Source of the DNA: Gammaproteobacteria bacterium
GTDB taxonomy: Bacteria > Pseudomonadota > Gammaproteobacteria > SZUA-152
Assembly: GCA_029882975.1 (NCBI GenBank)
Contig: JAOUJW010000016.1
Coordinates: forward strand, 1-64,000
DNA length: 64,000 nucleotides
Reading direction: 5' to 3'
Shown here: positions 1-64,000 of the stretch, in pieces
How the letters are laid out: each line of letters opens with the position of its first letter
Position numbering within the stretch: the first letter of the stretch is position 1
Made by a program: the position numbers and the translations under genes
Notes under the pieces: model-generated
What the model was told of the DNA's origin: nothing
Databases searched by the model: none
Seen by the model: the letters and a program-made list of their open reading frames with translations, nothing else

Positions 1-141
1 CTATGACTTCACCGTATGGAGGCTTGTACGGTTTTCTTGTCGTATGGGGTAAGCCCAAACTGCCTGGCGGAATACGCAAAAAAACGCTATTCCGCCCTAC
101 GGTGTTGCTGTTTCCCGGATTCAAGCTACGCTTCGGAGTAA
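1..141. repeat. Direct repeat, copy 1 (pairs with 351-502)
   Basis: Positions 1-126 match 351-476 base for base as far as I can read. After an 11-base insertion in copy 2 (477-487), 127-141 match 488-502. Each copy contains an inverted repeat whose arms GGCGGAATA / TATTCCGCC lie at 66-74 and 88-96 around an A-rich loop. The copy may continue left of the window. No convincing gene uses this stretch. Confidence 0.9.
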
Positions 142-162
142 CGCAAGGGGAATTCCTGTAGG

Positions 163-185
163 GTGGGCAAGCTTTTATTGCCCAC
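163..185. repeat. Short palindrome, GTGGGCAA/TTGCCCAC family
   Basis: Arms GTGGGCAA (163-170) and TTGCCCAC (178-185) form a perfect 8-bp stem. The same motif recurs at 39323-39345 and, degenerate, near 39555-39580, so it belongs to an interspersed small repeat family of this genome. It is preceded by GTAGG, as are several other members. Confidence 0.8.
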
Positions 186-248
186 ACGGGCCATAGCTGT
201 TCAAAGCACTTTTGCTATTCCTGCCACAACCTTTCTTGTAGCGGGTAG

Positions 249-322
249 GGCGGAATAGTCTCTCCCGGCTCCTGCCTTTCGCGACACTTGTGCGTCCTGA
301 ATTTCGGCTTGCGTATTCCGCC
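249..322. repeat. Wide inverted repeat, GGCGGAATA family
   Basis: GGCGGAATA at 249-257 is inverted as TATTCCGCC at 314-322, with a 56-base interior unlike the short A-rich loop of its relatives. It may be one element split by an insertion, or two half-elements. It sits between the two copies of the 1-141 direct repeat. No gene is seen in 142-350. Confidence 0.7.
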
Positions 323-350
323 AAGGAGATTTTACGCTGCCACATTAGCA

Positions 351-502
351 CTATGACTTCACCGTATGGAGGCTTGTACGGTTTTCTTGTCGTATGGGGT
401 AAGCCCAAACTGCCTGGCGGAATACGCAAAAAAACGCTATTCCGCCCTACGGTGTTGCTGTTTCCCGGATTCAAGCTGCATCCGCGCTACGCTTCGGAGT
501 AA
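351..502. repeat. Direct repeat, copy 2
   Basis: Second copy of 1-141, offset by 350 bases, with an 11-base insertion at 477-487. Inverted-repeat arms are at 416-424 and 438-446. It ends about 100 bases beyond the stop codon of the Wadjet jetD gene (minus strand, stop at 602). The remaining 503-601 shows no gene or obvious terminator. Confidence 0.9.
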
Positions 503-601
503 TATAAAGAGCAAGTTTGGTTGGTTCGTATTGATGAGTTTAGTGTTTAGTGGCCGATCTTGCGGAAATTGTCTGAATAGTCGCGGTATTGGCTAGTCAA
601 T

Positions 602-1792
602 CTATTTTTCTAACCATCGTCTGAGCTGTTCCCGAATATAGTCGGCGGATAGGCGTTCTTGTTCCAGGCGTGCATCTGGGGTATTTAGCAAGGTGTCATA
701 CAGTTCAATTTCCTCGGCGCGTAAGCGTGTGGGTAGTTTTTCACAGGGGGAGTTTTCTGTGACGGCACGGTGGCGGAATTGCCGATAGGTTTCTTTGTCC
801 ATCATAATGCTGTTCAGGTCGGGCATATGTTGGCGGGCGTCGCTGAGAATTTTAAAACCCCAGGTATCGATATCACCCCAATAAACCGTATTCTTGGATT
901 TAAACCAGGGGGCTTGTAGCCAGCTTACGTTAGCGCCACCACCGAAGATGGCAATGGTGTCATCCAGTGGCGGCAGAGCGTAGCCCGATTGCAGGTTTTC
1001 CACAATGATGAGTTTACTTGCCGGTAAAGGGGATTGTATCAGCGTTTGCGAGGAGAGTTGCAGGATGTTGAAGCCGCCCATTTGGTTTTGCGTTTTTTGG
1101 CAGAGCGGTCGAATGCTTAGCCAGGCATTGGGTGGTTCGGAGCAATTGAGCCATGCGGATAGTCCGCCGCTTTGGCTGATGTCACCTTGTGTGTGGCAAT
1201 CCATTAAGTCCGAGATCAGAGTGTAATGCTTTTCCAGAAACTTGGTGTCGACACCGACTAAGGGCAGCGCACGAAGATATCCTGCTTGACCCATACCTTG
1301 GTGCAATTGGGGTAGCAGTTGGGGGACTAATTCAATATCTCCCCTGTCCATTTTTTCCAGCGATAGTAAGTGTTGCACCAGCACCGGGTGTAACTCGTCA
1401 TTAAACGCCAGGACGGGTGCCATGATTTCCTGCCAGCGATGGTTTCGTTTCACGGCTTGCGGTCCCAGGAAGCGAATCAAGGCGTCCAGGTTTTCCAGAT
1501 GAAGCTTAACGGGAATGTCGTGTTGGCCCAGTTCCCGGTATTGTTTTTGCTCCCAGCTTACTTGGAGAGAAGTCGCTTGTTGCCATTGTTTGATGTAGTC
1601 GTGAAAATGACTCACCGCCTGCAGTGCTTGGGCACCGGTGGGTGCTTTTAATGAAACACTGAGCGGAAAGCCGCGTTTACCGGTGAGCCGATCGCGTAAA
1701 TTACGGGGATTATCCCACTCTTTTTGGCGCAGAATGTTTCGAACGGACTCGGGTAACAAGCCCCAGTCTTTTGTGTTGTGGCCGTCGTTCAC
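602..1792 (-). CDS. jetD: JetD, Wadjet nuclease subunit (DUF3322 + DUF2220, Toprim-like)
   Basis: 396-residue protein, last gene of a four-gene Wadjet operon. In this family JetD (MksG) is the topoisomerase VI-like nuclease that cuts plasmid DNA after the JetABC condensin has sensed it. The Toprim signature is readable: Glu265 in LIIVENLQSG and the DxD pair Asp307/Asp309 in YWGDIDTWGF, so the active site looks intact. The N-terminal ~200 residues correspond to the DUF3322 arm region. It starts with GTG at 1792, whose GTGA overlaps the jetC stop by 4 bp, indicating translational coupling. Length is normal for the family. The distal side of the operon is a repeat field, not another gene. Confidence 0.93.
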   Translation of the reverse strand: MNDGHNTKDWGLLPESVRNILRQKEWDNPRNLRDRLTGKRGFPLSVSLKAPTGAQALQAVSHFHDYIKQWQQATSLQVSWEQKQYRELGQHDIPVKLHLENLDALIRFLGPQAVKRNHRWQEIMAPVLAFNDELHPVLVQHLLSLEKMDRGDIELVPQLLPQLHQGMGQAGYLRALPLVGVDTKFLEKHYTLISDLMDCHTQGDISQSGGLSAWLNCSEPPNAWLSIRPLCQKTQNQMGGFNILQLSSQTLIQSPLPASKLIIVENLQSGYALPPLDDTIAIFGGGANVSWLQAPWFKSKNTVYWGDIDTWGFKILSDARQHMPDLNSIMMDKETYRQFRHRAVTENSPCEKLPTRLRAEEIELYDTLLNTPDARLEQERLSADYIREQLRRWLEK

Positions 1793-4700
1793 GCGGGTTC
1801 AGGACTCAGCTGATTCGGCTGGGAATTCGAATGAGAATTCTGGTGAGAGCCCAGCTCAATGCCCAAGTCAGTAGCAACAGTTGCGGTGAGTTCTGCATTG
1901 GCCTGCATCTTGTCCAGTTCTTCCCAAGTCACTTCACACAGACGGCTTTCGTGGGTTTCCACATCACGCTCTGCAATTAACAGGGAACGGGCCGATTCCC
2001 GCGCCAGGTTGAGGTTTTTATATGGGGTGATCAGATTAATGTGAATGTGCAATTCTTTGAACACCCTTAATACCCGTCGGCTTACCGCTTCTGCCGTGTT
2101 GGAGAAAGCTTCATCCAGAAACACCGTGCAGTAAACCGGTTTGTCGTGACCGTCCGGGGTTAACACATAGGCCAGACTGGCTGCCACAATGGTTCCGGCA
2201 AAGGATTCTTTTTCGCCACCGGATTTACCGCTGGATGACATTAATACATCGCGAATTTTTCCTGTTTGCGCTTCCACTTCTTCGGCGAAGAAAGTGAGTT
2301 GATAGCGCGGGTCCAGCAGTCGCAGACTTTCTTTGTTGTGTGCCGTGGTGCTATTACTGGCTTTATCCAGTAGGGTGATGACTTCCTGCAAGTGACGAAA
2401 GCGTAACTCATGGTCGTCGCTTCCCGCTTCGGACAAAACGCGTACTAACATGCGGTTGAATTCCTGCACGTGTTGAAATTGTTCCGGTTTAATGCCTAAA
2501 CGTAAATGCGAACCGACGCGAAACTCGGTTCGACACAAAACCCGGTTAATGACGTCGATGCGTTCACTGATTTCCTCTTTTTCCGCGTCAATCCGCGATT
2601 TAATACCGGCCAGGGAATAGGTGGTGTGTTTATTTAAACGTTCTTTGAATTTGTCGACTAAGGCGGGCAGGCCTTCGGCTTCCAGTTTGTGCAGATGTTG
2701 CAGATACTCGTCCATACTGTCCAGGCTGCGGCCCCAGTCGGAGGCAATGGTTTGCCAGGTTTCCTTGGCATAGAAGCTGGACATGATAGCCACGGCACGG
2801 TTACCGGCGTTGCTTTTTCGTGTTTCCGCTGAGTGATTTTGCTTGCTAATACTCTCTCGGCAGTGGTTTTCAAGTTGCTGAGCCGTATCTAGCTTGTCGG
2901 GTGTAATGGTACCAATGCGCTTGGTCAGTAGCTCCCTGACCCAATCTTCCAACCCGGTTTCCGCGATGTTCCAGGTCAGTTCCAAAGCGTTTTGCGCCGT
3001 TTCGATTTCTTTTTCGTGTCCGCCAATAACTTTATTCTGGGTGACTTTTTCCACTCCAATTTCGGCCAACTTTTGCTTTGCGTCTTCCCAACGTTGTTTT
3101 GCTTGTTCCAGATCACTGCCGGAGCTTTCCAGAGCCTGTAAATCCAAGCGTTGGTTTTGCAGGATGCTTTGCCAATGAGGGGCATTGATGTCCTGCCACT
3201 GAAACTCTCCGAGTTGTTTCCAAAACTGCGCTTTTGCCACCATTTGGTCCATCGCTTTACGCCGGATTTGGGTTTGACGTGTCAGCTCCCGGATCTCAGT
3301 TTGCAGTTGTTCTGCTTCGCTGCGCAGGGTGGCCAGCCGCAGTTTGTTGGAAAAACCCAACTGCCACTGACGTTTGTCGTCTATGCGCTGTCGGTCTTTT
3401 TTCTCAAAGCGGCCTTTGTCAAAGTGAATTAAACCCTGCTCGGTCAGGGAAAACGGTGTGCGGTCCAGCGCTTCAGTGGAATCCACGCAATGTAAATCAA
3501 AACGCTGTAAGTGTTGTTTGAGCCATTCCCGGTAAGGATGTTCTCGCCATTGCAGTTTTCTTAAAAAACCGTCACTTTTAAACGTTGCCGTGCCTTTGTG
3601 GGTTTGCGTCGATGTTGTTACGGCTTGCACACGCACATGCAACCCCGTGTGGCGTTGGTTCAGCCACCGAGTGATCAGTGACAAGCGGGCTTCGGGAACC
3701 GCCATGGTGGTGCGCAAGCCTCCCAAGGCCCGTTCGATAGCGCCCTGCCAGTGGCGCTGTTCCGGGTTGACGTCCATCAGCTCGCCGAGAAATGGTACAT
3801 CATCCGGGGCGAGTTGAAGTGACTGACACATTTCATCACGCAGACGTTGGTGCGCAATGTCGATATTGGAATTGGGCCGCGATGCGATAGCTTCGATTTC
3901 CTCATCCAGGTCTTTTTTGGTTTGCTGTGCCTGGGATAACCCGACAGCGGTTTGGGCAAAAGCGTCTTCCGCCGCTGTTTTTTCCTGTTCCGTCGTTTCC
4001 AAAGCCGTTTGTTGCTTGTCCAGATTGGCTTGGAAAGTGGACTCGTTGAGTGTGGGGTCCAATTCCAGGGCTCGAGTAATTTCCTGGTATTGGGATGCCT
4101 GTCGGGTTGTTGATTCCAGTTTTTCCCGAGTGCGTTCAATGTCCTTTTTCAGCTCCTCAATGCGGTTTCCGCCCAGATTCAGGTATTCTCCATGGAGACG
4201 TTCGGTACGTTCCCTTGCAGCAATTTCGCGCGCCTCGATCTGTTGTAAGCGTTGTTCCGCATCCTGAAGGGTGAGTTTAAGTTGCTGTAAACGTTCACTC
4301 CAGAGTCGATGCATTTGTTCAGCAAAATACACCGGCAAGCCTTCCAGTTCGGCGCTGAATGCGGCGATGTCTTTTTTGGCTTGTTCTAATTCCTCAGCCA
4401 CATCCGGTAGGGCTGCCAATGTGTCGCGTTGGGCGCGGGCATCCAATAAACGGTTGTGAACGCCATCGAGGTCGTCAAACTCCAATACCGCCTTGCGGGC
4501 ATGGTCGCGCACCAGGCTGGGTTCCAGTACCAGTTCTCGAATGAGTTTGGTCAGGTCGTCGATTTTTTTCAAACCCAGTGCACGGGATAACAGGGCAGGT
4601 GCGTTGCTGTTCTCCATGTGCAGCAATTTACGGTAGACTTCCTGATACGCAGCAAAGTTATCATCGCAGGACATGATGAGTTTGTCATCGCGCAGGAATT

Positions 4701-5235
4701 GTTTTAATGTGCGAGCGTTTCCTTCACCGAAAGCCTGCAGCATTTCTTCCAGTTGTAAATTTCTTTTGGCGACAACGTAGATTCGTTTCAAATCGGCCAG
4801 TGCGTTGCTGGATTGGGTCATCCAGAACAAGGCGGCGATACTGATCTGCGAACCGTCTTCGCTGCGATAAAATGCCCTGAGTCCGCTGACCGTGGCTCCG
4901 GCGCGTTTGTTTTGAGTTTGGGTTTGACTGCCATCGTGGGTACTGCCAAAGCTGCCGCGAATATATGAGATCAGGCTGCGGTCCGTACGGTCACCTTGAG
5001 CGGCGGCAATATTAAAATTCGCACCGCCTGCAGGTAAGAGCAATGCCATCAGTCCATCAATTAAAGTGGATTTACCTGCGCCGTTATCGCCCGTCACCAG
5101 AGTGCCGTGGGGATCAATGTGTGCCGTATGTAAGCCGTGGAAAGAACCCCAGTTATAAACGGACAATTCCTCCAGGCGGATTTGGCCAGCCGCAAAAAGA
5201 CCGGGGAAGTCGGTTTGCTCTTGATCAAACATCAT
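1789..5235 (-). CDS. jetC: JetC, SMC/MukB-like ATPase of Wadjet type I
   Basis: About 1148 residues. The ATP-binding head is split as in SMC proteins. Walker A GDNGAGKST is near residues 49-57, a long Glu/Gln/Lys/Arg-rich coiled coil fills the middle, and the signature motif SSSGKSGGEKES (about residue 1000) and Walker B VYCTVFLDEAF (about 1040) are near the C-terminus. Both ATPase halves look functional. The role known for the family is the loop-extruding motor of the plasmid-sensing condensin, with JetA (kleisin) and JetB (KITE-like). An upstream in-frame GTG lies at 5244. I prefer the ATG at 5235 (or 5232), which follows an AGGAG about 11 bases upstream. The gene overlaps the end of jetB. 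The C-terminal tail is rich in Ser, Gln, Asn and Pro and is probably disordered. Confidence 0.95.
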   Translation of the reverse strand: MMFDQEQTDFPGLFAAGQIRLEELSVYNWGSFHGLHTAHIDPHGTLVTGDNGAGKSTLIDGLMALLLPAGGANFNIAAAQGDRTDRSLISYIRGSFGSTHDGSQTQTQNKRAGATVSGLRAFYRSEDGSQISIAALFWMTQSSNALADLKRIYVVAKRNLQLEEMLQAFGEGNARTLKQFLRDDKLIMSCDDNFAAYQEVYRKLLHMENSNAPALLSRALGLKKIDDLTKLIRELVLEPSLVRDHARKAVLEFDDLDGVHNRLLDARAQRDTLAALPDVAEELEQAKKDIAAFSAELEGLPVYFAEQMHRLWSERLQQLKLTLQDAEQRLQQIEAREIAARERTERLHGEYLNLGGNRIEELKKDIERTREKLESTTRQASQYQEITRALELDPTLNESTFQANLDKQQTALETTEQEKTAAEDAFAQTAVGLSQAQQTKKDLDEEIEAIASRPNSNIDIAHQRLRDEMCQSLQLAPDDVPFLGELMDVNPEQRHWQGAIERALGGLRTTMAVPEARLSLITRWLNQRHTGLHVRVQAVTTSTQTHKGTATFKSDGFLRKLQWREHPYREWLKQHLQRFDLHCVDSTEALDRTPFSLTEQGLIHFDKGRFEKKDRQRIDDKRQWQLGFSNKLRLATLRSEAEQLQTEIRELTRQTQIRRKAMDQMVAKAQFWKQLGEFQWQDINAPHWQSILQNQRLDLQALESSGSDLEQAKQRWEDAKQKLAEIGVEKVTQNKVIGGHEKEIETAQNALELTWNIAETGLEDWVRELLTKRIGTITPDKLDTAQQLENHCRESISKQNHSAETRKSNAGNRAVAIMSSFYAKETWQTIASDWGRSLDSMDEYLQHLHKLEAEGLPALVDKFKERLNKHTTYSLAGIKSRIDAEKEEISERIDVINRVLCRTEFRVGSHLRLGIKPEQFQHVQEFNRMLVRVLSEAGSDDHELRFRHLQEVITLLDKASNSTTAHNKESLRLLDPRYQLTFFAEEVEAQTGKIRDVLMSSSGKSGGEKESFAGTIVAASLAYVLTPDGHDKPVYCTVFLDEAFSNTAEAVSRRVLRVFKELHIHINLITPYKNLNLARESARSLLIAERDVETHESRLCEVTWEELDKMQANAELTATVATDLGIELGSHQNSHSNSQPNQLSPEPA

Positions 5236-5941
5236 TAGCCTCACTTACTCCTGCGGTATTGTCAGCTAATTGAGTGTATTCATTAAACAGTTGTTCCAGG
5301 AATTCGGCATTGACTACATAGCGGATTACCGGAGTGATCTCAAAGCGTTCGTTATCGCCGGAGACGTATTGAATCAAGCGTTTTTCCTTCATGTTTTTTA
5401 AAGAGCTGTTTAGTTTACGTCGGTCGCTCTTGCTGCTGTTGGTTAAGGGCAGAAACGGCGTCAGTCGGGCTTCGATTCGGTCGATGTCAATAAAGATTCG
5501 TTGCTCGCCCGCCGTTTCGCGTTCCTGAAAATGCTTACGTAGCACCAGTAACAGCAAAGTGTCGTATAGTGTCAGGGTGCGGCGGGAAATGAGCGAAACG
5601 CTTTCCTCTTCATTGTCTTCGGTTTCCTGTTGTAACAGTACCGCCACTTCTGCACGCTCATCTACCAGTACCGTTAGAAACATATTATCCAAGTGGGCTT
5701 GAATGGCAGGCAGTTCCTTTTGCAAGGCTTTAAATAGTTGTTGCTTACTGCTTGCGAGAATAACGCCGTGACGCAGCAGCCCCACCAAGGCTCGGCGGGC
5801 TTCCACGGATAAGGGTTTGAAAACCGTTGTATCACCTGAGTAGGTGTCGTCGCTGCTATTTTCGGGCAAAGTCTCAACATCATGCGCCACTGCTGAGTCT
5901 GCCATTTCTGAATCTGCAATGGTTGAATCGCTGTGAATCAT
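5225..5941 (-). CDS. jetB: JetB, Wadjet condensin accessory subunit (DUF4194, MksE-like)
   Basis: 238 residues, size and position typical of JetB (DUF4194). In related MksBEF/Wadjet complexes it is the winged-helix KITE subunit that binds the kleisin JetA. The first ~35 residues are acidic and low in complexity. The conserved part follows, including LTLYDTLLLLVLRKHF and a basic winged-helix-like segment SDRRKLNSSLKNMKEKRLI near residue 180. The ATG at 5941 overlaps the jetA stop as ATGA (4 bp), and its 3' end overlaps the jetC start, so the operon is tightly coupled. The assignment rests partly on context because JetB is poorly conserved. Confidence 0.9.
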   Translation of the reverse strand: MIHSDSTIADSEMADSAVAHDVETLPENSSDDTYSGDTTVFKPLSVEARRALVGLLRHGVILASSKQQLFKALQKELPAIQAHLDNMFLTVLVDERAEVAVLLQQETEDNEEESVSLISRRTLTLYDTLLLLVLRKHFQERETAGEQRIFIDIDRIEARLTPFLPLTNSSKSDRRKLNSSLKNMKEKRLIQYVSGDNERFEITPVIRYVVNAEFLEQLFNEYTQLADNTAGVSEANDV

Positions 5942-7398
5942 AATACCAATTCCTCCAACTTCTGTGGAAATTGCTGGGCGCTCATCAGGTATCCGGGAAT
6001 TTTGGCAAGGATCTTTTCACCCTTACGATCTTCAATTTCCACCGTTTCTCTATTGTCCATCTCCGCGGCCCCTACCGCTTTGGCTACACGCAGGAATGCC
6101 ACCAGTTCTTCCAGGCCCGAGGTGACGGGTTGTAGTTTGATAAGCCCACCTATGCTGAGGGGGCCCTGTTGTTGCAACAAACTGCGCATACGTGTTGCTA
6201 CTTCAACGATTTTAACGGCATGCAGTTGTTCCAGCATGGCTTGGCTGGGAGTGCCACTGTTTTCTTTTGCTTGTACTTCGCTGGTATCCAATTGTTCATC
6301 GGGACTGCAGAGGCGCATGCTTTGGGGCGAGCGGACGCTGGTTTTACCACTGAGTAATTCCAGGGGAAGACATTGATTCAAACTAAACTCCTGGTCTTTA
6401 AAACGCACGGCAATGCGTTCCAGTTTCCCCAGTAACTGTTCCACTTTGCGGTTTTCCAAATGGGCGCCGCTCTCCACGTAGGCTCGCAGACTTTCCTCGG
6501 TTCTTCGGCGTACTTTAAAAACCCGTTCGCTTTCCCGAGTCAACTCGCGTACCAGTTGACCCAGAAAACGGTTTTCATCAGGCCGCAGATATTGAGCCGC
6601 GGCACGGCTGAGTAAGGAACGTAGTTGTTCTCTAAACTCCATATTGCGGTTCTGATCGCATAACAGTTGGAAGAAGCCTTCAAAAGCACGACCGGCATCC
6701 GAGTTGGAGAGCAGTTCTTCCTTTTCCAATAGATTTTGCAGCACTTCACCGCGGTTGCTGTCACTCTCAATCATGGAAACGCGTAAATCCTGGTCCAGTT
6801 GTCGGATTTCGTCCTCCACGCGGCGGAAATCACCGGTTAAAACGGAAGCCAATTGGTAGACTTCACGTATACGTTCCCGCTGTTCCGCATCGCTCAGTTT
6901 TTTGATAATACCCGCATTGAGGTCGTCTATTTCACGTTGTAGTTCGGCTTTGCGCGACTCCAACAGGGTTATACGTTCAGCGGAATTGGGGCTTAGTGCG
7001 GCAGCCAAATCTCGTACCGCATTCTGAACAATGCGCAAATGGGATGCGGTGGCTTTGTTGTCTCTTTTGTCCAGAGACTCGCAGAAGCGCAATGCCGTTT
7101 CGCAGGCATCGGTTTTGCTGAGGTGGTCATCCGATTCTCTCAACCAGCCTGACTGTATCCATTCACGCAGATAGGCAGCTGCGGATTTTTCGCTTTCAAA
7201 CCAGTCTTCTTCCCGCCATTGGCTTAAATCCAATTCCAGCGCCGCTTTGGCACGGCTGAAAACCACATCGTTGTTTTCTTCAAATAGTTGGGAAATGAAC
7301 GCCAGGATCAACGGCGCGTTATTGGCCCGCAGTAGTCGCCAGGCCGCGTTATCCTGTAAGCGGCGGCGGTAACGGGCGTATCGTTCAAGAACACTCAT
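5938..7398 (-). CDS. jetA: JetA, Wadjet kleisin-like subunit (DUF3375, MksF-like)
   Basis: 486 residues from the ATG at 7398 and first gene of the operon. DUF3375 proteins of this size are the kleisin (JetA/MksF) that closes the JetC dimer. The N-terminus MSVLERYARYRRRLQ and the following WRLLRANNAPLILAFI stretch are typical of the family. Central helices (about 150-330) look coiled-coil forming, and a C-terminal winged-helix-like part follows. An in-frame GTG at 7431 would add 11 residues, but a possible -10 box overlaps it (see 7430-7459), so I prefer the ATG. Neither start has a strong Shine-Dalgarno sequence. The gene is followed immediately by jetB with a 4-bp overlap. Confidence 0.92.
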   Translation of the reverse strand: MSVLERYARYRRRLQDNAAWRLLRANNAPLILAFISQLFEENNDVVFSRAKAALELDLSQWREEDWFESEKSAAAYLREWIQSGWLRESDDHLSKTDACETALRFCESLDKRDNKATASHLRIVQNAVRDLAAALSPNSAERITLLESRKAELQREIDDLNAGIIKKLSDAEQRERIREVYQLASVLTGDFRRVEDEIRQLDQDLRVSMIESDSNRGEVLQNLLEKEELLSNSDAGRAFEGFFQLLCDQNRNMEFREQLRSLLSRAAAQYLRPDENRFLGQLVRELTRESERVFKVRRRTEESLRAYVESGAHLENRKVEQLLGKLERIAVRFKDQEFSLNQCLPLELLSGKTSVRSPQSMRLCSPDEQLDTSEVQAKENSGTPSQAMLEQLHAVKIVEVATRMRSLLQQQGPLSIGGLIKLQPVTSGLEELVAFLRVAKAVGAAEMDNRETVEIEDRKGEKILAKIPGYLMSAQQFPQKLEELVL

Positions 7399-7429
7399 GG
7401 TTTGCTTATCTATAGGTCTAAATACCGTC

Positions 7430-7459
7430 ACTATAATTGAAAACGACTACCAGGTCGAA
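7430..7459 (-). promoter_or_regulatory. Candidate sigma-70 promoter for jetABCD
   Basis: Reading the minus strand, TTCGAC (7459-7454) and TATAGT (7435-7430) are separated by 18 bases. Transcription would begin about 25 bases before the ATG at 7398. The match to TTGACA/TATAAT is partial, so this is only a candidate. It would make the upstream GTG at 7431 unusable as a start. Confidence 0.3.
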
Positions 7460-7972
7460 CCAGTCTAACTTATTGAAAAATTAGTATGTTATCTTAGGAT
7501 GGTGGCGTATTATGACTTTCGGAAAGGCGGGGGTTGTGGTCGATGCTGGGTGCTTGATGCTTTACGTCGGCTCGGTGGAATACGCAAAAAACGCAATTCC
7601 CTGTGGTTACGGGGCAATTGGTTCCGTAAGCAAGGTAGCCCGGATACAGCTTGCGGACTCCGGGGTACCGTCGAAACCGAGTAGCCGGTGGAACATATTT
7701 TTTCACGGTGAATCTGCGAAACCGTCAATCGTCGATGGGTAAATCGCGTCGAAGACTGGCCGTATTCTTCGTTTCATAAATTTGTTAAGAAGGGTTGGTT
7801 GGACCGGGGATGGGGGCAGGGGTTTATTGTGAGTCCGGGGAATTTGGTGAGTGATTCCCGGATTTCGCAGGCTGCTACGTTTCTCCATCGTAACTCTTTG
7901 CAGGGCAATTCGTTGTGTAGACGAATGGCGTAGCGTATTACAATGTGCGAAAGGTGGGGTTGTTGTTACGGT
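7460..7972. other. Intergenic stretch with a degenerate hairpin repeat
   Basis: No convincing gene is visible between jetA and the coiled-coil gene. GGTGGAATA at 7574-7582, followed by CGCAAAAAACGC and AATTCC, is a partly decayed member of the GGCGGAATA repeat family that also flanks the Wadjet operon at 1-500. The short open frames here lack ribosome sites and protein-like composition. Confidence 0.6.
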
Positions 7973-8905
7973 TTATTTCTTGGATTTATCGGCAAGATTT
8001 AAATCGTCACTCAATAATTCATCCAGGCTGGGTGGTTGCTTGGCCGTCTTGGTAGGACGAAATTGGTTGAGTTCCCGTTGCAGCTCACGAATGGTTTGCA
8101 TGTGTCGCTTGTTTTCGTGTTCCATGTTGGTTAATTTGCGGTTCGCTTCGACCAGTTTCTCTTTGGTTTTGGCAATGGTTAATAAGTCTACATCGGAGTC
8201 TGCGGGCAGGTCATCGCGATTGTGCAGCATGGCGTGCAAGCGATCGTTATCCTGTTCCAGCGTCTGTATACACAACAGCAATTGGTTTTGCGATCCCTGC
8301 ATTTCTTGGAGCTTGCGATTCAGTTCCGCCACGGCATCGGAGTTTTCCGATTGGGATAAAGACTCTTTTAAGGAATCAATGGATTCAAACTGCCGGCTGA
8401 TAATGGTGCGCAGTCGCTGAATATCGTCATTCGTTGTGTCTATGCTGACTTCAGGCACTGTACGAACGCGGTCTAATGTGGGTATATATCCACTGGATTC
8501 TTCCTCCCGAGGCGGTGTTGATTGCTCAGTTGGTGTGGGTTCTGTCACCGGATGGTGGCTTATGAATGTGGAAATTCGGTCGCAGATGTGTTGCCAATAG
8601 CTGTCGTTTGTTTGAGGTTCTTCCAACGCACTGATTTCCGACTTGAGAAACATCATACGTTTTTCCAGCAGATCGGATTGTTGTTGGGGACATTGTTGCA
8701 TTTTGTCCTGAGTTTCCGATATGACTTGTTCGAGGTATTGCTTAAACTGATTTTTGTCTTCCGTGATTGACTTAATTTTGATTTTCAGTTTTTCCAATTG
8801 CAACAAAAGGTTTCTATTTCTACGTACCACCACCACGGCGAACGCGATCGCAATCAATGCTATTTCGGCAAAGGTCAATACGCTCAGTATCGCAGATTGT
8901 GTCAT
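7973..8905 (-). CDS. Membrane-anchored coiled-coil protein, function unknown
   Basis: 310 residues. One N-terminal membrane helix (about residues 5-27, FAEIALIAIAFAVVVV) is followed by Arg-Arg and then by long heptad-like segments (28-75, 165-290) rich in Gln, Glu, Leu and Lys. The positive-inside rule puts the coiled coil in the cytoplasm. No enzyme motif is visible. It starts 9 bases after the stop of the vWA gene and is therefore probably co-transcribed with it. I do not recognise the family. It could be a structural or scaffold partner of the vWA protein and the divergent MoxR-type ATPase, but that is inference from position only. Confidence 0.8.
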   Translation of the reverse strand: MTQSAILSVLTFAEIALIAIAFAVVVVRRNRNLLLQLEKLKIKIKSITEDKNQFKQYLEQVISETQDKMQQCPQQQSDLLEKRMMFLKSEISALEEPQTNDSYWQHICDRISTFISHHPVTEPTPTEQSTPPREEESSGYIPTLDRVRTVPEVSIDTTNDDIQRLRTIISRQFESIDSLKESLSQSENSDAVAELNRKLQEMQGSQNQLLLCIQTLEQDNDRLHAMLHNRDDLPADSDVDLLTIAKTKEKLVEANRKLTNMEHENKRHMQTIRELQRELNQFRPTKTAKQPPSLDELLSDDLNLADKSKK

Positions 8906-8914
8906 CGGATTTCT

Positions 8915-10942
8915 CTAGGCGGCTTTTTTCCGGGCCTCTGCAGGTGCATCCGTTTCACCTTTACCATGCGCGGCTTTCATCTTCTTTTTACGCATCATAT
9001 AAAAAACACCGCCGCCAATGGATAGCAATGTAATATTGATGCCAAGGAAAATCAGGATTGCAGTCAATATGCTGGGGCCGTGTTCTCCTTCACCGGCATC
9101 GTGTTCATCAGATTCTGCTATGTCTTTGTTGGGTTTGTTTTTCTCCGTTTGACGATTGTCTTTTTCCGGTTTCTTACCAGGCTTTGTGTCCTTTTGACCC
9201 TGCTCATTGGTTTTGTTCTTTGCTGGAGTGTCTTTGGCGCTATCGCCGTTGCGTTGATGGTTTTGCATGGTCGTATGGCTGTCATCTTGTGTTACTTGGT
9301 TTTCCGGTTTTTTCGTTATGTCCTGAGAATCTACCGGTGGCGGTGCGCTTGACGCAGATGCGGCACCGGTGGCTGGAATAGCCGGTAATTGCACGCCGGT
9401 GTCTTGGTTTTGCGGAGTGGCCGGGGCAGGGGTAGGAACCGGTCCTGATTGTATAGATTCCACAGGTTGTTGTGGTTGCGGCGGAGCAACAGGTTCTATG
9501 GAGCTTTGGCTTGACTGGGGTGCATTCGTCGAGTGGTTCAGTGTCTTTTGGCTATCGCCACTGGACGGACTTGCCGGCTGTGCAGGGCTTTGCGATGCAG
9601 AGTCGGTTGTTTGTTCTGTCGTTTGTATGGGTTTTTCATTCTTAAGGCTGGGGTCGTAGACGCTAACCTGCGAGGTTCGTTCTCGCGAAAAGGTTTTGGC
9701 ATTTGCCACTGCGTCCAACTTGTAAATTCCGGCTGAGGGCAAGGCAATATGATTGATATATACTCCGTCGGTTTGCGTTACAGCCGGGTTGGGTTCCATC
9801 TCTAACTCATGGGTGCGACCTTCGGGGGTCAGTACTTTCAGTTGTATGGATACATTATCCAAAATGTTTTTCTTAGTAATAATTTTGTCGTTGTCTTCTA
9901 ACCAAGCCTTTATTAACAGTCCCTCACCAATCGCGACTGCGGATGGTTCGGCGTTTAATTGCATTTTTAGATCGGTGATCACGTAAGCCTTATTTTTACC
10001 GGTGCTGGAGCCCAGTTTCCAGGTACCGGCTTGAGGTTTTCGGATGGTAATTAAATCGAAAGTTTCTGCAACGAACCACTTAACATTTTTTGGAGGGTTC
10101 TTCGCGTTGAATCGCTTACCGTCCGGTGACGCCAAAGACAGTACGGTTTTCTCTGAGTCTTTGGATCCCACGACAGTCACTTCCGTTATGGCTTTGTCGA
10201 TCGTAAAGTTTTCACCGCTGAATGGCAGCATATTGGGTTGTTTGTTTTGTTCAAAAATCACGGCATAGACATCGTGCAGTTGCTTATCATTGGCTGCAAT
10301 ATTAAATTTTCCGCCGGTACTTAGAGCTATTTGTTCCAAGGTGGCTTGGTCCGATTCGGGTGTAAAAGCAATGGTGTGCAATTCCACGCCTTGCTGTTTC
10401 AGCATGGGTATGATTTCTTGTTGCAATCGTTGAGTTTGCTTTGCGGATGCTTGTGCGGATCCGAGGTCCATTTTTCCGTCTGACATGAGTACAATAATTT
10501 TTTTTCGATTGGGCATGGGATTTCGATTTAGCACTCGCAGGGCGCCGTCTATGGCTCCGGATAAATTGGTATATACGCCTCGATTGGAGATTTTGTCCAC
10601 AGCGGCAAACAGGGATTGGCGTTTCCTGTCCGCTTTTGGGGGCGTCAAATAGGCCACTGGATATCCTTGGTCGGAAAAACTGACCACACTGACACGATCA
10701 TCTTCGCTCAGCAAAGAAATGAATAATTTGGCGGCGGATTTGCGTAACTCTCGCGGATCGGTTTTTTTCATGCTGCCAGAACTGTCCATTACCAAAACCA
10801 CATCTAGAATCGGGTTTTTCTCCGCGTGAACCGGCATACAGATCAACGCCAGCAATAGCAATGACAAACCCAATGGAGTGGTGCGATTAACCCCAAAGCA
10901 TTGTTGGAAAATTGCCGATAATTTATTCATTACAGAGTCCAT
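8915..10942 (-). CDS. vWA-domain protein with signal peptide and C-terminal membrane helix
   Basis: 675 residues. A cleavable signal ends near MPVHA (residue 40). A von Willebrand factor A domain follows at once: MIDAS residues Asp53, Ser55, Ser57 in VLVMDSSGSMKK, with VLMSDGKMD and HTIAFTPESD further on, to about residue 235. A beta-rich region (240-430) follows, then a long Pro/Gln/Ser/Thr-rich linker (430-610) and one membrane helix (about 625-650) with a basic cytoplasmic end. The bulk is therefore predicted periplasmic. An alternative ATG lies at 10930. It is divergent from a MoxR-type AAA gene, and MoxR ATPases commonly act with vWA proteins, so a partnership is plausible. Substrate unknown. 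Confidence 0.88.
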   Translation of the reverse strand: MDSVMNKLSAIFQQCFGVNRTTPLGLSLLLLALICMPVHAEKNPILDVVLVMDSSGSMKKTDPRELRKSAAKLFISLLSEDDRVSVVSFSDQGYPVAYLTPPKADRKRQSLFAAVDKISNRGVYTNLSGAIDGALRVLNRNPMPNRKKIIVLMSDGKMDLGSAQASAKQTQRLQQEIIPMLKQQGVELHTIAFTPESDQATLEQIALSTGGKFNIAANDKQLHDVYAVIFEQNKQPNMLPFSGENFTIDKAITEVTVVGSKDSEKTVLSLASPDGKRFNAKNPPKNVKWFVAETFDLITIRKPQAGTWKLGSSTGKNKAYVITDLKMQLNAEPSAVAIGEGLLIKAWLEDNDKIITKKNILDNVSIQLKVLTPEGRTHELEMEPNPAVTQTDGVYINHIALPSAGIYKLDAVANAKTFSRERTSQVSVYDPSLKNEKPIQTTEQTTDSASQSPAQPASPSSGDSQKTLNHSTNAPQSSQSSIEPVAPPQPQQPVESIQSGPVPTPAPATPQNQDTGVQLPAIPATGAASASSAPPPVDSQDITKKPENQVTQDDSHTTMQNHQRNGDSAKDTPAKNKTNEQGQKDTKPGKKPEKDNRQTEKNKPNKDIAESDEHDAGEGEHGPSILTAILIFLGINITLLSIGGGVFYMMRKKKMKAAHGKGETDAPAEARKKAA

Positions 10943-11101
10943 TCACTCGAGTCCGTTATCAGATACATCATCGGCATGGCAGATCGATTATTTAGCGCCA
11001 ACGGTCGCCAAATGGCCGTAAGGGTTTAGCTCTAATGAGATATACGCGTTGGTCTTTGGAAGCTTTACACTGAAGGTTTAACGAAAACATCGGGAAAGTC
11101 T

Positions 11102-12142
11102 ATGCGTCCTGCATACTTACAGTCAGTTTTGGAACAGGAGTTTAATGCCACCGATGCCGGACACCATACCCCGGTGATGTTGTGGGGGCCTCCTGGTGTC
11201 GGCAAGTCACAAATGGTGATGCAGGTGGCTCAAAGGTTTGACGTACCGGTCATAGATATCCGTCTGTCACAAATGGAACCCAGTGATTTGCGTGGCATTC
11301 CGTTCAAAGTGGAGGACCGGGTGGAGTGGGCGGTGCCGGCCATGCTACCGGAGGTGAGCCGTCACGGCGAATCCGGATTTTTGTTTTTGGATGAAATTAC
11401 CTCGGCTCCTCCCAGTGTTTCTGCAGCAGCTTATCAGCTGATCCTGGATCGGTGCCTGGGGAACTACGAAGTACCGCAAGGCTGGGTTATCATTGCCGCA
11501 GGAAATCGCCAGGGCGACCGGGGCGTGACGTATAGCATGCCGGCACCGCTGGCCAATCGGTTTTCACATTTTGAAGTGGAAACCCATTTGGATGATTGGG
11601 TGGCCTGGGCGTTTGAACATCACATTGATGAGCGCATTATTGCCTTTTTGCGTTTTCGTCCCGAGCTATTGTTTGATTTTGATCCTGCGCATAATCCCGT
11701 GGCGTTTCCTTCGCCCCGGTCCTGGGAGTTTGCGCACCGGGCTTTGCAGAAATTCTCCCGCATCCCTAATTTGTTGCTGGGCGCTTTACAGGCCTGTGTC
11801 GGCCAGGCTGCAGGCATTGAATTACACGCTTTTGTAAAAAATCTGGATCAACTGCCTGATTTGGAAGCGGTCATTCGCGGCGAAAATATTGCGGTTCCCG
11901 TCGAAATCGATTTGCAATACGCTGTGGCCACGGCTCTGGTTGGGTTGGCGATTCGATCCCGCAAACAAGACAACAAGCAAGTGGTGTGGGGTCATATTCT
12001 GGATTATGCCCGGAAGTTTCCCCAACGGGAAATGGGAGTGATGCTGGTGTCGGATATGCATCGGGCGGTGGGGCAGGAAATTTTCAGCTTGCCGCAATTT
12101 TCCCAGTGGGCGGATTCGGTGGCGGAGTTAATGGTGTACTAA
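11102..12142 (+). CDS. MoxR-family AAA+ ATPase
   Basis: 346 residues. Walker A GPPGVGKSQM (about residues 29-38), Walker B FLFLDEITSAP (about 97-107), a sensor-1-type IIAAGNRQGD and an arginine-rich PLANRF segment mark a MoxR-type AAA+ ATPase. These hexameric chaperone-like ATPases remodel or mature protein complexes, usually with a vWA partner encoded next door. Here the next gene (30 bases downstream) encodes such a partner. The ATG at 11102 has a weak purine stretch (GGGAAAG) upstream. It is divergent from the membrane vWA gene, with 159 bases shared as promoter region. Cytoplasmic. Confidence 0.92.
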   Translation: MRPAYLQSVLEQEFNATDAGHHTPVMLWGPPGVGKSQMVMQVAQRFDVPVIDIRLSQMEPSDLRGIPFKVEDRVEWAVPAMLPEVSRHGESGFLFLDEITSAPPSVSAAAYQLILDRCLGNYEVPQGWVIIAAGNRQGDRGVTYSMPAPLANRFSHFEVETHLDDWVAWAFEHHIDERIIAFLRFRPELLFDFDPAHNPVAFPSPRSWEFAHRALQKFSRIPNLLLGALQACVGQAAGIELHAFVKNLDQLPDLEAVIRGENIAVPVEIDLQYAVATALVGLAIRSRKQDNKQVVWGHILDYARKFPQREMGVMLVSDMHRAVGQEIFSLPQFSQWADSVAELMVY

Positions 12143-12171
12143 GCCATACAAAAAGCCCAAACGAGAAGCCC

Positions 12172-13479
12172 ATGAGCGATGCCATTCACACCAAACTCAG
12201 TGCCGCCCGAACCCGTTTAATCATTGATAAACCTTTTTTGGGCGCTTTGGTGTTGCGGTTGCCGTTGGAGCAGGCTGACCCTTCCTGGTGTAACACCACC
12301 GCCACGGATGCCCGCAAAATTTATTTTAATGCTCACTACATCGAACAACTGAGCCTGGAACAAACTCAATTTGTATTGGCCCACGAGGCTTTACATTGCG
12401 CGTTGAGTCACTTTGCCCGGCGCCAACATCGGGAAAAGCACCGCTGGGATGTGGCTTGTGACTATGCGGTTAACCCCTTGTTGCTGGCGGACGGTTTGAC
12501 ACCTCCTCCCGGTATTTTGGCGGATGACGGTTTTGCCAATATGACTGCCGAGGAAATCTACCCTTCCATTGAAGATAACTGCCACGAACAACCGCTGGAT
12601 CAACATGTGTACGACGAATCCGGGCAGGGTTCGCAGCAAAACAGTGGGCACATGGCTCAAGGCAAAACGCAGGGCAAGGAGACGCCAGGATCGCAAGGCA
12701 AGGACCGAGGTAATGACGTCAACGCCAAAGAAACGCAAGCCAAAGAGCAAGGCCTCAAAGGGAATTCAAAGCAACAAAACCCGGGCTCCGGTGAGACCAA
12801 CGCGAAAGCCGCTGGTGCTGCTAAACCGCGACCTTTAAATCACACCGAGCGGGAAAATCTCAAAGTGCAATGGCAACAACGCCTTGCCGGTGCAGCGCAG
12901 CAAGCCATGCAAGCGGGAAAACTGGGCGGGGCCATGGCGCGTCTGGTGGATCACCTGTTGGAGCCCCAATTACCCTGGCGTAATTTGCTGGCGCACTACG
13001 TCACCTCCGTCGCCAGGGACGATTACAGCTATTCCCGTCCCAGTACCCGGCGCGGTGATCCGGCTTTGTACCCCAGTTTGCGCAGTTCCCAAATCAATGT
13101 GTTGGTGGTTTTGGATACCAGCGGTTCTATCGGTGATGTGGAGATGCAGGAATTTTTAACCGAAGTGGATGCTATCAAAAGCCAAATTCGAGCCAGAATT
13201 ACCCTGCATGCCTGCGATGCTCAGCTGGCGCCGGATGGCCCCTGGGTGTACGAACCCTGGGAACCGTTTCAATTGCCCCGGCGCTTCGAAGGCGGTGGTG
13301 GCACAGCATTCAAACCTTTGTTTCAATGGCTACAGCAGCAGGAGCAAGACCCGGACCTGGTTTTGTACTTCACCGATGCCAACGCGGAGTTTCCGCAACA
13401 AGAACCCCGCATACCGGTGTTGTGGTTGGTGAAAGGCCGGGGCAAAGTACCCTGGGGCCGACGGATTCAACTTAACTAA
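12172..13479 (+). CDS. Metallopeptidase-like / VWA-like protein (DUF2201 type)
   Basis: 435 residues from the ATG at 12172; the frame is open further upstream, inside the MoxR gene, but that is not needed. The N-terminal half has a zinc-peptidase-like HEALH motif in FVLAHEALHCALSH (near residue 75). A Gly/Gln/Lys-rich low-complexity linker (about 140-230) follows. The C-terminal VWA-like domain carries VLDTSGSIGD (Asp, Ser, Ser of the MIDAS) and VLYFTDANAEFP. This two-part architecture is the usual partner of MoxR ATPases of the kind encoded just upstream. Its client is not known. The pair is very likely one operon, followed by the DsrS-like gene. Confidence 0.88.
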   Translation: MSDAIHTKLSAARTRLIIDKPFLGALVLRLPLEQADPSWCNTTATDARKIYFNAHYIEQLSLEQTQFVLAHEALHCALSHFARRQHREKHRWDVACDYAVNPLLLADGLTPPPGILADDGFANMTAEEIYPSIEDNCHEQPLDQHVYDESGQGSQQNSGHMAQGKTQGKETPGSQGKDRGNDVNAKETQAKEQGLKGNSKQQNPGSGETNAKAAGAAKPRPLNHTERENLKVQWQQRLAGAAQQAMQAGKLGGAMARLVDHLLEPQLPWRNLLAHYVTSVARDDYSYSRPSTRRGDPALYPSLRSSQINVLVVLDTSGSIGDVEMQEFLTEVDAIKSQIRARITLHACDAQLAPDGPWVYEPWEPFQLPRRFEGGGGTAFKPLFQWLQQQEQDPDLVLYFTDANAEFPQQEPRIPVLWLVKGRGKVPWGRRIQLN

Positions 13480-13510
13480 CTGTATAAAACTGTTTAAGGA
13501 TAGCTTTTAA

Positions 13511-14617
13511 GTGGATTTATCACCGGAAGACAATTTAAAACTGAACGTTCTGTTGAGTCAGAATTTGCAGGCCGTGCGCATTGATGATTCCAAAATGGTG
13601 GTGCACGCTTTAACCAGTAAAGGTGAAGCTCGTATCGAGCTAAACCCTACCTTGCGTGACGATCAGTATGTGCGTCAGGTGCGGGAGTTTTTTTCCACTC
13701 ACGCCTTGGGTTCACCTGGCGGTTATCCGGTCTATCTGAAACGCTGGACCCGTATGGGACAGGCGCGGGAAGATAAGCTGGACAGTTTGCTCATCCTGGG
13801 TGAGCCGGAAGCGGTAGTTGCCGTGGCTCATGCGCCGGGTTTAACCGAAGAACTGGCGCGCAGAACCTGGTGGGCAATGCCCACCGCAGAGGTGGCGCGA
13901 AAGCTTCTTGCCAATGCGCAAGTGGCTCGCAGCGCCATTGGCGGCGAACTGGCCGGTTTTTTGTTGGAATACCTGCCCTTTGAGACGGAAGCGGCACACA
14001 TAATCGAGTCCATTACCCGTATTTTAACCCCCGGCCTGCTGGAGCGGGAAACGATCTTGGCTTTATGGAAACGGGCCGGGCGCAAGAGCGCCTATTATGT
14101 GGGTTTCATAAATGCCATACCGGATGATTTACCGGAGCCTGGGGTTGAACGTGCTGACCACGGACAACTGTGCTCGGCTGTGCCGGAGTCCGGGCCTATG
14201 GCTCAGATGTTGCGGCATCTAAGTTCTGCGGCAGGGCAACAGTTGCTGTTGACCATAAACCAGGCAATGCACAAGGCCTCTGATCAGGATATGGTGGTGG
14301 AGTTGTTGAAATCCATAGAACGTTATTTTCTTCCTGTTCGCCCTGCTACCGAGGCTGTGGTATTTAATTGCAGTGAGCAGATTGACGTTTTCGTCACCCA
14401 ACCGTCGTCAGTGCCCCAGGATCTGGCTCCGTGGGGGCAGCAGGTAGAAGCGATATTGCGTTTGGCCATGGTGAGCGAGAATTTGGCGGATCCGGTGTTC
14501 GCACAAACGGATGCAGTGGGATCGGTTATGCGTAAGAAACTCAAACCGGTATTTGATTGGCTCAGTGTGCAGATCGGTGTGTTGAGTCAAGCCGAATTCA
14601 ACCACACGGTAGCTTAA
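13511..14617 (+). CDS. DsrS-like protein (tentative), function unknown
   Basis: 368 residues, soluble, with no signal peptide. The sequence, for example LGSPGGYPVYLKRWTRMGQ and LTEELARRTWWAMPTAE, resembles what I recall of DsrS, a protein of unclear role encoded at the end of the dsr sulfur-oxidation operon in purple sulfur bacteria. I cannot verify this here. No catalytic motif is evident. The start is GTG at 13511 after AAGGATAG. It lies 31 bases after the VWA gene and its stop touches the next ATG, so it belongs to the MoxR operon rather than to a dsr cluster; no other dsr genes are in the window. Confidence 0.7.
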   Translation: MDLSPEDNLKLNVLLSQNLQAVRIDDSKMVVHALTSKGEARIELNPTLRDDQYVRQVREFFSTHALGSPGGYPVYLKRWTRMGQAREDKLDSLLILGEPEAVVAVAHAPGLTEELARRTWWAMPTAEVARKLLANAQVARSAIGGELAGFLLEYLPFETEAAHIIESITRILTPGLLERETILALWKRAGRKSAYYVGFINAIPDDLPEPGVERADHGQLCSAVPESGPMAQMLRHLSSAAGQQLLLTINQAMHKASDQDMVVELLKSIERYFLPVRPATEAVVFNCSEQIDVFVTQPSSVPQDLAPWGQQVEAILRLAMVSENLADPVFAQTDAVGSVMRKKLKPVFDWLSVQIGVLSQAEFNHTVA

Positions 14618-15187
14618 ATGGGGTTGCATTTCGCCAGAGTGTCCATGCTGGTTAAAGCGCAAGTACCCTTGCCGCAATTACAAAAAAGTCTTCCGGCTCC
14701 GGTGGAGCGGTTCGGGGAGCAGCTGGCGCAAAAGATCCTGGCGGAAGTTAACGCCCGGCAATTGGGTTATGTTCCGGCTCTGGATTACTTTCAACAACTT
14801 ATACAACAACCGCAACATTCGCAACAACAGACTACGATTGAGCCGTTTATGTTGGCGGCGGCAGCCCAGATAGCTGAGATAACTATAGCCTATACCAAAC
14901 GCGAAGTGCTCAATGTCTTGGCACCGGTATTTAGCAGTGTACACATCGAAACCATTCAAGTGACGGCCTTTACCTTGCCCCCGGTGAGACCGGGTAGTCC
15001 AGCCGCGTTGACCGATTTGGCTAAACACCTTACTCCGGATACGGCTAAATTTGAGTTGCAGCTTACGGTAATCCAAAAACAGGCTGGTGATGACGGAGTG
15101 GAACAAGGCGTCGCCCGTATTGCCCGGCGTTGGTTAAGTGACAAGTTCAGCGACTTGGAATTAACGGCAATTCGGTTGATTTCTTAG
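14618..15187 (+). CDS. Hypothetical protein, last gene of the MoxR operon
   Basis: 189 residues. The ATG directly follows the stop of the DsrS-like gene (TAA then ATG), indicating translational coupling. It is mostly alpha-helical in composition in the first 120 residues (QLAQKILAEVNARQLGY), then more strand-like with Val/Thr/Pro. No signal peptide, membrane helix or known motif. I do not recognise the family. Position suggests a role with the MoxR/VWA/DsrS-like proteins. Confidence 0.75.
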   Translation: MGLHFARVSMLVKAQVPLPQLQKSLPAPVERFGEQLAQKILAEVNARQLGYVPALDYFQQLIQQPQHSQQQTTIEPFMLAAAAQIAEITIAYTKREVLNVLAPVFSSVHIETIQVTAFTLPPVRPGSPAALTDLAKHLTPDTAKFELQLTVIQKQAGDDGVEQGVARIARRWLSDKFSDLELTAIRLIS

Positions 15188-15521
15188 TGGGGTATATAAA
15201 AAAATGATAAAGATTTGCGCTTAAAGTAGATAATGTGAAAATTACAAGTATAAAGGTGAATGATACACTGTCAATTCATGATTAAAAGTTGATACACTAT
15301 ATTGGAATTCTATTAGAGCTTCATCGATTCAGATAAGCACTGGTGGACTCGCTTTAGCAGCCAAGATCAAAAAAATGCTCGGATTTAGTGTCGTGGATGG
15401 TGCTCCAATTGCCAGAGAGCAAGGCCCGTTCGTACATCGCTCTAAACCGGCAGGTTCTAGTTATGAGATTGCGCTTTGGCCTTTCTAGGCTAAGGGGTCA
15501 TTATATCCTTTTGACGGAGTT
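15188..15521. other. Intergenic stretch between the MoxR operon and the kinase gene
   Basis: The first ~90 bases are AT-rich and could hold a promoter. From 15282 a frame stays open to a TAG at 15488 without a normal start (described separately as a possible gene remnant). No clear terminator hairpin is visible after 15187. Confidence 0.5.
15282..15488 (+). pseudogene. Possible C-terminal gene fragment
   Basis: A 68-codon frame ends at TAG (15486-15488). It encodes a protein-like segment with STGGLALAAKIKKMLGFSV and SYEIALWPF. There is no ATG before the Met in KKMLGF, and an in-frame TGA at 15279-15281 precedes it. It reads like the last third of a longer gene that lost its start. I cannot name the parent family. 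It may equally be chance. Confidence 0.3.
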
Positions 15522-18389
15522 ATGACGGTGAGTGAAAATGGGGCTCGTGACACACTGCCACAGGGGCATGTGTTGCATTGGTACGAAATTGACAGTATTT
15601 TGGGTCGTGGTGGTTACGGCGTCACCTATCTAGCCACGGACAAAAATCTACATCGTCAGGTAGCGATTAAAGAATATTTGCCGACCGATTTTGCTTGCCG
15701 GGAAAACAATCATACGGTTCACCCCATGACGGATGGGCATCGCGAACTGTATACCTGGGGTTTGGAGCGCTTTCTCAGTGAGGCACGAACACTGGCCAGG
15801 TTTAACCATCGTGCCATCATTAAAGTATTGAGTGTATTTGAGCAAAACAATACCGCTTACATGGTGATGGAATACGAAGAAGGGGACGATCTTTCCGTCG
15901 TTTTCGACCGTGACGCAAAGTTTACTCAGGCTCAGATCCTGAACATGTTTCTGCCTATATTGGAGGGGTTATCGTTTGTACATGAGTCCGGTTTTATTCA
16001 CCGCGACATTAAACCCTCAAACATTTACATTCGTAATGACGGTAGCACCGTATTGCTGGATTTTGGTTCGGCGCGACAAACCCTGGAAAGTCACACTCGA
16101 GCCTTAACCACCCTGGTTACGGCGGGTTATGCGCCTTATGAGCAGTATAACCAATCCGAAGATGAACAAGGTGCATGGACCGACATCTACGCTCTGGGCT
16201 CCACGTTGTATTATTTTCTCACCAACAATAAACCGGCAGATGCTTTGTTGCGCGGCTCCAGTTTGTTGCGGCAGGGAAAAGACATATATGAACCCGTAAG
16301 CAGAATGAACCTGGAAGGTTACAGTCCGGCGTTTTTGCGCGCCGTGGACCATGCCTTGATGTTCCATGCAGAAAAACGACCCCACACAGTGAAATATTGG
16401 GCGGATATGTTACAGGAGAAAGTGGATGTTCCTGACATTACCGACGATCTTTACAACCTTAATTACCAGCCGGATCCGGATTTGGAGTCCACTGCAGTGA
16501 TGAAACCGGTAACGGCGGCGGAAATGTCAGCCGCGAACCCGAATGCACCAACGCCACAGGTAGTGACCACACCCTTGATCCCCGAAGATGAGGATGAACA
16601 TACCCGGATTCATGTGCAACCCGTATCCATGGATCAGTTGGATAAGATGACCGAGGCTTTGTCACGTCCGCCGGAACCTGTTGCGGCTGTTCAAGCGCCG
16701 CTACAAGGCGTGCGCAGTACCCCGCCAAAGGCATCCGGGGTGTCGGAGTTTTTGGAAGGTTTGCTCGTAAGCATCAAGGGTCTGGCCGGACGCGTCGATA
16801 ACCGGGTTGCGTTGATTGCAGCGGCCGCTGTGGGCTCTTTTGCCTTAGTCAGTTTGATTATTGTGCTGGTCACATCCGTTGATGACAGCACGGTAAGTCC
16901 CGTTGTTGAAAATAGCGAAACTAAAGTCCAGACAGCGCAATTAGCGTCGGAGCCACCAAAACAAGAAGAAGATCTGACCCAAAATCCGATATCAGCAGAA
17001 GGGTCGGTAGAAAACCCGGAAGCTGTAATCGATTCCACGGCAGAACCTGACTCGGCGCAGCGTATGCCCAAAACGGCAGAGCAGACTCTGGTCACCAGTA
17101 ACGGCCACATTTTGAGTAAAGCTGACCGGGATTTGATGGTGATTAATTTATTGAAACTGGCTGCCAGCGACAAGCGCCAAAACCGCATAATTTCTCCGGA
17201 AAGCAATAATGCGTTCGAACGTTACGAACAAATACTGGAGCTGGATCCCGGCCATCCCACCGCATTACAGGAAATTGCCAATATTCGCGATATATACATT
17301 GACCGGGTGGGTACCGCCGTAGAGCAAGAACAGTGGGACGTGGCGCAAAAAGAATTTCCTATTTTGAAGCGTCTGTCGGTGGACTTGCAGACCATAGGGA
17401 TAATCGAGACCAAGTTGCAGGACCATAAGGAGAAGGTTGATCGAATAGCGGAGTTTCTCGCAACCGCGGACAAAATGTTTAAACAGAAGAAACTGACTCG
17501 TCCCGCCGATTACAGTGCATTGGCATATTATGAGAAAGTTTTAATTCTTGATTCTGAAAATGCCGAGGCAAAACAAGGCATACAAAATATTATTGATTAT
17601 CTGGCCGGCGTGCTGCAAAGGCAGCTGAAAGAGAGGAGAATCGATGCGGCCAGTCGTACTTATAATAGTATTGCGGAAATTGATCCGGATGCACCGGTAT
17701 TGAATCAAGCCGGCAGCAGCCTTTCCAAGCTGGTAGAGAAAAACAAAAAAATCCGCAATTTATTGACGCGGGCTAAAAAGGATTTTATCCAAGGGCGAGT
17801 GATTGCACCTAAGGGAAACAATGCCCTGGCGAAGTACCGCGCTGTTTTGAGTTTGGATAAGAAAAACAAGCGGGCATTAACCGGAGTTAATACGATCTAT
17901 CAATACTATCTGGTGGATATTAACAATGGTATTGATACCGGTCGTTTCGACAAAGCAGAAAAATTGATTAAGACATTGGCCGGCAGCGGTTATGATAAGA
18001 AAAAAATTGCTGCCTTGAACCAACGGCTCAATGCCGAACGCCTTGCTACGTCCAAAGAACCGGAAACCGTGAATCAACTGTTGACGGATTTGGTTCTGGA
18101 TCTAAAAAACAAAAACTTGAAAGGTATTTATCAGATTAGTGTGTTGTCGGAAAAGAAAAAAAATTATCTGAAAAAAGTATTCGAAAATTACTCCGAGTAT
18201 TCCGTCAAGATTAAGGAATCCAAGCATAACACCCAGCAACACAAAGCCAGTGCGACCATCCAGCTTGCCGATATCGTGGATATCTGGGGCGATCGTCTGG
18301 GGTCTAAGCAGGTTAAATTTGATGTGCAGTTAAGTCGTAACAAAGACCGGAAGTGGAAAATCTACTGGCAAAACAATCCGGCGAAATAA
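15522..18389 (+). CDS. Transmembrane Ser/Thr protein kinase with TPR-like C-terminal region
   Basis: 955 residues. PknB-type kinase domain at about 22-300: glycine loop LGRGGYGV (27-34), Lys50 in AIKEYLP, helix-C Glu87, catalytic HRDIKPSN (Asp162) and DFG (Asp180), so it should be active. A Pro/Glu-rich linker follows (300-420), then one membrane helix (about 428-450, VALIAAAAVGSFALVSLIIV). The periplasmic part has three or more repeats of the type GNNALAKYRAVLSLDKKN (also NNAFERYEQILELD and YSALAYYEKVLILD), i.e. TPR-like units. The C-terminus (about 850-950) looks like a small beta domain. The ATG at 15522 follows GGAG. It probably senses an envelope signal and phosphorylates cytoplasmic targets; targets unknown. 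It follows the MoxR/VWA genes. Confidence 0.93.
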   Translation: MTVSENGARDTLPQGHVLHWYEIDSILGRGGYGVTYLATDKNLHRQVAIKEYLPTDFACRENNHTVHPMTDGHRELYTWGLERFLSEARTLARFNHRAIIKVLSVFEQNNTAYMVMEYEEGDDLSVVFDRDAKFTQAQILNMFLPILEGLSFVHESGFIHRDIKPSNIYIRNDGSTVLLDFGSARQTLESHTRALTTLVTAGYAPYEQYNQSEDEQGAWTDIYALGSTLYYFLTNNKPADALLRGSSLLRQGKDIYEPVSRMNLEGYSPAFLRAVDHALMFHAEKRPHTVKYWADMLQEKVDVPDITDDLYNLNYQPDPDLESTAVMKPVTAAEMSAANPNAPTPQVVTTPLIPEDEDEHTRIHVQPVSMDQLDKMTEALSRPPEPVAAVQAPLQGVRSTPPKASGVSEFLEGLLVSIKGLAGRVDNRVALIAAAAVGSFALVSLIIVLVTSVDDSTVSPVVENSETKVQTAQLASEPPKQEEDLTQNPISAEGSVENPEAVIDSTAEPDSAQRMPKTAEQTLVTSNGHILSKADRDLMVINLLKLAASDKRQNRIISPESNNAFERYEQILELDPGHPTALQEIANIRDIYIDRVGTAVEQEQWDVAQKEFPILKRLSVDLQTIGIIETKLQDHKEKVDRIAEFLATADKMFKQKKLTRPADYSALAYYEKVLILDSENAEAKQGIQNIIDYLAGVLQRQLKERRIDAASRTYNSIAEIDPDAPVLNQAGSSLSKLVEKNKKIRNLLTRAKKDFIQGRVIAPKGNNALAKYRAVLSLDKKNKRALTGVNTIYQYYLVDINNGIDTGRFDKAEKLIKTLAGSGYDKKKIAALNQRLNAERLATSKEPETVNQLLTDLVLDLKNKNLKGIYQISVLSEKKKNYLKKVFENYSEYSVKIKESKHNTQQHKASATIQLADIVDIWGDRLGSKQVKFDVQLSRNKDRKWKIYWQNNPAK

Positions 18390-18488
18390 CCAACGAAACG
18401 CCTGGCCCTTGAAACAAGTAGGCTCGTTACCCAGTCACCGGCGCAAAGTCTGCCGCCGGTCGGCGGGACAATAAGAGTAAGACCCACG

Positions 18489-19541
18489 ATGGAAATACCT
18501 GAGTTTGAACCAAAAGCCGAAGATGAATCCGAACGCTCTATCACGCTGCTAAAGTGGTTTGCCAAGGTGGCGATGGGAGCGTTTGTGATGACCAGTGCGG
18601 TGAGCATGGGCATTTGGGGCGCTTCTTATTACTACAAACCCAAATTGACACAAGCTTTTCCAGCTCCCGGTCGCATGGTGGATGTAGGTGGCTATGAAAT
18701 GCATATCCAATGTATGGGGCAGGGGGAGCCCACGGTGGTGCTGGAGGCGGATCATCACGACTTTTCAGTTCAGTGGGCAATGGTTCAGCCAGAGGTGGCC
18801 AGATATTCACGGGTATGTGTTTACGACCGTGCCGGAATGGGCTGGAGTTCCCCAAGCCCTAAACCCAGAACCAGTTCCCATATGGTGGATGAGTTGCATG
18901 CGTTACTGCAAAACGCCGGAGAGACGGCGCCGTATGTTATGGTGGGGCACTTCTTAGGTGGTTTGAATGCGCGCCTGTACGCACACCGTTTTCCCCAGGA
19001 AGTCAAAGGCATGGTATTGCTGGATGCCGCGCATGAGGACCAACATAATAATATTCCTGAATTGGAGGATGCCAGTCGTAAATCTGCGTTGTTGTTTAAT
19101 GTCATGCAATGGGCGCAAAAATTGGGTGCCTTGGCGGTAACGCCGGAAGCCATTCCGGACAAGGGGTTGAACGGCGAAGCTTTGCAACGTTATCGAGCGA
19201 TTTTGGCCACCAAGCACTATTTTGAGACTGCCAAAGACGAGGCAGATGCCTTGCCGGATAGTTTGAAGGAACTGCAACAGGCCCAAATGAGCGATCTGGG
19301 GCGTATGCCCTTGATTGTCGTGAGCCGAGGAATGAAAGCCGAAATGCCCGGTTTGTCTACTTCTCAGTCCGGTGAGTTTGAGTCTCGCTGGAATCAATTG
19401 CAGCAGGAGTTGGCGCAGTTGTCGACCAATTCGCGCCAAATTAGAGCGTTACGCAGCGGTCACTACATCCACCTGAGCGAACCACAGTTGGTGGTGCGCG
19501 CCGTACGCGAGGTATTGTTACAAGTGCGTAAGCAAGGGTAA
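18489..19541 (+). CDS. Alpha/beta hydrolase with N-terminal membrane anchor; nucleophile Ser replaced by Phe
   Basis: 350 residues. One N-terminal membrane helix (about 22-48) is followed by an alpha/beta hydrolase fold: oxyanion strand VVLEADHH, VCVYDRAGMGWS, nucleophile elbow VGHFLGGLNARLYA, acid-strand LIVVSRG and a late His in SGHYIHLSEP. The elbow normally reads GHSxGG; here codon 155 is TTC (Phe) where TCC (Ser) is expected. If real, the protein cannot use the usual nucleophile. The rest of the fold is intact and open. It lies 99 bases after the kinase gene in the same direction. A one-base sequencing error is an alternative. Confidence 0.88.
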   Translation: MEIPEFEPKAEDESERSITLLKWFAKVAMGAFVMTSAVSMGIWGASYYYKPKLTQAFPAPGRMVDVGGYEMHIQCMGQGEPTVVLEADHHDFSVQWAMVQPEVARYSRVCVYDRAGMGWSSPSPKPRTSSHMVDELHALLQNAGETAPYVMVGHFLGGLNARLYAHRFPQEVKGMVLLDAAHEDQHNNIPELEDASRKSALLFNVMQWAQKLGALAVTPEAIPDKGLNGEALQRYRAILATKHYFETAKDEADALPDSLKELQQAQMSDLGRMPLIVVSRGMKAEMPGLSTSQSGEFESRWNQLQQELAQLSTNSRQIRALRSGHYIHLSEPQLVVRAVREVLLQVRKQG

Positions 19542-19710
19542 TGGATTAATTTTCAGCGCTTATCGTCGTCACAGCTCCCCCGTAAATTTCACTCAATTTT
19601 AGCCTTTTTGTACCGTTAATATTGGCAATGTTTTGTTTCGGAAGCCTTTGTGTAATCCGGGGAGTTATCCGATATTTGCCGAGAAGTTGAACCACAATTG
19701 AGATTACCTA

Positions 19711-20172
19711 ATGATTTTAAATGAAATTTTATCAGAACCCGACGATGAATTACTGTTGATGAATCTGGTGGAATATCTCACTACACAATCGAATTTTGAT
19801 ATTCGCAAATTGCCTGAAGTGCCGCGAAACGTGGTGGCGGTGGTGACAGCCCAAGCCATTATTGACAACGGTGGATTTCGACAATTTTTCGAAAGCGAAT
19901 TTGACGGTACACCGGACTACCATCTGTTTGTTGAGGCCTATGAGGCCATCGGTGCAGCCGAGTCGGCACGAGCTATTGAGCAGGCTTTGGAATTGTTTCC
20001 CGAAGGCAGGCCACCGGAAAACTGGGTTAAGAAAGAAAAATGCATTAAGGAAATATTTACCGGTAATGAGGGTGATTCCTTGGTGCAAAACATACAAGGT
20101 AAAATTCTGGGCAATGACCGCAACTATCAGCTGACGGCGCAATACGCCAGAGAGAACTTAAGCGGATTCTAA
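19711..20172 (+). CDS. DMP19/DUF4375-family protein
   Basis: 153 residues, strongly acidic overall. The segment AIIDNGGFRQFFESEFDG is the hallmark of DUF4375, the C-terminal domain of the Neisseria DNA-mimic protein DMP19. The rest is helical and negatively charged, which fits DNA mimicry, though most DUF4375 proteins are uncharacterised. ATG at 19711. No operon partner: 169 bases separate it from the hydrolase and 121 from the next gene. Confidence 0.8.
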   Translation: MILNEILSEPDDELLLMNLVEYLTTQSNFDIRKLPEVPRNVVAVVTAQAIIDNGGFRQFFESEFDGTPDYHLFVEAYEAIGAAESARAIEQALELFPEGRPPENWVKKEKCIKEIFTGNEGDSLVQNIQGKILGNDRNYQLTAQYARENLSGF

Positions 20173-20293
20173 GCAAAACCCTATTGGACCAGCCTTTCGC
20201 AGTAAATGCTCCTCGCCGTTCAAGTTTTTGCTTATACTCGCCACCACTTCCATTATAATGGCCTGACGCCATAACCAACCAAAAAGGGAAACC

Positions 20294-20599
20294 ATGTACG
20301 TCGTGACCAATCGTGTGCCGGTTGCCAAAGACTGGCAGGATCAATTTGAACAACGTTTTCTTCAACGAGCCGGACAAGTGGACAAGCAGCCTGGCTTTGT
20401 CCGCATGGAAGTACTGAAACCCGCCGATGAAGACAGTCCCTTTATGGTCATGACCCTTTGGGAGAGCGAACAGGCTTTTTTGAATTGGGTGGAAAGTGAG
20501 GATTTTAAACTGGCACATAAAAACCCCTTGCCCACCGAAGCGTATGTCGGTCAAGGTCGTATGGAGCGGCACACTGTTGTGGTGTCGGCAAGCAAATGA
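20294..20599 (+). CDS. Antibiotic biosynthesis monooxygenase (ABM) domain protein
   Basis: 101 residues, a single ferredoxin-like ABM/IsdG-type domain: MYVVTNRVPV, FEQRFLQRAG, GFVRMEVLKP and TLWESEQAFLNWVES. Such small dimeric proteins include haem-degrading and cofactor-free monooxygenases. The exact substrate cannot be read from the sequence. The stop overlaps the start of the nucleotidase gene as ATGA. A TATAAT hexamer at 20254-20259 lies 34 bases before the ATG, but no good -35 box matches it. Confidence 0.88.
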   Translation: MYVVTNRVPVAKDWQDQFEQRFLQRAGQVDKQPGFVRMEVLKPADEDSPFMVMTLWESEQAFLNWVESEDFKLAHKNPLPTEAYVGQGRMERHTVVVSASK

Positions 20600-21249
20600 T
20601 TCAGTGGGATAACATTAACACGGTACTGCTGGACATGGACGGTACTTTGCTGGATTTGCATTTTGACAATCATTTCTGGCAGGAACATGTTCCCTTACGT
20701 TACAGCGAGAAACACAGCATGGATGTGGACAGTGCCAAAGAGGAGATCTACCCTCGTTTTAAAGCGGCTGAAGGTACCATGGACTGGTATTGCCTGGACT
20801 ACTGGTCTAAACAGTTGGATTTGAATGTGGCGCAACTCAAGTTGGAAGTGGATCATTTGATTGCCATTCACCCCCATGTGGTGGAATTTCTGGATGCAGT
20901 GAGAAACAGCGGTCGCAGTTTGATCCTGGTAACCAATGCCCATATTGACAGTTTGTCTTTAAAAATGGAAAAGACGAGTCTACAGGGACATTTCGATCAG
21001 CTGATTTGCGCTCATGATTACGGTATGCCGAAAGAAGACCCGCAATTCTGGAATGCCTTGAAACAGCAGGTGAATTACGATCCGAAAACCACTCTATTGG
21101 TGGACGATAGTTTGCCGGTGTTGAAGTCGGCTCGTCGCTACGGCATTCAGTATCTACTGGCCGTACTGCAGCCGGACTCCAAAAGTCCTGAGAAAGATGT
21201 GGAAGATTTTACTGCGATTCGCAGTTTTGCCGACATCATGCCTGCTTGA
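20596..21249 (+). CDS. yrfG: HAD-family GMP/IMP nucleotidase, YrfG type
   Basis: 217 residues. HAD motif I LLDMDGTLLDLHFDNHFW (catalytic Asp pair), motif II LVTNAH, and motifs III/IV with Lys in MPKEDPQFW and LLVDDSLPVL. The cap segment DWYCLDYWSKQLDL is typical of YrfG (NudF-neighbour) nucleotidases, which dephosphorylate purine monophosphates. Length is normal. ATG overlaps the ABM gene by 4 bp, so the two are co-translated. Confidence 0.88.
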   Translation: MIQWDNINTVLLDMDGTLLDLHFDNHFWQEHVPLRYSEKHSMDVDSAKEEIYPRFKAAEGTMDWYCLDYWSKQLDLNVAQLKLEVDHLIAIHPHVVEFLDAVRNSGRSLILVTNAHIDSLSLKMEKTSLQGHFDQLICAHDYGMPKEDPQFWNALKQQVNYDPKTTLLVDDSLPVLKSARRYGIQYLLAVLQPDSKSPEKDVEDFTAIRSFADIMPA

Positions 21250-21265
21250 ATAATGCCTGTTGGAT

Positions 21266-21709
21266 TCAGGCAGGTTCAGGTTCTTTGTCGTAACGTTTAT
21301 CCCAGGACTTAAAGCGCTTACGGCAGTAAGTTTCCAGTGCATCGTATCCATCGAAAAACAGTTCAAAGCCATCCTCGGCCGGGGCATCATACTCACAGTA
21401 GTCATTGTCATGTTCACGGCAAACAATTGGGCGAGTCAGGTATACGCCACATCCACCGTCAGACTGTAAGTGGCGACAGGGGGTATTCACCAATAAAAAC
21501 CAGCCATCATCATCTTTATAGATCTGCACATTGAGATGGGCCGTTTGCCACAATAAATGATCAAAGTCGCGCATGGAGCGGGGGGTATCGATTTGCTGGG
21601 TGATGTAGTTACAGCACTTGGACTCGCTGCAAAAGCTACATTTATTTTCCGGGGTAATTTTTTCCGGTGTTATTGCAATTTTCACCGGTATGTTTTTGTT
21701 TTTAGGCAT
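21266..21709 (-). CDS. YkgJ-family cysteine cluster protein
   Basis: 147 residues. Cysteines in CSFCSESKCC near residue 22 and later CRHLQSDGGCGVY, VCREH and CEYD match the zinc- or iron-binding YkgJ cluster family (function not established). It is convergent with the nucleotidase gene, 16 bases apart, with a weak hairpin (GCCTG/CAGGC, 21255-21271) at the junction. ATG at 21709. Confidence 0.85.
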   Translation of the reverse strand: MPKNKNIPVKIAITPEKITPENKCSFCSESKCCNYITQQIDTPRSMRDFDHLLWQTAHLNVQIYKDDDGWFLLVNTPCRHLQSDGGCGVYLTRPIVCREHDNDYCEYDAPAEDGFELFFDGYDALETYCRKRFKSWDKRYDKEPEPA

Positions 21710-21891
21710 GCTGAGACCATGATTGTTGGGGACGGTGGCATTTTACCGAACTTTGGGTTGAGACGCAGTTATTTTTACCCGATTGGCGTATAATTCCGGT
21801 AACATTGAATCTGGACGGTATGTCCCCATATTGCGGAAAACGACTCGCTGTTTTGAGATTTTAGGAATTATAGGTTTTAGAGGAATAGGTA

Positions 21892-22152
21892 ATGCCGATT
21901 TACGAATACGAATGTAGCGCCTGTGGTTCCCGCCACGAGGCTATACAGAAAATGAGTGACGATCCCTTGACTGATTGTCCCCATTGCAAACAGCCAGAGT
22001 TGAAAAAACTCATCTCCGCGGCGGGGTTTCGTCTCAAAGGTGGTGGCTGGTACGAAACAGACTTTAAGAGCGGCCAGAAGAAAAATCTGGTGCAAGGTGA
22101 TAAAAAGTCCAGTTCCGGTGGTGCCACAGAAAAAAAGAGCAGCGGCAATTAG
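21892..22152 (+). CDS. FmdB-family zinc-ribbon regulatory protein
   Basis: 86 residues. MPIYEYECSACGSRHE and DCPHC give the two CxxC pairs of the FmdB zinc ribbon. The GFRLKGGGWYETDFK segment and the Lys/Ser-rich tail are usual for the family. The ATG at 21892 follows GAGGAATAGG. In gammaproteobacteria this gene commonly sits just before aspS, as here. Confidence 0.92.
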   Translation: MPIYEYECSACGSRHEAIQKMSDDPLTDCPHCKQPELKKLISAAGFRLKGGGWYETDFKSGQKKNLVQGDKKSSSGGATEKKSSGN

Positions 22153-22411
22153 GCAATAGTATCGACAATTAACCATATTTATTATATGGTAATATGCCAG
22201 GGCTGGTGGTTCACTCAGATTTTAGAACCTTTCACAAAATTAATTTTACATTAGAGCCTTTCGAAAAGCGGAGTTTACAATTTGTTTGTGGTTCCACAAC
22301 CCTGCATTTGAATGGAAAAGATTGATTTTGGGAAGTTCTAGTTGCAAGCACCGGCCGCAATCCGTACCATTTCCGCCTTTACTTTTCACTTAGATATAAA
22401 GGGTCATAACC

Positions 22412-24193
22412 ATGCGTAGCCACTACTGTGGTCATATTAATGAGTCACACATCGATGAAGAAGTCACCTTATACGGTTGGGCACACCGACGCCGGGACCA
22501 TGGTGGGGTGATATTTGTCGACTTACGCGACCGTGAAGGCATCGTCCAAGTGGTTTATGACCCGGATACCCAAGAAACCTTCACCACCGCAGAGCGGGTA
22601 CGTAACGAATTTGTTTTGCGGGTTCAGGGGAAGGTAAGGGCTCGACCTGAGGGTACGGAAAATCCGGATATGCCCACGGGCAAAATCGAAATTTTGGGCA
22701 AGCAATTGGACATTGTCAGTGTGGCGGAAACACCTCCGTTTATGCTGGATATCGAAGATGATGAGGTGTCTGAGGAATTACGCCTGCGCTATCGTTATAT
22801 TGATCTGCGTCGTCCCCATATGTATCAACGCATCAAAATGCGCTCTCATATCAGCCGCATTATTCGCGATTTTCTCGATCAGGAAGGTTTTTTGGATATC
22901 GAGACACCCATGCTGACCAAAGCGACTCCGGAAGGAGCAAGGGACTATCTGGTGCCCAGCCGTACCCACCGAGGTGATTTTTTTGCCCTGCCGCAGTCAC
23001 CACAGCTGTTCAAACAGTTGCTCATGATGTCCGGTATGGACCGGTATTATCAAATCGTACGCTGCTTTCGTGACGAAGACCTGCGTGCCGATCGACAACC
23101 GGAATTCACCCAGTTGGATATGGAAACCTCTTTTATGGATGAAGAGGAACTCATGGGCTTGGTGGAAGATATGGTAAGGGACGTATTCTGCAAAGCCTTG
23201 GAAATACCTCTGCACAACCCATTTCCCCGTATGAGCTATGCCGAAGCCATAAGTCGTTTCGGTTCCGATAAACCGGATCTGCGCATTACTCTGGAATTGG
23301 TGGATGTGGGGGATTTGATGCAGGGTGTGGAATTCAAAGTGTTCGCCGGACCGGCACAAGATCCCAACGGCCGTGTGGCCGCCTTGCGCGTACCGGACGG
23401 GGGCAAGCTGACCCGCAAGGAAATCGACGATTACACCAAGTATGTGGGTATTTACGGTGCTAAAGGCTTGGCTTATATTAAAGTTAACGAACTGGCCAAA
23501 GGGCGCGACGGTTTACAATCGCCTATTCTTAAGTTCCTTCCGGATGAGGCCATTGAGCAAATCATGCAGCGCACGGGCGCAACCGATGGTGATTTGGTAT
23601 TTTTCGGAGCCGATAAGACCAAAGTGGTGAACGAATCCCTGGGCGCACTGCGCGTTAAACTGGGGGAAGACATGGGCCTGGTGGAGCGAGGTTGGAAACC
23701 GCTGTGGGTAGTGGATTTTCCCATGTTCGAATGGGACGAAAAAGACCAACGTTGGACAGCTTTACACCACCCCTTTACTGCACCCAAAGCGGAACACCTG
23801 GAACGGTTGGAATCCGATCCCGGCGCTTGTTTGTCACGTGCCTATGATTTAGTGTTAAACGGTTCTGAAATCGGCGGTGGCTCACAACGTATTTTTAATC
23901 ATGATGTTCAAGCCAAAGTATTTAAGTTATTGGGAATCAGTGATGAAGAAGCGCAGGAGAAATTCGGCTTTTTGTTAGATGCCCTCAAATACGGTTGTCC
24001 TCCCCACGGCGGTATTGCATTCGGTATGGATCGTTTGGTCATGCTCATGACGGGTGCCTCATCTATACGCGAAGTGATGGCATTTCCCAAGACTCAGACC
24101 GCCAGTTGCTTGCTCACATCGGCACCGGCACCGGTGTCAGAAAAACAATTGCGTGAGTTGAGCATTCGTCTGCGCAAGCCGGCCACAGAGTAA
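22412..24193 (+). CDS. aspS: Aspartyl-tRNA synthetase
   Basis: 593 residues, full length for a bacterial-type class IIb AspRS. An N-terminal OB-fold anticodon-binding domain is followed by motif 2 in [20 protein letters not shown], the GAD insertion domain, and motif 3 in [15 protein letters not shown] near the C-terminus. It charges tRNA-Asp (or tRNA-Asp/Asn if the organism uses transamidation). 259 bases upstream are AT-rich and probably hold its promoter. Confidence 0.98.
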
Positions 24194-24206
24194 TTTTTCC
24201 TACCGG

Positions 24207-24881
24207 GTGGCGGCTATGTGCGATTCAAAACCCGGCGATACAAGTAGAACCGCAAAATCCACGGTCGTGCTGGTGCACGGCTTGTGGGTTAATGGTTGGG
24301 ACATGTTACTGCTGCAATGGCGCTTACATCGCGCCGGTTATATTACCCATCGATTTTCCTATCCCACGGTTCGTAAAAACCTCAGTGAAAACGCCGCCAC
24401 GCTGAATCAGTTTCTCCAATCTCTCAATACAGATCCCATCCACTTGGTGGCTCACAGCCTGGGTGGTTTGGTTTTACGTCAGACTTTGCACGATTATCCG
24501 CAGCTTCCCATCGGTAGGGTGGTGACCCTGGCCTCACCGCATCGCACCAGTCTTTCCGCCTATGGGGTCAGTCGCGTGCCCTGGTTGGGTAAATTACTTC
24601 TGGGTAAAAGCATTGATCAAGGCGTGTTTGCCAAGGACGGTACTCCCTGGGGCCCTTGCCATGAATGGGGCAGCGTAGCCGGTACCCGTTCGGTGGGGCT
24701 GGGGCGCTTGTTCGCCAAATTGCCTTTACCCAATGACGGAACAGTCACCGTGGAAGAAACCCAAATGGAAGGCTTGCAGGATCATATTGTCTTGCCGGTG
24801 AATCACATGGGCATGTCGTTCAACAAGGAAGTGGCAAAGCAGGTGATGTGTTTTCTGGAAACGGGGCATTTCGAGCACTAG
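24207..24881 (+). CDS. Alpha/beta hydrolase, triacylglycerol-lipase-like
   Basis: 224 residues from the GTG at 24207; the ATG at 24216 is the alternative and loses three residues. STVVLVHGLWVNGWD gives the oxyanion HG, VAHSLGGLVLRQ the nucleophile serine elbow, and a late His in LPVNHMGM completes a likely triad. No signal peptide, so probably cytoplasmic. It is 13 bases after aspS and may be co-transcribed. Substrate not predictable. Confidence 0.88.
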   Translation: MAAMCDSKPGDTSRTAKSTVVLVHGLWVNGWDMLLLQWRLHRAGYITHRFSYPTVRKNLSENAATLNQFLQSLNTDPIHLVAHSLGGLVLRQTLHDYPQLPIGRVVTLASPHRTSLSAYGVSRVPWLGKLLLGKSIDQGVFAKDGTPWGPCHEWGSVAGTRSVGLGRLFAKLPLPNDGTVTVEETQMEGLQDHIVLPVNHMGMSFNKEVAKQVMCFLETGHFEH

Positions 24882-24957
24882 CGCCGGTCTGGATTGTGCG
24901 CTTCTGCGACACGCCACTGTAACAATTCGAATCCACTAAATCCATTGGGAGTGGTTT

Positions 24958-25224
24958 ATGATCATCAACGAACATCCTTCTCCTCACGGATTATTCGCCA
25001 TAACCGGAGGGTTGGATTTTGAGGGGGTGACTCAACCAGAAGGGGGTCGTGTTCCCCAACCTCGGAACGCTGTGAATACATCCCTGCAGGCTCGATGGCG
25101 GCATCCATGCGGCCAACGTCCGCTTATGGGAAACACCCATACCCCCTTTGCTCGAACGACCCACGATGTTTCACTGCTTCCTCAACAAACACAAATAAAA
25201 CCCATGCATCACCCCATCCGGTAA
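24958..25224 (+). CDS. Doubtful small ORF
   Basis: An 88-codon frame with ATG after GGGAGTGG at good spacing. The product is rich in Pro, His, Gln and Arg and lacks clear secondary structure. Its last ~50 bases overlap the 3' end of the methyltransferase gene on the other strand. Listed because of the ribosome site; otherwise the 24882-25170 gap holds nothing I recognise. Confidence 0.2.
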   Translation: MIINEHPSPHGLFAITGGLDFEGVTQPEGGRVPQPRNAVNTSLQARWRHPCGQRPLMGNTHTPFARTTHDVSLLPQQTQIKPMHHPIR

Positions 25225-26160
25225 AACCCGTACCGACTCTCGCACCTGTGGGTTAAACGACTTGCCCTGCCAAGCAGGCAAACCCGCTTGAACATTTTCA
25301 AGGGGAAACCCCTGTGGTAATTCTATGGGCTGTACGGTGACCGCGTCGCCGAACTTTTTCAAGGCGTGATGCACGATGGCTTCGTTTTCTTCGGGGGCGA
25401 AGGAGCAGGTGGAGTACAGCAGGGTGCCGCCGGGTTTGAGGCATTGGATGGCGGAGTAGATCAGGGCTTTTTGTTTGCGAGTGGCTTCTTTGATTTTTTT
25501 AATATGCCAGTGAGAAAAAGAAGCCGGGTTATGGACATTAAAACGGGATTCTGAGGAGCAGGGGGCGTCCAGCAATGCTCGATGGAACCGTTCCGGGGTT
25601 TTGCGCCAGGTTTGGGTGCCGTCTGTCAGGTAGGTTTGTATGCACTGTGCGCCCTGGTGTTGGATATTGGTTTTGAGTTTGTAATACCGGGTTTTGACTT
25701 TTTCTACGGCACCAATTCGACCTTGGTCTTTCATCAAACAAGCCATATGCAGGGTTTTACCGCCAGGTGCGGCGCACAGGTCCAGCACTTCTTCTCCCGG
25801 TTGTGGGTTTAAGATTAACGGCGCCAGCTGGCTGGATAGGCTTTGGCTGTAAATCAGGCCTTCTTGGTACAACTCGCTGCGTAATACCGCTTCCCGGAAT
25901 TCAGTTGCTACCAGCAGGGCGTCTGTTTGCCAGGCCAGGGTTTGTGAGGGAACATTAGCGGCGTTTAATGCCGCCAAAACCGTGTCGCGTTGGGCTCGCA
26001 GGGTATTGATGCGCAGTTGCAGCGGGCGAGTGTAGGAGAAACTTTGCAGTATGGGTTCGAAACGATTTTCGGGAACAATATGCTGCAACCGGGCTACAAA
26101 GGCTTCCGGAAGTGGGTGCCGAGTTGCGTCGACTGACGGGATAGAGCTATTTGGCGACAA
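25171..26160 (-). CDS. RsmB/NOP-type rRNA cytosine-5 methyltransferase
   Basis: 329 residues. SAM-binding motif LDLCAAPGGKTLHMA, then LLDAPCSS and YSTCSFAPEENE with the two family cysteines (catalytic and release). These are the marks of RNA m5C methyltransferases of the RsmB/RsmF/NOP2 group. It has an N-terminal cap region but is too short for the PUA-like tail of RsmF, so the exact rRNA site is open. The start appears to be TTG at 26160, overlapping the preceding lipoprotein gene by 14 bases; I see no nearby ATG in frame. Confidence 0.9.
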   Translation of the reverse strand: MSPNSSIPSVDATRHPLPEAFVARLQHIVPENRFEPILQSFSYTRPLQLRINTLRAQRDTVLAALNAANVPSQTLAWQTDALLVATEFREAVLRSELYQEGLIYSQSLSSQLAPLILNPQPGEEVLDLCAAPGGKTLHMACLMKDQGRIGAVEKVKTRYYKLKTNIQHQGAQCIQTYLTDGTQTWRKTPERFHRALLDAPCSSESRFNVHNPASFSHWHIKKIKEATRKQKALIYSAIQCLKPGGTLLYSTCSFAPEENEAIVHHALKKFGDAVTVQPIELPQGFPLENVQAGLPAWQGKSFNPQVRESVRVLPDGVMHGFYLCLLRKQ

Positions 26161-26767
26161 AGCGGGTCCAGCGTTTCAGGCTTTTTAAACGCTTCTTATC
26201 GGCGTGAGTTTTGGCGATGCGCTTGCCTTCGGCTACAATGGCTTGGTACATCGCTTTGAGTTTTTTGCGGCCTTTGGTGTTTAAGTCGCAACTGGTATTA
26301 GCGACCAGTTTTTGCAAATACTTCAAACGTTCTTTGCGGCTGTGGCTGCGGGTGGGTTTTTCGATCTTTCTCATGCTGAGATAAGTCTGGTTGGATTTAC
26401 CGGCAGTCAATACTTGTTGTTCGAAAACGTAACCGGGTTTGTAGGCCAGTATCTCAACGGATTGGTGATCTATGTGATTCAATGTTTCCGGTTTATTCCA
26501 GGCCTTTATAGTATACATACCGGTTTTGCTGGAGAGATCCGTTTCAATGTGGTAACAGCTGTGTTGCTCATTATTAACGGCAGGGGTTTGGGACTTGTTC
26601 TGGATGCCTTTCCACAGGGCTACAACGTATGCGCCTGGAATAGGGGAATGGTTTTGGTTGATGACCGAGCCGGTCTCAGCAGACCACTGCGTTGATAGAG
26701 TTTTGCAAGCGCTTAAGGGCAGTAATGCAGCGAGCGCTATCGCCAAATGTGCGAGTGATGATCTCAT
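26147..26767 (-). CDS. Lipoprotein with carboxypeptidase-regulatory-like region
   Basis: 206 residues. Signal LAIALAALLPLSACKT with lipobox LSAC (Cys21). A beta-sandwich-like stretch follows with GSVINQNHSPIPGAYVVALW and YTIKAWNKPET, resembling CarboxypepD-reg domains. The C-terminal ~70 residues are very basic (Lys/Arg rich). It is upstream of, and overlaps, the methyltransferase gene. Function unknown; outer- or inner-membrane lipoprotein. Confidence 0.8.
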   Translation of the reverse strand: MRSSLAHLAIALAALLPLSACKTLSTQWSAETGSVINQNHSPIPGAYVVALWKGIQNKSQTPAVNNEQHSCYHIETDLSSKTGMYTIKAWNKPETLNHIDHQSVEILAYKPGYVFEQQVLTAGKSNQTYLSMRKIEKPTRSHSRKERLKYLQKLVANTSCDLNTKGRKKLKAMYQAIVAEGKRIAKTHADKKRLKSLKRWTRFVAK

Positions 26768-26984
26768 TGCCTGTTAATGCTAGCGATGTTATCAAGTGAT
26801 TTCAACCGTTTCTCTTTAGAATAGGGGGTTTTGCGGTAAAATTCGGCCTAAAAAATATCGATACCATCGATTTAGCCGCAACATGAAACCGTGGAGGCAA
26901 AATGCTAAACTTGGTTTCCGTAACTTTGCTCCATAACCAGTTTCCATAATTCAGTTTCCATGTTCCAGTTGCAAAGAGGTAGGC

Positions 26985-27725
26985 ATGGCCGGACACAGTA
27001 AATGGCACAATATTCAGCATCGCAAGGGCGCCCAGGACGCCAAACGCGGCAAATTATTTACTAAACTCATACGGGAAATTACCGTTGCAGCACGTACCGG
27101 TGGTGGCGATGCGAGTTCCAATCCGCGCTTGCGTGCGGCCATTGATAAAGCTTTGTCCGCTAATATGACCCGTGATACGGTGGATCGGGCAATAAAACGC
27201 GGTTCGGGCCAATTGGACGCGGATAGTTATGAAGAAATCCTATATGAGGGTTATGGGGTCAATGGGGTGGCTGTGTTGGTGGAGTGTTTGACGGATAATC
27301 GCAACCGCACGGTGGCGGAAGTGCGCCATGCATTCAATAAATACGGCGGTAATTTAGGAACCAGCGGTTCCGTAGCTTATTTGTTCTCCAAAGTGGGTTT
27401 GTTAAGTTATGCTTGTGGTGATGAAGATGCCATCATGGAGGCCGCATTGGAAGTCGGGGCGGAAGATGTGGTGGTCAATGATGACGGTTCTATTGACGTG
27501 CTGACAAGTGCCGAGGATTTTATGGTTGTGAAAGACGCGATGGTGGCGGCAAATTGGCCTCCACAACAGGCGGATATTATCATGCAGGCGTCCATCCAAG
27601 TGGATCTGGGTTTGGAGGATGCTCAAAAATTCGTCAAAATGGTGGATTTATTGGAAGATCTGGATGATGTACAAAAAGTGCACACAAATGCGGATGTTTC
27701 AGACGCAGTCATGGCGCAATTGTGA
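26985..27725 (+). CDS. yebC: YebC/PmpR-family transcription or translation factor
   Basis: 246 residues, full length. [20 protein letters not shown] is the invariant N-terminus. Family members bind DNA, and some relieve ribosome stalling at proline runs. ATG at 26985 after AGAGGTAGGC. It begins the yebC-ruvC-ruvA-ruvB cluster. The stop overlaps the ruvC GTG. Confidence 0.97.
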
Positions 27726-28258
27726 CGTCCTCTCCGGTTCGGATTTTGGGTATCGATCCCGGCTCTCGGGTCACCGGCTACGGCATTGTGGATAGTCAGA
27801 ACAATCGTGTGAGTTATGTGGCCAGTGGCTGCATTCGGGTTCAGGGGGATGATTTGGCCCAGCGTTTATGCACTATTTTCCATGAGGTCCAAAATTTAGT
27901 GGTGGATTATCATCCGCACGAATTGGCAGTAGAGCGGGTGTTCATGCACCGCAACGCCGACAGTGCGTTGAAACTGGGGCAGGCCCGAGGGGCGGCTATT
28001 TGCGCTGCGGCCAGTCGCGATATCCCGGTTCTGGAATACACCGCAACCCAGATCAAGCAATCTGTGGTGGGGCGAGGCAATGCCGCGAAGCAACAAGTAC
28101 AGCATATGGTGCGGGTTTTACTCAATTTATCTGCCGAGCCCCAGGCCGATGCAGCGGATGCTTTGGCTGCAGCCTTGTGCCATGCCAACACCCGCAAAAC
28201 CTTGAGTCATATGGAAGGAATCGCAGGCATGAGTCGGGGGCGGTTTCGGCACTTATGA
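27722..28258 (+). CDS. ruvC: Holliday junction resolvase RuvC
   Basis: 178 residues. [14 protein letters not shown] carries the first catalytic Asp. [20 protein letters not shown] and [15 protein letters not shown] hold the remaining acidic residues. RuvC cuts the junction that RuvAB migrates. GTG start at 27722 overlaps the yebC stop (GTGA); the stop overlaps the ruvA ATG (ATGA). Confidence 0.97.
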
Positions 28259-28857
28259 TAGGTCGATTACGAGGAAAGTTGCTGGTTAAGCAGGCGCCGG
28301 ACTTGATTCTGGACGTGGGCGGTGTGGGATACGAGATTTCAGCGCCCATGACGACTTTTTACCGATTGCCGGAAGTGGGAGCCGAAGTCACATTGCACAC
28401 ACATTTATTGGTGCGCGAAGATGCGCAGCTGTTGTACGGTTTTATTTCCGAGACTGACAAATTATTGTTTCGTACTTTGATTAAGGTATCCGGTGTGGGT
28501 GCCAAGCTTGCCTTGGCTTTGTTGTCCGGTTTGTCGGCGGAGGAGATTGCGGCGACCGTGCAACGCAATGACGTTGCCCGTCTAACCGCAGTTCCCGGTA
28601 TTGGTAAGAAAACCGCAGAACGCTTGCTGATTGAGCTGCGCGACCGCCTGGACGACTGGAGTACGGTCAAGGAGTTACCGCAGTCGGGTCAGGAAGCGGC
28701 GATTTCTCCTTCACATGCCTTGAAAGATGCCATTAGTGCATTAATTGCGTTAGGATACAAACCGCCGGAGGCCAGCCGTCTGGTGAGTGGCGTGGATACC
28801 CAAGGGCAGAGTAGTGAGGACATTATTCGTTTGGCCTTAAAATCCGTGACTGTTTAA
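28255..28857 (+). CDS. ruvA: Holliday junction helicase subunit RuvA
   Basis: 200 residues from the ATG at 28255. [10 protein letters not shown] starts the OB domain. VSGVGAKLALALLSG and VPGIGKKTAERLLIELRDR are the two helix-hairpin-helix motifs. The C-terminal domain III (ALIALGYKPPEASR) contacts RuvB. The frame stays open upstream inside ruvC but that extension is not real. 4-bp overlap with ruvC. Confidence 0.97.
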   Translation: MIGRLRGKLLVKQAPDLILDVGGVGYEISAPMTTFYRLPEVGAEVTLHTHLLVREDAQLLYGFISETDKLLFRTLIKVSGVGAKLALALLSGLSAEEIAATVQRNDVARLTAVPGIGKKTAERLLIELRDRLDDWSTVKELPQSGQEAAISPSHALKDAISALIALGYKPPEASRLVSGVDTQGQSSEDIIRLALKSVTV

Positions 28858-28918
28858 ACCCTGATATTTTAAGGGTATGTCGGATAAGGATGTGTAAATC
28901 CATAATAAAGAGTGGGTT

Positions 28919-29977
28919 ATGATAGAACCGGATCGCTTAATAAGTGCGCAATCGCTGGGCAGTGAGCAGGAAACCCAACAGGACCGAGCTATCCGGCCCA
29001 AGGTGTTGGCGGATTACATTGGCCAGCCCGCAGTGCGCGAGCAAATGTCTATTTTTATTTCCGCCGCCCGCCTGCGTCAGGAACCATTGGATCACACCCT
29101 CATATTTGGACCGCCCGGCCTGGGAAAAACCACATTGGCTCATATTGTTGCCTCGGAAATGGGGGTAAACTGTCGTCAAACTTCCGGGCCGGTGTTGGAA
29201 AAGCCAGGTGATCTGGCAGCTTTACTCACGAATTTAGAACCCAATGACGTTCTGTTTGTGGATGAAATCCACCGTCTCAGCCCCGTGGTGGAAGAAGTGT
29301 TGTATCCGGCCATGGAAGATTATCAGTTGGATATTATGATCGGCGAAGGTCCGGCTGCCCGTTCGGTAAAATTGGATTTGCCGCCTTTTACTCTGGTGGG
29401 AGCGACAACCCGAGCCGGTTTGTTGACCTCGCCGTTACGGGATCGCTTTGGTATTGTGCAAAGATTGGAGTTTTACTCCATGGAAGATCTGAGCCATATC
29501 GTGAAGCGTTCTGCCCGTATTTTACAAGTGGAAATGGATGAACGGGGAGCCCATGAGATTGCGCGTCGCTCCCGTGGCACGCCACGTATCTCCAACCGCT
29601 TGCTGCGACGCGTGCGTGATTATGCGGAAATCAAGGCCGATGGCCGTATCAGCGCTACGGTTGCCTGTGCGGCCTTGGATATGCTGGATGTGGACGGCAA
29701 CGGTTTTGATATGCTGGATCGCAAACTGTTATTGGCGATCATAGAAAAGTTTCAGGGTGGTCCGGTAGGAGTGGACAATATTGCTGCGGCTATTGGGGAG
29801 GAGCGGGGCACCATTGAGGATGTGTTGGAGCCCTATTTGATCCAGCAGGGGTTTTTAATGCGCACCCCCAGGGGCCGCGTGGCTACTTTACATGCCTATG
29901 CCCATTTTGGTCTACCGGCTCCGGCGCCTATACAAACCGGTGAGAATCCCAGTACCGATGATTTGTTTGCCAACTGA
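28919..29977 (+). CDS. ruvB: Holliday junction branch-migration ATPase RuvB
   Basis: 352 residues. [18 protein letters not shown], Walker [15 protein letters not shown], Walker [12 protein letters not shown], sensor GATTRAG and a C-terminal winged helix with RTPRGRVAT. Full-length hexameric motor for RuvAB. ATG at 28919; 61 bases after ruvA. Confidence 0.98.
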
Positions 29978-29995
29978 TTCGGGGTTTGCGGGTTT

Positions 29996-30403
29996 GTGAA
30001 GGAATTTATCTGGCCGGTGCGGGTCTATTATGAAGACACGGACAGTGGCGGTGTGGTTTATCATTCCAATTATTTAAAGTTCCTGGAACGGGCACGTACC
30101 GAATGGCTACGTTCTCTTGGCATAGAACAGGATCACTTGCGTGAGCAGGGTTGCTTGTTTGTAGTGCGTAAGCTAAACATTGAGTTTCTAAAAGCGGCTG
30201 GTTTTAATCAGCTGTTGGAAGTGACGGTGATATTGAAGAAGCTGGGTGGAGCAAGCCTGGCGTTTGAGCAAACTATAAGATCTGCGGATTCACAGAGTTT
30301 GATTTGTACGGCTGAAGTCAATGTTGTTTGTGTGACGGAAACAGCCGGGCAGTTTCGAGCCTGTGCCATTCCTGCAGAACTAAGCAGGGAGATGTCTGTG
30401 TGA
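29996..30403 (+). CDS. ybgC: YbgC acyl-CoA thioesterase (Tol-Pal associated)
   Basis: 135-residue HotDog protein. VYYEDTDSGGVVYHSNYLKF with the active-site Asp is the 4HBT/YbgC signature. It is the usual first gene of the tol-pal operon and hydrolyses acyl-CoA, perhaps in phospholipid metabolism. GTG start at 29996, 18 bases after ruvB. The stop overlaps the tolQ GTG. Confidence 0.95.
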   Translation: MKEFIWPVRVYYEDTDSGGVVYHSNYLKFLERARTEWLRSLGIEQDHLREQGCLFVVRKLNIEFLKAAGFNQLLEVTVILKKLGGASLAFEQTIRSADSQSLICTAEVNVVCVTETAGQFRACAIPAELSREMSV

Positions 30404-31074
30404 ATGCCGATTTGTCGTTAATCAGTCTGGTTACCAATGCCAGTGTTTTGGTGCAAGGTGTGATGGCTTTGTTGATGCTGGTGTCCATCATGTCCTGGAC
30501 TATGATATTTCAAAAAGCCCGGGTGTTGAAAAAGGCCAGTAAGGCTGCAGATGTGTTCGAAGAGAAATTTTGGTCAGGTGGTGATTTGAATACCTTATAT
30601 TCACAGGTCACATCGGGGCGTTTCCCCCAATCCGGTATGGCCAATATCTATGAAGCCGGGTTCAAAGAGTTTGCGCGATTACGCAAACAGGAATCCGCCG
30701 ATCCCATGGCCGTACTGGAAGGTGCTCAACGCGCTATGCGGGTTTCATTGTCGCGGGAACTGGACAAACTGGAAACCCATTTGCCGTTTCTTGCCACCGT
30801 GGGTTCCACCAGTCCCTATGTGGGCTTGTTTGGCACCGTATGGGGCATTATGAATTCGTTCCGGGCTTTGGGTAATGTAAAGCAGGCCACTCTGGCCATG
30901 GTGGCGCCCGGTATCGCCGAGGCCTTGATTGCCACTGCCATGGGTTTGTTTGCCGCTATACCGGCGGTTGTTAGTTACAACCGTTATTCGGCGGATTTGG
31001 ATCGCATCGTCGGACGTTATCAAACCTTTATGGAAGAGTTTGCCAGCATACTACAACGACAGGCCCACAAATAA
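30400..31074 (+). CDS. tolQ: TolQ, inner-membrane motor subunit of Tol-Pal
   Basis: 224 residues, MotA/TolQ/ExbB family. Membrane helices at about 12-35, 130-155 and 165-190, with TVGSTSPYVGLFGTVWGIM and the proton-path region typical of TolQ. I take GTG at 30400 as the start; it overlaps the ybgC stop as GTGA, and the open frame upstream is an extension within ybgC. With TolR it uses the proton motive force to drive TolA. Confidence 0.96.
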   Translation: MNADLSLISLVTNASVLVQGVMALLMLVSIMSWTMIFQKARVLKKASKAADVFEEKFWSGGDLNTLYSQVTSGRFPQSGMANIYEAGFKEFARLRKQESADPMAVLEGAQRAMRVSLSRELDKLETHLPFLATVGSTSPYVGLFGTVWGIMNSFRALGNVKQATLAMVAPGIAEALIATAMGLFAAIPAVVSYNRYSADLDRIVGRYQTFMEEFASILQRQAHK

Positions 31075-31544
31075 TGGCAGAGATCTTTGACAAAACCACC
31101 GGCCGACGCCGGCCCATGTCTGACATCAATGTGGTGCCCTATATTGATGTGATGTTGGTACTGTTGGTGATTTTTATGATCACTGCACCTTTGTTAACCA
31201 CCGGGGTGCAAGTGGATTTACCCCAGGCCACAGCAGAACCGGTGGATACGGACACCAAAGAACCATTGATTGTTACCGTCAATAAAGAAGGTGATTATTA
31301 TTTGAACGTTGGTGAAAATCCGGACAAACCGGTGAATCACGAAACCATGGTGACATTGGCTGCTGCGGTGTTGCAACACCAACCGGGTACGCCGGTTATG
31401 ATTCGTGGCGACGGTCGTGTAGAATACTCCAAAGTTGTGGTCGCCATGACTTTATTGCAAAAGGCAGGAGCGCCCAGCGTGGGTTTGATAACAGACGCGC
31501 CAAAACAAACAAAAAAGAGAAGTAAACGACGCAAATCGAGTTAA
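31074..31544 (+). CDS. tolR: TolR, inner-membrane motor subunit of Tol-Pal
   Basis: 156 residues, ExbD/TolR family. One helix (about 20-42) with PYIDVMLVLLVIFMI, including the essential Asp, then a periplasmic domain. The tail KQTKKRSKRRKSS is strongly basic, which is unusual for TolR. The ATG overlaps the tolQ TAA by one base. Confidence 0.95.
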   Translation: MAEIFDKTTGRRRPMSDINVVPYIDVMLVLLVIFMITAPLLTTGVQVDLPQATAEPVDTDTKEPLIVTVNKEGDYYLNVGENPDKPVNHETMVTLAAAVLQHQPGTPVMIRGDGRVEYSKVVVAMTLLQKAGAPSVGLITDAPKQTKKRSKRRKSS

Positions 31545-31549
31545 TCCCC

Positions 31550-32512
31550 GTGATTGGTACAATTTTCAAAAATCCTTTAGCGCTTTTTTATGCCGTTGTG
31601 GTCCATGCGGCCCTACTGGCTGTTTTAGTCGTTAGTTTTGATTGGACCGACGAAGACGATAAACCTAAGCTTAACGTGGTCGAAGCCACTGTGGTGGATG
31701 AGTCCAAAGTTCGCAAGCAAATTGAGACCCTGAAAAAGAAAGAACAGGAAAAGATTCGGGCCGAGCAGGAACGGCAACAAAAACTGGAGCAGGATGCAGC
31801 TAAAGCTAAACAGGCGCGTGAGCAGGAAGAAAAACGCTTGGCTGCCGCCAAGAAGAAACGTGAAATAGAAGCACGTGAACACGAGAAGACAAAACAACAG
31901 CGATTGGCTGAAGAAAAGCAAGAGAAAAAGCGCATTGCTGACCTAAAGCAGAAGCGCGAGGTGGAAGCCAAAAAACAGAAAGAGCTGGAGCAAAAACGCA
32001 AAGCGGAAGAGCAGCGTTTGGCCAAAGCTCAAAAGGAAAAAGAGCGGGCCGAAGCGGCTGCCAAAGCCGCCGAAGAAAAGCGTAAGCGCGAAGACATGCT
32101 GTCGCAAATGCAGGCCGAAGAAGAGGAACGCAAGAAACGCCGGATGCAGGAAGAGCAAAAAGAGCGGGAACGGCAAATGGCCCAGGAACAACAAGCATTA
32201 GATGTCGTCAAGGAACAACAGGCCATGAAAACGGTGGACAAGTATACCGCCATGATTCGCCAGAAAATCGAACAAAATTGGAGAAAACCCTCTAATGTAA
32301 GACCGGGAATGAGTAGTACCGTTTCCATACAGCTGATTCCCAGTGGCGATGTGATCAATGTACAAACGGTCGAGTCCAGCGGAGATTCACTGTTTGATCG
32401 TTCTGTCGAAACTGCGGTGCGTAAATCCGAGCCTTTTCCCTTGCCTGCGGAGCCCGGTTTATTTGAGCGGTTTCGTAAAATTAATCTCAAATTTTCTGAA
32501 GTGGAATCTTGA
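31550..32512 (+). CDS. tolA: TolA, periplasm-spanning subunit of Tol-Pal
   Basis: 320 residues. One N-terminal helix (about 10-32), then a very long Lys/Glu/Ala/Gln helix (about 50-225) and a C-terminal TonB/TolA domain with MIRQKIEQNWRKP and SSGDSLFDRSVETAVRKS. It links the TolQR motor to TolB and Pal. GTG start at 31550. The stop overlaps the tolB ATG (TGATG). Confidence 0.95.
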   Translation: MIGTIFKNPLALFYAVVVHAALLAVLVVSFDWTDEDDKPKLNVVEATVVDESKVRKQIETLKKKEQEKIRAEQERQQKLEQDAAKAKQAREQEEKRLAAAKKKREIEAREHEKTKQQRLAEEKQEKKRIADLKQKREVEAKKQKELEQKRKAEEQRLAKAQKEKERAEAAAKAAEEKRKREDMLSQMQAEEEERKKRRMQEEQKERERQMAQEQQALDVVKEQQAMKTVDKYTAMIRQKIEQNWRKPSNVRPGMSSTVSIQLIPSGDVINVQTVESSGDSLFDRSVETAVRKSEPFPLPAEPGLFERFRKINLKFSEVES

Positions 32513-33807
32513 TGAAAAAAAGACTGCGGATATGGGTGTTTTGTTTGGCGTGGTGTGCTGGAGCCGCTCAAGCTGCTCCCTTGGTGATAGAAATAACTCA
32601 GGGTATCGAAGACGCCGCACCGATTGCCGTCATTCCTTTTGCAGAAGAGGGTGGACGTGTACCACCGGAAGATATTGCCAAAATTATCCAGGATGATTTA
32701 GTGCGCACCGGTCAGTTTAAAGCCATTACGGTACCGGCGGAGTTTGGTCGTCCCAGTTCGCCTGATCAAATCCAGTACACCAACTGGCGGGTATTGGGTG
32801 TGGAAAGTCTGGTTATCGGTAAAGTTCGCTTTGTTGGCGCAAATCGCTACCGTGTCAGTTACTGGTTGATGGATGTATTTAAGGAAAAGATCATTGCCCA
32901 TACCGAGGAGCAAGGTAATCAAATTAACTTGCGCAAAACTGCACATCAAATTGCCGATATTATCTATGAAAAATTAACCGGTACACCCGGCGCCTTTTCC
33001 ACCCAAATTGCTTATGTGACGGCGGAAGGGGTGGGTACAGAAAGAGAACATACCTTATGGATATCGGATGCGGACGGTGCCAATCAGTGGCGGTTACTGC
33101 GTTCTACCGAACCGTTGATGTCTCCCTCCTGGTCACCAGACGGTACAAAAATTGCTTACGCTTCATTAGAGAGGGACGGTAAACAAAAAATCATCATACA
33201 GGAATGGCGTACCGGTACGCGGGAAGTGATCGATAGAGGTCGCCCCGGACTGTATGGTGCGCCTTCCTGGTCACCCAATGGAAAGAAACTGGCTTTTGTT
33301 ATCGCAAACCGTGGAAACGCGGACATTTATGTCATAGACTTAAAAACTAAGAAATTACGTCGAATTACCAAACACTTGGCGATAGACACAGAGCCGGTAT
33401 GGACACCGGATGGCAACACGATTGTATTTACGTCGGACCGGGGTGGTCGACCACAATTGTATAAAGTGTCATCAAATGGCAAAAATGTGAAACGGTTGAC
33501 GTTTGAAGGGCAAGAAAACGCTAGAGCCAGCATGTCGCCTGATGGTAAATTATTGGCTATGGTCCATAAAACCGGCGGTCGCTATAAAATCGCCACGCTG
33601 GAGTGGAGCACTGGCCATATACAAGTATTAACCGATGGTTTTTTGGACGAATCACCCAGTTTTGCGCCCAATGGCAGCATGATTATCTATGCAACCACTG
33701 GAAGGCAGGGTGAACTCGCAACTGTGTCGACGGATGGGCGGATACGGCAACGGTTGCGTTATGTGGAAGATGTGCGGGAACCGGCTTGGTCTCCGTATGA
33801 AAAATAA
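32512..33807 (+). CDS. tolB: TolB, periplasmic beta-propeller of Tol-Pal
   Basis: 431 residues from the ATG at 32512 (an in-frame TTG lies one codon upstream). Signal peptide ending near AGAAQA. The N-terminal domain is followed by a six-bladed WD40-like (PD40) propeller seen as repeated SPSWSPDGTKIAYAS, PSWSPNGKKLAFV and PVWTPDGNTIVFTS. Binds Pal and TolA. 1-base overlap with tolA. Confidence 0.97.
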   Translation: MKKRLRIWVFCLAWCAGAAQAAPLVIEITQGIEDAAPIAVIPFAEEGGRVPPEDIAKIIQDDLVRTGQFKAITVPAEFGRPSSPDQIQYTNWRVLGVESLVIGKVRFVGANRYRVSYWLMDVFKEKIIAHTEEQGNQINLRKTAHQIADIIYEKLTGTPGAFSTQIAYVTAEGVGTEREHTLWISDADGANQWRLLRSTEPLMSPSWSPDGTKIAYASLERDGKQKIIIQEWRTGTREVIDRGRPGLYGAPSWSPNGKKLAFVIANRGNADIYVIDLKTKKLRRITKHLAIDTEPVWTPDGNTIVFTSDRGGRPQLYKVSSNGKNVKRLTFEGQENARASMSPDGKLLAMVHKTGGRYKIATLEWSTGHIQVLTDGFLDESPSFAPNGSMIIYATTGRQGELATVSTDGRIRQRLRYVEDVREPAWSPYEK

Positions 33808-33958
33808 GTCTGCAGCTGTAAAAAAACTGAACGCTACTACCGGTTTCACATGACGCAGGTTATGGGAAACAGTCGCTGTTCCAGTTGAAAAGTTTTTGTG
33901 TTGTAATTTTTTTAGTGGTTATTGTTAATGCAAAGTGAAAATATAAGGAGTTTGGAGA

Positions 33959-34507
33959 ATGAAGATCTTAACCAAGATGTCTCTTGCCATCCTGCCGGTT
34001 TTATTATTGGCAGGTTGTTTCGGTTCTACCGGTGACGTAAAAGAAGCGGCGCCGCCGGAAGATACCGTAGCGGTTGAAGACCAAGCACCGGCACAGGATA
34101 CTGCGCCTCCGGCTGGTGAGGAAATGGTCGCAGAGCAAGCACCCGTGGATCCCCTGGATGATCCCAACAACGTGCTGGCTACCCGAACCGTCTATTTCGA
34201 TTTTGATAGCAGCACCGTACGAGATGATGCTCTGCCGGTCATTCGTGCCCATGCTGAACATTTGGTGAGCAATCCCAGTCTGATGTTCACTTTAGAAGGG
34301 CATGCGGATGAGCGTGGAACACGCGAATACAACTTGGCTCTGGGTGAGCGCCGTGCCGATTCCGTACGTCGTTTATTGCTGGCCAATGGTGTGGCCGCCA
34401 ATCAGATCAATGTGATCAGTTATGGTGAAGAAAGACCCGCTAAACTGGGGCATGACGACAGCGCTTGGGATGCTAATCGACGTGCAGAACTGGTTTACCA
34501 GCGTTAA
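33959..34507 (+). CDS. pal: Pal, peptidoglycan-associated lipoprotein
   Basis: 182 residues. Lipobox LLAGC (Cys20), an acidic Pro-rich linker, then an OmpA-like domain with VYFDFDSSTVRDD, LEGHADERGTREYNLALGER and YGEERPA. It anchors the outer membrane to peptidoglycan and binds TolB. 151 bases after tolB; ATG after AAGGAG. Confidence 0.97.
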   Translation: MKILTKMSLAILPVLLLAGCFGSTGDVKEAAPPEDTVAVEDQAPAQDTAPPAGEEMVAEQAPVDPLDDPNNVLATRTVYFDFDSSTVRDDALPVIRAHAEHLVSNPSLMFTLEGHADERGTREYNLALGERRADSVRRLLLANGVAANQINVISYGEERPAKLGHDDSAWDANRRAELVYQR

Positions 34508-34535
34508 GCGATTTGCAACGGGTTAAGACTTCTTG

Positions 34536-34573
34536 CCGTATCCGGCGGTTCGTCGGATACGGCTGTACTTTTT
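34536..34573 (+). terminator. Terminator-like hairpin between pal and cpoB
   Basis: CCGTATCCG (34536-34544) pairs with CGGATACGG (34554-34562) around a 9-base loop. A five-T run follows at 34569-34573. It could reduce transcription into cpoB, which would let Pal be made in excess. The T-run is seven bases from the stem, so termination may be weak. Confidence 0.55.
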
Positions 34574-34623
34574 ATGATCGATATTACCGAGACCATGTCA
34601 ACTACATATCAGGTTAAGCCGTA

Positions 34624-35421
34624 ATGAGCACAGGGCGACATAATAAAAACAAGACTCATATTGCACCAGACGCAGCAATTAAGGGGCTAGTGGTGATCTT
34701 AATGTTGGCTATCGTTTCCAGTGTAACTGCCCGGGAGAACGTTACCCCGGAAGCCGGTATGGATACCCAGCGACGCTTGGATCTGGTAGAAAGGCGACTG
34801 CAGCCGGTCATTGAAGTCATGACCAAAGTGGATAAGCTCCAGCAGGAAATGCAAAAGCTGGTTGGGCAAATGGAAGAAATTGCCCATAAAATGGAAAGTA
34901 TTAAAAAACGACAGCGAGATTTGTACGTCGACATAGACCGACGTATTGGTGAGGTTGAAAAAAAAGCCGAAGAATTGGCACAGCGTAAAGCAGAAGTACC
35001 CGCAAGCAATGCTGCCGGCAGTCCCGCTGCCGCCTCGGTTTCTGTGGCTTTGGAACAGGAAGCCTACGAAAGAGCGTTTGAACTATTGAAACAAGGCAAT
35101 TATGAGTTGGCGATTGCGTCTTTTAAACTGTTTTTGGAAACTTATCCCACCGCAGAATACGCCGATAATGCCCAGTATTGGTTGGGCGAGGCTAACTATG
35201 TGCAGCGACACTATCAGGTGGCGCTGGAAGAGTTCAACAAGGTTCTGGACAATTATCCCAGAAGTAATAAACGTGCCGACGCTATGTTGAAAATGGGCTA
35301 CACCTATGTGGAATTAGGAAAGAACAAGCGTGCGAAAGTGATTTTGGGCAATGTAGTTAAGCATTTCCCCGATACCACAGCGGCACGTTTGGCCGGTAAA
35401 CGCTTGCAAACGCTGAACTAG
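34624..35421 (+). CDS. cpoB: CpoB/YbgF, Tol-Pal associated TPR coordinator
   Basis: 265 residues. Hydrophobic N-terminal segment (about 18-37, LVVILMLAIVSSVTA), then a trimerising coiled coil (about 45-100), an Ala/Pro linker, and C-terminal tetratricopeptide repeats with YERAFELLKQGNYELAIASF and YWLGEANYVQRHYQVALEEF. CpoB coordinates peptidoglycan synthesis with outer-membrane constriction. The last codons and stop are partly duplicated just downstream (35401-35441). Confidence 0.93.
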   Translation: MSTGRHNKNKTHIAPDAAIKGLVVILMLAIVSSVTARENVTPEAGMDTQRRLDLVERRLQPVIEVMTKVDKLQQEMQKLVGQMEEIAHKMESIKKRQRDLYVDIDRRIGEVEKKAEELAQRKAEVPASNAAGSPAAASVSVALEQEAYERAFELLKQGNYELAIASFKLFLETYPTAEYADNAQYWLGEANYVQRHYQVALEEFNKVLDNYPRSNKRADAMLKMGYTYVELGKNKRAKVILGNVVKHFPDTTAARLAGKRLQTLN

Positions 35422-35441
35422 TGTTTGCAAACACTGAACTA
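35401..35441. repeat. Small tandem duplication at the cpoB stop; 14-bp palindrome
   Basis: CGCTTGCAAACGCTGAACTA (35401-35420) is followed by a near copy, GTTTGCAAACACTGAACTA, ending at 35441. The second copy contains the perfect palindrome GTGTTTGCAAACAC (35421-35434). The cpoB TAG falls between the copies. Confidence 0.8.
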
Positions 35442-35487
35442 AAGTTAAAGTTTCAGTAGGGTCCCGTCAAACTGTGGACTGACTGAG

Positions 35488-35505
35488 CCGCTTTGATTCA
35501 AGCGG
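35488..35505 (+). promoter_or_regulatory. Small hairpin just before queE
   Basis: CCGCTT and AAGCGG form a 6-bp stem with a 6-base loop ending 12 bases before the queE ATG. The region where a Shine-Dalgarno sequence is expected has none outside this stem, so the hairpin could affect translation. I do not see a preQ1 riboswitch. Confidence 0.3.
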
Positions 35506-35517
35506 TACGCATTCAAA

Positions 35518-36165
35518 ATGACCAAAACCAGCCTACGCATTTCTGAAATCTTTTACTCCTTACAGGGTGAGGGATTAAGTACCGGTGTCCCCACGGTTTT
35601 TGTACGCCTAACCGGATGTCCTTTACGCTGCCAGTATTGCGATACCAGCTATGCGTTCCAGGGTGGACAAAGCCTGTCTGTGGAACAGGTATTGGCCCGG
35701 ATCGGACCCTATCATTGTCAAACCGTGTGTGTCACCGGTGGTGAACCCCTGGCCCAAAAAAACTGCTTGGTGTTGTTACGCGATTTATGTGATAACGGTT
35801 ATGCGGTTTCCCTGGAAACCAGTGGCGCCATGGATCTGGCGGGCGTGGATTCCCGCGTGGTAAAAGTGATGGATCTAAAAACACCCGCATCCGGTGAAGC
35901 GGAGCGCAATCGCTGGGAAAATTTACAACAACTGAGCCGGGACGATCAAATTAAACTGGTGATTTGCGATCGTGGTGACTATGACTGGGCCGTGCAGATA
36001 TTACAGCAACACCAACTACAACAAAAATGTACAGTGCTGTTTTCACCGGCCTATGGTCAGCAAGATCCTGCCCAATTAGCACAGTGGATACTGGATGATG
36101 CCCTGCCGGTTCGATTTCAATTACAGTTGCACAAGAGTTTATGGGGAGAAGCCCAAGGGCGATGA
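35518..36165 (+). CDS. queE: 7-carboxy-7-deazaguanine synthase QueE
   Basis: 215 residues, radical SAM enzyme. FYSLQGEG at the N-terminus and the cluster motif [15 protein letters not shown] (CxxxCxxC), with VTGGEP for SAM. It makes the deazaguanine core of queuosine. The ATG at 35518 lacks a good ribosome site. It overlaps queC by four bases. Confidence 0.96.
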
Positions 36166-36845
36166 ATGAAAAACCGCACACCAATGCCATCGTTTTAGTC
36201 TCCGGCGGTTTGGATTCGGCTACGGCGCTGGCCATGGCCAAGAGCGAAGGTTATACATGTTATGCGCTCAGCTTTGATTATGGCCAGCGCCACCGCTGCG
36301 AACTGGAGGCTGCCAAGCGCGTGACCACACAGCAGGGGGTGGTACTACATCGGGTATTTTCATTGGAGTTAGGTGCTATGGGCGGTTCGGCACTGACGGA
36401 CACATCCCTGGACGTACCTACAGTGGCTTCCAGCGACATTCCCATTACTTATGTTCCTGCCCGCAATACGGTGTTTTTATCCATCGCCTTGGCTTGGGCC
36501 GAAGTGCTACCGGCGCAACATATTTTTATCGGTGTTAATGCGGTGGACTATTCCGGCTATCCCGATTGTCGTCCGGAATTCATTGCTTCCTTTGAACAGA
36601 CGGCGAATCTGGGCACCAAAAAAGGAGTGCAGGGTGAACCGTTTAAGATTCATACACCTTTGATCTCTTTGACTAAGGCACAGATTATTACCAAGGGAAT
36701 CGCCTTAGGACTAGATTATTCTTTAACCACATCCTGTTATAATCCTGATGCTCAGGGTCGTGCCTGCGGTAAGTGTGATTCCTGTCGTATTCGCAAAGAC
36801 GGGTTTGCGGCGGCAGCGGTAGACGATCCCACGGTTTATCAATGA
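36162..36845 (+). CDS. queC: 7-cyano-7-deazaguanine synthase QueC
   Basis: 227 residues from the ATG at 36162 (ATGA overlap with queE). PP-loop [13 protein letters not shown] and the C-terminal zinc site with [17 protein letters not shown]. It converts CDG to preQ0 using ATP and ammonia, the step after QueE. The queC stop overlaps the next gene. Confidence 0.96.
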
Positions 36846-37582
36846 TTGTGCTGTTTACCGATTTCGGAGTGTCCGGTCCGTATATGGGGCAAATGAAAGC
36901 GGTGTTGTTACAACAGGCACCCACCGTACCCATCGTCGATTTGTTTGCGGATGCTCCGGCTTTTGATCCGCGCTGTTCTGCCTATTTATTGGCGGCCTAT
37001 GTGGAGGAATTCCCTGTAGGTACGGTGTTTCTGTGCGTGGTGGATCCCGGTGTCGGCAGTGCGCGTCATCCCATGATGGCCAATATTGACGGTCGCTGGT
37101 TTGTAGGACCGGATAACGGCTTGTTCCAAGTGGTGGCGCAACGGGCCAAACAAGCAGCGTCGATGCGTTTATGGCATATTCTTTGGCGTCCGCAACAGCT
37201 CTCCAACTCTTTTCACGGTCGGGATTTATTTGCTCCGGTGGCCGCACAATTGGCGGCAAATATGTTACCTTCGGCACAGGAACTGGCACCCACGGATTGG
37301 ATTGATTCCAGTTGGACGCCGGAATTGCCGCGAATTATATACATAGACCATTACGGTAACGCCATGGCGGGGGTTCGGGCAGATTCCGTGTCTGCCGATA
37401 CCACAGTCCATATGGGCGCGCAGCAATTACAAAGAGCGAGCACTTTTGCCGATGTGCCGACGGGTACGGGGTTTTGGTATAAAAACGCCAATGGGTTATT
37501 GGAAATTTCCATCAACCAAGGCAGTGCCGCACAGGAGTATAACTTAGCCATTGGGGACGAGGTGAGTTTTGGACAACCATGA
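36842..37582 (+). CDS. SAM hydroxide adenosyltransferase (DUF62 family)
   Basis: 246 residues. [40 protein letters not shown] and [14 protein letters not shown] are the conserved blocks of the DUF62/duf-62 family, which hydrolyse S-adenosylmethionine to adenosine and methionine and are related to fluorinase. ATG at 36842 overlaps queC by 4 bp, so it belongs to the que operon here. Cytoplasmic. Confidence 0.93.
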
Positions 37583-39191
37583 AGTCATGCCGGGGGCGGC
37601 AGTAACCGAGTCAGTATCAACAGCGACTATCAATAAGCCTTTTGCCATTTTTTTGGGAATTACCTGTGTGCTCTGCGGGGCACTGATTATGGTGGTGGAA
37701 GTGTTGGGCTCACGCGTGATTGGTCCGTTTTTCGGCGTGAGTTTATTTGTCTGGACTTCTTTAATAACCGTGACCTTGCTGGCATTGGCCATAGGCTATG
37801 CCGTGGGCGGTTATTTTTCCGATCGCTATTTCTCACCCAAATACTTGTATGCGGTCATATTGATCGCCAGTGTGTTCGTGTTGTGGGTTCCCCTGGTAAA
37901 AGGGGTGGTACTAAAAGCTTGCCTGCCTTTGGGTTTGCGTTGGGGTGCCTTTGCCAGCACATTGATCTTATTCGGGCCTTCTTTATTTTTGTTGGGTTGT
38001 GTCTCGCCGTATTTGGCTAAAATCGCCACGCGACAAATGCAAAATTTAGGGACGACAGTGGGCGGCTTATATGCCTTATCCACGATTGGCAGTACCGCGG
38101 GCACCGTACTGACCGGTTTTGTGTTAATCGCCTATTTAGGTGTCAGTAATATTTTTACCTTGGTGGGTGTCTTACTCATTGTGTTGTCGGTGAGTTATTT
38201 CGTTTTGTTTGAAAAGCGCTACTGGACTGTGGTGTTTTTATTAATGCCATTAATCAATCTCACTGGAGCGGAGCCAAAGGAAAAAACACTGGCTGACGGC
38301 ACCAAGGTGAGTACGGTTTTTCATGCCGAGACCTACTACGGTGAAATCAAAGTGTTGGATTATAGCTATGAACCGCATCATATCCGTGAATTGCTGATTG
38401 ACGGCATGATTCAAGGAGGGATGGATATGAATAACCATCTCTCCATCTTTGACTACTCTTATTATCTGCAGTACCTCACGTATATGAATAACCCCAAGGC
38501 CGGCAGTTGTTTGGTATTCGGTGTGGGTATGGGAGCCATCGTCAATTGGTACAATCAGCAGGGTATAAACTGCGATATTGTGGATATCGATCCGGAAGTC
38601 ATCAAAGTGGCGCAACAGTATTTTGGATTGCAAACCCAAGGTGAGGTTGCCGCAGACGATGCCCGCTATTTTTTGGAAAAAAACCAAAAACAATACGATA
38701 TTGTGGTTTTGGATGTGTTCACCGGGGATATAACCCCGTCCCATTTGTTGAGCCTGGAAGCCTTGCAACAAGTTAAGCGCGGCCTGGCGTCGGATGGGGT
38801 CTTAGGTGTCAATATTATTGGTAGTCTGAAGCAACAAAATTATATGACCGCTTCAGTGATACATACCTTGAAGCAGGTGTTCCGGCAAGTGGAGTTGTAT
38901 CCCGCCTTTGATGTGCAATCCGGCGACGGTGTTGGCAACTTGATTCTATTGGCTTATGAGGGAGAGCCACGTACCTTGACTCAACCCCGTGCGGACCAAA
39001 TTCAAATCCATCCACGCATCAGTGCACGCATACGTCACAATCTCGGTAAGCGTTATGATTTTCCGGCTGGGACACGTGCGATGGTCATCAGTGACGAATA
39101 CAATCCCATCGACTTCTATGACAGTTGGTTGCGGGAGTTAAATCGCAGCCGCGTGATCCGAGTGACGGATTGGGATGTGTTGTTGGGGTGA
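37569..39191 (+). CDS. Fused MFS / spermidine-synthase-like protein
   Basis: 540 residues. The first ~225 hold about seven membrane helices (for example FAIFLGITCVLCGALIMVVE). The rest is a SpeE-like Rossmann domain with LVFGVGMGAIVNWY, IVDIDPEVIKVAQQYFG and IVVLDVFTGD. Such fusions are common but biochemically little known; the soluble domain resembles aminopropyltransferases. TTG at 37569 has GAGGTGAG just upstream and overlaps the preceding gene by 14 bases; the ATG at 37587 lacks a ribosome site. Confidence 0.9.
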   Translation: MDNHEVMPGAAVTESVSTATINKPFAIFLGITCVLCGALIMVVEVLGSRVIGPFFGVSLFVWTSLITVTLLALAIGYAVGGYFSDRYFSPKYLYAVILIASVFVLWVPLVKGVVLKACLPLGLRWGAFASTLILFGPSLFLLGCVSPYLAKIATRQMQNLGTTVGGLYALSTIGSTAGTVLTGFVLIAYLGVSNIFTLVGVLLIVLSVSYFVLFEKRYWTVVFLLMPLINLTGAEPKEKTLADGTKVSTVFHAETYYGEIKVLDYSYEPHHIRELLIDGMIQGGMDMNNHLSIFDYSYYLQYLTYMNNPKAGSCLVFGVGMGAIVNWYNQQGINCDIVDIDPEVIKVAQQYFGLQTQGEVAADDARYFLEKNQKQYDIVVLDVFTGDITPSHLLSLEALQQVKRGLASDGVLGVNIIGSLKQQNYMTASVIHTLKQVFRQVELYPAFDVQSGDGVGNLILLAYEGEPRTLTQPRADQIQIHPRISARIRHNLGKRYDFPAGTRAMVISDEYNPIDFYDSWLRELNRSRVIRVTDWDVLLG

Positions 39192-39262
39192 GAATTGATA
39201 TTTTTTCGTATCAACAAAAAACAAATCCAAGCGACGATTTCTTGATGTTCTGTAACTTGTAG

Positions 39263-39287
39263 GGCGGAATAGTTTACGTATTCCGCC
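39263..39287. repeat. GGCGGAATA-family hairpin
   Basis: GGCGGAATA (39263-39271) and TATTCCGCC (39279-39287) form a perfect 9-bp stem with a 7-base loop, preceded by GTA. Same family as 66-96 and 416-446. Confidence 0.85.
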
Positions 39288-39307
39288 GAGCAGTCTCAAA
39301 TCACAGT

Positions 39308-39518
39308 TTTGTAGATACAAGGGTGGGCAAGCCTTTTTTGCCCACGCGGACGAAAGGTGATGATACAGTAACACTTTGTGCTAATCGCCATTTATGGAAT
39401 GCCGCTTAACTCTGCTTGGTGGAATACGCAAAAAAAGCTATTCCACCCTACCCAATCCGGAGGTTGTGGTATTGAAACTAGCGGAGTTGTGGTAACGGGT
39501 GTTGGTGTTGCATCAATG
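39308..39518. repeat. Direct repeat unit 1 of ~210 bp
   Basis: Matches 39548-39758 at an offset of 240, closely over the first ~140 bases and more loosely after that. It contains a GTGGGCAA/TTGCCCAC hairpin (39323-39345) and a GGTGGAATA/TATTCCACC hairpin (39418-39447) joined by a shared ~70-base spacer. Confidence 0.85.
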
Positions 39519-39547
39519 AATACAAACCGCTGGGATCGTTGTCGTTA

Positions 39548-39758
39548 GTTTTGTAGGGTGCACGCCTTTTTGTGCCCACGCGGGCGAAAGGTGATGATAC
39601 AGTAACACTTTGTGCTAATCGCCACTTTTGGAATGCCGCTTAACTCTGCTTGGTGGAATACGCAAAAAACGCTATTCCACCCTACCCAATCCGGGTGCTG
39701 TGGAGTTGAAAGTTGAAGCTGGCAAGTTGTGGTAACTGGTGTTGGTGTCGAATCAACT
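39548..39758. repeat. Direct repeat unit 2 of ~210 bp
   Basis: Second copy. The first hairpin is degenerate (GGGTGCAC ... GTGCCCAC) but the second (GGTGGAATA 39652-39660, TATTCCACC 39673-39681) is perfect. Loss of one arm with retention of the other shows the copies have diverged. Confidence 0.85.
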
Positions 39759-39827
39759 GCCAACGCAGGGAATATCGGGAATATTTCCAAGTTTTTCAAC
39801 GAAGCAAATCAGAGGTTCCTTAGATAC

Positions 39828-39855
39828 AAAAAGAAACGGGGCCCGCAGGCCCCGT
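39828..39855 (-). terminator. Rho-independent terminator of the porin gene
   Basis: ACGGGGCC (39836-39843) and GGCCCCGT (39848-39855) form a GC-rich 8-bp stem with a 4-base loop. On the minus strand the stem is followed by TTTCTTTTT. It lies 25 bases after the porin stop codon. Confidence 0.92.
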
Positions 39856-39879
39856 CTTGTTGCTTCGAACAAACAGTAT

Positions 39880-40896
39880 TTAGAACGAGTGAACGATACC
39901 GAATGACAGGGCACTGGAATCGTCACCAGCCGTGGGCGGAACTGCGCTGTCGCCATGACCGCCGCCGGAGGCGCTGTAAGCCACGTTGGCATCATTGCTG
40001 GTGCTGGCATAAGCTGCATACACAGTGGTCATTTTGCTGAGTTTGTGGTCAAAGCCCAAAGCAATCATTGTGGCGTTGCTGTCGACTGCGTCAGTATCCA
40101 ATGTGTAAAATTGGGCTTTGAACGCGTTTTTGCCCATTTTGAATGCTCCGCCTACACCTAGAGTGGTAGAGTCATTGCCGGCTGTACCGCCCATGTCGGT
40201 CAAGGTTTGATACAGGGCGTTAATTTTGAAGGCATCCATTTTGTAACTACCGGCGATTCGGGTGCCGCTTTCAGAATCTGCACCACCACCTAGGCCTGCA
40301 TCATGGGTTTCAATGGCTACGCCGGCGGTAATCGGACCGTTGCTGTAAACACCGCTGATACTGGTTGCACCACCGTCAGTCACTCCGTCTTCCTGGCCTA
40401 AGGCAACGGACAGAGTAAAGCCACTGAAGTTGGGTGACATATACACGAGTGCGTCGTCCAAACGAGGATCAAATCCAACGTTAGAGCTTCCGTCGCCGCT
40501 GATCAGGTTACGGGAATCACCAACCTGGTCACCGAACAGATCCGCTTTACGACCCAGAGATTTAAAAGGAGAATCGTGCTGACCGAGGAGAACTTTACCG
40601 AAATTACCGCCGATACCGACGAAAGTGTTACGACCGGCAATAGTACCGCCACCGGCATCTGCAGTCACTGAGCTTTCAATCTGCCACATAAGTTTCAGAC
40701 CCTCACCCAGATCTTCGTCACCTTTTAGACCCAAACGGCTGGAGTTGCTGGAAACGAACATGAAAGAATCGGTGCCGTTATCCAGGCTATCCAGGGATAA
40801 GTGCGCTTTTCCGTAAATAGTGACTTCAGCTTGGGAGATTGATGCGCCACACGCCAGGGCGGAACCAACCAAAATGGTTAATAGCTTTTTGTTCAT
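39880..40896 (-). CDS. General porin, outer membrane
   Basis: 338 residues. Signal peptide ending at SQA (residue 23), then VTIYGKAHLSLDSLDNG, SRLGLKGDEDLGEGLKLMWQ and FVGIGGNFGKVLLGQHDSP, the blocks of the Gram-negative (OmpC-like) porin family. The C-terminus SFGIVHSF ends in Phe, as needed for barrel assembly. ATG after AAGGAGAG at good spacing. It has its own strong terminator, so it is a single-gene unit. Confidence 0.95.
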   Translation of the reverse strand: MNKKLLTILVGSALACGASISQAEVTIYGKAHLSLDSLDNGTDSFMFVSSNSSRLGLKGDEDLGEGLKLMWQIESSVTADAGGGTIAGRNTFVGIGGNFGKVLLGQHDSPFKSLGRKADLFGDQVGDSRNLISGDGSSNVGFDPRLDDALVYMSPNFSGFTLSVALGQEDGVTDGGATSISGVYSNGPITAGVAIETHDAGLGGGADSESGTRIAGSYKMDAFKINALYQTLTDMGGTAGNDSTTLGVGGAFKMGKNAFKAQFYTLDTDAVDSNATMIALGFDHKLSKMTTVYAAYASTSNDANVAYSASGGGHGDSAVPPTAGDDSSALSFGIVHSF

Positions 40897-41328
40897 TTAA
40901 AACTCTCCTTATTATGGCTTTTGAAAGCCTCTGGCGAGTGAGCGCCAAGGGCATAGAATGTTGTCCTTGAGTTATGTTTAAGCACCAGGCTAACACATAA
41001 AACACTTGCTCAAAACACAACCTGACTGCAGGATACATAATTAAAATCAGTGAAATCCAGCGTATCCTACTGCTTGTTTTTAGTAGCGTCAAATTAAAAT
41101 TTTGTGACAGCGGAAAACTGGAGTATGAACAAATATTGTCCTAGACTTAGAGGTTCCAGAGCAAAAAAAAACAGTACGAATTTGGTTGCTTTGATGATGC
41201 GTATTGTCACATGGGAATCTCCATATTTTCACTAAAACAGCCTATAGTTTGTTAAGAACCTTTCGCTTAATAAATCGTGTGTGTTGAATCTTTTGTTTAA
41301 TTGTTTGCTAAAAGGAGTCCGCTGATTT
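40897..41328. promoter_or_regulatory. Divergent intergenic region between porin and gpmI
   Basis: 432 bases without a gene, AT-rich in the right half. On the minus side the porin leader has a small GGCTTT/AAAGCC hairpin just before its ribosome site. On the plus side gpmI has AGGAG 11 bases before its ATG. Promoters for both genes must lie here; no hexamer pair is clear enough to name. Confidence 0.5.
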
Positions 41329-42879
41329 ATGGCTGACAACGGTTTGGCGCCTCGGCGTCCTGTAGTACTGCTGATCTTGGATGGATTTGGTGTTAATCCT
41401 TCGCGTCTCAACAATGCAGTGGCTGAAGCAAAAACCCCCAAGCTCGATAGCTATTTTTCCCGATATCCTGTGACTTTGTTGCAAGCCTCCGGTCCGGCTG
41501 TGGGGCTGCCTGACGGCCAAATGGGAAATTCCGAGGTGGGGCATTTGACCATTGGTTGTGGCGATATAATTCGTCAGGATCTGGTGGCTATTGATGATGC
41601 TATCAATGATGGTTCGTTTTATGAAAACCCGGTGTTGTGCCAGGCTGTGGATAAAGTATGCACAAGTGGAGGTGTGGTACATTTGTTGGGGTTGGTCTCC
41701 AACGGTGGTGTGCACAGCCATACCAAACACTTGCTGGCCCTGATTGATTTATGTCGCCGTCACGGTGGTAAACCCGTATTGCATATGATTACTGATGGAC
41801 GCGATACCGGTCCTACAATGGCATTGAAGTTTCTGGCGGAAGTGGAACCTGCGTTACAGGCGGCTGGTGGATTTATCGCCACTGTGTCCGGGCGATATTT
41901 CACCATGGACAGAGATAACCGTTGGGAGCGCATTGAACTGGCCTGGAAAGCCATAGCCAAAGCGCAGGGGGATCGTTTAGACAGTGCACAACAGGTGATT
42001 GAAACCGCCTACGAACACGGTGAAACCGATGAATTTATTTCGCCGGTGGTGCTGCCGGGAGCTGCTCCGATTACCGATAAAGATAGCGTCATATTTTTTA
42101 ATTTTCGCAAAGATCGAGCGCGACAAATGACCGCTGCCTTGTATAAACCGGATTTTGATAACTTCGATCGTGGCGATTATGAGCCCGTGGAAGTAGTGTG
42201 TATGACCCAATACGATGAATGGTATCGTTTACCCCATGCGTTTCAACAGGACCGTCCCAGAACTACCTTGGCCGAGGTGGTCAGTCGAGCCGGTTTAGCT
42301 CAGTTTCATTGTGCCGAAACAGAGAAATATGCCCATGTCACTTATTTTCTTAACGGTCGTCATGGCGATCCTTATACAGGCGAGGTGCGTACAATTATCC
42401 CGTCACCGCAAATTGCCACATATGATTTGGAACCACAAATGAGTGCGGCGCAAGTGGCCGATGCAGTTATTGATGCGATTTATGCGGGAAATTATTCTTT
42501 TATTGCGGTTAATTTCGCCAACGGCGATATGGTGGGACACACGGGTGTACGCGATGCCATTATCAGTGCCGTGGAAACTTTGGATCGGGAAGTGGGGCGG
42601 GTATTACAAGTTGCAGAGCAACGAGGTTATTCGGTCGTGTTGACGGCAGACCATGGCAATTGCGAAGAGATGGTGGATTTTCATACCGGTTCGCCACAAA
42701 CGCAGCATACGGTATTTCCTGTCCCGTGCATGGTCATGGATGAAGTGCATTGGAGTTTGTCTATTGGTGCCGGCTTAAGCAGTGTGGCGCCAACGGTGCT
42801 GCATTTGATGGGGTTGAGCAAACCGGATGGGATGAGTGGGCGATCCTTGTTGATCAAACCTTTGAATAACTTGCCGTAG
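41329..42879 (+). CDS. gpmI: 2,3-bisphosphoglycerate-independent phosphoglycerate mutase
   Basis: 516 residues, full length. VVLLILDGFGVN gives the metal-binding Asp18, and GQMGNSEVGH the phosphoryl-accepting Ser68. ITDGRDTGP, FNFRKDRARQM and VLTADHGNCEEM are further metal and substrate blocks. Interconverts 3- and 2-phosphoglycerate in glycolysis/gluconeogenesis using manganese. Convergent with the phosphatase gene, one base apart, with no visible terminator between them. Confidence 0.97.
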   Translation: MADNGLAPRRPVVLLILDGFGVNPSRLNNAVAEAKTPKLDSYFSRYPVTLLQASGPAVGLPDGQMGNSEVGHLTIGCGDIIRQDLVAIDDAINDGSFYENPVLCQAVDKVCTSGGVVHLLGLVSNGGVHSHTKHLLALIDLCRRHGGKPVLHMITDGRDTGPTMALKFLAEVEPALQAAGGFIATVSGRYFTMDRDNRWERIELAWKAIAKAQGDRLDSAQQVIETAYEHGETDEFISPVVLPGAAPITDKDSVIFFNFRKDRARQMTAALYKPDFDNFDRGDYEPVEVVCMTQYDEWYRLPHAFQQDRPRTTLAEVVSRAGLAQFHCAETEKYAHVTYFLNGRHGDPYTGEVRTIIPSPQIATYDLEPQMSAAQVADAVIDAIYAGNYSFIAVNFANGDMVGHTGVRDAIISAVETLDREVGRVLQVAEQRGYSVVLTADHGNCEEMVDFHTGSPQTQHTVFPVPCMVMDEVHWSLSIGAGLSSVAPTVLHLMGLSKPDGMSGRSLLIKPLNNLP

Positions 42880-42880
42880 A

Positions 42881-43666
42881 TTATTCACACAGCAAAGTTT
42901 GCAGCATGTGCCTTTGTGTATTGTCCATGCCCAAATGGGTCAAGTAGTTTGAGGTAGAACCGTGCAGCGAATTTATGGTGTCCAGGGCCTCCTGAAGGAA
43001 CATAGCGTGGGTTTCCAGTAGGGGCCAAATTTTGTGCGTTTGCAGCCGAAACAGTGACATGAGTTTCAGTTTGAAACGCAGAGTTTTGATGTAGGAGCGC
43101 ATGGTTTCCTGCGACAAGAGATAGTCAGAATATACGGTAGCAGCGGGCACACCCAGCGCCAGATGAATCAGGGCCACCAAAATTCCAGTGCGGTCCTTGC
43201 CGCCGGTACAGTGTATCAATACAGGATAGTTATCCTCTTGCAGTAGTATACTGAACAATTTGCGAATTTCATCATCGCAGTCTGTAACATAACGACGATA
43301 TTCCTGTTTGAAGAAATCTTCAAAGTCGAATTGATTTAATTTTCCAGAGAGCAAATCCCGGTAAAGTTGGTCGTGATCCAGGGCAGGATTGTGCATGGCC
43401 AGGTTTATCACCGGCGGTGCTGGAGGAGGCAGTCGACTGGGCGAGTGGGCAATTTCCTGTGGGTTGCGTAAATCGAGAATCAAACGCAAGCCCAGTTGAT
43501 CCACCAGGTTGATATCAGCGCGTTTGAGTTTGGCCAAATGTGCCGAGCGGTAAATCATACCGGGGCGAAACGTCTTTTTGTTTTGCGTTGAATAACCGCC
43601 GATATCACGAAAGTTTACGGTTCCGCGCAGGGGGATGTGGCGTTGGAATACGTGCCGTTGAATCAT
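42881..43666 (-). CDS. Protein-tyrosine/serine phosphatase, CX5R type
   Basis: 261 residues. The P-loop IHCTGGKDRTGILVALI carries the catalytic Cys and Arg. The N-terminus GTVNFRDIGGYSTQ plus FRPGMIYRSAHL is typical of the Y_phosphatase3 family, whose members act on phosphotyrosine, phosphoserine or phosphoinositides. No signal peptide. It lies 53 bases downstream of the MBL-fold gene on the same strand, so the two are probably co-transcribed. Confidence 0.9.
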   Translation of the reverse strand: MIQRHVFQRHIPLRGTVNFRDIGGYSTQNKKTFRPGMIYRSAHLAKLKRADINLVDQLGLRLILDLRNPQEIAHSPSRLPPPAPPVINLAMHNPALDHDQLYRDLLSGKLNQFDFEDFFKQEYRRYVTDCDDEIRKLFSILLQEDNYPVLIHCTGGKDRTGILVALIHLALGVPAATVYSDYLLSQETMRSYIKTLRFKLKLMSLFRLQTHKIWPLLETHAMFLQEALDTINSLHGSTSNYLTHLGMDNTQRHMLQTLLCE

Positions 43667-43719
43667 GGCTTGTCCTTATTAAAACCGTTAGGCTCGAACG
43701 TGATGTGTATATTATAGAA

Positions 43720-45084
43720 TTACCCTGACACTTTTTTCATTTGTTTGATCTGCGCATGAAACTTACCGTTCCAAGGCAGGGTGTAGCTGTCCCAAACGTC
43801 GGCTTTGTCGTGTTGCTCTTTCATTTGCGCCATGGTGAGCACTTTACCGTTACTGCGCAGATTAATTAATCCGTAGTGTGTGGAACCGTTGTTCTCCGCT
43901 CGCGCTAATTCCGTGGAAAACATAAGCGGGTGGTTGCCGCGGCAGTGTTTACCGATGGCGCCCATGGCGTCAGCCATAGGGTGGTCGAAGGATTTATTGT
44001 CGCCCGAAGAGATTACGTTGGCCATGGGGCGAACCCGCTTTAGAAAATCCACCAAATAGTCCGAAGAACCGTGATGGCAGGCTTTGGCGACGTCAACCCG
44101 AAACGGGTTGGCGTCGCCATAGTGTTGCAGCAAGTGCCACTGTGCCGGTATGTTTAAATCACCGCCCAATAGAAAACTGTGTTTGCCATAGCTGAACTTT
44201 AAAACCAGGGAATGACCGTTGATGGTATGTGATTCACTCATTTCGGCTGTGTCGAGGCCAAAGTCTTCGGCGTTAGGAAAGCCCATATACTCCGGTTTTT
44301 CGTCGGCCGGACTTAACGGTATCGGGCCGAGAACATCAACTCGTAACCCCTGAGACGGGTCTTGCCCGTAACCGGGTAGGGTTTTGTGGTGGACATTGAG
44401 GCATTTGGCTCCTTTGAGTCGTCCCTGTTGCTTGGCATCCAATGCGGCTTGCCAAAAGTTCCCAAAAGAGCTCATTAAATTACCGCTTTGCACCAGTTTT
44501 TTAACATCACTAAGAGTGTCATAGGTCTCGGTGAGGACGGTTCGGGTGCGTCCGTTGATTTGTCGCTGTTGCGTGGAGCCAATTTTGGTATTACGATTAT
44601 TGTCGGTGTTTTTGTAGCGGATAATGCCGTTATGATAGATGTGACCGATGTGAAAATGTTTATCCTTCAACACCGGTGTGAGTCCGTTGAAGTGATCCCA
44701 GTCGGGATGGCTCATCACCATCGCTTGAATATTGATAGATCCGTGTTCCTGAATGAGCCGTTTGTAGCGGTGTTTCATAAAATGGTGGTATTTATCTGAA
44801 GGACCGCCATCCAGGAGGATAATCCCTAGAGGGGATTCAATGATTGCTCCGTCGCCTTGTCCCACATCCAAAAAGAATATTTTGAAAACCGACGTAGAAC
44901 GAACATGTTTTTTGTTAACCCATCCGGATTGCCCACGTCCGCGGGCATCCACGTGATAGGCCTTGTCTGTTTCGGCGAGCACGTCCAGGCGTGTGCCCAG
45001 TAAAACGTGGTTAACCGCTTTGCGCAGTTTTGCGTCGCTGTACAGTCGGGTTTCCGGTTCGTTACCATAAACGATTTGTGCCAT
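43720..45084 (-). CDS. SH3-like plus ComEC-type metallo-beta-lactamase-fold protein
   Basis: 454 residues. An N-terminal SH3-like segment (about 1-65, ending GQSGWVNKKHV) precedes an MBL fold of the ComEC/Rec2 type: FFLDVGQGDGAIIESP, LLDGGPS, VMSHPDWDHFNGL (metal site), LVLKFSYGKHSFLLGGD and KACHHGSSDYLVDFL. It has no membrane helices, so it is not a DNA channel; free-standing relatives are suspected nucleases or phosphodiesterases. ATG at 45084 after AGGGA. Probable operon with the CX5R phosphatase. Confidence 0.88.
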   Translation of the reverse strand: MAQIVYGNEPETRLYSDAKLRKAVNHVLLGTRLDVLAETDKAYHVDARGRGQSGWVNKKHVRSTSVFKIFFLDVGQGDGAIIESPLGIILLDGGPSDKYHHFMKHRYKRLIQEHGSINIQAMVMSHPDWDHFNGLTPVLKDKHFHIGHIYHNGIIRYKNTDNNRNTKIGSTQQRQINGRTRTVLTETYDTLSDVKKLVQSGNLMSSFGNFWQAALDAKQQGRLKGAKCLNVHHKTLPGYGQDPSQGLRVDVLGPIPLSPADEKPEYMGFPNAEDFGLDTAEMSESHTINGHSLVLKFSYGKHSFLLGGDLNIPAQWHLLQHYGDANPFRVDVAKACHHGSSDYLVDFLKRVRPMANVISSGDNKSFDHPMADAMGAIGKHCRGNHPLMFSTELARAENNGSTHYGLINLRSNGKVLTMAQMKEQHDKADVWDSYTLPWNGKFHAQIKQMKKVSG

Positions 45085-45258
45085 TGTCTGAATTCCCTAT
45101 GCAATGTTTTAAGGCCATCTCGGGTACCTCTGATAAAAATTTCTGTTTTCATAAACACCGATTACCGGGTCAATCAGAGCTTCCCTAAATCTTGTGACAA
45201 AGTTTGGTTGTTGCAGTTCGCAAACCGGGCAGGTTAAATCACACTTTTCGATAAAAAC

Positions 45259-45286
45259 ACGTCCAATGCTCCAAGGTATTGGACGT
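45259..45286 (-). terminator. Hairpin with T-run upstream of the MBL gene (terminator or attenuator)
   Basis: ACGTCCAAT and ATTGGACGT form a perfect 9-bp stem with a 10-base loop. Read on the minus strand, the stem is followed by GTTTTTAT. It lies 175 bases upstream of the MBL start codon, where no gene needs terminating, so it may be a leader attenuator or a protein-binding palindrome. Confidence 0.5.
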
Positions 45287-45570
45287 TAAGAACTAAGTCG
45301 GGGGTTAGGGGAGTTGTGTGCCGGGCAGAAGCGAAATTCTTTTTCTCTGGTTTGTAGCCACACAGCGACGGGTTAGATACTGTACAAACGTCGAGTGCTC
45401 TTTGTGTGTTTATATTCAGTCCAGCTTATTTGCATTTGCGCACGTAAAGGGTATAGTTTGCCGTAGCGATTTTTCAGTCAGTCAATTTTTCTGCACATAT
45501 AGCAACGCCTTGAATAATAATAATACAGAGTAAGGGGCGGAGTCAGCCGGAAGACAGCCGCAATGGAGTA

Positions 45571-45595
45571 CTGCTGATGTTGATGACATCGGCAG
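45571..45595 (+). promoter_or_regulatory. Leader hairpin before the Crp/Fnr gene
   Basis: CTGCTGATGT and ACATCGGCAG pair over 10 positions (one G-T wobble) with a 5-base loop, ending 41 bases before the ATG at 45637. GGAGTACTG occurs on both sides of it, once right before the start codon. A 5'-UTR control element is possible. Confidence 0.35.
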
Positions 45596-45636
45596 GGGAA
45601 GAAGTATTCTATTGACCCAAGGGGGGAGTACTGTAC

Positions 45637-46395
45637 ATGGATAAGCCGTTATTCGGTTTTGGTGTTGAGGGGGGCGTCAAACTATTTACACCATCGTTTT
45701 CCAAAGATTTTTTTTCCAGCATCGGCAATAAGGGAAGTTCGGATTTACTTGCTATCGGAGTTAAGCGTTTATTTCGTAAAGACGAAATGATTTTCCACGT
45801 GGGTTCCAGCAGTGACGATGTCTATATTTTGCTAAATGGCAGGGTCAAAGTCTTTGAATTGTCCCAGGAAGGTAAAGAAGTTATTTTATGGTTTTGTTTT
45901 CCTGGGGAATTATTCGGATTATCCGAAGTCATGCGACGGGATCACCGTTTGGTAAATGCGCTGGCCTGTTGTCCGGTAGAAGTTTTGGCTATAAAACAAG
46001 CAGATTTTGAACAGTACTTGTACGCAAATCCCGCCAGCGCCATGCAAGTGATTGAGTTGTTGAGTAGTCGATTGCGTGAATTGGGTGATGTGTTGTTGCA
46101 CTTGGCTTCGGATGATGTTACCTCTCGAGTTGTCAAATTGATCGCACGTTTGGCCAATCGCTACGGTACGTGTAACAGTAAAGGTATCCGTTTGGATATT
46201 CCACTAACACATCAGGAAATGGCTGATATGATTGGGGCCAGTCGCCAAACCGTGACTACGGTTCTGGGAGCATTAAAAAAACAGGGTTTATTGCGCACAG
46301 AGCAGCGCACCATTTACATTGAAAATTTACAATGGATAGAATCCTTTGCTAATAAAGAAACCGGTAGAAAACTCAGTCAACAGCAATCGGCTTGA
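45637..46395 (+). CDS. Crp/Fnr-family transcription regulator
   Basis: 252 residues. Cyclic-nucleotide-binding-like domain at about 40-155 (IFHVGSSSDDVYILLNGRVK and WFCFPGELFGLSEVM). A dimerisation helix follows, then a Crp-type winged helix-turn-helix with LTHQEMADMIGASRQTVTTVL. The Fnr-type N-terminal cysteine cluster is absent, so it is not a classical oxygen sensor; the effector cannot be told. ATG after GGGGGGAGTAC. Regulon unknown. Confidence 0.93.
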   Translation: MDKPLFGFGVEGGVKLFTPSFSKDFFSSIGNKGSSDLLAIGVKRLFRKDEMIFHVGSSSDDVYILLNGRVKVFELSQEGKEVILWFCFPGELFGLSEVMRRDHRLVNALACCPVEVLAIKQADFEQYLYANPASAMQVIELLSSRLRELGDVLLHLASDDVTSRVVKLIARLANRYGTCNSKGIRLDIPLTHQEMADMIGASRQTVTTVLGALKKQGLLRTEQRTIYIENLQWIESFANKETGRKLSQQQSA

Positions 46396-46479
46396 GAGGA
46401 CGGAGTGATTATCAACGGTTATCGGGCCGGGGGAGTTGCTGCTTATTGACATGGGCCGCGAATCAGTGGTGTCTGCCGG

Positions 46480-47622
46480 CTATTTCAGTTTATGTTTAAT
46501 TTGTTCCATTTCGGCATCAAGCTGCCAACCCAGTTCCCGGTTACACAGTTCAACTAAGGGGACAATACGGTTGGCAATGGCCGGTAGATGATTGGCTAAG
46601 GCTTTTGTATTACCTTCTGCCAGGAGTTTCAGTGCTGAGTCGATACTCACACGAATGGTTTGTACTGATGCGGTTGCAGGTCCTGCGTCATCACCACTAC
46701 CGATAATACGATTCCCACCCGCGCTTTGTGCGGTTTTTAATCTTTGCCGCGCAGTACTTAAGAAGGCTTCTGCATTTTGAGGGTGCTGTTCCTCCATTCC
46801 GGCAGCGCCAACCGAAACAGTGATGCTAATATGGTTATTACTGTTGAGGAAGTTTTGCGATTGCAACATATGCTGTATGCGCCCCGCCAGTTTTCCAACG
46901 GCATTAACTCCCAAAGAGGGGGTAAGAATTGCAAAGGTACCTGTTTCAATACGAGCGATGGCGTCTTCCTGGCGTAACATAGGTTTGATAGCTTCAGCAA
47001 CAGCGATTTGAATCTTGTCTACTTTGGTTTCACCGTGCTCTGATAACAGTTGTTCCCACTTATCGATACCTATCACCAACAACGACAAGGGTTGGGCATG
47101 GCGCGTAGCGAAAGCCATACCGCGAGATACTTGTTCCAGTAAATACTTGGTGTTACCGGTTTTTGTCAGCGGATCCAGAGTGGTGTGGGCTTCCAGATCC
47201 CTGCTGCTTCGGGTATGAGTTTCCAGTTTGATGTAAGAACGGGTTCGTGCCACTAATTGGACATTATCAAACGGCTTGGTGATAAAATCAGAGGCGCCCA
47301 GGGACAGGGCTTTTTCCCGTACTCCGGTTTCTGCTTTTTCGGCACCGGTAATCATTAAAACGGGGATATCTCGAATTCGGTCCTGTTCTTGAGATCGAAT
47401 CCTCTGAATCAGTTCATAGCCATCCAAACGTGGCATGCCTGCATCGGTAATTACCACTTGAATGGAGTCATTGGCATTAAGAAGTTCCCAACCCTCTTCG
47501 CCATCTACCGCTTCGATAATTTCAAACTCATTGCGCAATGCTCGATTGAGGCTGACCCGTACCAGCTTGGAATCGTCAATGATCAGTACTGTAGGTTTTG
47601 TATTTTCATGGGCTTGGGTCAT
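46480..47622 (-). CDS. Response regulator with degenerate GGDEF domain
   Basis: 380 residues. Receiver domain 8-130 with acidic pair IIDDSK, phospho-acceptor Asp60 (VVITDAGMP) and Lys in ITKPFD. A GGDEF-fold domain (about 145-300) follows with DPLTKTGNTKYLLEQVS, but the signature reads ETGTF where GG(D/E)EF is expected, so cyclic-di-GMP synthesis is unlikely. The C-terminal ~70 residues are helical. ATG at 47622. It lies 135 bases after the hybrid kinase gene on the same strand and is a good candidate partner. Confidence 0.92.
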   Translation of the reverse strand: MTQAHENTKPTVLIIDDSKLVRVSLNRALRNEFEIIEAVDGEEGWELLNANDSIQVVITDAGMPRLDGYELIQRIRSQEQDRIRDIPVLMITGAEKAETGVREKALSLGASDFITKPFDNVQLVARTRSYIKLETHTRSSRDLEAHTTLDPLTKTGNTKYLLEQVSRGMAFATRHAQPLSLLVIGIDKWEQLLSEHGETKVDKIQIAVAEAIKPMLRQEDAIARIETGTFAILTPSLGVNAVGKLAGRIQHMLQSQNFLNSNNHISITVSVGAAGMEEQHPQNAEAFLSTARQRLKTAQSAGGNRIIGSGDDAGPATASVQTIRVSIDSALKLLAEGNTKALANHLPAIANRIVPLVELCNRELGWQLDAEMEQIKHKLK

Positions 47623-47757
47623 ATCACCGGATCCGTTTGAATTTTCGGTATTGTTTACCTATCGGTCAATGTTAAAAAAAGTTGAACGAATACCCGGATG
47701 GAAGGGGTAATCTTATATAAAACAATAGGATAGGATGGATTTAGTGTTAAATTGGGT

Positions 47758-50700
47758 TCAGCCGGTGTTGCTTTGGATTTGGGGTTTGACGGCGGATTCA
47801 ATCTGATGCCAAAACTCTTTTATCCTGAAAGGTTTGGTCAGATAGGCAGCGGCACCGGTGGCCAACATGGAGTCAATTTGAGTCTGAGTGGCGTCGGCGC
47901 TGACGACAATGACCGGAATATGCTTGGAACGAGGGTCGGATTTCAACCGGCTCAACACCTGGTTTCCGGAAATGTCCGGTAAATGGGCGTCCAGTAGGAT
48001 TAGGTCCGGAGTTTGTGTTACGGCCAATTCCACCCCTTGCTCACCTTTCATGGCGGAGATGAGTTGAATGCTTTTTTCATAGTTCAAGGCGGCTTTTATC
48101 AATTTTAGATTGACTACATTGTCTTCGATGCAAAGTATTGTTTTCCCTTTAATGTGCTCCAAATGGATGTCATTTTCAGTTTCGGGATGTGCAAGGTTCG
48201 CCGGTTTCTTAATTGCCGGAAATTCCAACCAAAAAGTGCTGCCCACACCCACTTCACTGTCCAGACCCAATCGACCCCCCATGGCCATAACTAACACCCT
48301 GCTTAAGGCCAGGCCAATCCCTGTTCCTTCCACATCGGTTCTGTCGGCGTTAAGGCGTTCAAAGGGTTCGAATACGCGCTGTAGATCTTCCTGATCAATT
48401 CCTGGGCCGCTATCCTCAATGGAAATCCTTACAATATTTTCCTTTTGAGTTGTGCATGTTATTCGGATATGTCCACCCGGATAGTTGTATTTTACCGAGT
48501 TGGACAGCAGGTTTAGAAGAACTTGTTTTATACGTTTTTCATCAGCGTATACGTGAGCATCACATGTCTCAGCCGGCCTTATCAAACGAATTCGCTTTTC
48601 CTCAGAAAGAGGCTGTATCAAACTTAGCAGTTCCTCCAATACATCGCGAATCGGTAAGGCTTGCAGGGAAAACTGCTGTTTACCGGACTCTATGCGAGCA
48701 ATGTCCAGGATTTCGTTGATCATTTGGGTTAAATGATGGCCCGCTTTTACGATTTGTGCAGCGCAATCCCGGTTTTCTTCATCCAGGTTGCTTTCCTGAA
48801 TCAACTGTCCAAATCCCACAATGGCGTTCAACGGTGTGCGCAATTCATGACTCATGGAGGTTAAAAAGACCGATTTGGCGTGATTGGCTTTTTCAGCTTC
48901 CTTCTTGGCCTGTAGCAGTGCTTGTTCGTGCTGCTTGTATTCGGTGGTGTCTCGTAAGGTACCCACGAAACCTTTCTCATTAGCGAAATTCATAGGGGCG
49001 ACTTTTAGCTCTAAGGGAAACAGTGATCCGTCCTTGCGGCAACCTTGCAGATCGCGGGCCTGATTGATAATTCGAGGTGCGTGTAACTGAGATTTTAGAG
49101 TATAACGTTCGTGGGTATCGCGTTCGTGTTCCGGCAGCAGGATCGAGATATTTTTTCCAATTATTTCGTTGGCTTGATACCCAAAGATTCGTTCAGCGGC
49201 CGGATTAAACGTTCTAATCATACCTTTGGTATCAATGGTGATTATGGCGTCAGCTGCAGTTTGAAGTATAGCCCGTTGCAGGGATTCGCTTTCCTTCAAG
49301 GCATCGTCTGCGTGTTTATCTTCCGATATATCCCGGTGGGTGCCGATGACACGTATTGGATTGTTGTTAGTATCCCGCTCTACCACTTGGCCGCGAGCCA
49401 GTATCCATTTGTAACTCCCGTCTTTGCAAAGCATACGGTGTTCATTGCTGAAAAATGGAGTTTTGCCATAGAGGGTTTGGTATAAATCGGCTTGACACCG
49501 TTCACGGTCCTCCGGGTGTATGCGCTGATCCCATTCGTCAAACGAGCCGGTGATTTCGGTCTCATTGTATCCCAAATTGGCTTTCCATTGGGTAGAGTAA
49601 AACATCTCTTTGGTGCTGATGTTCCAGTCCCATACCCCTTCACGCGAACCTTCCAAGGCATATAGCCAGCGTTTTTCACTTATGTCCAATTCTTCACTGC
49701 GTTTTTCTACGGTAAGTTCCAATTGTTCCTTAATTTGTGTTAAGTCATGAAAACTATGGGCCAGACTGTTTGCGGATTGGGTCAATATATTGCCAAGACT
49801 ACGGTACTCATGAATCAGACTTTTGGGAAACTCGGGCCGTTTCCCCTGTGCAATTTTATTGGGTAAGTCTTTACTGGCGGATTCAAGAATACTTAAATTA
49901 AGGGTCAACCAATGGCTCAATAGGCGGGATACTACAATTCCACCGGATAGCAGTAGTAACAGAAAGATAAATGCCTGAGCCTGATTCTGCTCCATTTTAT
50001 GGACCAAAGATTCGGTCGCACTTTCCATCAGAAGGTGGGAGACGCCAGGTACTCCACTAATAGAGTCTTGAACGACATAACGGCCTTTTCTCCAGCGCTT
50101 CATGGTGGGCATATCTTCGCTTGGTAACCATATAGACAAACTGGTTTTAATGGTTTGTATCTGGCCTTTGTCAGATAAGCTCGTTATTTTACCGCGGGAA
50201 TATAAAATTTGTCCATCCGTTCCGATCAAGGCTATGCCGGAGTTTGGAGTCACCGGGTCTTTGGACAGTTTTTCCTGTATTTGCTCGCTACTAATATTTT
50301 CCCATTGACTGTGTTTACGACGAGTAAGTTGCACGGAGTCCAGCAAACGTTCATGTAAATAGGATTCCTCGGCAAGACGCTGACGATAGTTTTCGTTCAC
50401 AATGGGAACACCTCCGGAAACAAGGATTGCGGTCAACAAAACGTGAAACAGCAATTTTTCCAGATGTGGTGCCGGTAATTGGATGCGGTCGGAACTTTGT
50501 GCAAACAATTGTAGAAACAGAAGCAGTAAGCCTGCCAGCAGGGCATTGAAAGTGCCGTTTAAGGGTTGCTTCAATGCAATGAGCACAACCGATTTCCATT
50601 CCAAGCCAATGATGCTGGAATAAAATATTATGACCAGCGGAACTCCCAACAGCAACCAAAAACTTAGGTCGAGTAATACCAGGTTTTGACTTTTGCTGTG

Positions 50701-50997
50701 TTTATACAGAGTACCGACGACTAAGGCTTCCAGCGAAAATATGATCAAAGCATAGGGGTGGCCCCATAAAACCAAGGTATATAGTCCGCCCACAACGGCG
50801 ACAAATAATGCGGGTATCGTACCTAACAGTGTTATCGCCAACATTACGGCCACGGAGCCAAATATTAAATCTACGCCAAAAAACAGCGGTAAACTTAACA
50901 CGTTCCCCGTGAGAGCCAAAATGGCTAAAAAGAAACCGGTGATCAGCTTTTGCTGGAGTGAATGATCATCCGGTGCTATGGATATTTCCTTACTCAA
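47758..50997 (-). CDS. Hybrid sensor histidine kinase with two PAS domains
   Basis: 1079 residues. The N-terminus has about six membrane helices (residues 15-165), then a periplasmic segment and another helix (about 340-362). Two PAS/PAC units follow (about 447-565 with GVWDWNISTKEMFYS; 570-690 with ADAIITIDTKGMIRTFNPA). Next come HisKA (SMSHELRTPLNAIVGFGQ, His near 713), HATPase (LLSNSVKYNYPGG and GTGIGLALSRVL) and a C-terminal receiver (about 950-1068, Asp in LILLDAHLPD). All key residues are present. It probably phosphorylates itself and signals to the neighbouring response regulator. Confidence 0.93.
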   Translation of the reverse strand: MSKEISIAPDDHSLQQKLITGFFLAILALTGNVLSLPLFFGVDLIFGSVAVMLAITLLGTIPALFVAVVGGLYTLVLWGHPYALIIFSLEALVVGTLYKHSKSQNLVLLDLSFWLLLGVPLVIIFYSSIIGLEWKSVVLIALKQPLNGTFNALLAGLLLLFLQLFAQSSDRIQLPAPHLEKLLFHVLLTAILVSGGVPIVNENYRQRLAEESYLHERLLDSVQLTRRKHSQWENISSEQIQEKLSKDPVTPNSGIALIGTDGQILYSRGKITSLSDKGQIQTIKTSLSIWLPSEDMPTMKRWRKGRYVVQDSISGVPGVSHLLMESATESLVHKMEQNQAQAFIFLLLLLSGGIVVSRLLSHWLTLNLSILESASKDLPNKIAQGKRPEFPKSLIHEYRSLGNILTQSANSLAHSFHDLTQIKEQLELTVEKRSEELDISEKRWLYALEGSREGVWDWNISTKEMFYSTQWKANLGYNETEITGSFDEWDQRIHPEDRERCQADLYQTLYGKTPFFSNEHRMLCKDGSYKWILARGQVVERDTNNNPIRVIGTHRDISEDKHADDALKESESLQRAILQTAADAIITIDTKGMIRTFNPAAERIFGYQANEIIGKNISILLPEHERDTHERYTLKSQLHAPRIINQARDLQGCRKDGSLFPLELKVAPMNFANEKGFVGTLRDTTEYKQHEQALLQAKKEAEKANHAKSVFLTSMSHELRTPLNAIVGFGQLIQESNLDEENRDCAAQIVKAGHHLTQMINEILDIARIESGKQQFSLQALPIRDVLEELLSLIQPLSEEKRIRLIRPAETCDAHVYADEKRIKQVLLNLLSNSVKYNYPGGHIRITCTTQKENIVRISIEDSGPGIDQEDLQRVFEPFERLNADRTDVEGTGIGLALSRVLVMAMGGRLGLDSEVGVGSTFWLEFPAIKKPANLAHPETENDIHLEHIKGKTILCIEDNVVNLKLIKAALNYEKSIQLISAMKGEQGVELAVTQTPDLILLDAHLPDISGNQVLSRLKSDPRSKHIPVIVVSADATQTQIDSMLATGAAAYLTKPFRIKEFWHQIESAVKPQIQSNTG

Positions 50998-51290
50998 TTC
51001 CGTGATTCCAACGTGATACCAATGAGTTTTACAATTTTCTCACAATCAATTACGTACATTTAACATTCCGTGCAAAAAGCAGGGAAAGCTTTTTTCGGCA
51101 TATGCAGGACTCTGAGCCTATGAAAAAAGTTAATGAACCCCACTGTGGTATCGGTAGGTAGGAGTGAAATCTTGAACTAACAATGAACGAAACTGCATGA
51201 TGGACCGATGGCAGAAACTGCCGTTCACGGAGAGGAATATCTGAAAAATTCCGGCTGCGTTTTATCTCTCAAGGAGTCATCAGAGTGTCC

Positions 51291-51668
51291 TTAAGTAGTG
51301 GTCCCCGTGAGAAACGATAAAATATTTTTTTGCCGGATAATCCATACTGGGTGATCCTTTTTTTCGCATGTGGCTTTGATCATGCGTGAAACGCCAAAGG
51401 TGAGTTCGTTGGGGGCGTAGGAGATTGCGCCAATACATCCGGCACGTTGTAGTTTCATCCATTGTGTTGAAAGTAATACACAGTCGCTATAGGATAAGTC
51501 CAATGCGTCAATTTGGGACATGTCCAGTATCTCGATCCATCCGCGTTTTAAAGTATTTAAAGCGCTGACGGCGTTGATGTGCTCTCCCAGATTTCGTTCA
51601 TTAATGCGGCCTTTAAGTCTGGAATAAACGCAATTTATATCTTTGTTGTATTGATAATGAATAGTCAT
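51291..51668 (-). CDS. Small unknown protein, STAS/SpoIIAA-like in composition
   Basis: 125 residues, soluble. The pattern MTIHYQYNKDINCVYSRLKG, then GWIEILDMSQIDALDLSYSD, resembles the alternating strand/helix order of SpoIIAA/STAS-like proteins that read out kinase signalling, but I cannot assign it with certainty. ATG at 51668 after CAGGTG. It sits upstream of the hybrid histidine kinase on the same strand, 293 bases away. Confidence 0.7.
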   Translation of the reverse strand: MTIHYQYNKDINCVYSRLKGRINERNLGEHINAVSALNTLKRGWIEILDMSQIDALDLSYSDCVLLSTQWMKLQRAGCIGAISYAPNELTFGVSRMIKATCEKKDHPVWIIRQKNILSFLTGTTT

Positions 51669-51815
51669 AGTTGCACCTGCGGGTATGTGTTTGGGGCACG
51701 GACAACTGCTAACTTCAAAGACACTTATACGCCGGTTTCGTGTTTCTGTACAGGTATTGTCAGCCGGCTAAAAGTGATTTCCTTCCCAGTGTACGATCAG
51801 GCATGGAGGGAAAGG

Positions 51816-52970
51816 TTAAACAATAATAACAAACCACTGAATGGAAAAAGACTCTGTGCGACGATTTTCCCATTCCATGGATTCCAGTTCCAATCGCAAT
51901 GTATAACTGGAACCCAAATCCATATTCAATCCTACAATACCTCGGGTTACAGCTTCCATACCCAACACGTCAAAGTAGGTGCTGCCGGCTGGAAAATCCA
52001 GGGATTCATAGCGAAGAATGCCGGAGAGTGTGTCGGATATGTAAAATCCGGCTTGGGCGAAGTAAGCTTTCGCTTTGTAAGGTTGTGGGTTAGGGGGGAA
52101 GATGGAACTGATATTGGGATTATCTTCGATAGTGAGCTGGTAATATTCGGTCAGAAAATTAAAATATTTGGAATTGAAGCCCAGATCCACACATAAGATT
52201 TCCTGTTCAAACAGCGTTTCACCGTGTGGCAGCATGGTGGTAGCGGAGTCTTTTCCCAATTCAATTACAGCGTTTTTCATTGCACTCAGACCAAATTGAA
52301 ACGCACTCACCGTGGGGTTTAAACGCAGTTGCAACAAACCGGTTTGAGCACTATTTAATTCGGAACTGTTGATCACCTCAAGGCTGCCGAATTGTGTCGG
52401 TGACACGTCATTGGTATTGATACCGTTACTATTGGCTACGACAAGCTTGCTTTGAAGATAAGATCCCGAGTGGTCAAATTGTGCACCCACCATATGTAAG
52501 GGTAGTATGCCTTGGTTGTTTTCGAATTTTAAAAATATCGGGCGGGTGATGCTGTTTTGTAACAATGAACCGTGATGATAGTTATTGTTCCAGCTTCCTA
52601 AAGGGGTGTGGGAACGACCGCCGCTGAGGGTCAAGGTTTTTGAAAACGTTTTGTTAATAGTCAGCCGTTCTATTTCAACGCTAAACCCCTGATGATAGTC
52701 TTTTGCTTCAAATACCAGTTCTGTAACGGCGGCACTGCTGTCACTGATTTCATGGTTGCTAAGCAGATCCAACTGCCCGAGATTGAACGATTGACTTTTT
52801 TCGTCCTGATGTTGTTGGTATTGAAAAGTCGTTTCCGCAAATAAACTGAAGTCGACTGCGTTGACACATAGAGGGAACATGCTCAGTGTTGCGGTGAGCC
52901 AACTCGCACAGCGTGTCTGCGATATACCCGTTAGACGCGATGTCCCCCGGCCCCCAAACCTGCAATCCAT
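51816..52970 (-). CDS. Putative outer-membrane beta-barrel / porin-like protein
   Basis: 384 residues. A hydrophobic N-terminal stretch ends near PLCVNA (about residue 38) and looks like a signal peptide, though the first 20 residues are unusually long and basic. The mature part is made of alternating strands rich in aromatic residues (FETTFQYQ, LQLRLNP, LRLELESMEWENR). It ends SIQWFVIIV, without the usual terminal Phe. Barrel assignment is by composition only. Function unknown. Confidence 0.72.
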   Translation of the reverse strand: MDCRFGGRGTSRLTGISQTRCASWLTATLSMFPLCVNAVDFSLFAETTFQYQQHQDEKSQSFNLGQLDLLSNHEISDSSAAVTELVFEAKDYHQGFSVEIERLTINKTFSKTLTLSGGRSHTPLGSWNNNYHHGSLLQNSITRPIFLKFENNQGILPLHMVGAQFDHSGSYLQSKLVVANSNGINTNDVSPTQFGSLEVINSSELNSAQTGLLQLRLNPTVSAFQFGLSAMKNAVIELGKDSATTMLPHGETLFEQEILCVDLGFNSKYFNFLTEYYQLTIEDNPNISSIFPPNPQPYKAKAYFAQAGFYISDTLSGILRYESLDFPAGSTYFDVLGMEAVTRGIVGLNMDLGSSYTLRLELESMEWENRRTESFSIQWFVIIV

Positions 52971-53154
52971 TAAATCATGCCCTTTGTTGTTGTAGCGTTA
53001 TTGTCTTTGTGGCGATCATCACAAGGCCTTGAGCCTTGAATAACGCTCCATAATTAACGGCTTTTGTGTGTTGATGCAACGATCCGGTTTTGAAATGTTT
53101 TTTCTACAAGGTCATTTCCGTTTATTGCGCTATATTATTTTCTATTGCGCCGAT

Positions 53155-55056
53155 TTAGCAAATACGACAACCTCCCAGGCGGTTTTTCGCCTTACTGTGG
53201 CCTTGCCTGGCAGCCATTCGATACCACTTGACCGCTTTGGTATTGCTCATGGATACACCTTCTCCCCTGCGGTACAAGTTGCCGAGGTTGTATTGTGCTT
53301 CGGAATTACCCTGCTCTGCGGCTTTTTTATACCATTTGGCGGCCATAGGCAAATTTTTCTCCACCTCCAGGCCATTTAGAAAAATTTCCCCCAATGACAG
53401 CTGGGCCATCATATGTTCATCTTCGGCTGCCAGTTGTAACCAGTGTAAGGCTTTTTCAATACTTTTTTCAGTACCGTCACCTTTGGAGTATTTTATACCA
53501 AGCACATATTGAGATTCCGTATCGCCTTCACTGGCGTTTTGAATCAGGGTATAGACAGGCGATTTTTTTAAAGTATTGACATCCCGCTTAATCAGACGCT
53601 TTTCTTCCTTTTTCAGCATGGTCTGTAACGCATTATCCGCTTTGGTCAAACCGGCATCTGCGGCTTTTGCCAACCACATTTTCGCAGCTTGTTTATCTGC
53701 CTCTACACCACTACCACTATTATACAGTTGGCCTAATTGAAATTGTGCTTCGGTATGGTCTTGTTCTGCTGCTTTGTGTAGCCATTGTGCGGCCGCCGAC
53801 GGGTCTTTGGCGACACCATCGCCGTTAACATACATCATGCCCAGAGTGAATTGGGCTTCGGGTTTGGCCAGCGGCCCCCCGGCAAAAGTGTTGGCGTCAG
53901 CGATCAGTTGTTTTCGCAATAAGGTTTCCAGATCTTTACGTGCTTGTGCTACGCCCCAACTGGAAGCCAGACGCAGCCACTTAATGGCCTCGCTGTCACT
54001 TTGGGCGACACCGGTGCCGTCTCTGTAGAGTAGGCCCAGCTTATATTGTGCGCCGGCGTGGTTTTGTTCCGCTGCTTTGCGAAACCATTGTACCGAGTTA
54101 AGCGGGTTTTTGCTGCCATGCTCACCACTGAGATAACTCATACCGCTGGCGTATTGGGCATCTACATCACCGGATTTGGCTTTTTCCAGTAGGGTGGCGA
54201 GTAGGGCATTTGTTGGAGCACTGTCCGTTTTAACATCTTGTTTACCATTTGGGTTCTTTGGGTTTGTTTGGGTTTTCGTCGGTTCAGCCTTAGCCTGGGT
54301 TTTTTGACTGGCAGCTTGTGTCACCGGTTGTTGTTTCGTGGCTTGTTGCTTTGCGTTTTCGCGTTTGTCGTTATGTGCGGGTGTGCTGTTTTGCGCAACC
54401 AGCTTACGTTGCTTGGCTGCTGTTTTTTTTAAGTATTTTTGTGCCGGAGAATCACCGGATTCTGCGGCGGCGAGTAGCCACTTTTTTCCCATGTCCGGGT
54501 TGGCTGGAACATGGCTTCCTTCATAGTATATGACTCCCAGCTTGTAGGCTGCTTGCGCGAAACGTTCTTTTGCTGCTTGTTTGTACAGTTCGAGAGCTCT
54601 TTCTATATTCTGGCGACCGAATTTTTTCTCAAACAACATGTTCGCCAATTCATACTTGGCCGCGATGTGGCGCCGATCAACGGCTTTGCTCAGGAAGTCA
54701 AATGCGGCAGGGTAATTGTGGGGTATTCCTTCGCCATGGAGATTCATTTTCCCCAGATAATATATGGCGTCAACATTGTTTTGTGCGGCAGCTTTTTCAA
54801 ACCACTTGATGGCCTCATCGTAGTTTTGTTCTACTTTGGTTCCCAGATAATATTTTTTTCCCAGCAAGTACTGTGCTTTTGCATCGTTGAATTCGGTTGC
54901 CAGACGCAGCATCATGTAGTCCATCGATACCTGAGCCTGAATCGTCGGCTGATATCCCAAGCCGGATAAAAACAATACACATCCTGACAATAACTTCGCA
55001 GCGTTGGTTAACTTCGTGACTTTGGTTACGACATAAGATGAGTGGTTTGTCAGCAT
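53155..55056 (-). CDS. Periplasmic Sel1-repeat protein
   Basis: 633 residues from the ATG at 55056, which has AGGAG seven bases upstream; the ATG at 55062 is too close to it. After a signal-like N-terminus (LLSGCVLFLSGLG, about 22-42) there are about eleven Sel1-type repeats such as AQYKLGLLYRDGTGV and EAQYNLGNLYRRGEGV. They fall in two blocks split by a Lys/Gln/Thr-rich linker (about 210-290). Sel1 proteins act as binding scaffolds in signalling or envelope assembly. LSGCVLF could be a lipobox, but Val follows the Cys, which is unusual. Confidence 0.9.
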   Translation of the reverse strand: MLTNHSSYVVTKVTKLTNAAKLLSGCVLFLSGLGYQPTIQAQVSMDYMMLRLATEFNDAKAQYLLGKKYYLGTKVEQNYDEAIKWFEKAAAQNNVDAIYYLGKMNLHGEGIPHNYPAAFDFLSKAVDRRHIAAKYELANMLFEKKFGRQNIERALELYKQAAKERFAQAAYKLGVIYYEGSHVPANPDMGKKWLLAAAESGDSPAQKYLKKTAAKQRKLVAQNSTPAHNDKRENAKQQATKQQPVTQAASQKTQAKAEPTKTQTNPKNPNGKQDVKTDSAPTNALLATLLEKAKSGDVDAQYASGMSYLSGEHGSKNPLNSVQWFRKAAEQNHAGAQYKLGLLYRDGTGVAQSDSEAIKWLRLASSWGVAQARKDLETLLRKQLIADANTFAGGPLAKPEAQFTLGMMYVNGDGVAKDPSAAAQWLHKAAEQDHTEAQFQLGQLYNSGSGVEADKQAAKMWLAKAADAGLTKADNALQTMLKKEEKRLIKRDVNTLKKSPVYTLIQNASEGDTESQYVLGIKYSKGDGTEKSIEKALHWLQLAAEDEHMMAQLSLGEIFLNGLEVEKNLPMAAKWYKKAAEQGNSEAQYNLGNLYRRGEGVSMSNTKAVKWYRMAARQGHSKAKNRLGGCRIC

Positions 55057-55062
55057 TTCCAT

Positions 55063-55503
55063 GCTCCTGTATTTGTAGACAAGAACCCGATTCAGTACTA
55101 CACAGGATACGGGATTCCCTGGCGTTGCTGCCGTGGGGAAGGTGCGCTGGTTTTGCTATAGCGTGGAAAAAACATTTATATTATCCAATGCTGTTCCGCT
55201 CGATTGCCGGTACCTCAACGGTACACTTTTTATCCGCTGACGAGGATTTGCCAAGGTTTAGACTTTTCAAGTCCAGTGGCTGCGGTCAGTAGACTACTTA
55301 AGTGTGCCGATTGGAACGAGTGGATCGCTCCAGCATTGCGGAAAACCGCTAATATTTCTGAAAACTATCGATATGCGCCCTTCCATACCGGTTTTGTCTA
55401 ATAGTTACATAATTCGCTGTTGCTGTATCTAAGTATACGCCGAGTTATAGTGTAGGAAATACCCTACATTGAGCCGAGTGAAACGGAGGGCGAGCGCGGA
55501 TTG
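55063..55503. other. Intergenic stretch upstream of the Sel1-repeat gene
   Basis: 441 bases with no gene seen. A short inverted repeat TGTAGG/CCTACA is at 55451-55468. GGTACCTCAACGGTAC near 55210 is a partial palindrome. The promoter of the Sel1 gene should lie in the left part. Confidence 0.45.
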
Positions 55504-55773
55504 CTAAAGAATGGAATCTTCATCTTCTCCACTGCTGCGATGTTCCAATGAATGGTATTTCGCGATGGATCGTACCAAGTGGGTATGTTCTGTGGCAGAT
55601 TGGCCGGAGTGTAAATACAGTTCCGCATTGTGCAGAACCTGTTCCAGGTGTTTTAAACGATAATTTAGATTTAAAAGGGATTTTGCCATAAAGTGGGGAT
55701 CCTCTCCATGTTCGCGCATTTTCGCGGCTTGCGTCAGTGCTGTTTCTAACTCTTTTTTAGTCGGTGTCCCCAT
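55504..55773 (-). CDS. Small hypothetical protein
   Basis: 89 residues, helical and charged. MGTPTKKELETALTQAAKMR and LLNLNYRLKHLEQVLHNAEL suggest a helical bundle. ATG follows CAGGAGGATTAC, a strong ribosome site. It lies 19 bases downstream of the host-attachment gene on the same strand and is probably its operon partner. Family not recognised. Confidence 0.75.
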   Translation of the reverse strand: MGTPTKKELETALTQAAKMREHGEDPHFMAKSLLNLNYRLKHLEQVLHNAELYLHSGQSATEHTHLVRSIAKYHSLEHRSSGEDEDSIL

Positions 55774-55792
55774 GTAATCCTCCTGAAATTGT

Positions 55793-56242
55793 CTAAGCGA
55801 TTATTCTTGGTATGGGTTTGGGAATATGGTCGCGGATTTTGTCGGCGTTAAACTGCACCAGATTTTTATTACTGTCATGCACTATTAATCGATTGGTGGA
55901 TTCAGTCAGGTGCTCGCGTAGCAGCCCGAGAAAAGTGGGGGCGGCGAACAATATCAGTTGTTCGTAATCGCCGGTGAGTCGGTGCGAATCCAACAATTCC
56001 GCCAGTTGGCGTGCAAATCGCTCTGCTTCTTGTTTGCCGGCGTAATGCTCTGAGATATCGTTTCTGCCGTGACCGTGGCTATCATAACTTCGCCCGGTGC
56101 GGTCAGCCAGGATTTCGGCATCGTGCTTGCGTGCTTCCGGGTTGTCAAATGTGAGAATTTCCACTAATGGTCCATTGATCTTTTCCATGTTAAAGATTCG
56201 AGACCGACTGCTTTCAGCAACAACGACCCATGTTTTATTCAT
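55793..56242 (-). CDS. Host-attachment-type protein (PF10116)
   Basis: 149 residues. The start TWVVVAESSRSRIFNME, the middle DRTGRSYDSHGHGRND and ILFAAPTFLGLLREHL match the family named for a Rhizobium protein needed for attachment to host cells. The fold resembles the eRF1 domain 2/ribosome-associated group, and most members, in free-living bacteria too, have no known role. ATG at 56242. Same strand as and 16 bases after the CBS gene. Confidence 0.88.
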   Translation of the reverse strand: MNKTWVVVAESSRSRIFNMEKINGPLVEILTFDNPEARKHDAEILADRTGRSYDSHGHGRNDISEHYAGKQEAERFARQLAELLDSHRLTGDYEQLILFAAPTFLGLLREHLTESTNRLIVHDSNKNLVQFNADKIRDHIPKPIPRIIA

Positions 56243-56258
56243 GAATTGACTCCGTCGA

Positions 56259-56714
56259 TTAGGGAACTGTGCGATTAATCACTTCCTGACTTTGTTCTAC
56301 ACGTACCAGGGACACCAGCTGTTGCAATTCCTCGGTCAGGATTTCCAGGCAATCGTCCGCGGTTAAGATACCTACCAGAACATTTTCATCATTGACTACC
56401 GGAATTCGTCTTATGCCACGGTTGCGCATTCGCCGTAGTGTTTCCCATAGTCCGTCCACTTCACGTGCTACAATGAGATTACGACTGATAAGATCGGATA
56501 CCGTGATTTGTTCGGGGGAGACGTGTCTGGCGACCACTTCAATGACGATGTCCCGATCAGTGACGATACCGATAGGGATGTTGATACCGCCCTTGGATTC
56601 CACAACAACGATACTGCCTACATGGTGTTGGCGCATAAGTTCGGCGCATTCATTAACGGTGGAATTGGGGCCGGTGACCACCACGGCTCGGTTACAGTAA
56701 TCGCCTATGCTCAT
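56259..56714 (-). CDS. Paired CBS-domain protein
   Basis: 151 residues with two CBS domains: STVNECAELMRQHHVGSIVV and PIGIVTDRDIVIEVV, then EVDGLWETLRRMRNRGIRRI and LVGILTADDCLEIL. Stand-alone CBS pairs bind adenine nucleotides and act as energy sensors. It begins a three-gene minus-strand operon with the host-attachment and small helical genes. Confidence 0.9.
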   Translation of the reverse strand: MSIGDYCNRAVVVTGPNSTVNECAELMRQHHVGSIVVVESKGGINIPIGIVTDRDIVIEVVARHVSPEQITVSDLISRNLIVAREVDGLWETLRRMRNRGIRRIPVVNDENVLVGILTADDCLEILTEELQQLVSLVRVEQSQEVINRTVP

Positions 56715-56873
56715 GTGCAGTTTCCGTGAAGCTTTATATCCAATTGTATTTATTGATAAAAACCATTTGTATGACGTATGTCAAAAAAACGTGTTTTACT
56801 GTTCCGAAACCGGAGTAGCTATCCTTTTTTAAAGTATAGTTGTTAATAAATGCAATTTTAAATAGGACCGATT

Positions 56874-58262
56874 TTGGAAATCACTTTTTACGGAGCTGCC
56901 GGTGAGGTGACCGGATCATGCCATTTGTTGCAAGTGGGGCAACGTCGTGTGTTACTGGATTGTGGTTTGATTCAGGGGGCTCCGGTGCAGGAGGCACGAA
57001 ATCGACATGCATTTCCATTTAAGCCCGGTAGTATTGATGCAGTAATACTCAGTCATGCACATATCGACCATTCCGGTCGTATTCCTTTATTGGTCAAAGC
57101 GGGATTTACCGGACCGATTTATACCCAAACGGCGTGCCGGGATTTGTGCCGCATCATGTTAAAAGACGCGGGGTTTATCAACGAGAAAAACGCCGAATGG
57201 GAAAACCGCAAACGTCAACGTAAGGGTTTAGAGCCGATTGACCCTCTATTTACGGTTAAGGACACGCAGAGTGCTCTGCGCCGGTTTGTAAATGTGGAAT
57301 ATGAACAGCGGATTACCGTGGTACCCGGACTGGAATTACGTTTATTGGATGCCGGGCATATTTTAGGATCTTCTATTGTTGAACTGGTGTTCCGGGACAA
57401 TGGTGGCACAAAAACGCTGGTTTATAGCGGAGATTTGGGAAAATCCCAAGCTCCTATATTACGTGACCCTGCGGTTTTGGAGCATGCCGATATGGTCGTG
57501 ATGGAAAGTACTTATGGTGATCGTTTACACAAGTCCGCTCAGGAAACCATTGATGAGTTGAGCCGTGTCATTGAGGCGGCCTCGAGCAATAGTGGCGGCA
57601 ATATCCTTATCCCTTCTTTTGCGGTGGGGCGCAGCCAGGAATTGTTGTATTTATTCGGCAAATATTACAAGCAATGGGGTCTGAATAATTGGCAGGTGTT
57701 TCTCGACAGTCCAATGGCGATAGAGGCCACTGAAGTTTATTTCAAGCACAAAGGTTTATACGATCACGAAGCCAGGGATTTGTGGCGCAGCGGTGGCAGC
57801 CAGTTGTTTCCCAATCTGTGTTATTGCCGTACGGCAGGACAATCCATGAAACTGAACTTGTTTCACAGCGGTGCTATTATTATTGCGGGTAGTGGGATGT
57901 GTAATGGTGGACGCATTCGCCATCATTTGAAGCACAATATTTGGCGTAAGGACTGCCACATTGTTTTTGTTGGGTTTCAAGCTCAAGGTACACCCGGTCG
58001 CGCTATTGTGGACGGTGCTCGGTACATTCGACTGTGGGGTGAAACCATTAGGGTGCGAGCTAAGATTCATACCATTGGTGGATTTTCCGCTCATGCAGAC
58101 CGCGATGGTTTGATGCAATGGTACGGTCATTTTAATACCCGACCACCCTTGGTATTGGTGCATGGGGAGGATATGGCTATGTCCACTTTACAAAAAGAGA
58201 TAGAAACCCGTTACGGCAGGCGTCCTCACTGTGCTGAATATGGAGAAACTTTGAAAATTTAA
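56874..58262 (+). CDS. MBL/beta-CASP RNA-processing nuclease
   Basis: 462 residues. The metallo-beta-lactamase core has GAAGEVTGSC, the HxHxDH motif in SHAHIDHSG, VYSGDLG and MESTYGD. The beta-CASP insert has IPSFAVGRSQELL. The C-terminal RMMBL part has GGFSAHADRDGL. It is of the CPSF73-like bacterial type, with predicted RNA endo/exonuclease activity. The start is TTG at 56874. Divergent from the CBS gene and convergent (4-bp overlap) with the kinase-fusion gene. Confidence 0.92.
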   Translation: MEITFYGAAGEVTGSCHLLQVGQRRVLLDCGLIQGAPVQEARNRHAFPFKPGSIDAVILSHAHIDHSGRIPLLVKAGFTGPIYTQTACRDLCRIMLKDAGFINEKNAEWENRKRQRKGLEPIDPLFTVKDTQSALRRFVNVEYEQRITVVPGLELRLLDAGHILGSSIVELVFRDNGGTKTLVYSGDLGKSQAPILRDPAVLEHADMVVMESTYGDRLHKSAQETIDELSRVIEAASSNSGGNILIPSFAVGRSQELLYLFGKYYKQWGLNNWQVFLDSPMAIEATEVYFKHKGLYDHEARDLWRSGGSQLFPNLCYCRTAGQSMKLNLFHSGAIIIAGSGMCNGGRIRHHLKHNIWRKDCHIVFVGFQAQGTPGRAIVDGARYIRLWGETIRVRAKIHTIGGFSAHADRDGLMQWYGHFNTRPPLVLVHGEDMAMSTLQKEIETRYGRRPHCAEYGETLKI

Positions 58263-59803
58263 AAAGAGTGCCTCATGGTTTGACTCAGTTGTTTCGCGTC
58301 TGTGACAAGCGTATTTACGGAAGCGGCTTTTTCTGTGTCGTCCAAAGGTTCTTGCCACTGGAGTTGTTGTTGCAATACTGCCGGCGTTGCTTCGGAAGCA
58401 TCTTGACCGTGGGCCAGGCGTTCCATAATGCGTTGGTTTAATAACGATGTTGGAGTAGGAAAGTCCAAAATGAGGAATGGCACCTCCAATTTTGCCGCCA
58501 GTTGTCGAAATTCGAATCGCTCCTTCCATTTTAAAAACGCCGCGTCCACTATTACCGGCCAGCCTGCCTTTAGCAGGGTGTCACTTAGCTCCAACAAAAC
58601 CCGGTAGGTTTTTTGCGTCATTGTCGCTGAATATATTCCCCGGTTGCCGTCTGATCCGCTACTTTGCAAGGCGTCCAATCCTGCCAGACGTTTGCGTTCA
58701 ATATCCGAACGGATTCGTAGTGCTTGCAGTAGAGGAACCAATGATTCGCTGTAGGTGGTTTTGCCGCTGCCGGACAATCCGTGGCAGATGATTAATGCAG
58801 GTCGAGTTTTTTGGTAAAACTGTTGAGCCAGCTCGATATAGTGGTGAGCTTGTTGCTCAGCTTGGGTTTTAACGTCGGGCGACTCTGTTTGCCGGGCTCG
58901 AATAGCGGCGACTTTGGCTCGGACCATGGCTCGATAGACCAGATAAAATCGCAGCAGGGGCACACCTTGATAATCGCCACTGAATTCAAGGTAGGCATTG
59001 AGTAATAACATAGCCAAATCGGCTCGCTCCCGGTCGTACAAATCCATGACGGTGAAGGCCAGCTCACTCATAACATCAATCCAGCGTAAATTGTCGTTAA
59101 ACTCGATGCAGTCGAAAATAAGCAAGGCGTCGTCGTGCATGGCGATATTGCGAAGGTGTAGATCCCCATGGCATTCCCGTACGAATCCTTGGGTTTTTCT
59201 TTTATTTAACAATGGTTTGAGATTATTGATTTCCGCTTGAGTGCGGCGTTGCAATGTGGTGAGTCGGGTGGTGTCGGTTTGACTTTGCGACAGCTGGGCC
59301 AGTTGTTGAAAATTCTCCAGCATTGGTTCGACTACGGCTTCAAGATTTCCCCAGGGCGAGGCGGTTGGGGCGACAGCAGCGTGTTGATGAAACTGTGCCA
59401 GGCGCTTAGCCAGTGAAAAGATGTGCCGGGGTTTTAATTGCGCCGCAGCCAACAGTTCGTCAAATTGATCCTGCTGGGCAAATTGACGCATTTTCACTGC
59501 ATATTCCACCACCGCACCATGCCCCTTGATGCGTACAACTCCATTTACAGTTTCTGTAATAGGTTCGACACTCAAATAGAGGGGTTGTGCCAAACGCCGG
59601 TTCAGTCGCAACTCTTCTTCGCAGCAATGATGCCGTTTTTCCAGAGTGGAATAGTCCAGAAAGCCCAGATTGAGAGGCTTTTTGATTTTGTATGCGAATT
59701 GACCGGTTAAAACCACCCAAGAAACGTGGGTTTCCACCAATTTTAAGGTGGACACAGGATGCGGATAACAATCGGGATTCAGTAATCGGGTCGCAATATT
59801 CAT
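58259..59803 (-). CDS. APH-like domain fused to a P-loop kinase
   Basis: 514 residues from the ATG at 59803; a TTG 36 bases upstream would cross the palindrome at 59822 and is less likely. The N-terminal ~320 residues are aminoglycoside-phosphotransferase-like, with CHGDLHLRNIA (catalytic Asp) and LIFDCIEFND. The C-terminal part has Walker A CHGLSGSGKTTYSE and a gluconate/zeta-toxin-like kinase fold. This two-domain protein is widespread in proteobacteria without a defined substrate. Its 3' end overlaps the beta-CASP gene by 4 bases. Confidence 0.9.
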   Translation of the reverse strand: MNIATRLLNPDCYPHPVSTLKLVETHVSWVVLTGQFAYKIKKPLNLGFLDYSTLEKRHHCCEEELRLNRRLAQPLYLSVEPITETVNGVVRIKGHGAVVEYAVKMRQFAQQDQFDELLAAAQLKPRHIFSLAKRLAQFHQHAAVAPTASPWGNLEAVVEPMLENFQQLAQLSQSQTDTTRLTTLQRRTQAEINNLKPLLNKRKTQGFVRECHGDLHLRNIAMHDDALLIFDCIEFNDNLRWIDVMSELAFTVMDLYDRERADLAMLLLNAYLEFSGDYQGVPLLRFYLVYRAMVRAKVAAIRARQTESPDVKTQAEQQAHHYIELAQQFYQKTRPALIICHGLSGSGKTTYSESLVPLLQALRIRSDIERKRLAGLDALQSSGSDGNRGIYSATMTQKTYRVLLELSDTLLKAGWPVIVDAAFLKWKERFEFRQLAAKLEVPFLILDFPTPTSLLNQRIMERLAHGQDASEATPAVLQQQLQWQEPLDDTEKAASVNTLVTDAKQLSQTMRHSF

Positions 59804-59821
59804 GAACTCTAACCACTCAAA

Positions 59822-59837
59822 GGGGTATATATACCCC
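59822..59837. promoter_or_regulatory. Perfect 16-bp palindrome upstream of the kinase fusion
   Basis: GGGGTATATATACCCC is fully self-complementary and lies 19 bases before the ATG at 59803. Position and symmetry suggest an operator for a dimeric regulator that would block the promoter or the ribosome. No second copy was noticed in the window. Confidence 0.5.
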
Positions 59838-60068
59838 AATTATAGTTGGCCCTCTTATCGAAACCTGCTTTATTGTCAGGAGAAAATATTTTAAGCTCTT
59901 GTCATGGATGGCATAATGGTACGAAGGCCACGGCCGGGATAGGCTAAAACAATTGGGCCAATGGATTTTGCCATAGACATGCAGGTCTGATTTTACGATT
60001 TCTTGGGTTAATTCAACTGCGGACTTGGTGCCGTTACTGATGAAGACCACAGTCCGGGGGAGTGATGG

Positions 60069-61046
60069 ATGAAAGTAGTGAATATAAATAAAGGGTGTAA
60101 ACCGATCAAGCGACTGATTTTGCTGGTCGTATTGGGTAGTGTGTTGGGTAGTTTGGGTGCCTGTGGTTCGGATGGGGGTTCCAAGCCGGACACCAAGGTA
60201 GATGCCGGGGCGCCGGCGAGCGAACCCATGAGTAAAGCGATGGAGGCCTTGGACAGTATTAGTGAATCTTTGGCTGAGGATAGCGCGGCGGTTGAGTCCA
60301 AAGCGGAAGCCGCAGCACCCATGGTCGAAGCCGCGCCTGCTGAGACTGAATCCACAGCAGCGGTTGAAGAAACGGCGGCGGAGGATTTAAGCAAAATTCC
60401 CCCGGTTGTTGAACCGTTGAAAATGGTGGCGGAGTGTAAATCCGAGCCCTATGTTAAGCTGGAGGAGCAGGCCAGGGAAAGTATTAAACTCGGTTGGCAG
60501 GCCACCCAAGACGAAAAATTCGGCGTAGGATTTCGCAATGCCAAGGAATACAAAAAGTGGGGCAAAACCCATAATGACCTGTTTAAGACAGTTGCCGGTG
60601 CTTGTGACGAGTTGAGCGCATGTAGTAAAAAGTACGGTAAAAATAGTAAAAAGAAGTGTGCGACAAAAGCCAGACGATTTAGCGCCTGGCAAACTGCCGC
60701 AAAAGGGTTTGTGGACAAGTTGAACTCGGTTAAGGTTACGCAGCCGCCGGTGTTGTGCTCTATGAATCCGTCCAGCGCTGATCCCAGCGAGTGTTATTCC
60801 TTGTTGGCCGATCGTATCAGCGAGTCCTGTGTTAGCGGCGAATGCTTGGAAGTCAGCACCTGTTTTCAAGGTTTGGGGTTCCTGGATGATGCTATTAATC
60901 AAGCGGAAAGTGCCTGTAAATTTGTGCATACAAAACTGGATCAATGTCGCGGTTATGTGGAAGCGACCGGCAGGCGCCAGAACGAGTTTGATCAATGTGC
61001 CAAAATGTACCAAAGTTTGACCGTGGAGATTATCCCGGTTTTATAG
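60069..61046 (+). CDS. Cysteine-rich lipoprotein, function unknown
   Basis: 325 residues. Signal LILLVVLGSVLGSLGACGSD with lipobox LGAC. An acidic Ala/Glu-rich linker follows (about 35-115). The C-terminal domain (120-325) is helical, with many paired cysteines such as CDELSACSKKYG, CVSGECLEVSTC and CRGYVEATG, likely disulfides in the periplasm. ATG at 60069 after GGGGGAGTGATGG. Not a recognised family. A strong terminator follows. Confidence 0.82.
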   Translation: MKVVNINKGCKPIKRLILLVVLGSVLGSLGACGSDGGSKPDTKVDAGAPASEPMSKAMEALDSISESLAEDSAAVESKAEAAAPMVEAAPAETESTAAVEETAAEDLSKIPPVVEPLKMVAECKSEPYVKLEEQARESIKLGWQATQDEKFGVGFRNAKEYKKWGKTHNDLFKTVAGACDELSACSKKYGKNSKKKCATKARRFSAWQTAAKGFVDKLNSVKVTQPPVLCSMNPSSADPSECYSLLADRISESCVSGECLEVSTCFQGLGFLDDAINQAESACKFVHTKLDQCRGYVEATGRRQNEFDQCAKMYQSLTVEIIPVL

Positions 61047-61073
61047 CTGCTGAACGTTTTCTCGTTGTTCAGA

Positions 61074-61100
61074 AAGGGTGCGGCGTTTGCACCCTTTTTT
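61074..61100 (+). terminator. Rho-independent terminator
   Basis: AAGGGTGC (61074-61081) and GCACCCTT (61089-61096) form an 8-bp stem with a 7-base loop, running into six T residues. It lies 28 bases after the Cys-rich lipoprotein gene. Confidence 0.93.
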
Positions 61101-61211
61101 GATTCCAAATTTCCGCTTGCGCGTTCTTTCCTGAACTTTCATTGCGTACATTGACATCGGACCGATTGGGTTCCACACTTTGTTGAGGAATGCAACTACT
61201 TCGGTCAGGTT

Positions 61212-61682
61212 ATGTTAACTGAGAGACCCTCTCGACAGAGGAAATTCAGCTGTTTCTCCGTCAGGCGAATGATTGCTGTTAGCGCAATGGTGAATGCGTT
61301 TGTGCTCGGATTGGGGTCGAGCATGGCACTCAGTGTTTCGCCAATGGCATGGGCTGCTTACCAGGAGTTCTCTCCCGCAGAAATCCAGTTACCTCTGGAT
61401 ATGATTGTAGAAGGTTCTACAGACTCAAACCCGGACAAGCCTTCTCAAATTCAGCATCCCGGTCGTTTATTGTATGAAAATCATTGTCGTGTTTGCCATG
61501 ACAGCGTGGTTCACATACGCAGTAAACGCAAGGCGGCGTCTTTGCCGGAAGTACGCCAGTGGGTGGGGCGGTGGGTCAAATATCTCAAGTTGGATTGGGA
61601 TGAACACCAGCGTGAACAGGTGGTTCACTACCTCAATTTGCAATTCTATCATTTTCCTTTTCAGTCTCCCTCCAAAAAGTGA
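61212..61682 (+). CDS. Exported mono-haem c-type cytochrome-like protein
   Basis: 156 residues. A signal peptide (about 20-50, ending PMAWA) precedes a short domain with one haem-binding motif CRVCH in LLYENHCRVCHDS. No Met follows the haem motif, so the second axial ligand, if any, may be a His in VHI, DEHQ, VHY or YHF. Small periplasmic electron carrier or sensor. ATG at 61212, 111 bases after the terminator. Confidence 0.82.
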   Translation: MLTERPSRQRKFSCFSVRRMIAVSAMVNAFVLGLGSSMALSVSPMAWAAYQEFSPAEIQLPLDMIVEGSTDSNPDKPSQIQHPGRLLYENHCRVCHDSVVHIRSKRKAASLPEVRQWVGRWVKYLKLDWDEHQREQVVHYLNLQFYHFPFQSPSKK

Positions 61683-61929
61683 ACACTTTTTTGTTATGTT
61701 CTAAAACAAGATTAAATTTTTCCTTTTTATAATAAATTTCAACAAAGACTCTTTTTAAAAAAAATCCTTCTATAGTTGTTAGAAACGCATAGCAAAACCT
61801 GATTTGGCATCCGGTGAAAATTTGGCAGTGTTGTCATGGTGCTTGGTTGACTATTTGACGTTATGGGTTTTAGACAAAAGAAAACTTCAGAGAAAGAAGA
61901 TACATTCATATTTGGGGAGGAATGATTGA

Positions 61930-62292
61930 ATGAAAGATAAATTAATAGATGCGCTGAATTATCCACGTGACTACGTGAAATCCGGTATGAACTTGCGACA
62001 TTGTGACCATGGCGGTCATTACAATAAAGATGATAAAGACTGTGCTATGTGTGACACCGTGGAAGAATGCCTGTGGTTAAGCCGTAATGATGACTGTATC
62101 TCCATAGAACAAAAACCGGAGCATATTTTGTTAAAGTCTCTGATGTTTCCCTTGGACTATATTGATCTGCATCTGGCCAGGGCGGGACACAATGTGGGGC
62201 TGTGCAGTTGCGAAGCCTGCGCATGGCTGCGAAACACTGAGGAATTGGTCAATGAATATCAGCGTCGCACGCATTCCGTTTCCCGCTTTTAG
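61930..62292 (+). CDS. Small cysteine-rich protein, unknown family
   Basis: 120 residues, no signal peptide. Cysteines and histidines group as LRHCDHGGHYN, CAMCDTVEECLW and GLCSCEACAW, a pattern fit to bind a metal (zinc or iron-sulfur). The ATG follows GGGGAGGAATGATTGA. It lies between an exported cytochrome and an HDOD gene, with AT-rich leaders on both sides, so it is probably monocistronic. I do not recognise it. Confidence 0.8.
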   Translation: MKDKLIDALNYPRDYVKSGMNLRHCDHGGHYNKDDKDCAMCDTVEECLWLSRNDDCISIEQKPEHILLKSLMFPLDYIDLHLARAGHNVGLCSCEACAWLRNTEELVNEYQRRTHSVSRF

Positions 62293-62434
62293 CTGATAGC
62301 CAATTGACTGTAACTAACTGAAAACCTGAGTGATTAGGTTTCTGTTCTGTTTTCCCGGTCTCAAGCTTTTTGGCAAAATGCCGTTGTAAGACATAACAAG
62401 CTTTACAACAAGTGTATTCAGGGAAACAGGTTTT

Positions 62435-63709
62435 ATGCTGGAAGCGGCAGACGATTCCGGGTTGGTCACTGAGGATATTTTAAAATCGTTCTATCCTCTT
62501 GCTGCGCTATACCCGGATGAGTTGTCTTTACTAGCGGAAACGACCCCAAAAGTGTGTGCACGCAAAGGACGCACGCTGGTGGAGTGGGGGGAGTCGGATC
62601 AGCAGGCTTTTTACTTGCTTAAGGGTAAATTCCTGCTTATTCCGGAAGACGGGCACAGCTATATCATTGAAGCGGGAACCGACAAGGCGCGGCACCCCAT
62701 TTCTCATTTAGATCCCCACAAATATACTATTAAATGTTTGACTTATGTGGAGTTTTTCCGTGTTGCCAACCATGTGATCGATAATCTCATAAGTACCGGC
62801 TGTTCCGGCGAACAAGTGGAAAACATGGATTTCAGTGACTCGGCACTGAATAGTCGTGTGTTCAGGGACATTTATGCTGATATTCAAACCGGAAATTTGC
62901 ATATTCCGACCCTGCCAAAAATTGCCATGGAAATTCAAAGGGCCATCCGTGACGATGTGAGCTTGGGTAATCTGGAGCTAATGCTACAAGCCGATGCCGC
63001 ATTGGCCGCTGTATTGCTGCGTACGGCAAACAGCCCTCTGTATCGCGTCGGTCAACCGGTATTAACCTTGGAGCAGGCCATATTACGGTTAGGGTTGAAT
63101 ATGGTTCGAAATCTTGTTTTGCACCATTGTTTGCTAAATGTCTACAAAAGCCAGGTACCACACATCCATCAACTGATGAAGTATGCTTGGACACATAGCG
63201 CGGAAGTTGCTGCTTTGTCCTATGTGGTTGCTTTAGAAACCGGTCGCTTTAACCCGGAACAAGCACTGTTAATGGGATTGATGCATGATATTGGTATGGT
63301 TCCTATACTGATGTACGCGGAAAACTATCCTGAGCTGGTTCAATTTCCGGAACAGGTTGAAGAGCTTGTACAGACACTTCACGGTGATGTCGGCGCAGCC
63401 GTGTTATCAAAATGGGATTTTCCCGACGAATTTATCACAGTTGCCAGGGAGGCCGATGATTGGTTACGTGACCCCGGGCCGCAAGCGGACTATTGCGATG
63501 TGGTTCTGGTTGCCCAACTACACGCGTTTATTGGGCAGAAAAAAGAAAAAGTAAAAGCCTTGGTCGGTGGGGATCTGGTATCATTAAATCAGGTACCGGC
63601 ATTTAACAAACTTGGTCTGACTGAGTATAGTCCTGAGCATGGTATCACTATCCTGGCCAATGCCAATCACCGCTTGGCCCCGGTGAAGCAATTATTGGGT
63701 ATACAATAA
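62435..63709 (+). CDS. HDOD-domain protein with cNMP-binding-like N-terminus
   Basis: 424 residues. The first ~130 resemble a cyclic-nucleotide-binding domain (VEWGESDQQAFYLLKGKFLL). The HDOD domain (about 155-350) has LPKIAMEIQRAI, QADAALAAVLLRTANSPLY and GLMHDIGMVPILMYAENYPE. HDOD proteins lack phosphodiesterase activity and act in signalling, often with c-di-GMP or stress networks. ATG at 62435. Confidence 0.9.
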   Translation: MLEAADDSGLVTEDILKSFYPLAALYPDELSLLAETTPKVCARKGRTLVEWGESDQQAFYLLKGKFLLIPEDGHSYIIEAGTDKARHPISHLDPHKYTIKCLTYVEFFRVANHVIDNLISTGCSGEQVENMDFSDSALNSRVFRDIYADIQTGNLHIPTLPKIAMEIQRAIRDDVSLGNLELMLQADAALAAVLLRTANSPLYRVGQPVLTLEQAILRLGLNMVRNLVLHHCLLNVYKSQVPHIHQLMKYAWTHSAEVAALSYVVALETGRFNPEQALLMGLMHDIGMVPILMYAENYPELVQFPEQVEELVQTLHGDVGAAVLSKWDFPDEFITVAREADDWLRDPGPQADYCDVVLVAQLHAFIGQKKEKVKALVGGDLVSLNQVPAFNKLGLTEYSPEHGITILANANHRLAPVKQLLGIQ

Positions 63710-63743
63710 GGAATTTTAAGGCAAACGAGACCCGTTTCAAGCC

Positions 63744-64000
63744 ATGCCGTACACACGCATTCTGTTAGTATTACTGACCATTTCCGTCATTTTGCCCGTT
63801 TCGGCGCAAGAAAGTGTTGACTCAGCCTCCAAGTTCATTGAATTCGATGATACCCCCCTGATAGAAGATATTGTACTGCCCGACTGGTTTAAGTTGAGTT
63901 TCCTGGAGCTGGATGCCGATATTGAAGATCTCGTACAAGGGAAAAAACAAGGGTTGATACTGTATTTTGGCCAAAAAGATTGCCCCTACTGCAAAACCCA
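63744..64000 (+). CDS. Thioredoxin-like exported protein (cut by window end)
   Basis: The first 85 codons are visible and the frame is open to the last base. Signal peptide ILLVLLTISVILPVSAQE, then an acidic stretch and a thioredoxin-type start with LILYFGQKDCPYCKT, the CPYC active site. Probably a periplasmic thiol oxidoreductase of the SoxW/thioredoxin-2 type. 34 bases after the HDOD gene, possibly co-transcribed. Confidence 0.82.
   Translation, partial: MPYTRILLVLLTISVILPVSAQESVDSASKFIEFDDTPLIEDIVLPDWFKLSFLELDADIEDLVQGKKQGLILYFGQKDCPYCKT

What the first reader, a model, noticed from the sequence alone, without database searches (positions are those of the whole stretch)
602..7398. Complete type I Wadjet (jetABCD) anti-plasmid system
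Four overlapping genes give the kleisin (DUF3375), KITE-like subunit (DUF4194), SMC ATPase and Toprim nuclease in the canonical order. All key catalytic residues are readable: Walker A, signature and Walker B in JetC; Glu265, Asp307 and Asp309 in JetD. Every junction overlaps, two of them as 4-bp ATGA/GTGA, so the subunits should be made at a fixed ratio. The system is known, but an intact copy beside an unexplained vWA/MoxR cluster is worth attention.
Basis: partly seen in the sequence, partly recalled or inferred. Interest (0 to 1): 0.7.

Follow-up and report, generated by a model that had tools for sequence, protein, structure and literature searches.

The report
Intact type I Wadjet anti-plasmid operon
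The stretch holds a complete, known bacterial machine (JetABCD) that finds and cuts small circular plasmids; it is ordinary apart from a missing short sequence in one subunit (JetB) that in a studied relative touches the DNA-cutting subunit.

Summary
The finding is right. Window 602-7398 (minus strand) encodes JetA-B-C-D in canonical order, all open, every junction overlapping. All four proteins match type I Wadjet families full length and the solved E. coli and P. aeruginosa Jet proteins. Walker A, signature and Walker B of JetC and Glu265/Asp307/Asp309 of JetD are invariant in all relatives examined. Codon changes show purifying selection. It is the only DUF3375 locus in this genome, on a contig with housekeeping genes.

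The neighbouring vWA/MoxR cluster is unrelated: it persists without Jet in the same-genus genome G001, and related Jet operons lack it.

One small deviation: the JetB N-terminal FD motif, equivalent to the PA14 IFDR motif reported to touch JetD, is degenerate here (IADS). It is present in both nearest relatives and in 10 of 14 JetB tails of this subfamily; four separate lineages lack it, all with intact JetC and JetD residues. So the motif is probably dispensable or replaced. Plasmid restriction itself was not tested.

Known system; low interest overall.

The parts
5938..7398 (-). jetA, kleisin (DUF3375), 486 aa
   Evidence: Pfam DUF3375 E 4e-133; PADLOC JetA1 E 8e-223; PDB JetA 8dk1/8q72 E about 1e-53
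5225..5941 (-). jetB, KITE subunit (DUF4194), 238 aa
   Evidence: Pfam E 2e-41; PADLOC JetB1 E 2e-89; PDB JetB E 1e-11; predicted core (pLDDT 59) ranks JetB 8as8/8dk1 first, Z about 12
5825..5941 (-). JetB N-terminal tail (residues 1-39, low confidence in the model) in which the FD[R/K/Q] motif of relatives reads IADS (residues 8-11)
1789..5244 (-). jetC, SMC ATPase, 1151 aa; Walker A K58, signature S1008-G1010, Walker B D1044-E1045
602..1792 (-). jetD, CAP plus Toprim nuclease (DUF3322 and JetD_C), 396 aa; E265, D307, D309

Best explanation
A chromosomal, intact type I Wadjet operon. By homology, JetC dimers with JetB and JetA form two ATP-driven motors joined through the JetA kleisins; they reel in DNA, and when a small circle has been fully extruded the motors meet and activate the JetD Toprim nuclease, which linearises the plasmid. 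Shown here: gene content, order, open frames, conserved catalytic residues, purifying selection. Inferred from the studied relatives: complex shape, loop extrusion, cleavage of circular DNA. Specific to this copy: the JetB N-terminal FD motif is degenerate, so JetD is probably held or activated through other contacts (inference).
For: All four subunits hit only type I Jet models as best matches, and the solved E. coli GF4-3 and P. aeruginosa PA14 type I Jet proteins over nearly their full length. Catalytic residues are invariant over 8 and 15 operons; the JetD Glu265 column is the residue mutated as E248A in 8q72. Same A-B-C-D order in relatives. pN 0.15-0.28 against saturated pS 0.80-0.85 versus L023/L024, and dN/dS about 0.07-0.19 within that sister pair. 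Mechanism of relatives: PMC10586767, PMC12647877.
Against: No activity was or could be tested. The JetB motif reported to contact JetD (PMC10586767 section 7) is degenerate here. The AlphaFold model of JetD was too poor to use (mean pLDDT 38), so the nuclease rests on sequence alone.
Confidence: 0.93

Rival explanations
1. The complex has become a chromosome organiser like MksBEF, with JetD uncoupled because the JetB contact motif is lost, so that it no longer cuts plasmids.
For: JetB motif degenerate. [quoted passage not shown]
Against: jetD is present, overlapping jetC, with all catalytic residues and a purifying pattern. Three other operons without an intact motif also keep an intact JetD.
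Confidence: 0.03
2. Jet and the adjacent vWA/MoxR/DUF2201/kinase genes form one composite defence system.
For: Direct adjacency: 574 bp between jetA and the coiled-coil gene, same strand.
Against: G001, same genus, keeps coiled-coil/vWA/MoxR/DUF2201 with a methyl-accepting chemotaxis-like gene in place of jet; G004 has its jet operon on a different contig from its vWA genes; the 78% identical Jet operons L023 and L024 have no such neighbours within the 4-10 kb held on each side.
Confidence: 0.01
3. An operon at the start of decay: the JetB tail is the first part to go and the system is inactive.
For: The motif was lost on the window's own branch; the sister pair L023/L024 keeps it.
Against: No stop, frameshift or catalytic change in about 6.8 kb; purifying pattern.
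Confidence: 0.03

Closest known systems
Type I Wadjet of Pseudomonas aeruginosa PA14 and Escherichia coli GF4-3 (JetABCD; PDB 8dk1-8dk3, 8as8, 8bfn, 8q72, 7til)
   Same: All four subunits, catalytic residues; A-B-C-D order
   Different: Only distantly alike in sequence (phmmer E from 1e-154 for JetC to 1e-9 for JetB); JetB N-terminal IFDR motif of PA14 replaced by IADS
Wadjet operons of two gammaproteobacterial MAGs (L023 JASBSR010000025.1, L024 JAJFKE010000023.1)
   Same: About 78/64/70/58% identity for A/B/C/D, same order
   Different: Keep LFDR in JetB; different neighbouring genes
JetABCD on Pseudomonas aeruginosa plasmid pBJ86 (NZ_CP133756.1)
   Same: 57% identical JetA and JetB, same order
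   Different: Lies on a 522 kb plasmid beside SAVED and nucleotidyltransferase genes; JetB keeps LFDQ
Type II Wadjet / MksBEFG
   Same: SMC, KITE, kleisin and Toprim nuclease; MksG matches JetD at E 6e-27
   Different: All Jet hits in PADLOC are type I models, none type II or III

Membership tests
Type I Wadjet | JetA kleisin with DUF3375 | tested here: met
Type I Wadjet | JetB KITE with DUF4194 | tested here: met
Type I Wadjet | JetC SMC ATPase with intact Walker A, signature and Walker B | tested here: met
Type I Wadjet | JetD with DUF3322 N-terminal domain and Toprim acidic residues | tested here: met
Type I Wadjet | Operon order A-B-C-D on one strand | tested here: met
Type I Wadjet (optional feature, not defining) | JetB N-terminal FD motif that contacts JetD (reported for PA14; absent from several JetB groups, so not a defining feature) | tested here: not met
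   also absent or broken in three other operons of this subfamily
Type I Wadjet | ATP-dependent cleavage of small circular DNA, block of plasmid transformation | not testable with these tools
   needs the bench
Type II/III Wadjet | Best match to type II or III Jet models | tested here: not met
   only JetA1/B1/C1/D1 models among the Jet hits

The most novel reading that the evidence does not exclude
In this and a few other type I Wadjets JetD is recruited through a contact other than the JetB N-terminal FD motif, for example through an FD sequence at the JetC N-terminus (window JetC starts MMFDQEQTDF; the motif-broken L099 JetC has TDLFGTFDTG).
Probability: 0.12. Interest if true: 0.4.

Novelty: new member of a known kind. 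Interest (0 to 1): 0.2.

Why it matters
As a Wadjet it adds one more intact operon to a well-studied family. If the repeated loss of the JetB motif is real and harmless, it shows that the reported JetB-JetD contact is not essential, and natural pairs (window against L024) could test how the nuclease is switched on.

Tried and rejected
A link to the vWA/MoxR cluster: rejected by synteny. A frameshift or wrong start hiding the JetB motif: all three frames read, none holds it. A JetC N-terminal FD motif as a general substitute: window and L099 (G163) have something similar, L098 (G105) and L100 (G048) do not, so left as speculation. Rfam and tRNA scans of the window: nothing. Promoter and terminator scans: no more than chance. 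AlphaFold of JetD with three sequences: useless. Papers on a MoxR/vWA/DUF2201 cluster: none held under those words. The primary paper on the IFDR motif is not held; I rely on a review. PADLOC matches to the 955 aa kinase and the MoxR gene are generic domain matches and do not mark a defence island.

Full report
Observation. The four genes are present as described: jetA 5938-7398, jetB 5225-5941, jetC 1789-5244 and jetD 602-1792, all on the minus strand, all open, each overlapping the next. Pfam gives DUF3375, DUF4194, AAA_29 with SbcC_Walker_B, and DUF3322 with JetD_C. PADLOC gives type I JetA, JetB, JetC and JetD models with E-values between 2e-89 and about 0, and no type II or III Jet model. 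Sequence searches of the PDB find the P. aeruginosa PA14 and E. coli GF4-3 Jet proteins for all four. In the alignment with 8q72 JetD, whose catalytic mutant is E248A, our Glu265 falls on that column.

Intactness. Over eight operons and then fifteen the JetC Walker A lysine, the SGGEKE signature, the LDEAF Walker B, and JetD E265, D307 and D309 do not vary. Against the nearest relatives L023 and L024 the synonymous sites are saturated (pS 0.80-0.85) while pN is 0.15-0.28; within the L023/L024 pair dN/dS is about 0.11, 0.07, 0.12 and 0.19 for A, B, C and D. So the family is under selection to keep its protein sequence; saturation means that the window's own branch is only bounded by this.

Distribution. 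The genome (5.18 Mb, 59 contigs, 99% complete) has one DUF3375 locus. Ten of 40 relatives have a JetA and 36 of 369 genomes of the class have a JetB (some of the weaker matches may be other DUF4194 proteins), in line with the 5-10% of bacteria in the review PMC10586767. The window's contig carries aspS and, by reading of the translations only, yebC-, ruvB-, tol- and queC-like genes, so the operon is chromosomal. A 57% identical operon sits on a 522 kb P. aeruginosa plasmid, and relatives have different neighbours, as expected of mobile defence genes.

Neighbourhood. In G001, the only same-genus genome examined, which has no JetA, the coiled-coil, vWA, MoxR, DUF2201 and following genes are present in the same order, with a methyl-accepting chemotaxis-like gene (named from its translation only) where jet lies in the window. 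G004 has its vWA genes on one contig and its jet operon on another. L023 and L024, the closest jet operons, have no vWA cluster in the DNA held. The adjacency is therefore local. Copies of one dispersed repeat (GGCGGAATACGC type) lie on both sides of the operon, at 60-100, 410-450 and 7574-7600, and at about 18 places in the genome; recombination there could have brought the operon in, but this is inference.

Mechanism. From the studied type I enzymes (PMC10586767; PMC12647877): two JetABC motors joined through the kleisins extrude DNA; completion of extrusion on a small circle activates JetD, which cuts without sequence specificity; linear and very large DNA escape. The complex is (JetC2 JetB2 JetA1)2 with JetD2, so overlapping genes do not give a simple equal ratio. 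These steps are inferred here from homology.

A deviation. The review says JetD contacts an IFDR motif at the JetB N-terminus. PA14 JetB carries it at residues 4-7. In the subfamily of the window JetB (the PADLOC model PDLC00499 is the best hit for the window and the three members checked) 10 of 14 tails carry an aromatic or aliphatic residue followed by FD in the first 30 residues; shuffled tails give 0.3 on average and never 10 in 2000 trials (the tails are related, so this shows conservation, not ten independent gains). The window tail reads STIADSEMADS where L024 reads PALFDRFRADS. No reading frame hides the motif. On the JetC tree four lineages lack an intact motif (window, G105, G048, and G163 with FFSM), needing four changes (at least three forced by well-supported branches), and the window's sister pair keeps it. 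All four keep every catalytic residue. The count is small, the four are not all equally clear, and the tail evolves fast. The simplest reading is that this contact is helpful but not essential, or is replaced. A JetC N-terminal FD sequence in the window and in G163 is a possible substitute but is absent in G105 and G048. JetB groups further away also lack the motif, so it cannot be a strict membership feature.

Structure. A JetB model from three sequences (mean pLDDT 59; tail 1-39 below 50) matches JetB of 8as8 and 8dk1 first and MukE next, which supports the KITE assignment, although the relative placing of its two halves is unsure (rmsd about 15). The JetD model failed.

Verdict. A known system, correctly identified, intact by sequence. 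New member of a known kind; interest 0.2, of which most comes from the JetB tail.

Noticed in passing
L029 (G010:C44) 8321-9658: A 445 aa open frame fuses JetA residues 1 to about 327 in frame to the JetD Toprim end (Pfam DUF3375 E 5e-126 and JetD_C E 5e-34), without jetB, jetC or the first Toprim glutamate: a deletion relic or an assembly join.
   Followed up: partly
window 7973-19541: Conserved cluster: membrane coiled-coil protein, vWA protein (TIGR03503-like part), MoxR-type AAA, DUF2201 putative metallopeptidase/vWA, two proteins without Pfam match (13511-14617, 14618-15187), a 955 aa Ser/Thr kinase, an alpha/beta hydrolase. MoxR and DUF2201 are 77-80% and 61-66% identical in G001 and G002.
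   Followed up: partly
window 1-502, 7574-7600, 39259-39685: Dispersed repeat (GGCGGAATACGC, with inverted copies), about 18 matches in the genome; a 127-base exact direct repeat at 1-127 and 351-477 marks the contig end.
   Followed up: partly
L096 (NZ_CP133756.1 plasmid pBJ86): A complete Wadjet operon on a 522 kb Pseudomonas aeruginosa plasmid, beside SAVED-domain and nucleotidyltransferase genes that look like a CBASS system.
   Followed up: no
L027, L028, L033 (G014): G014 has two different jetA end/jetB/jetC copies and one jetA start, each cut at a contig end: probably two Wadjet operons or an unresolved duplication.
   Followed up: no
window 11986-13479: The longest ORF of the DUF2201 gene overlaps MoxR by 157 bases; homology to G001 starts only at about residue 63, so the real start is later.
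   Followed up: no
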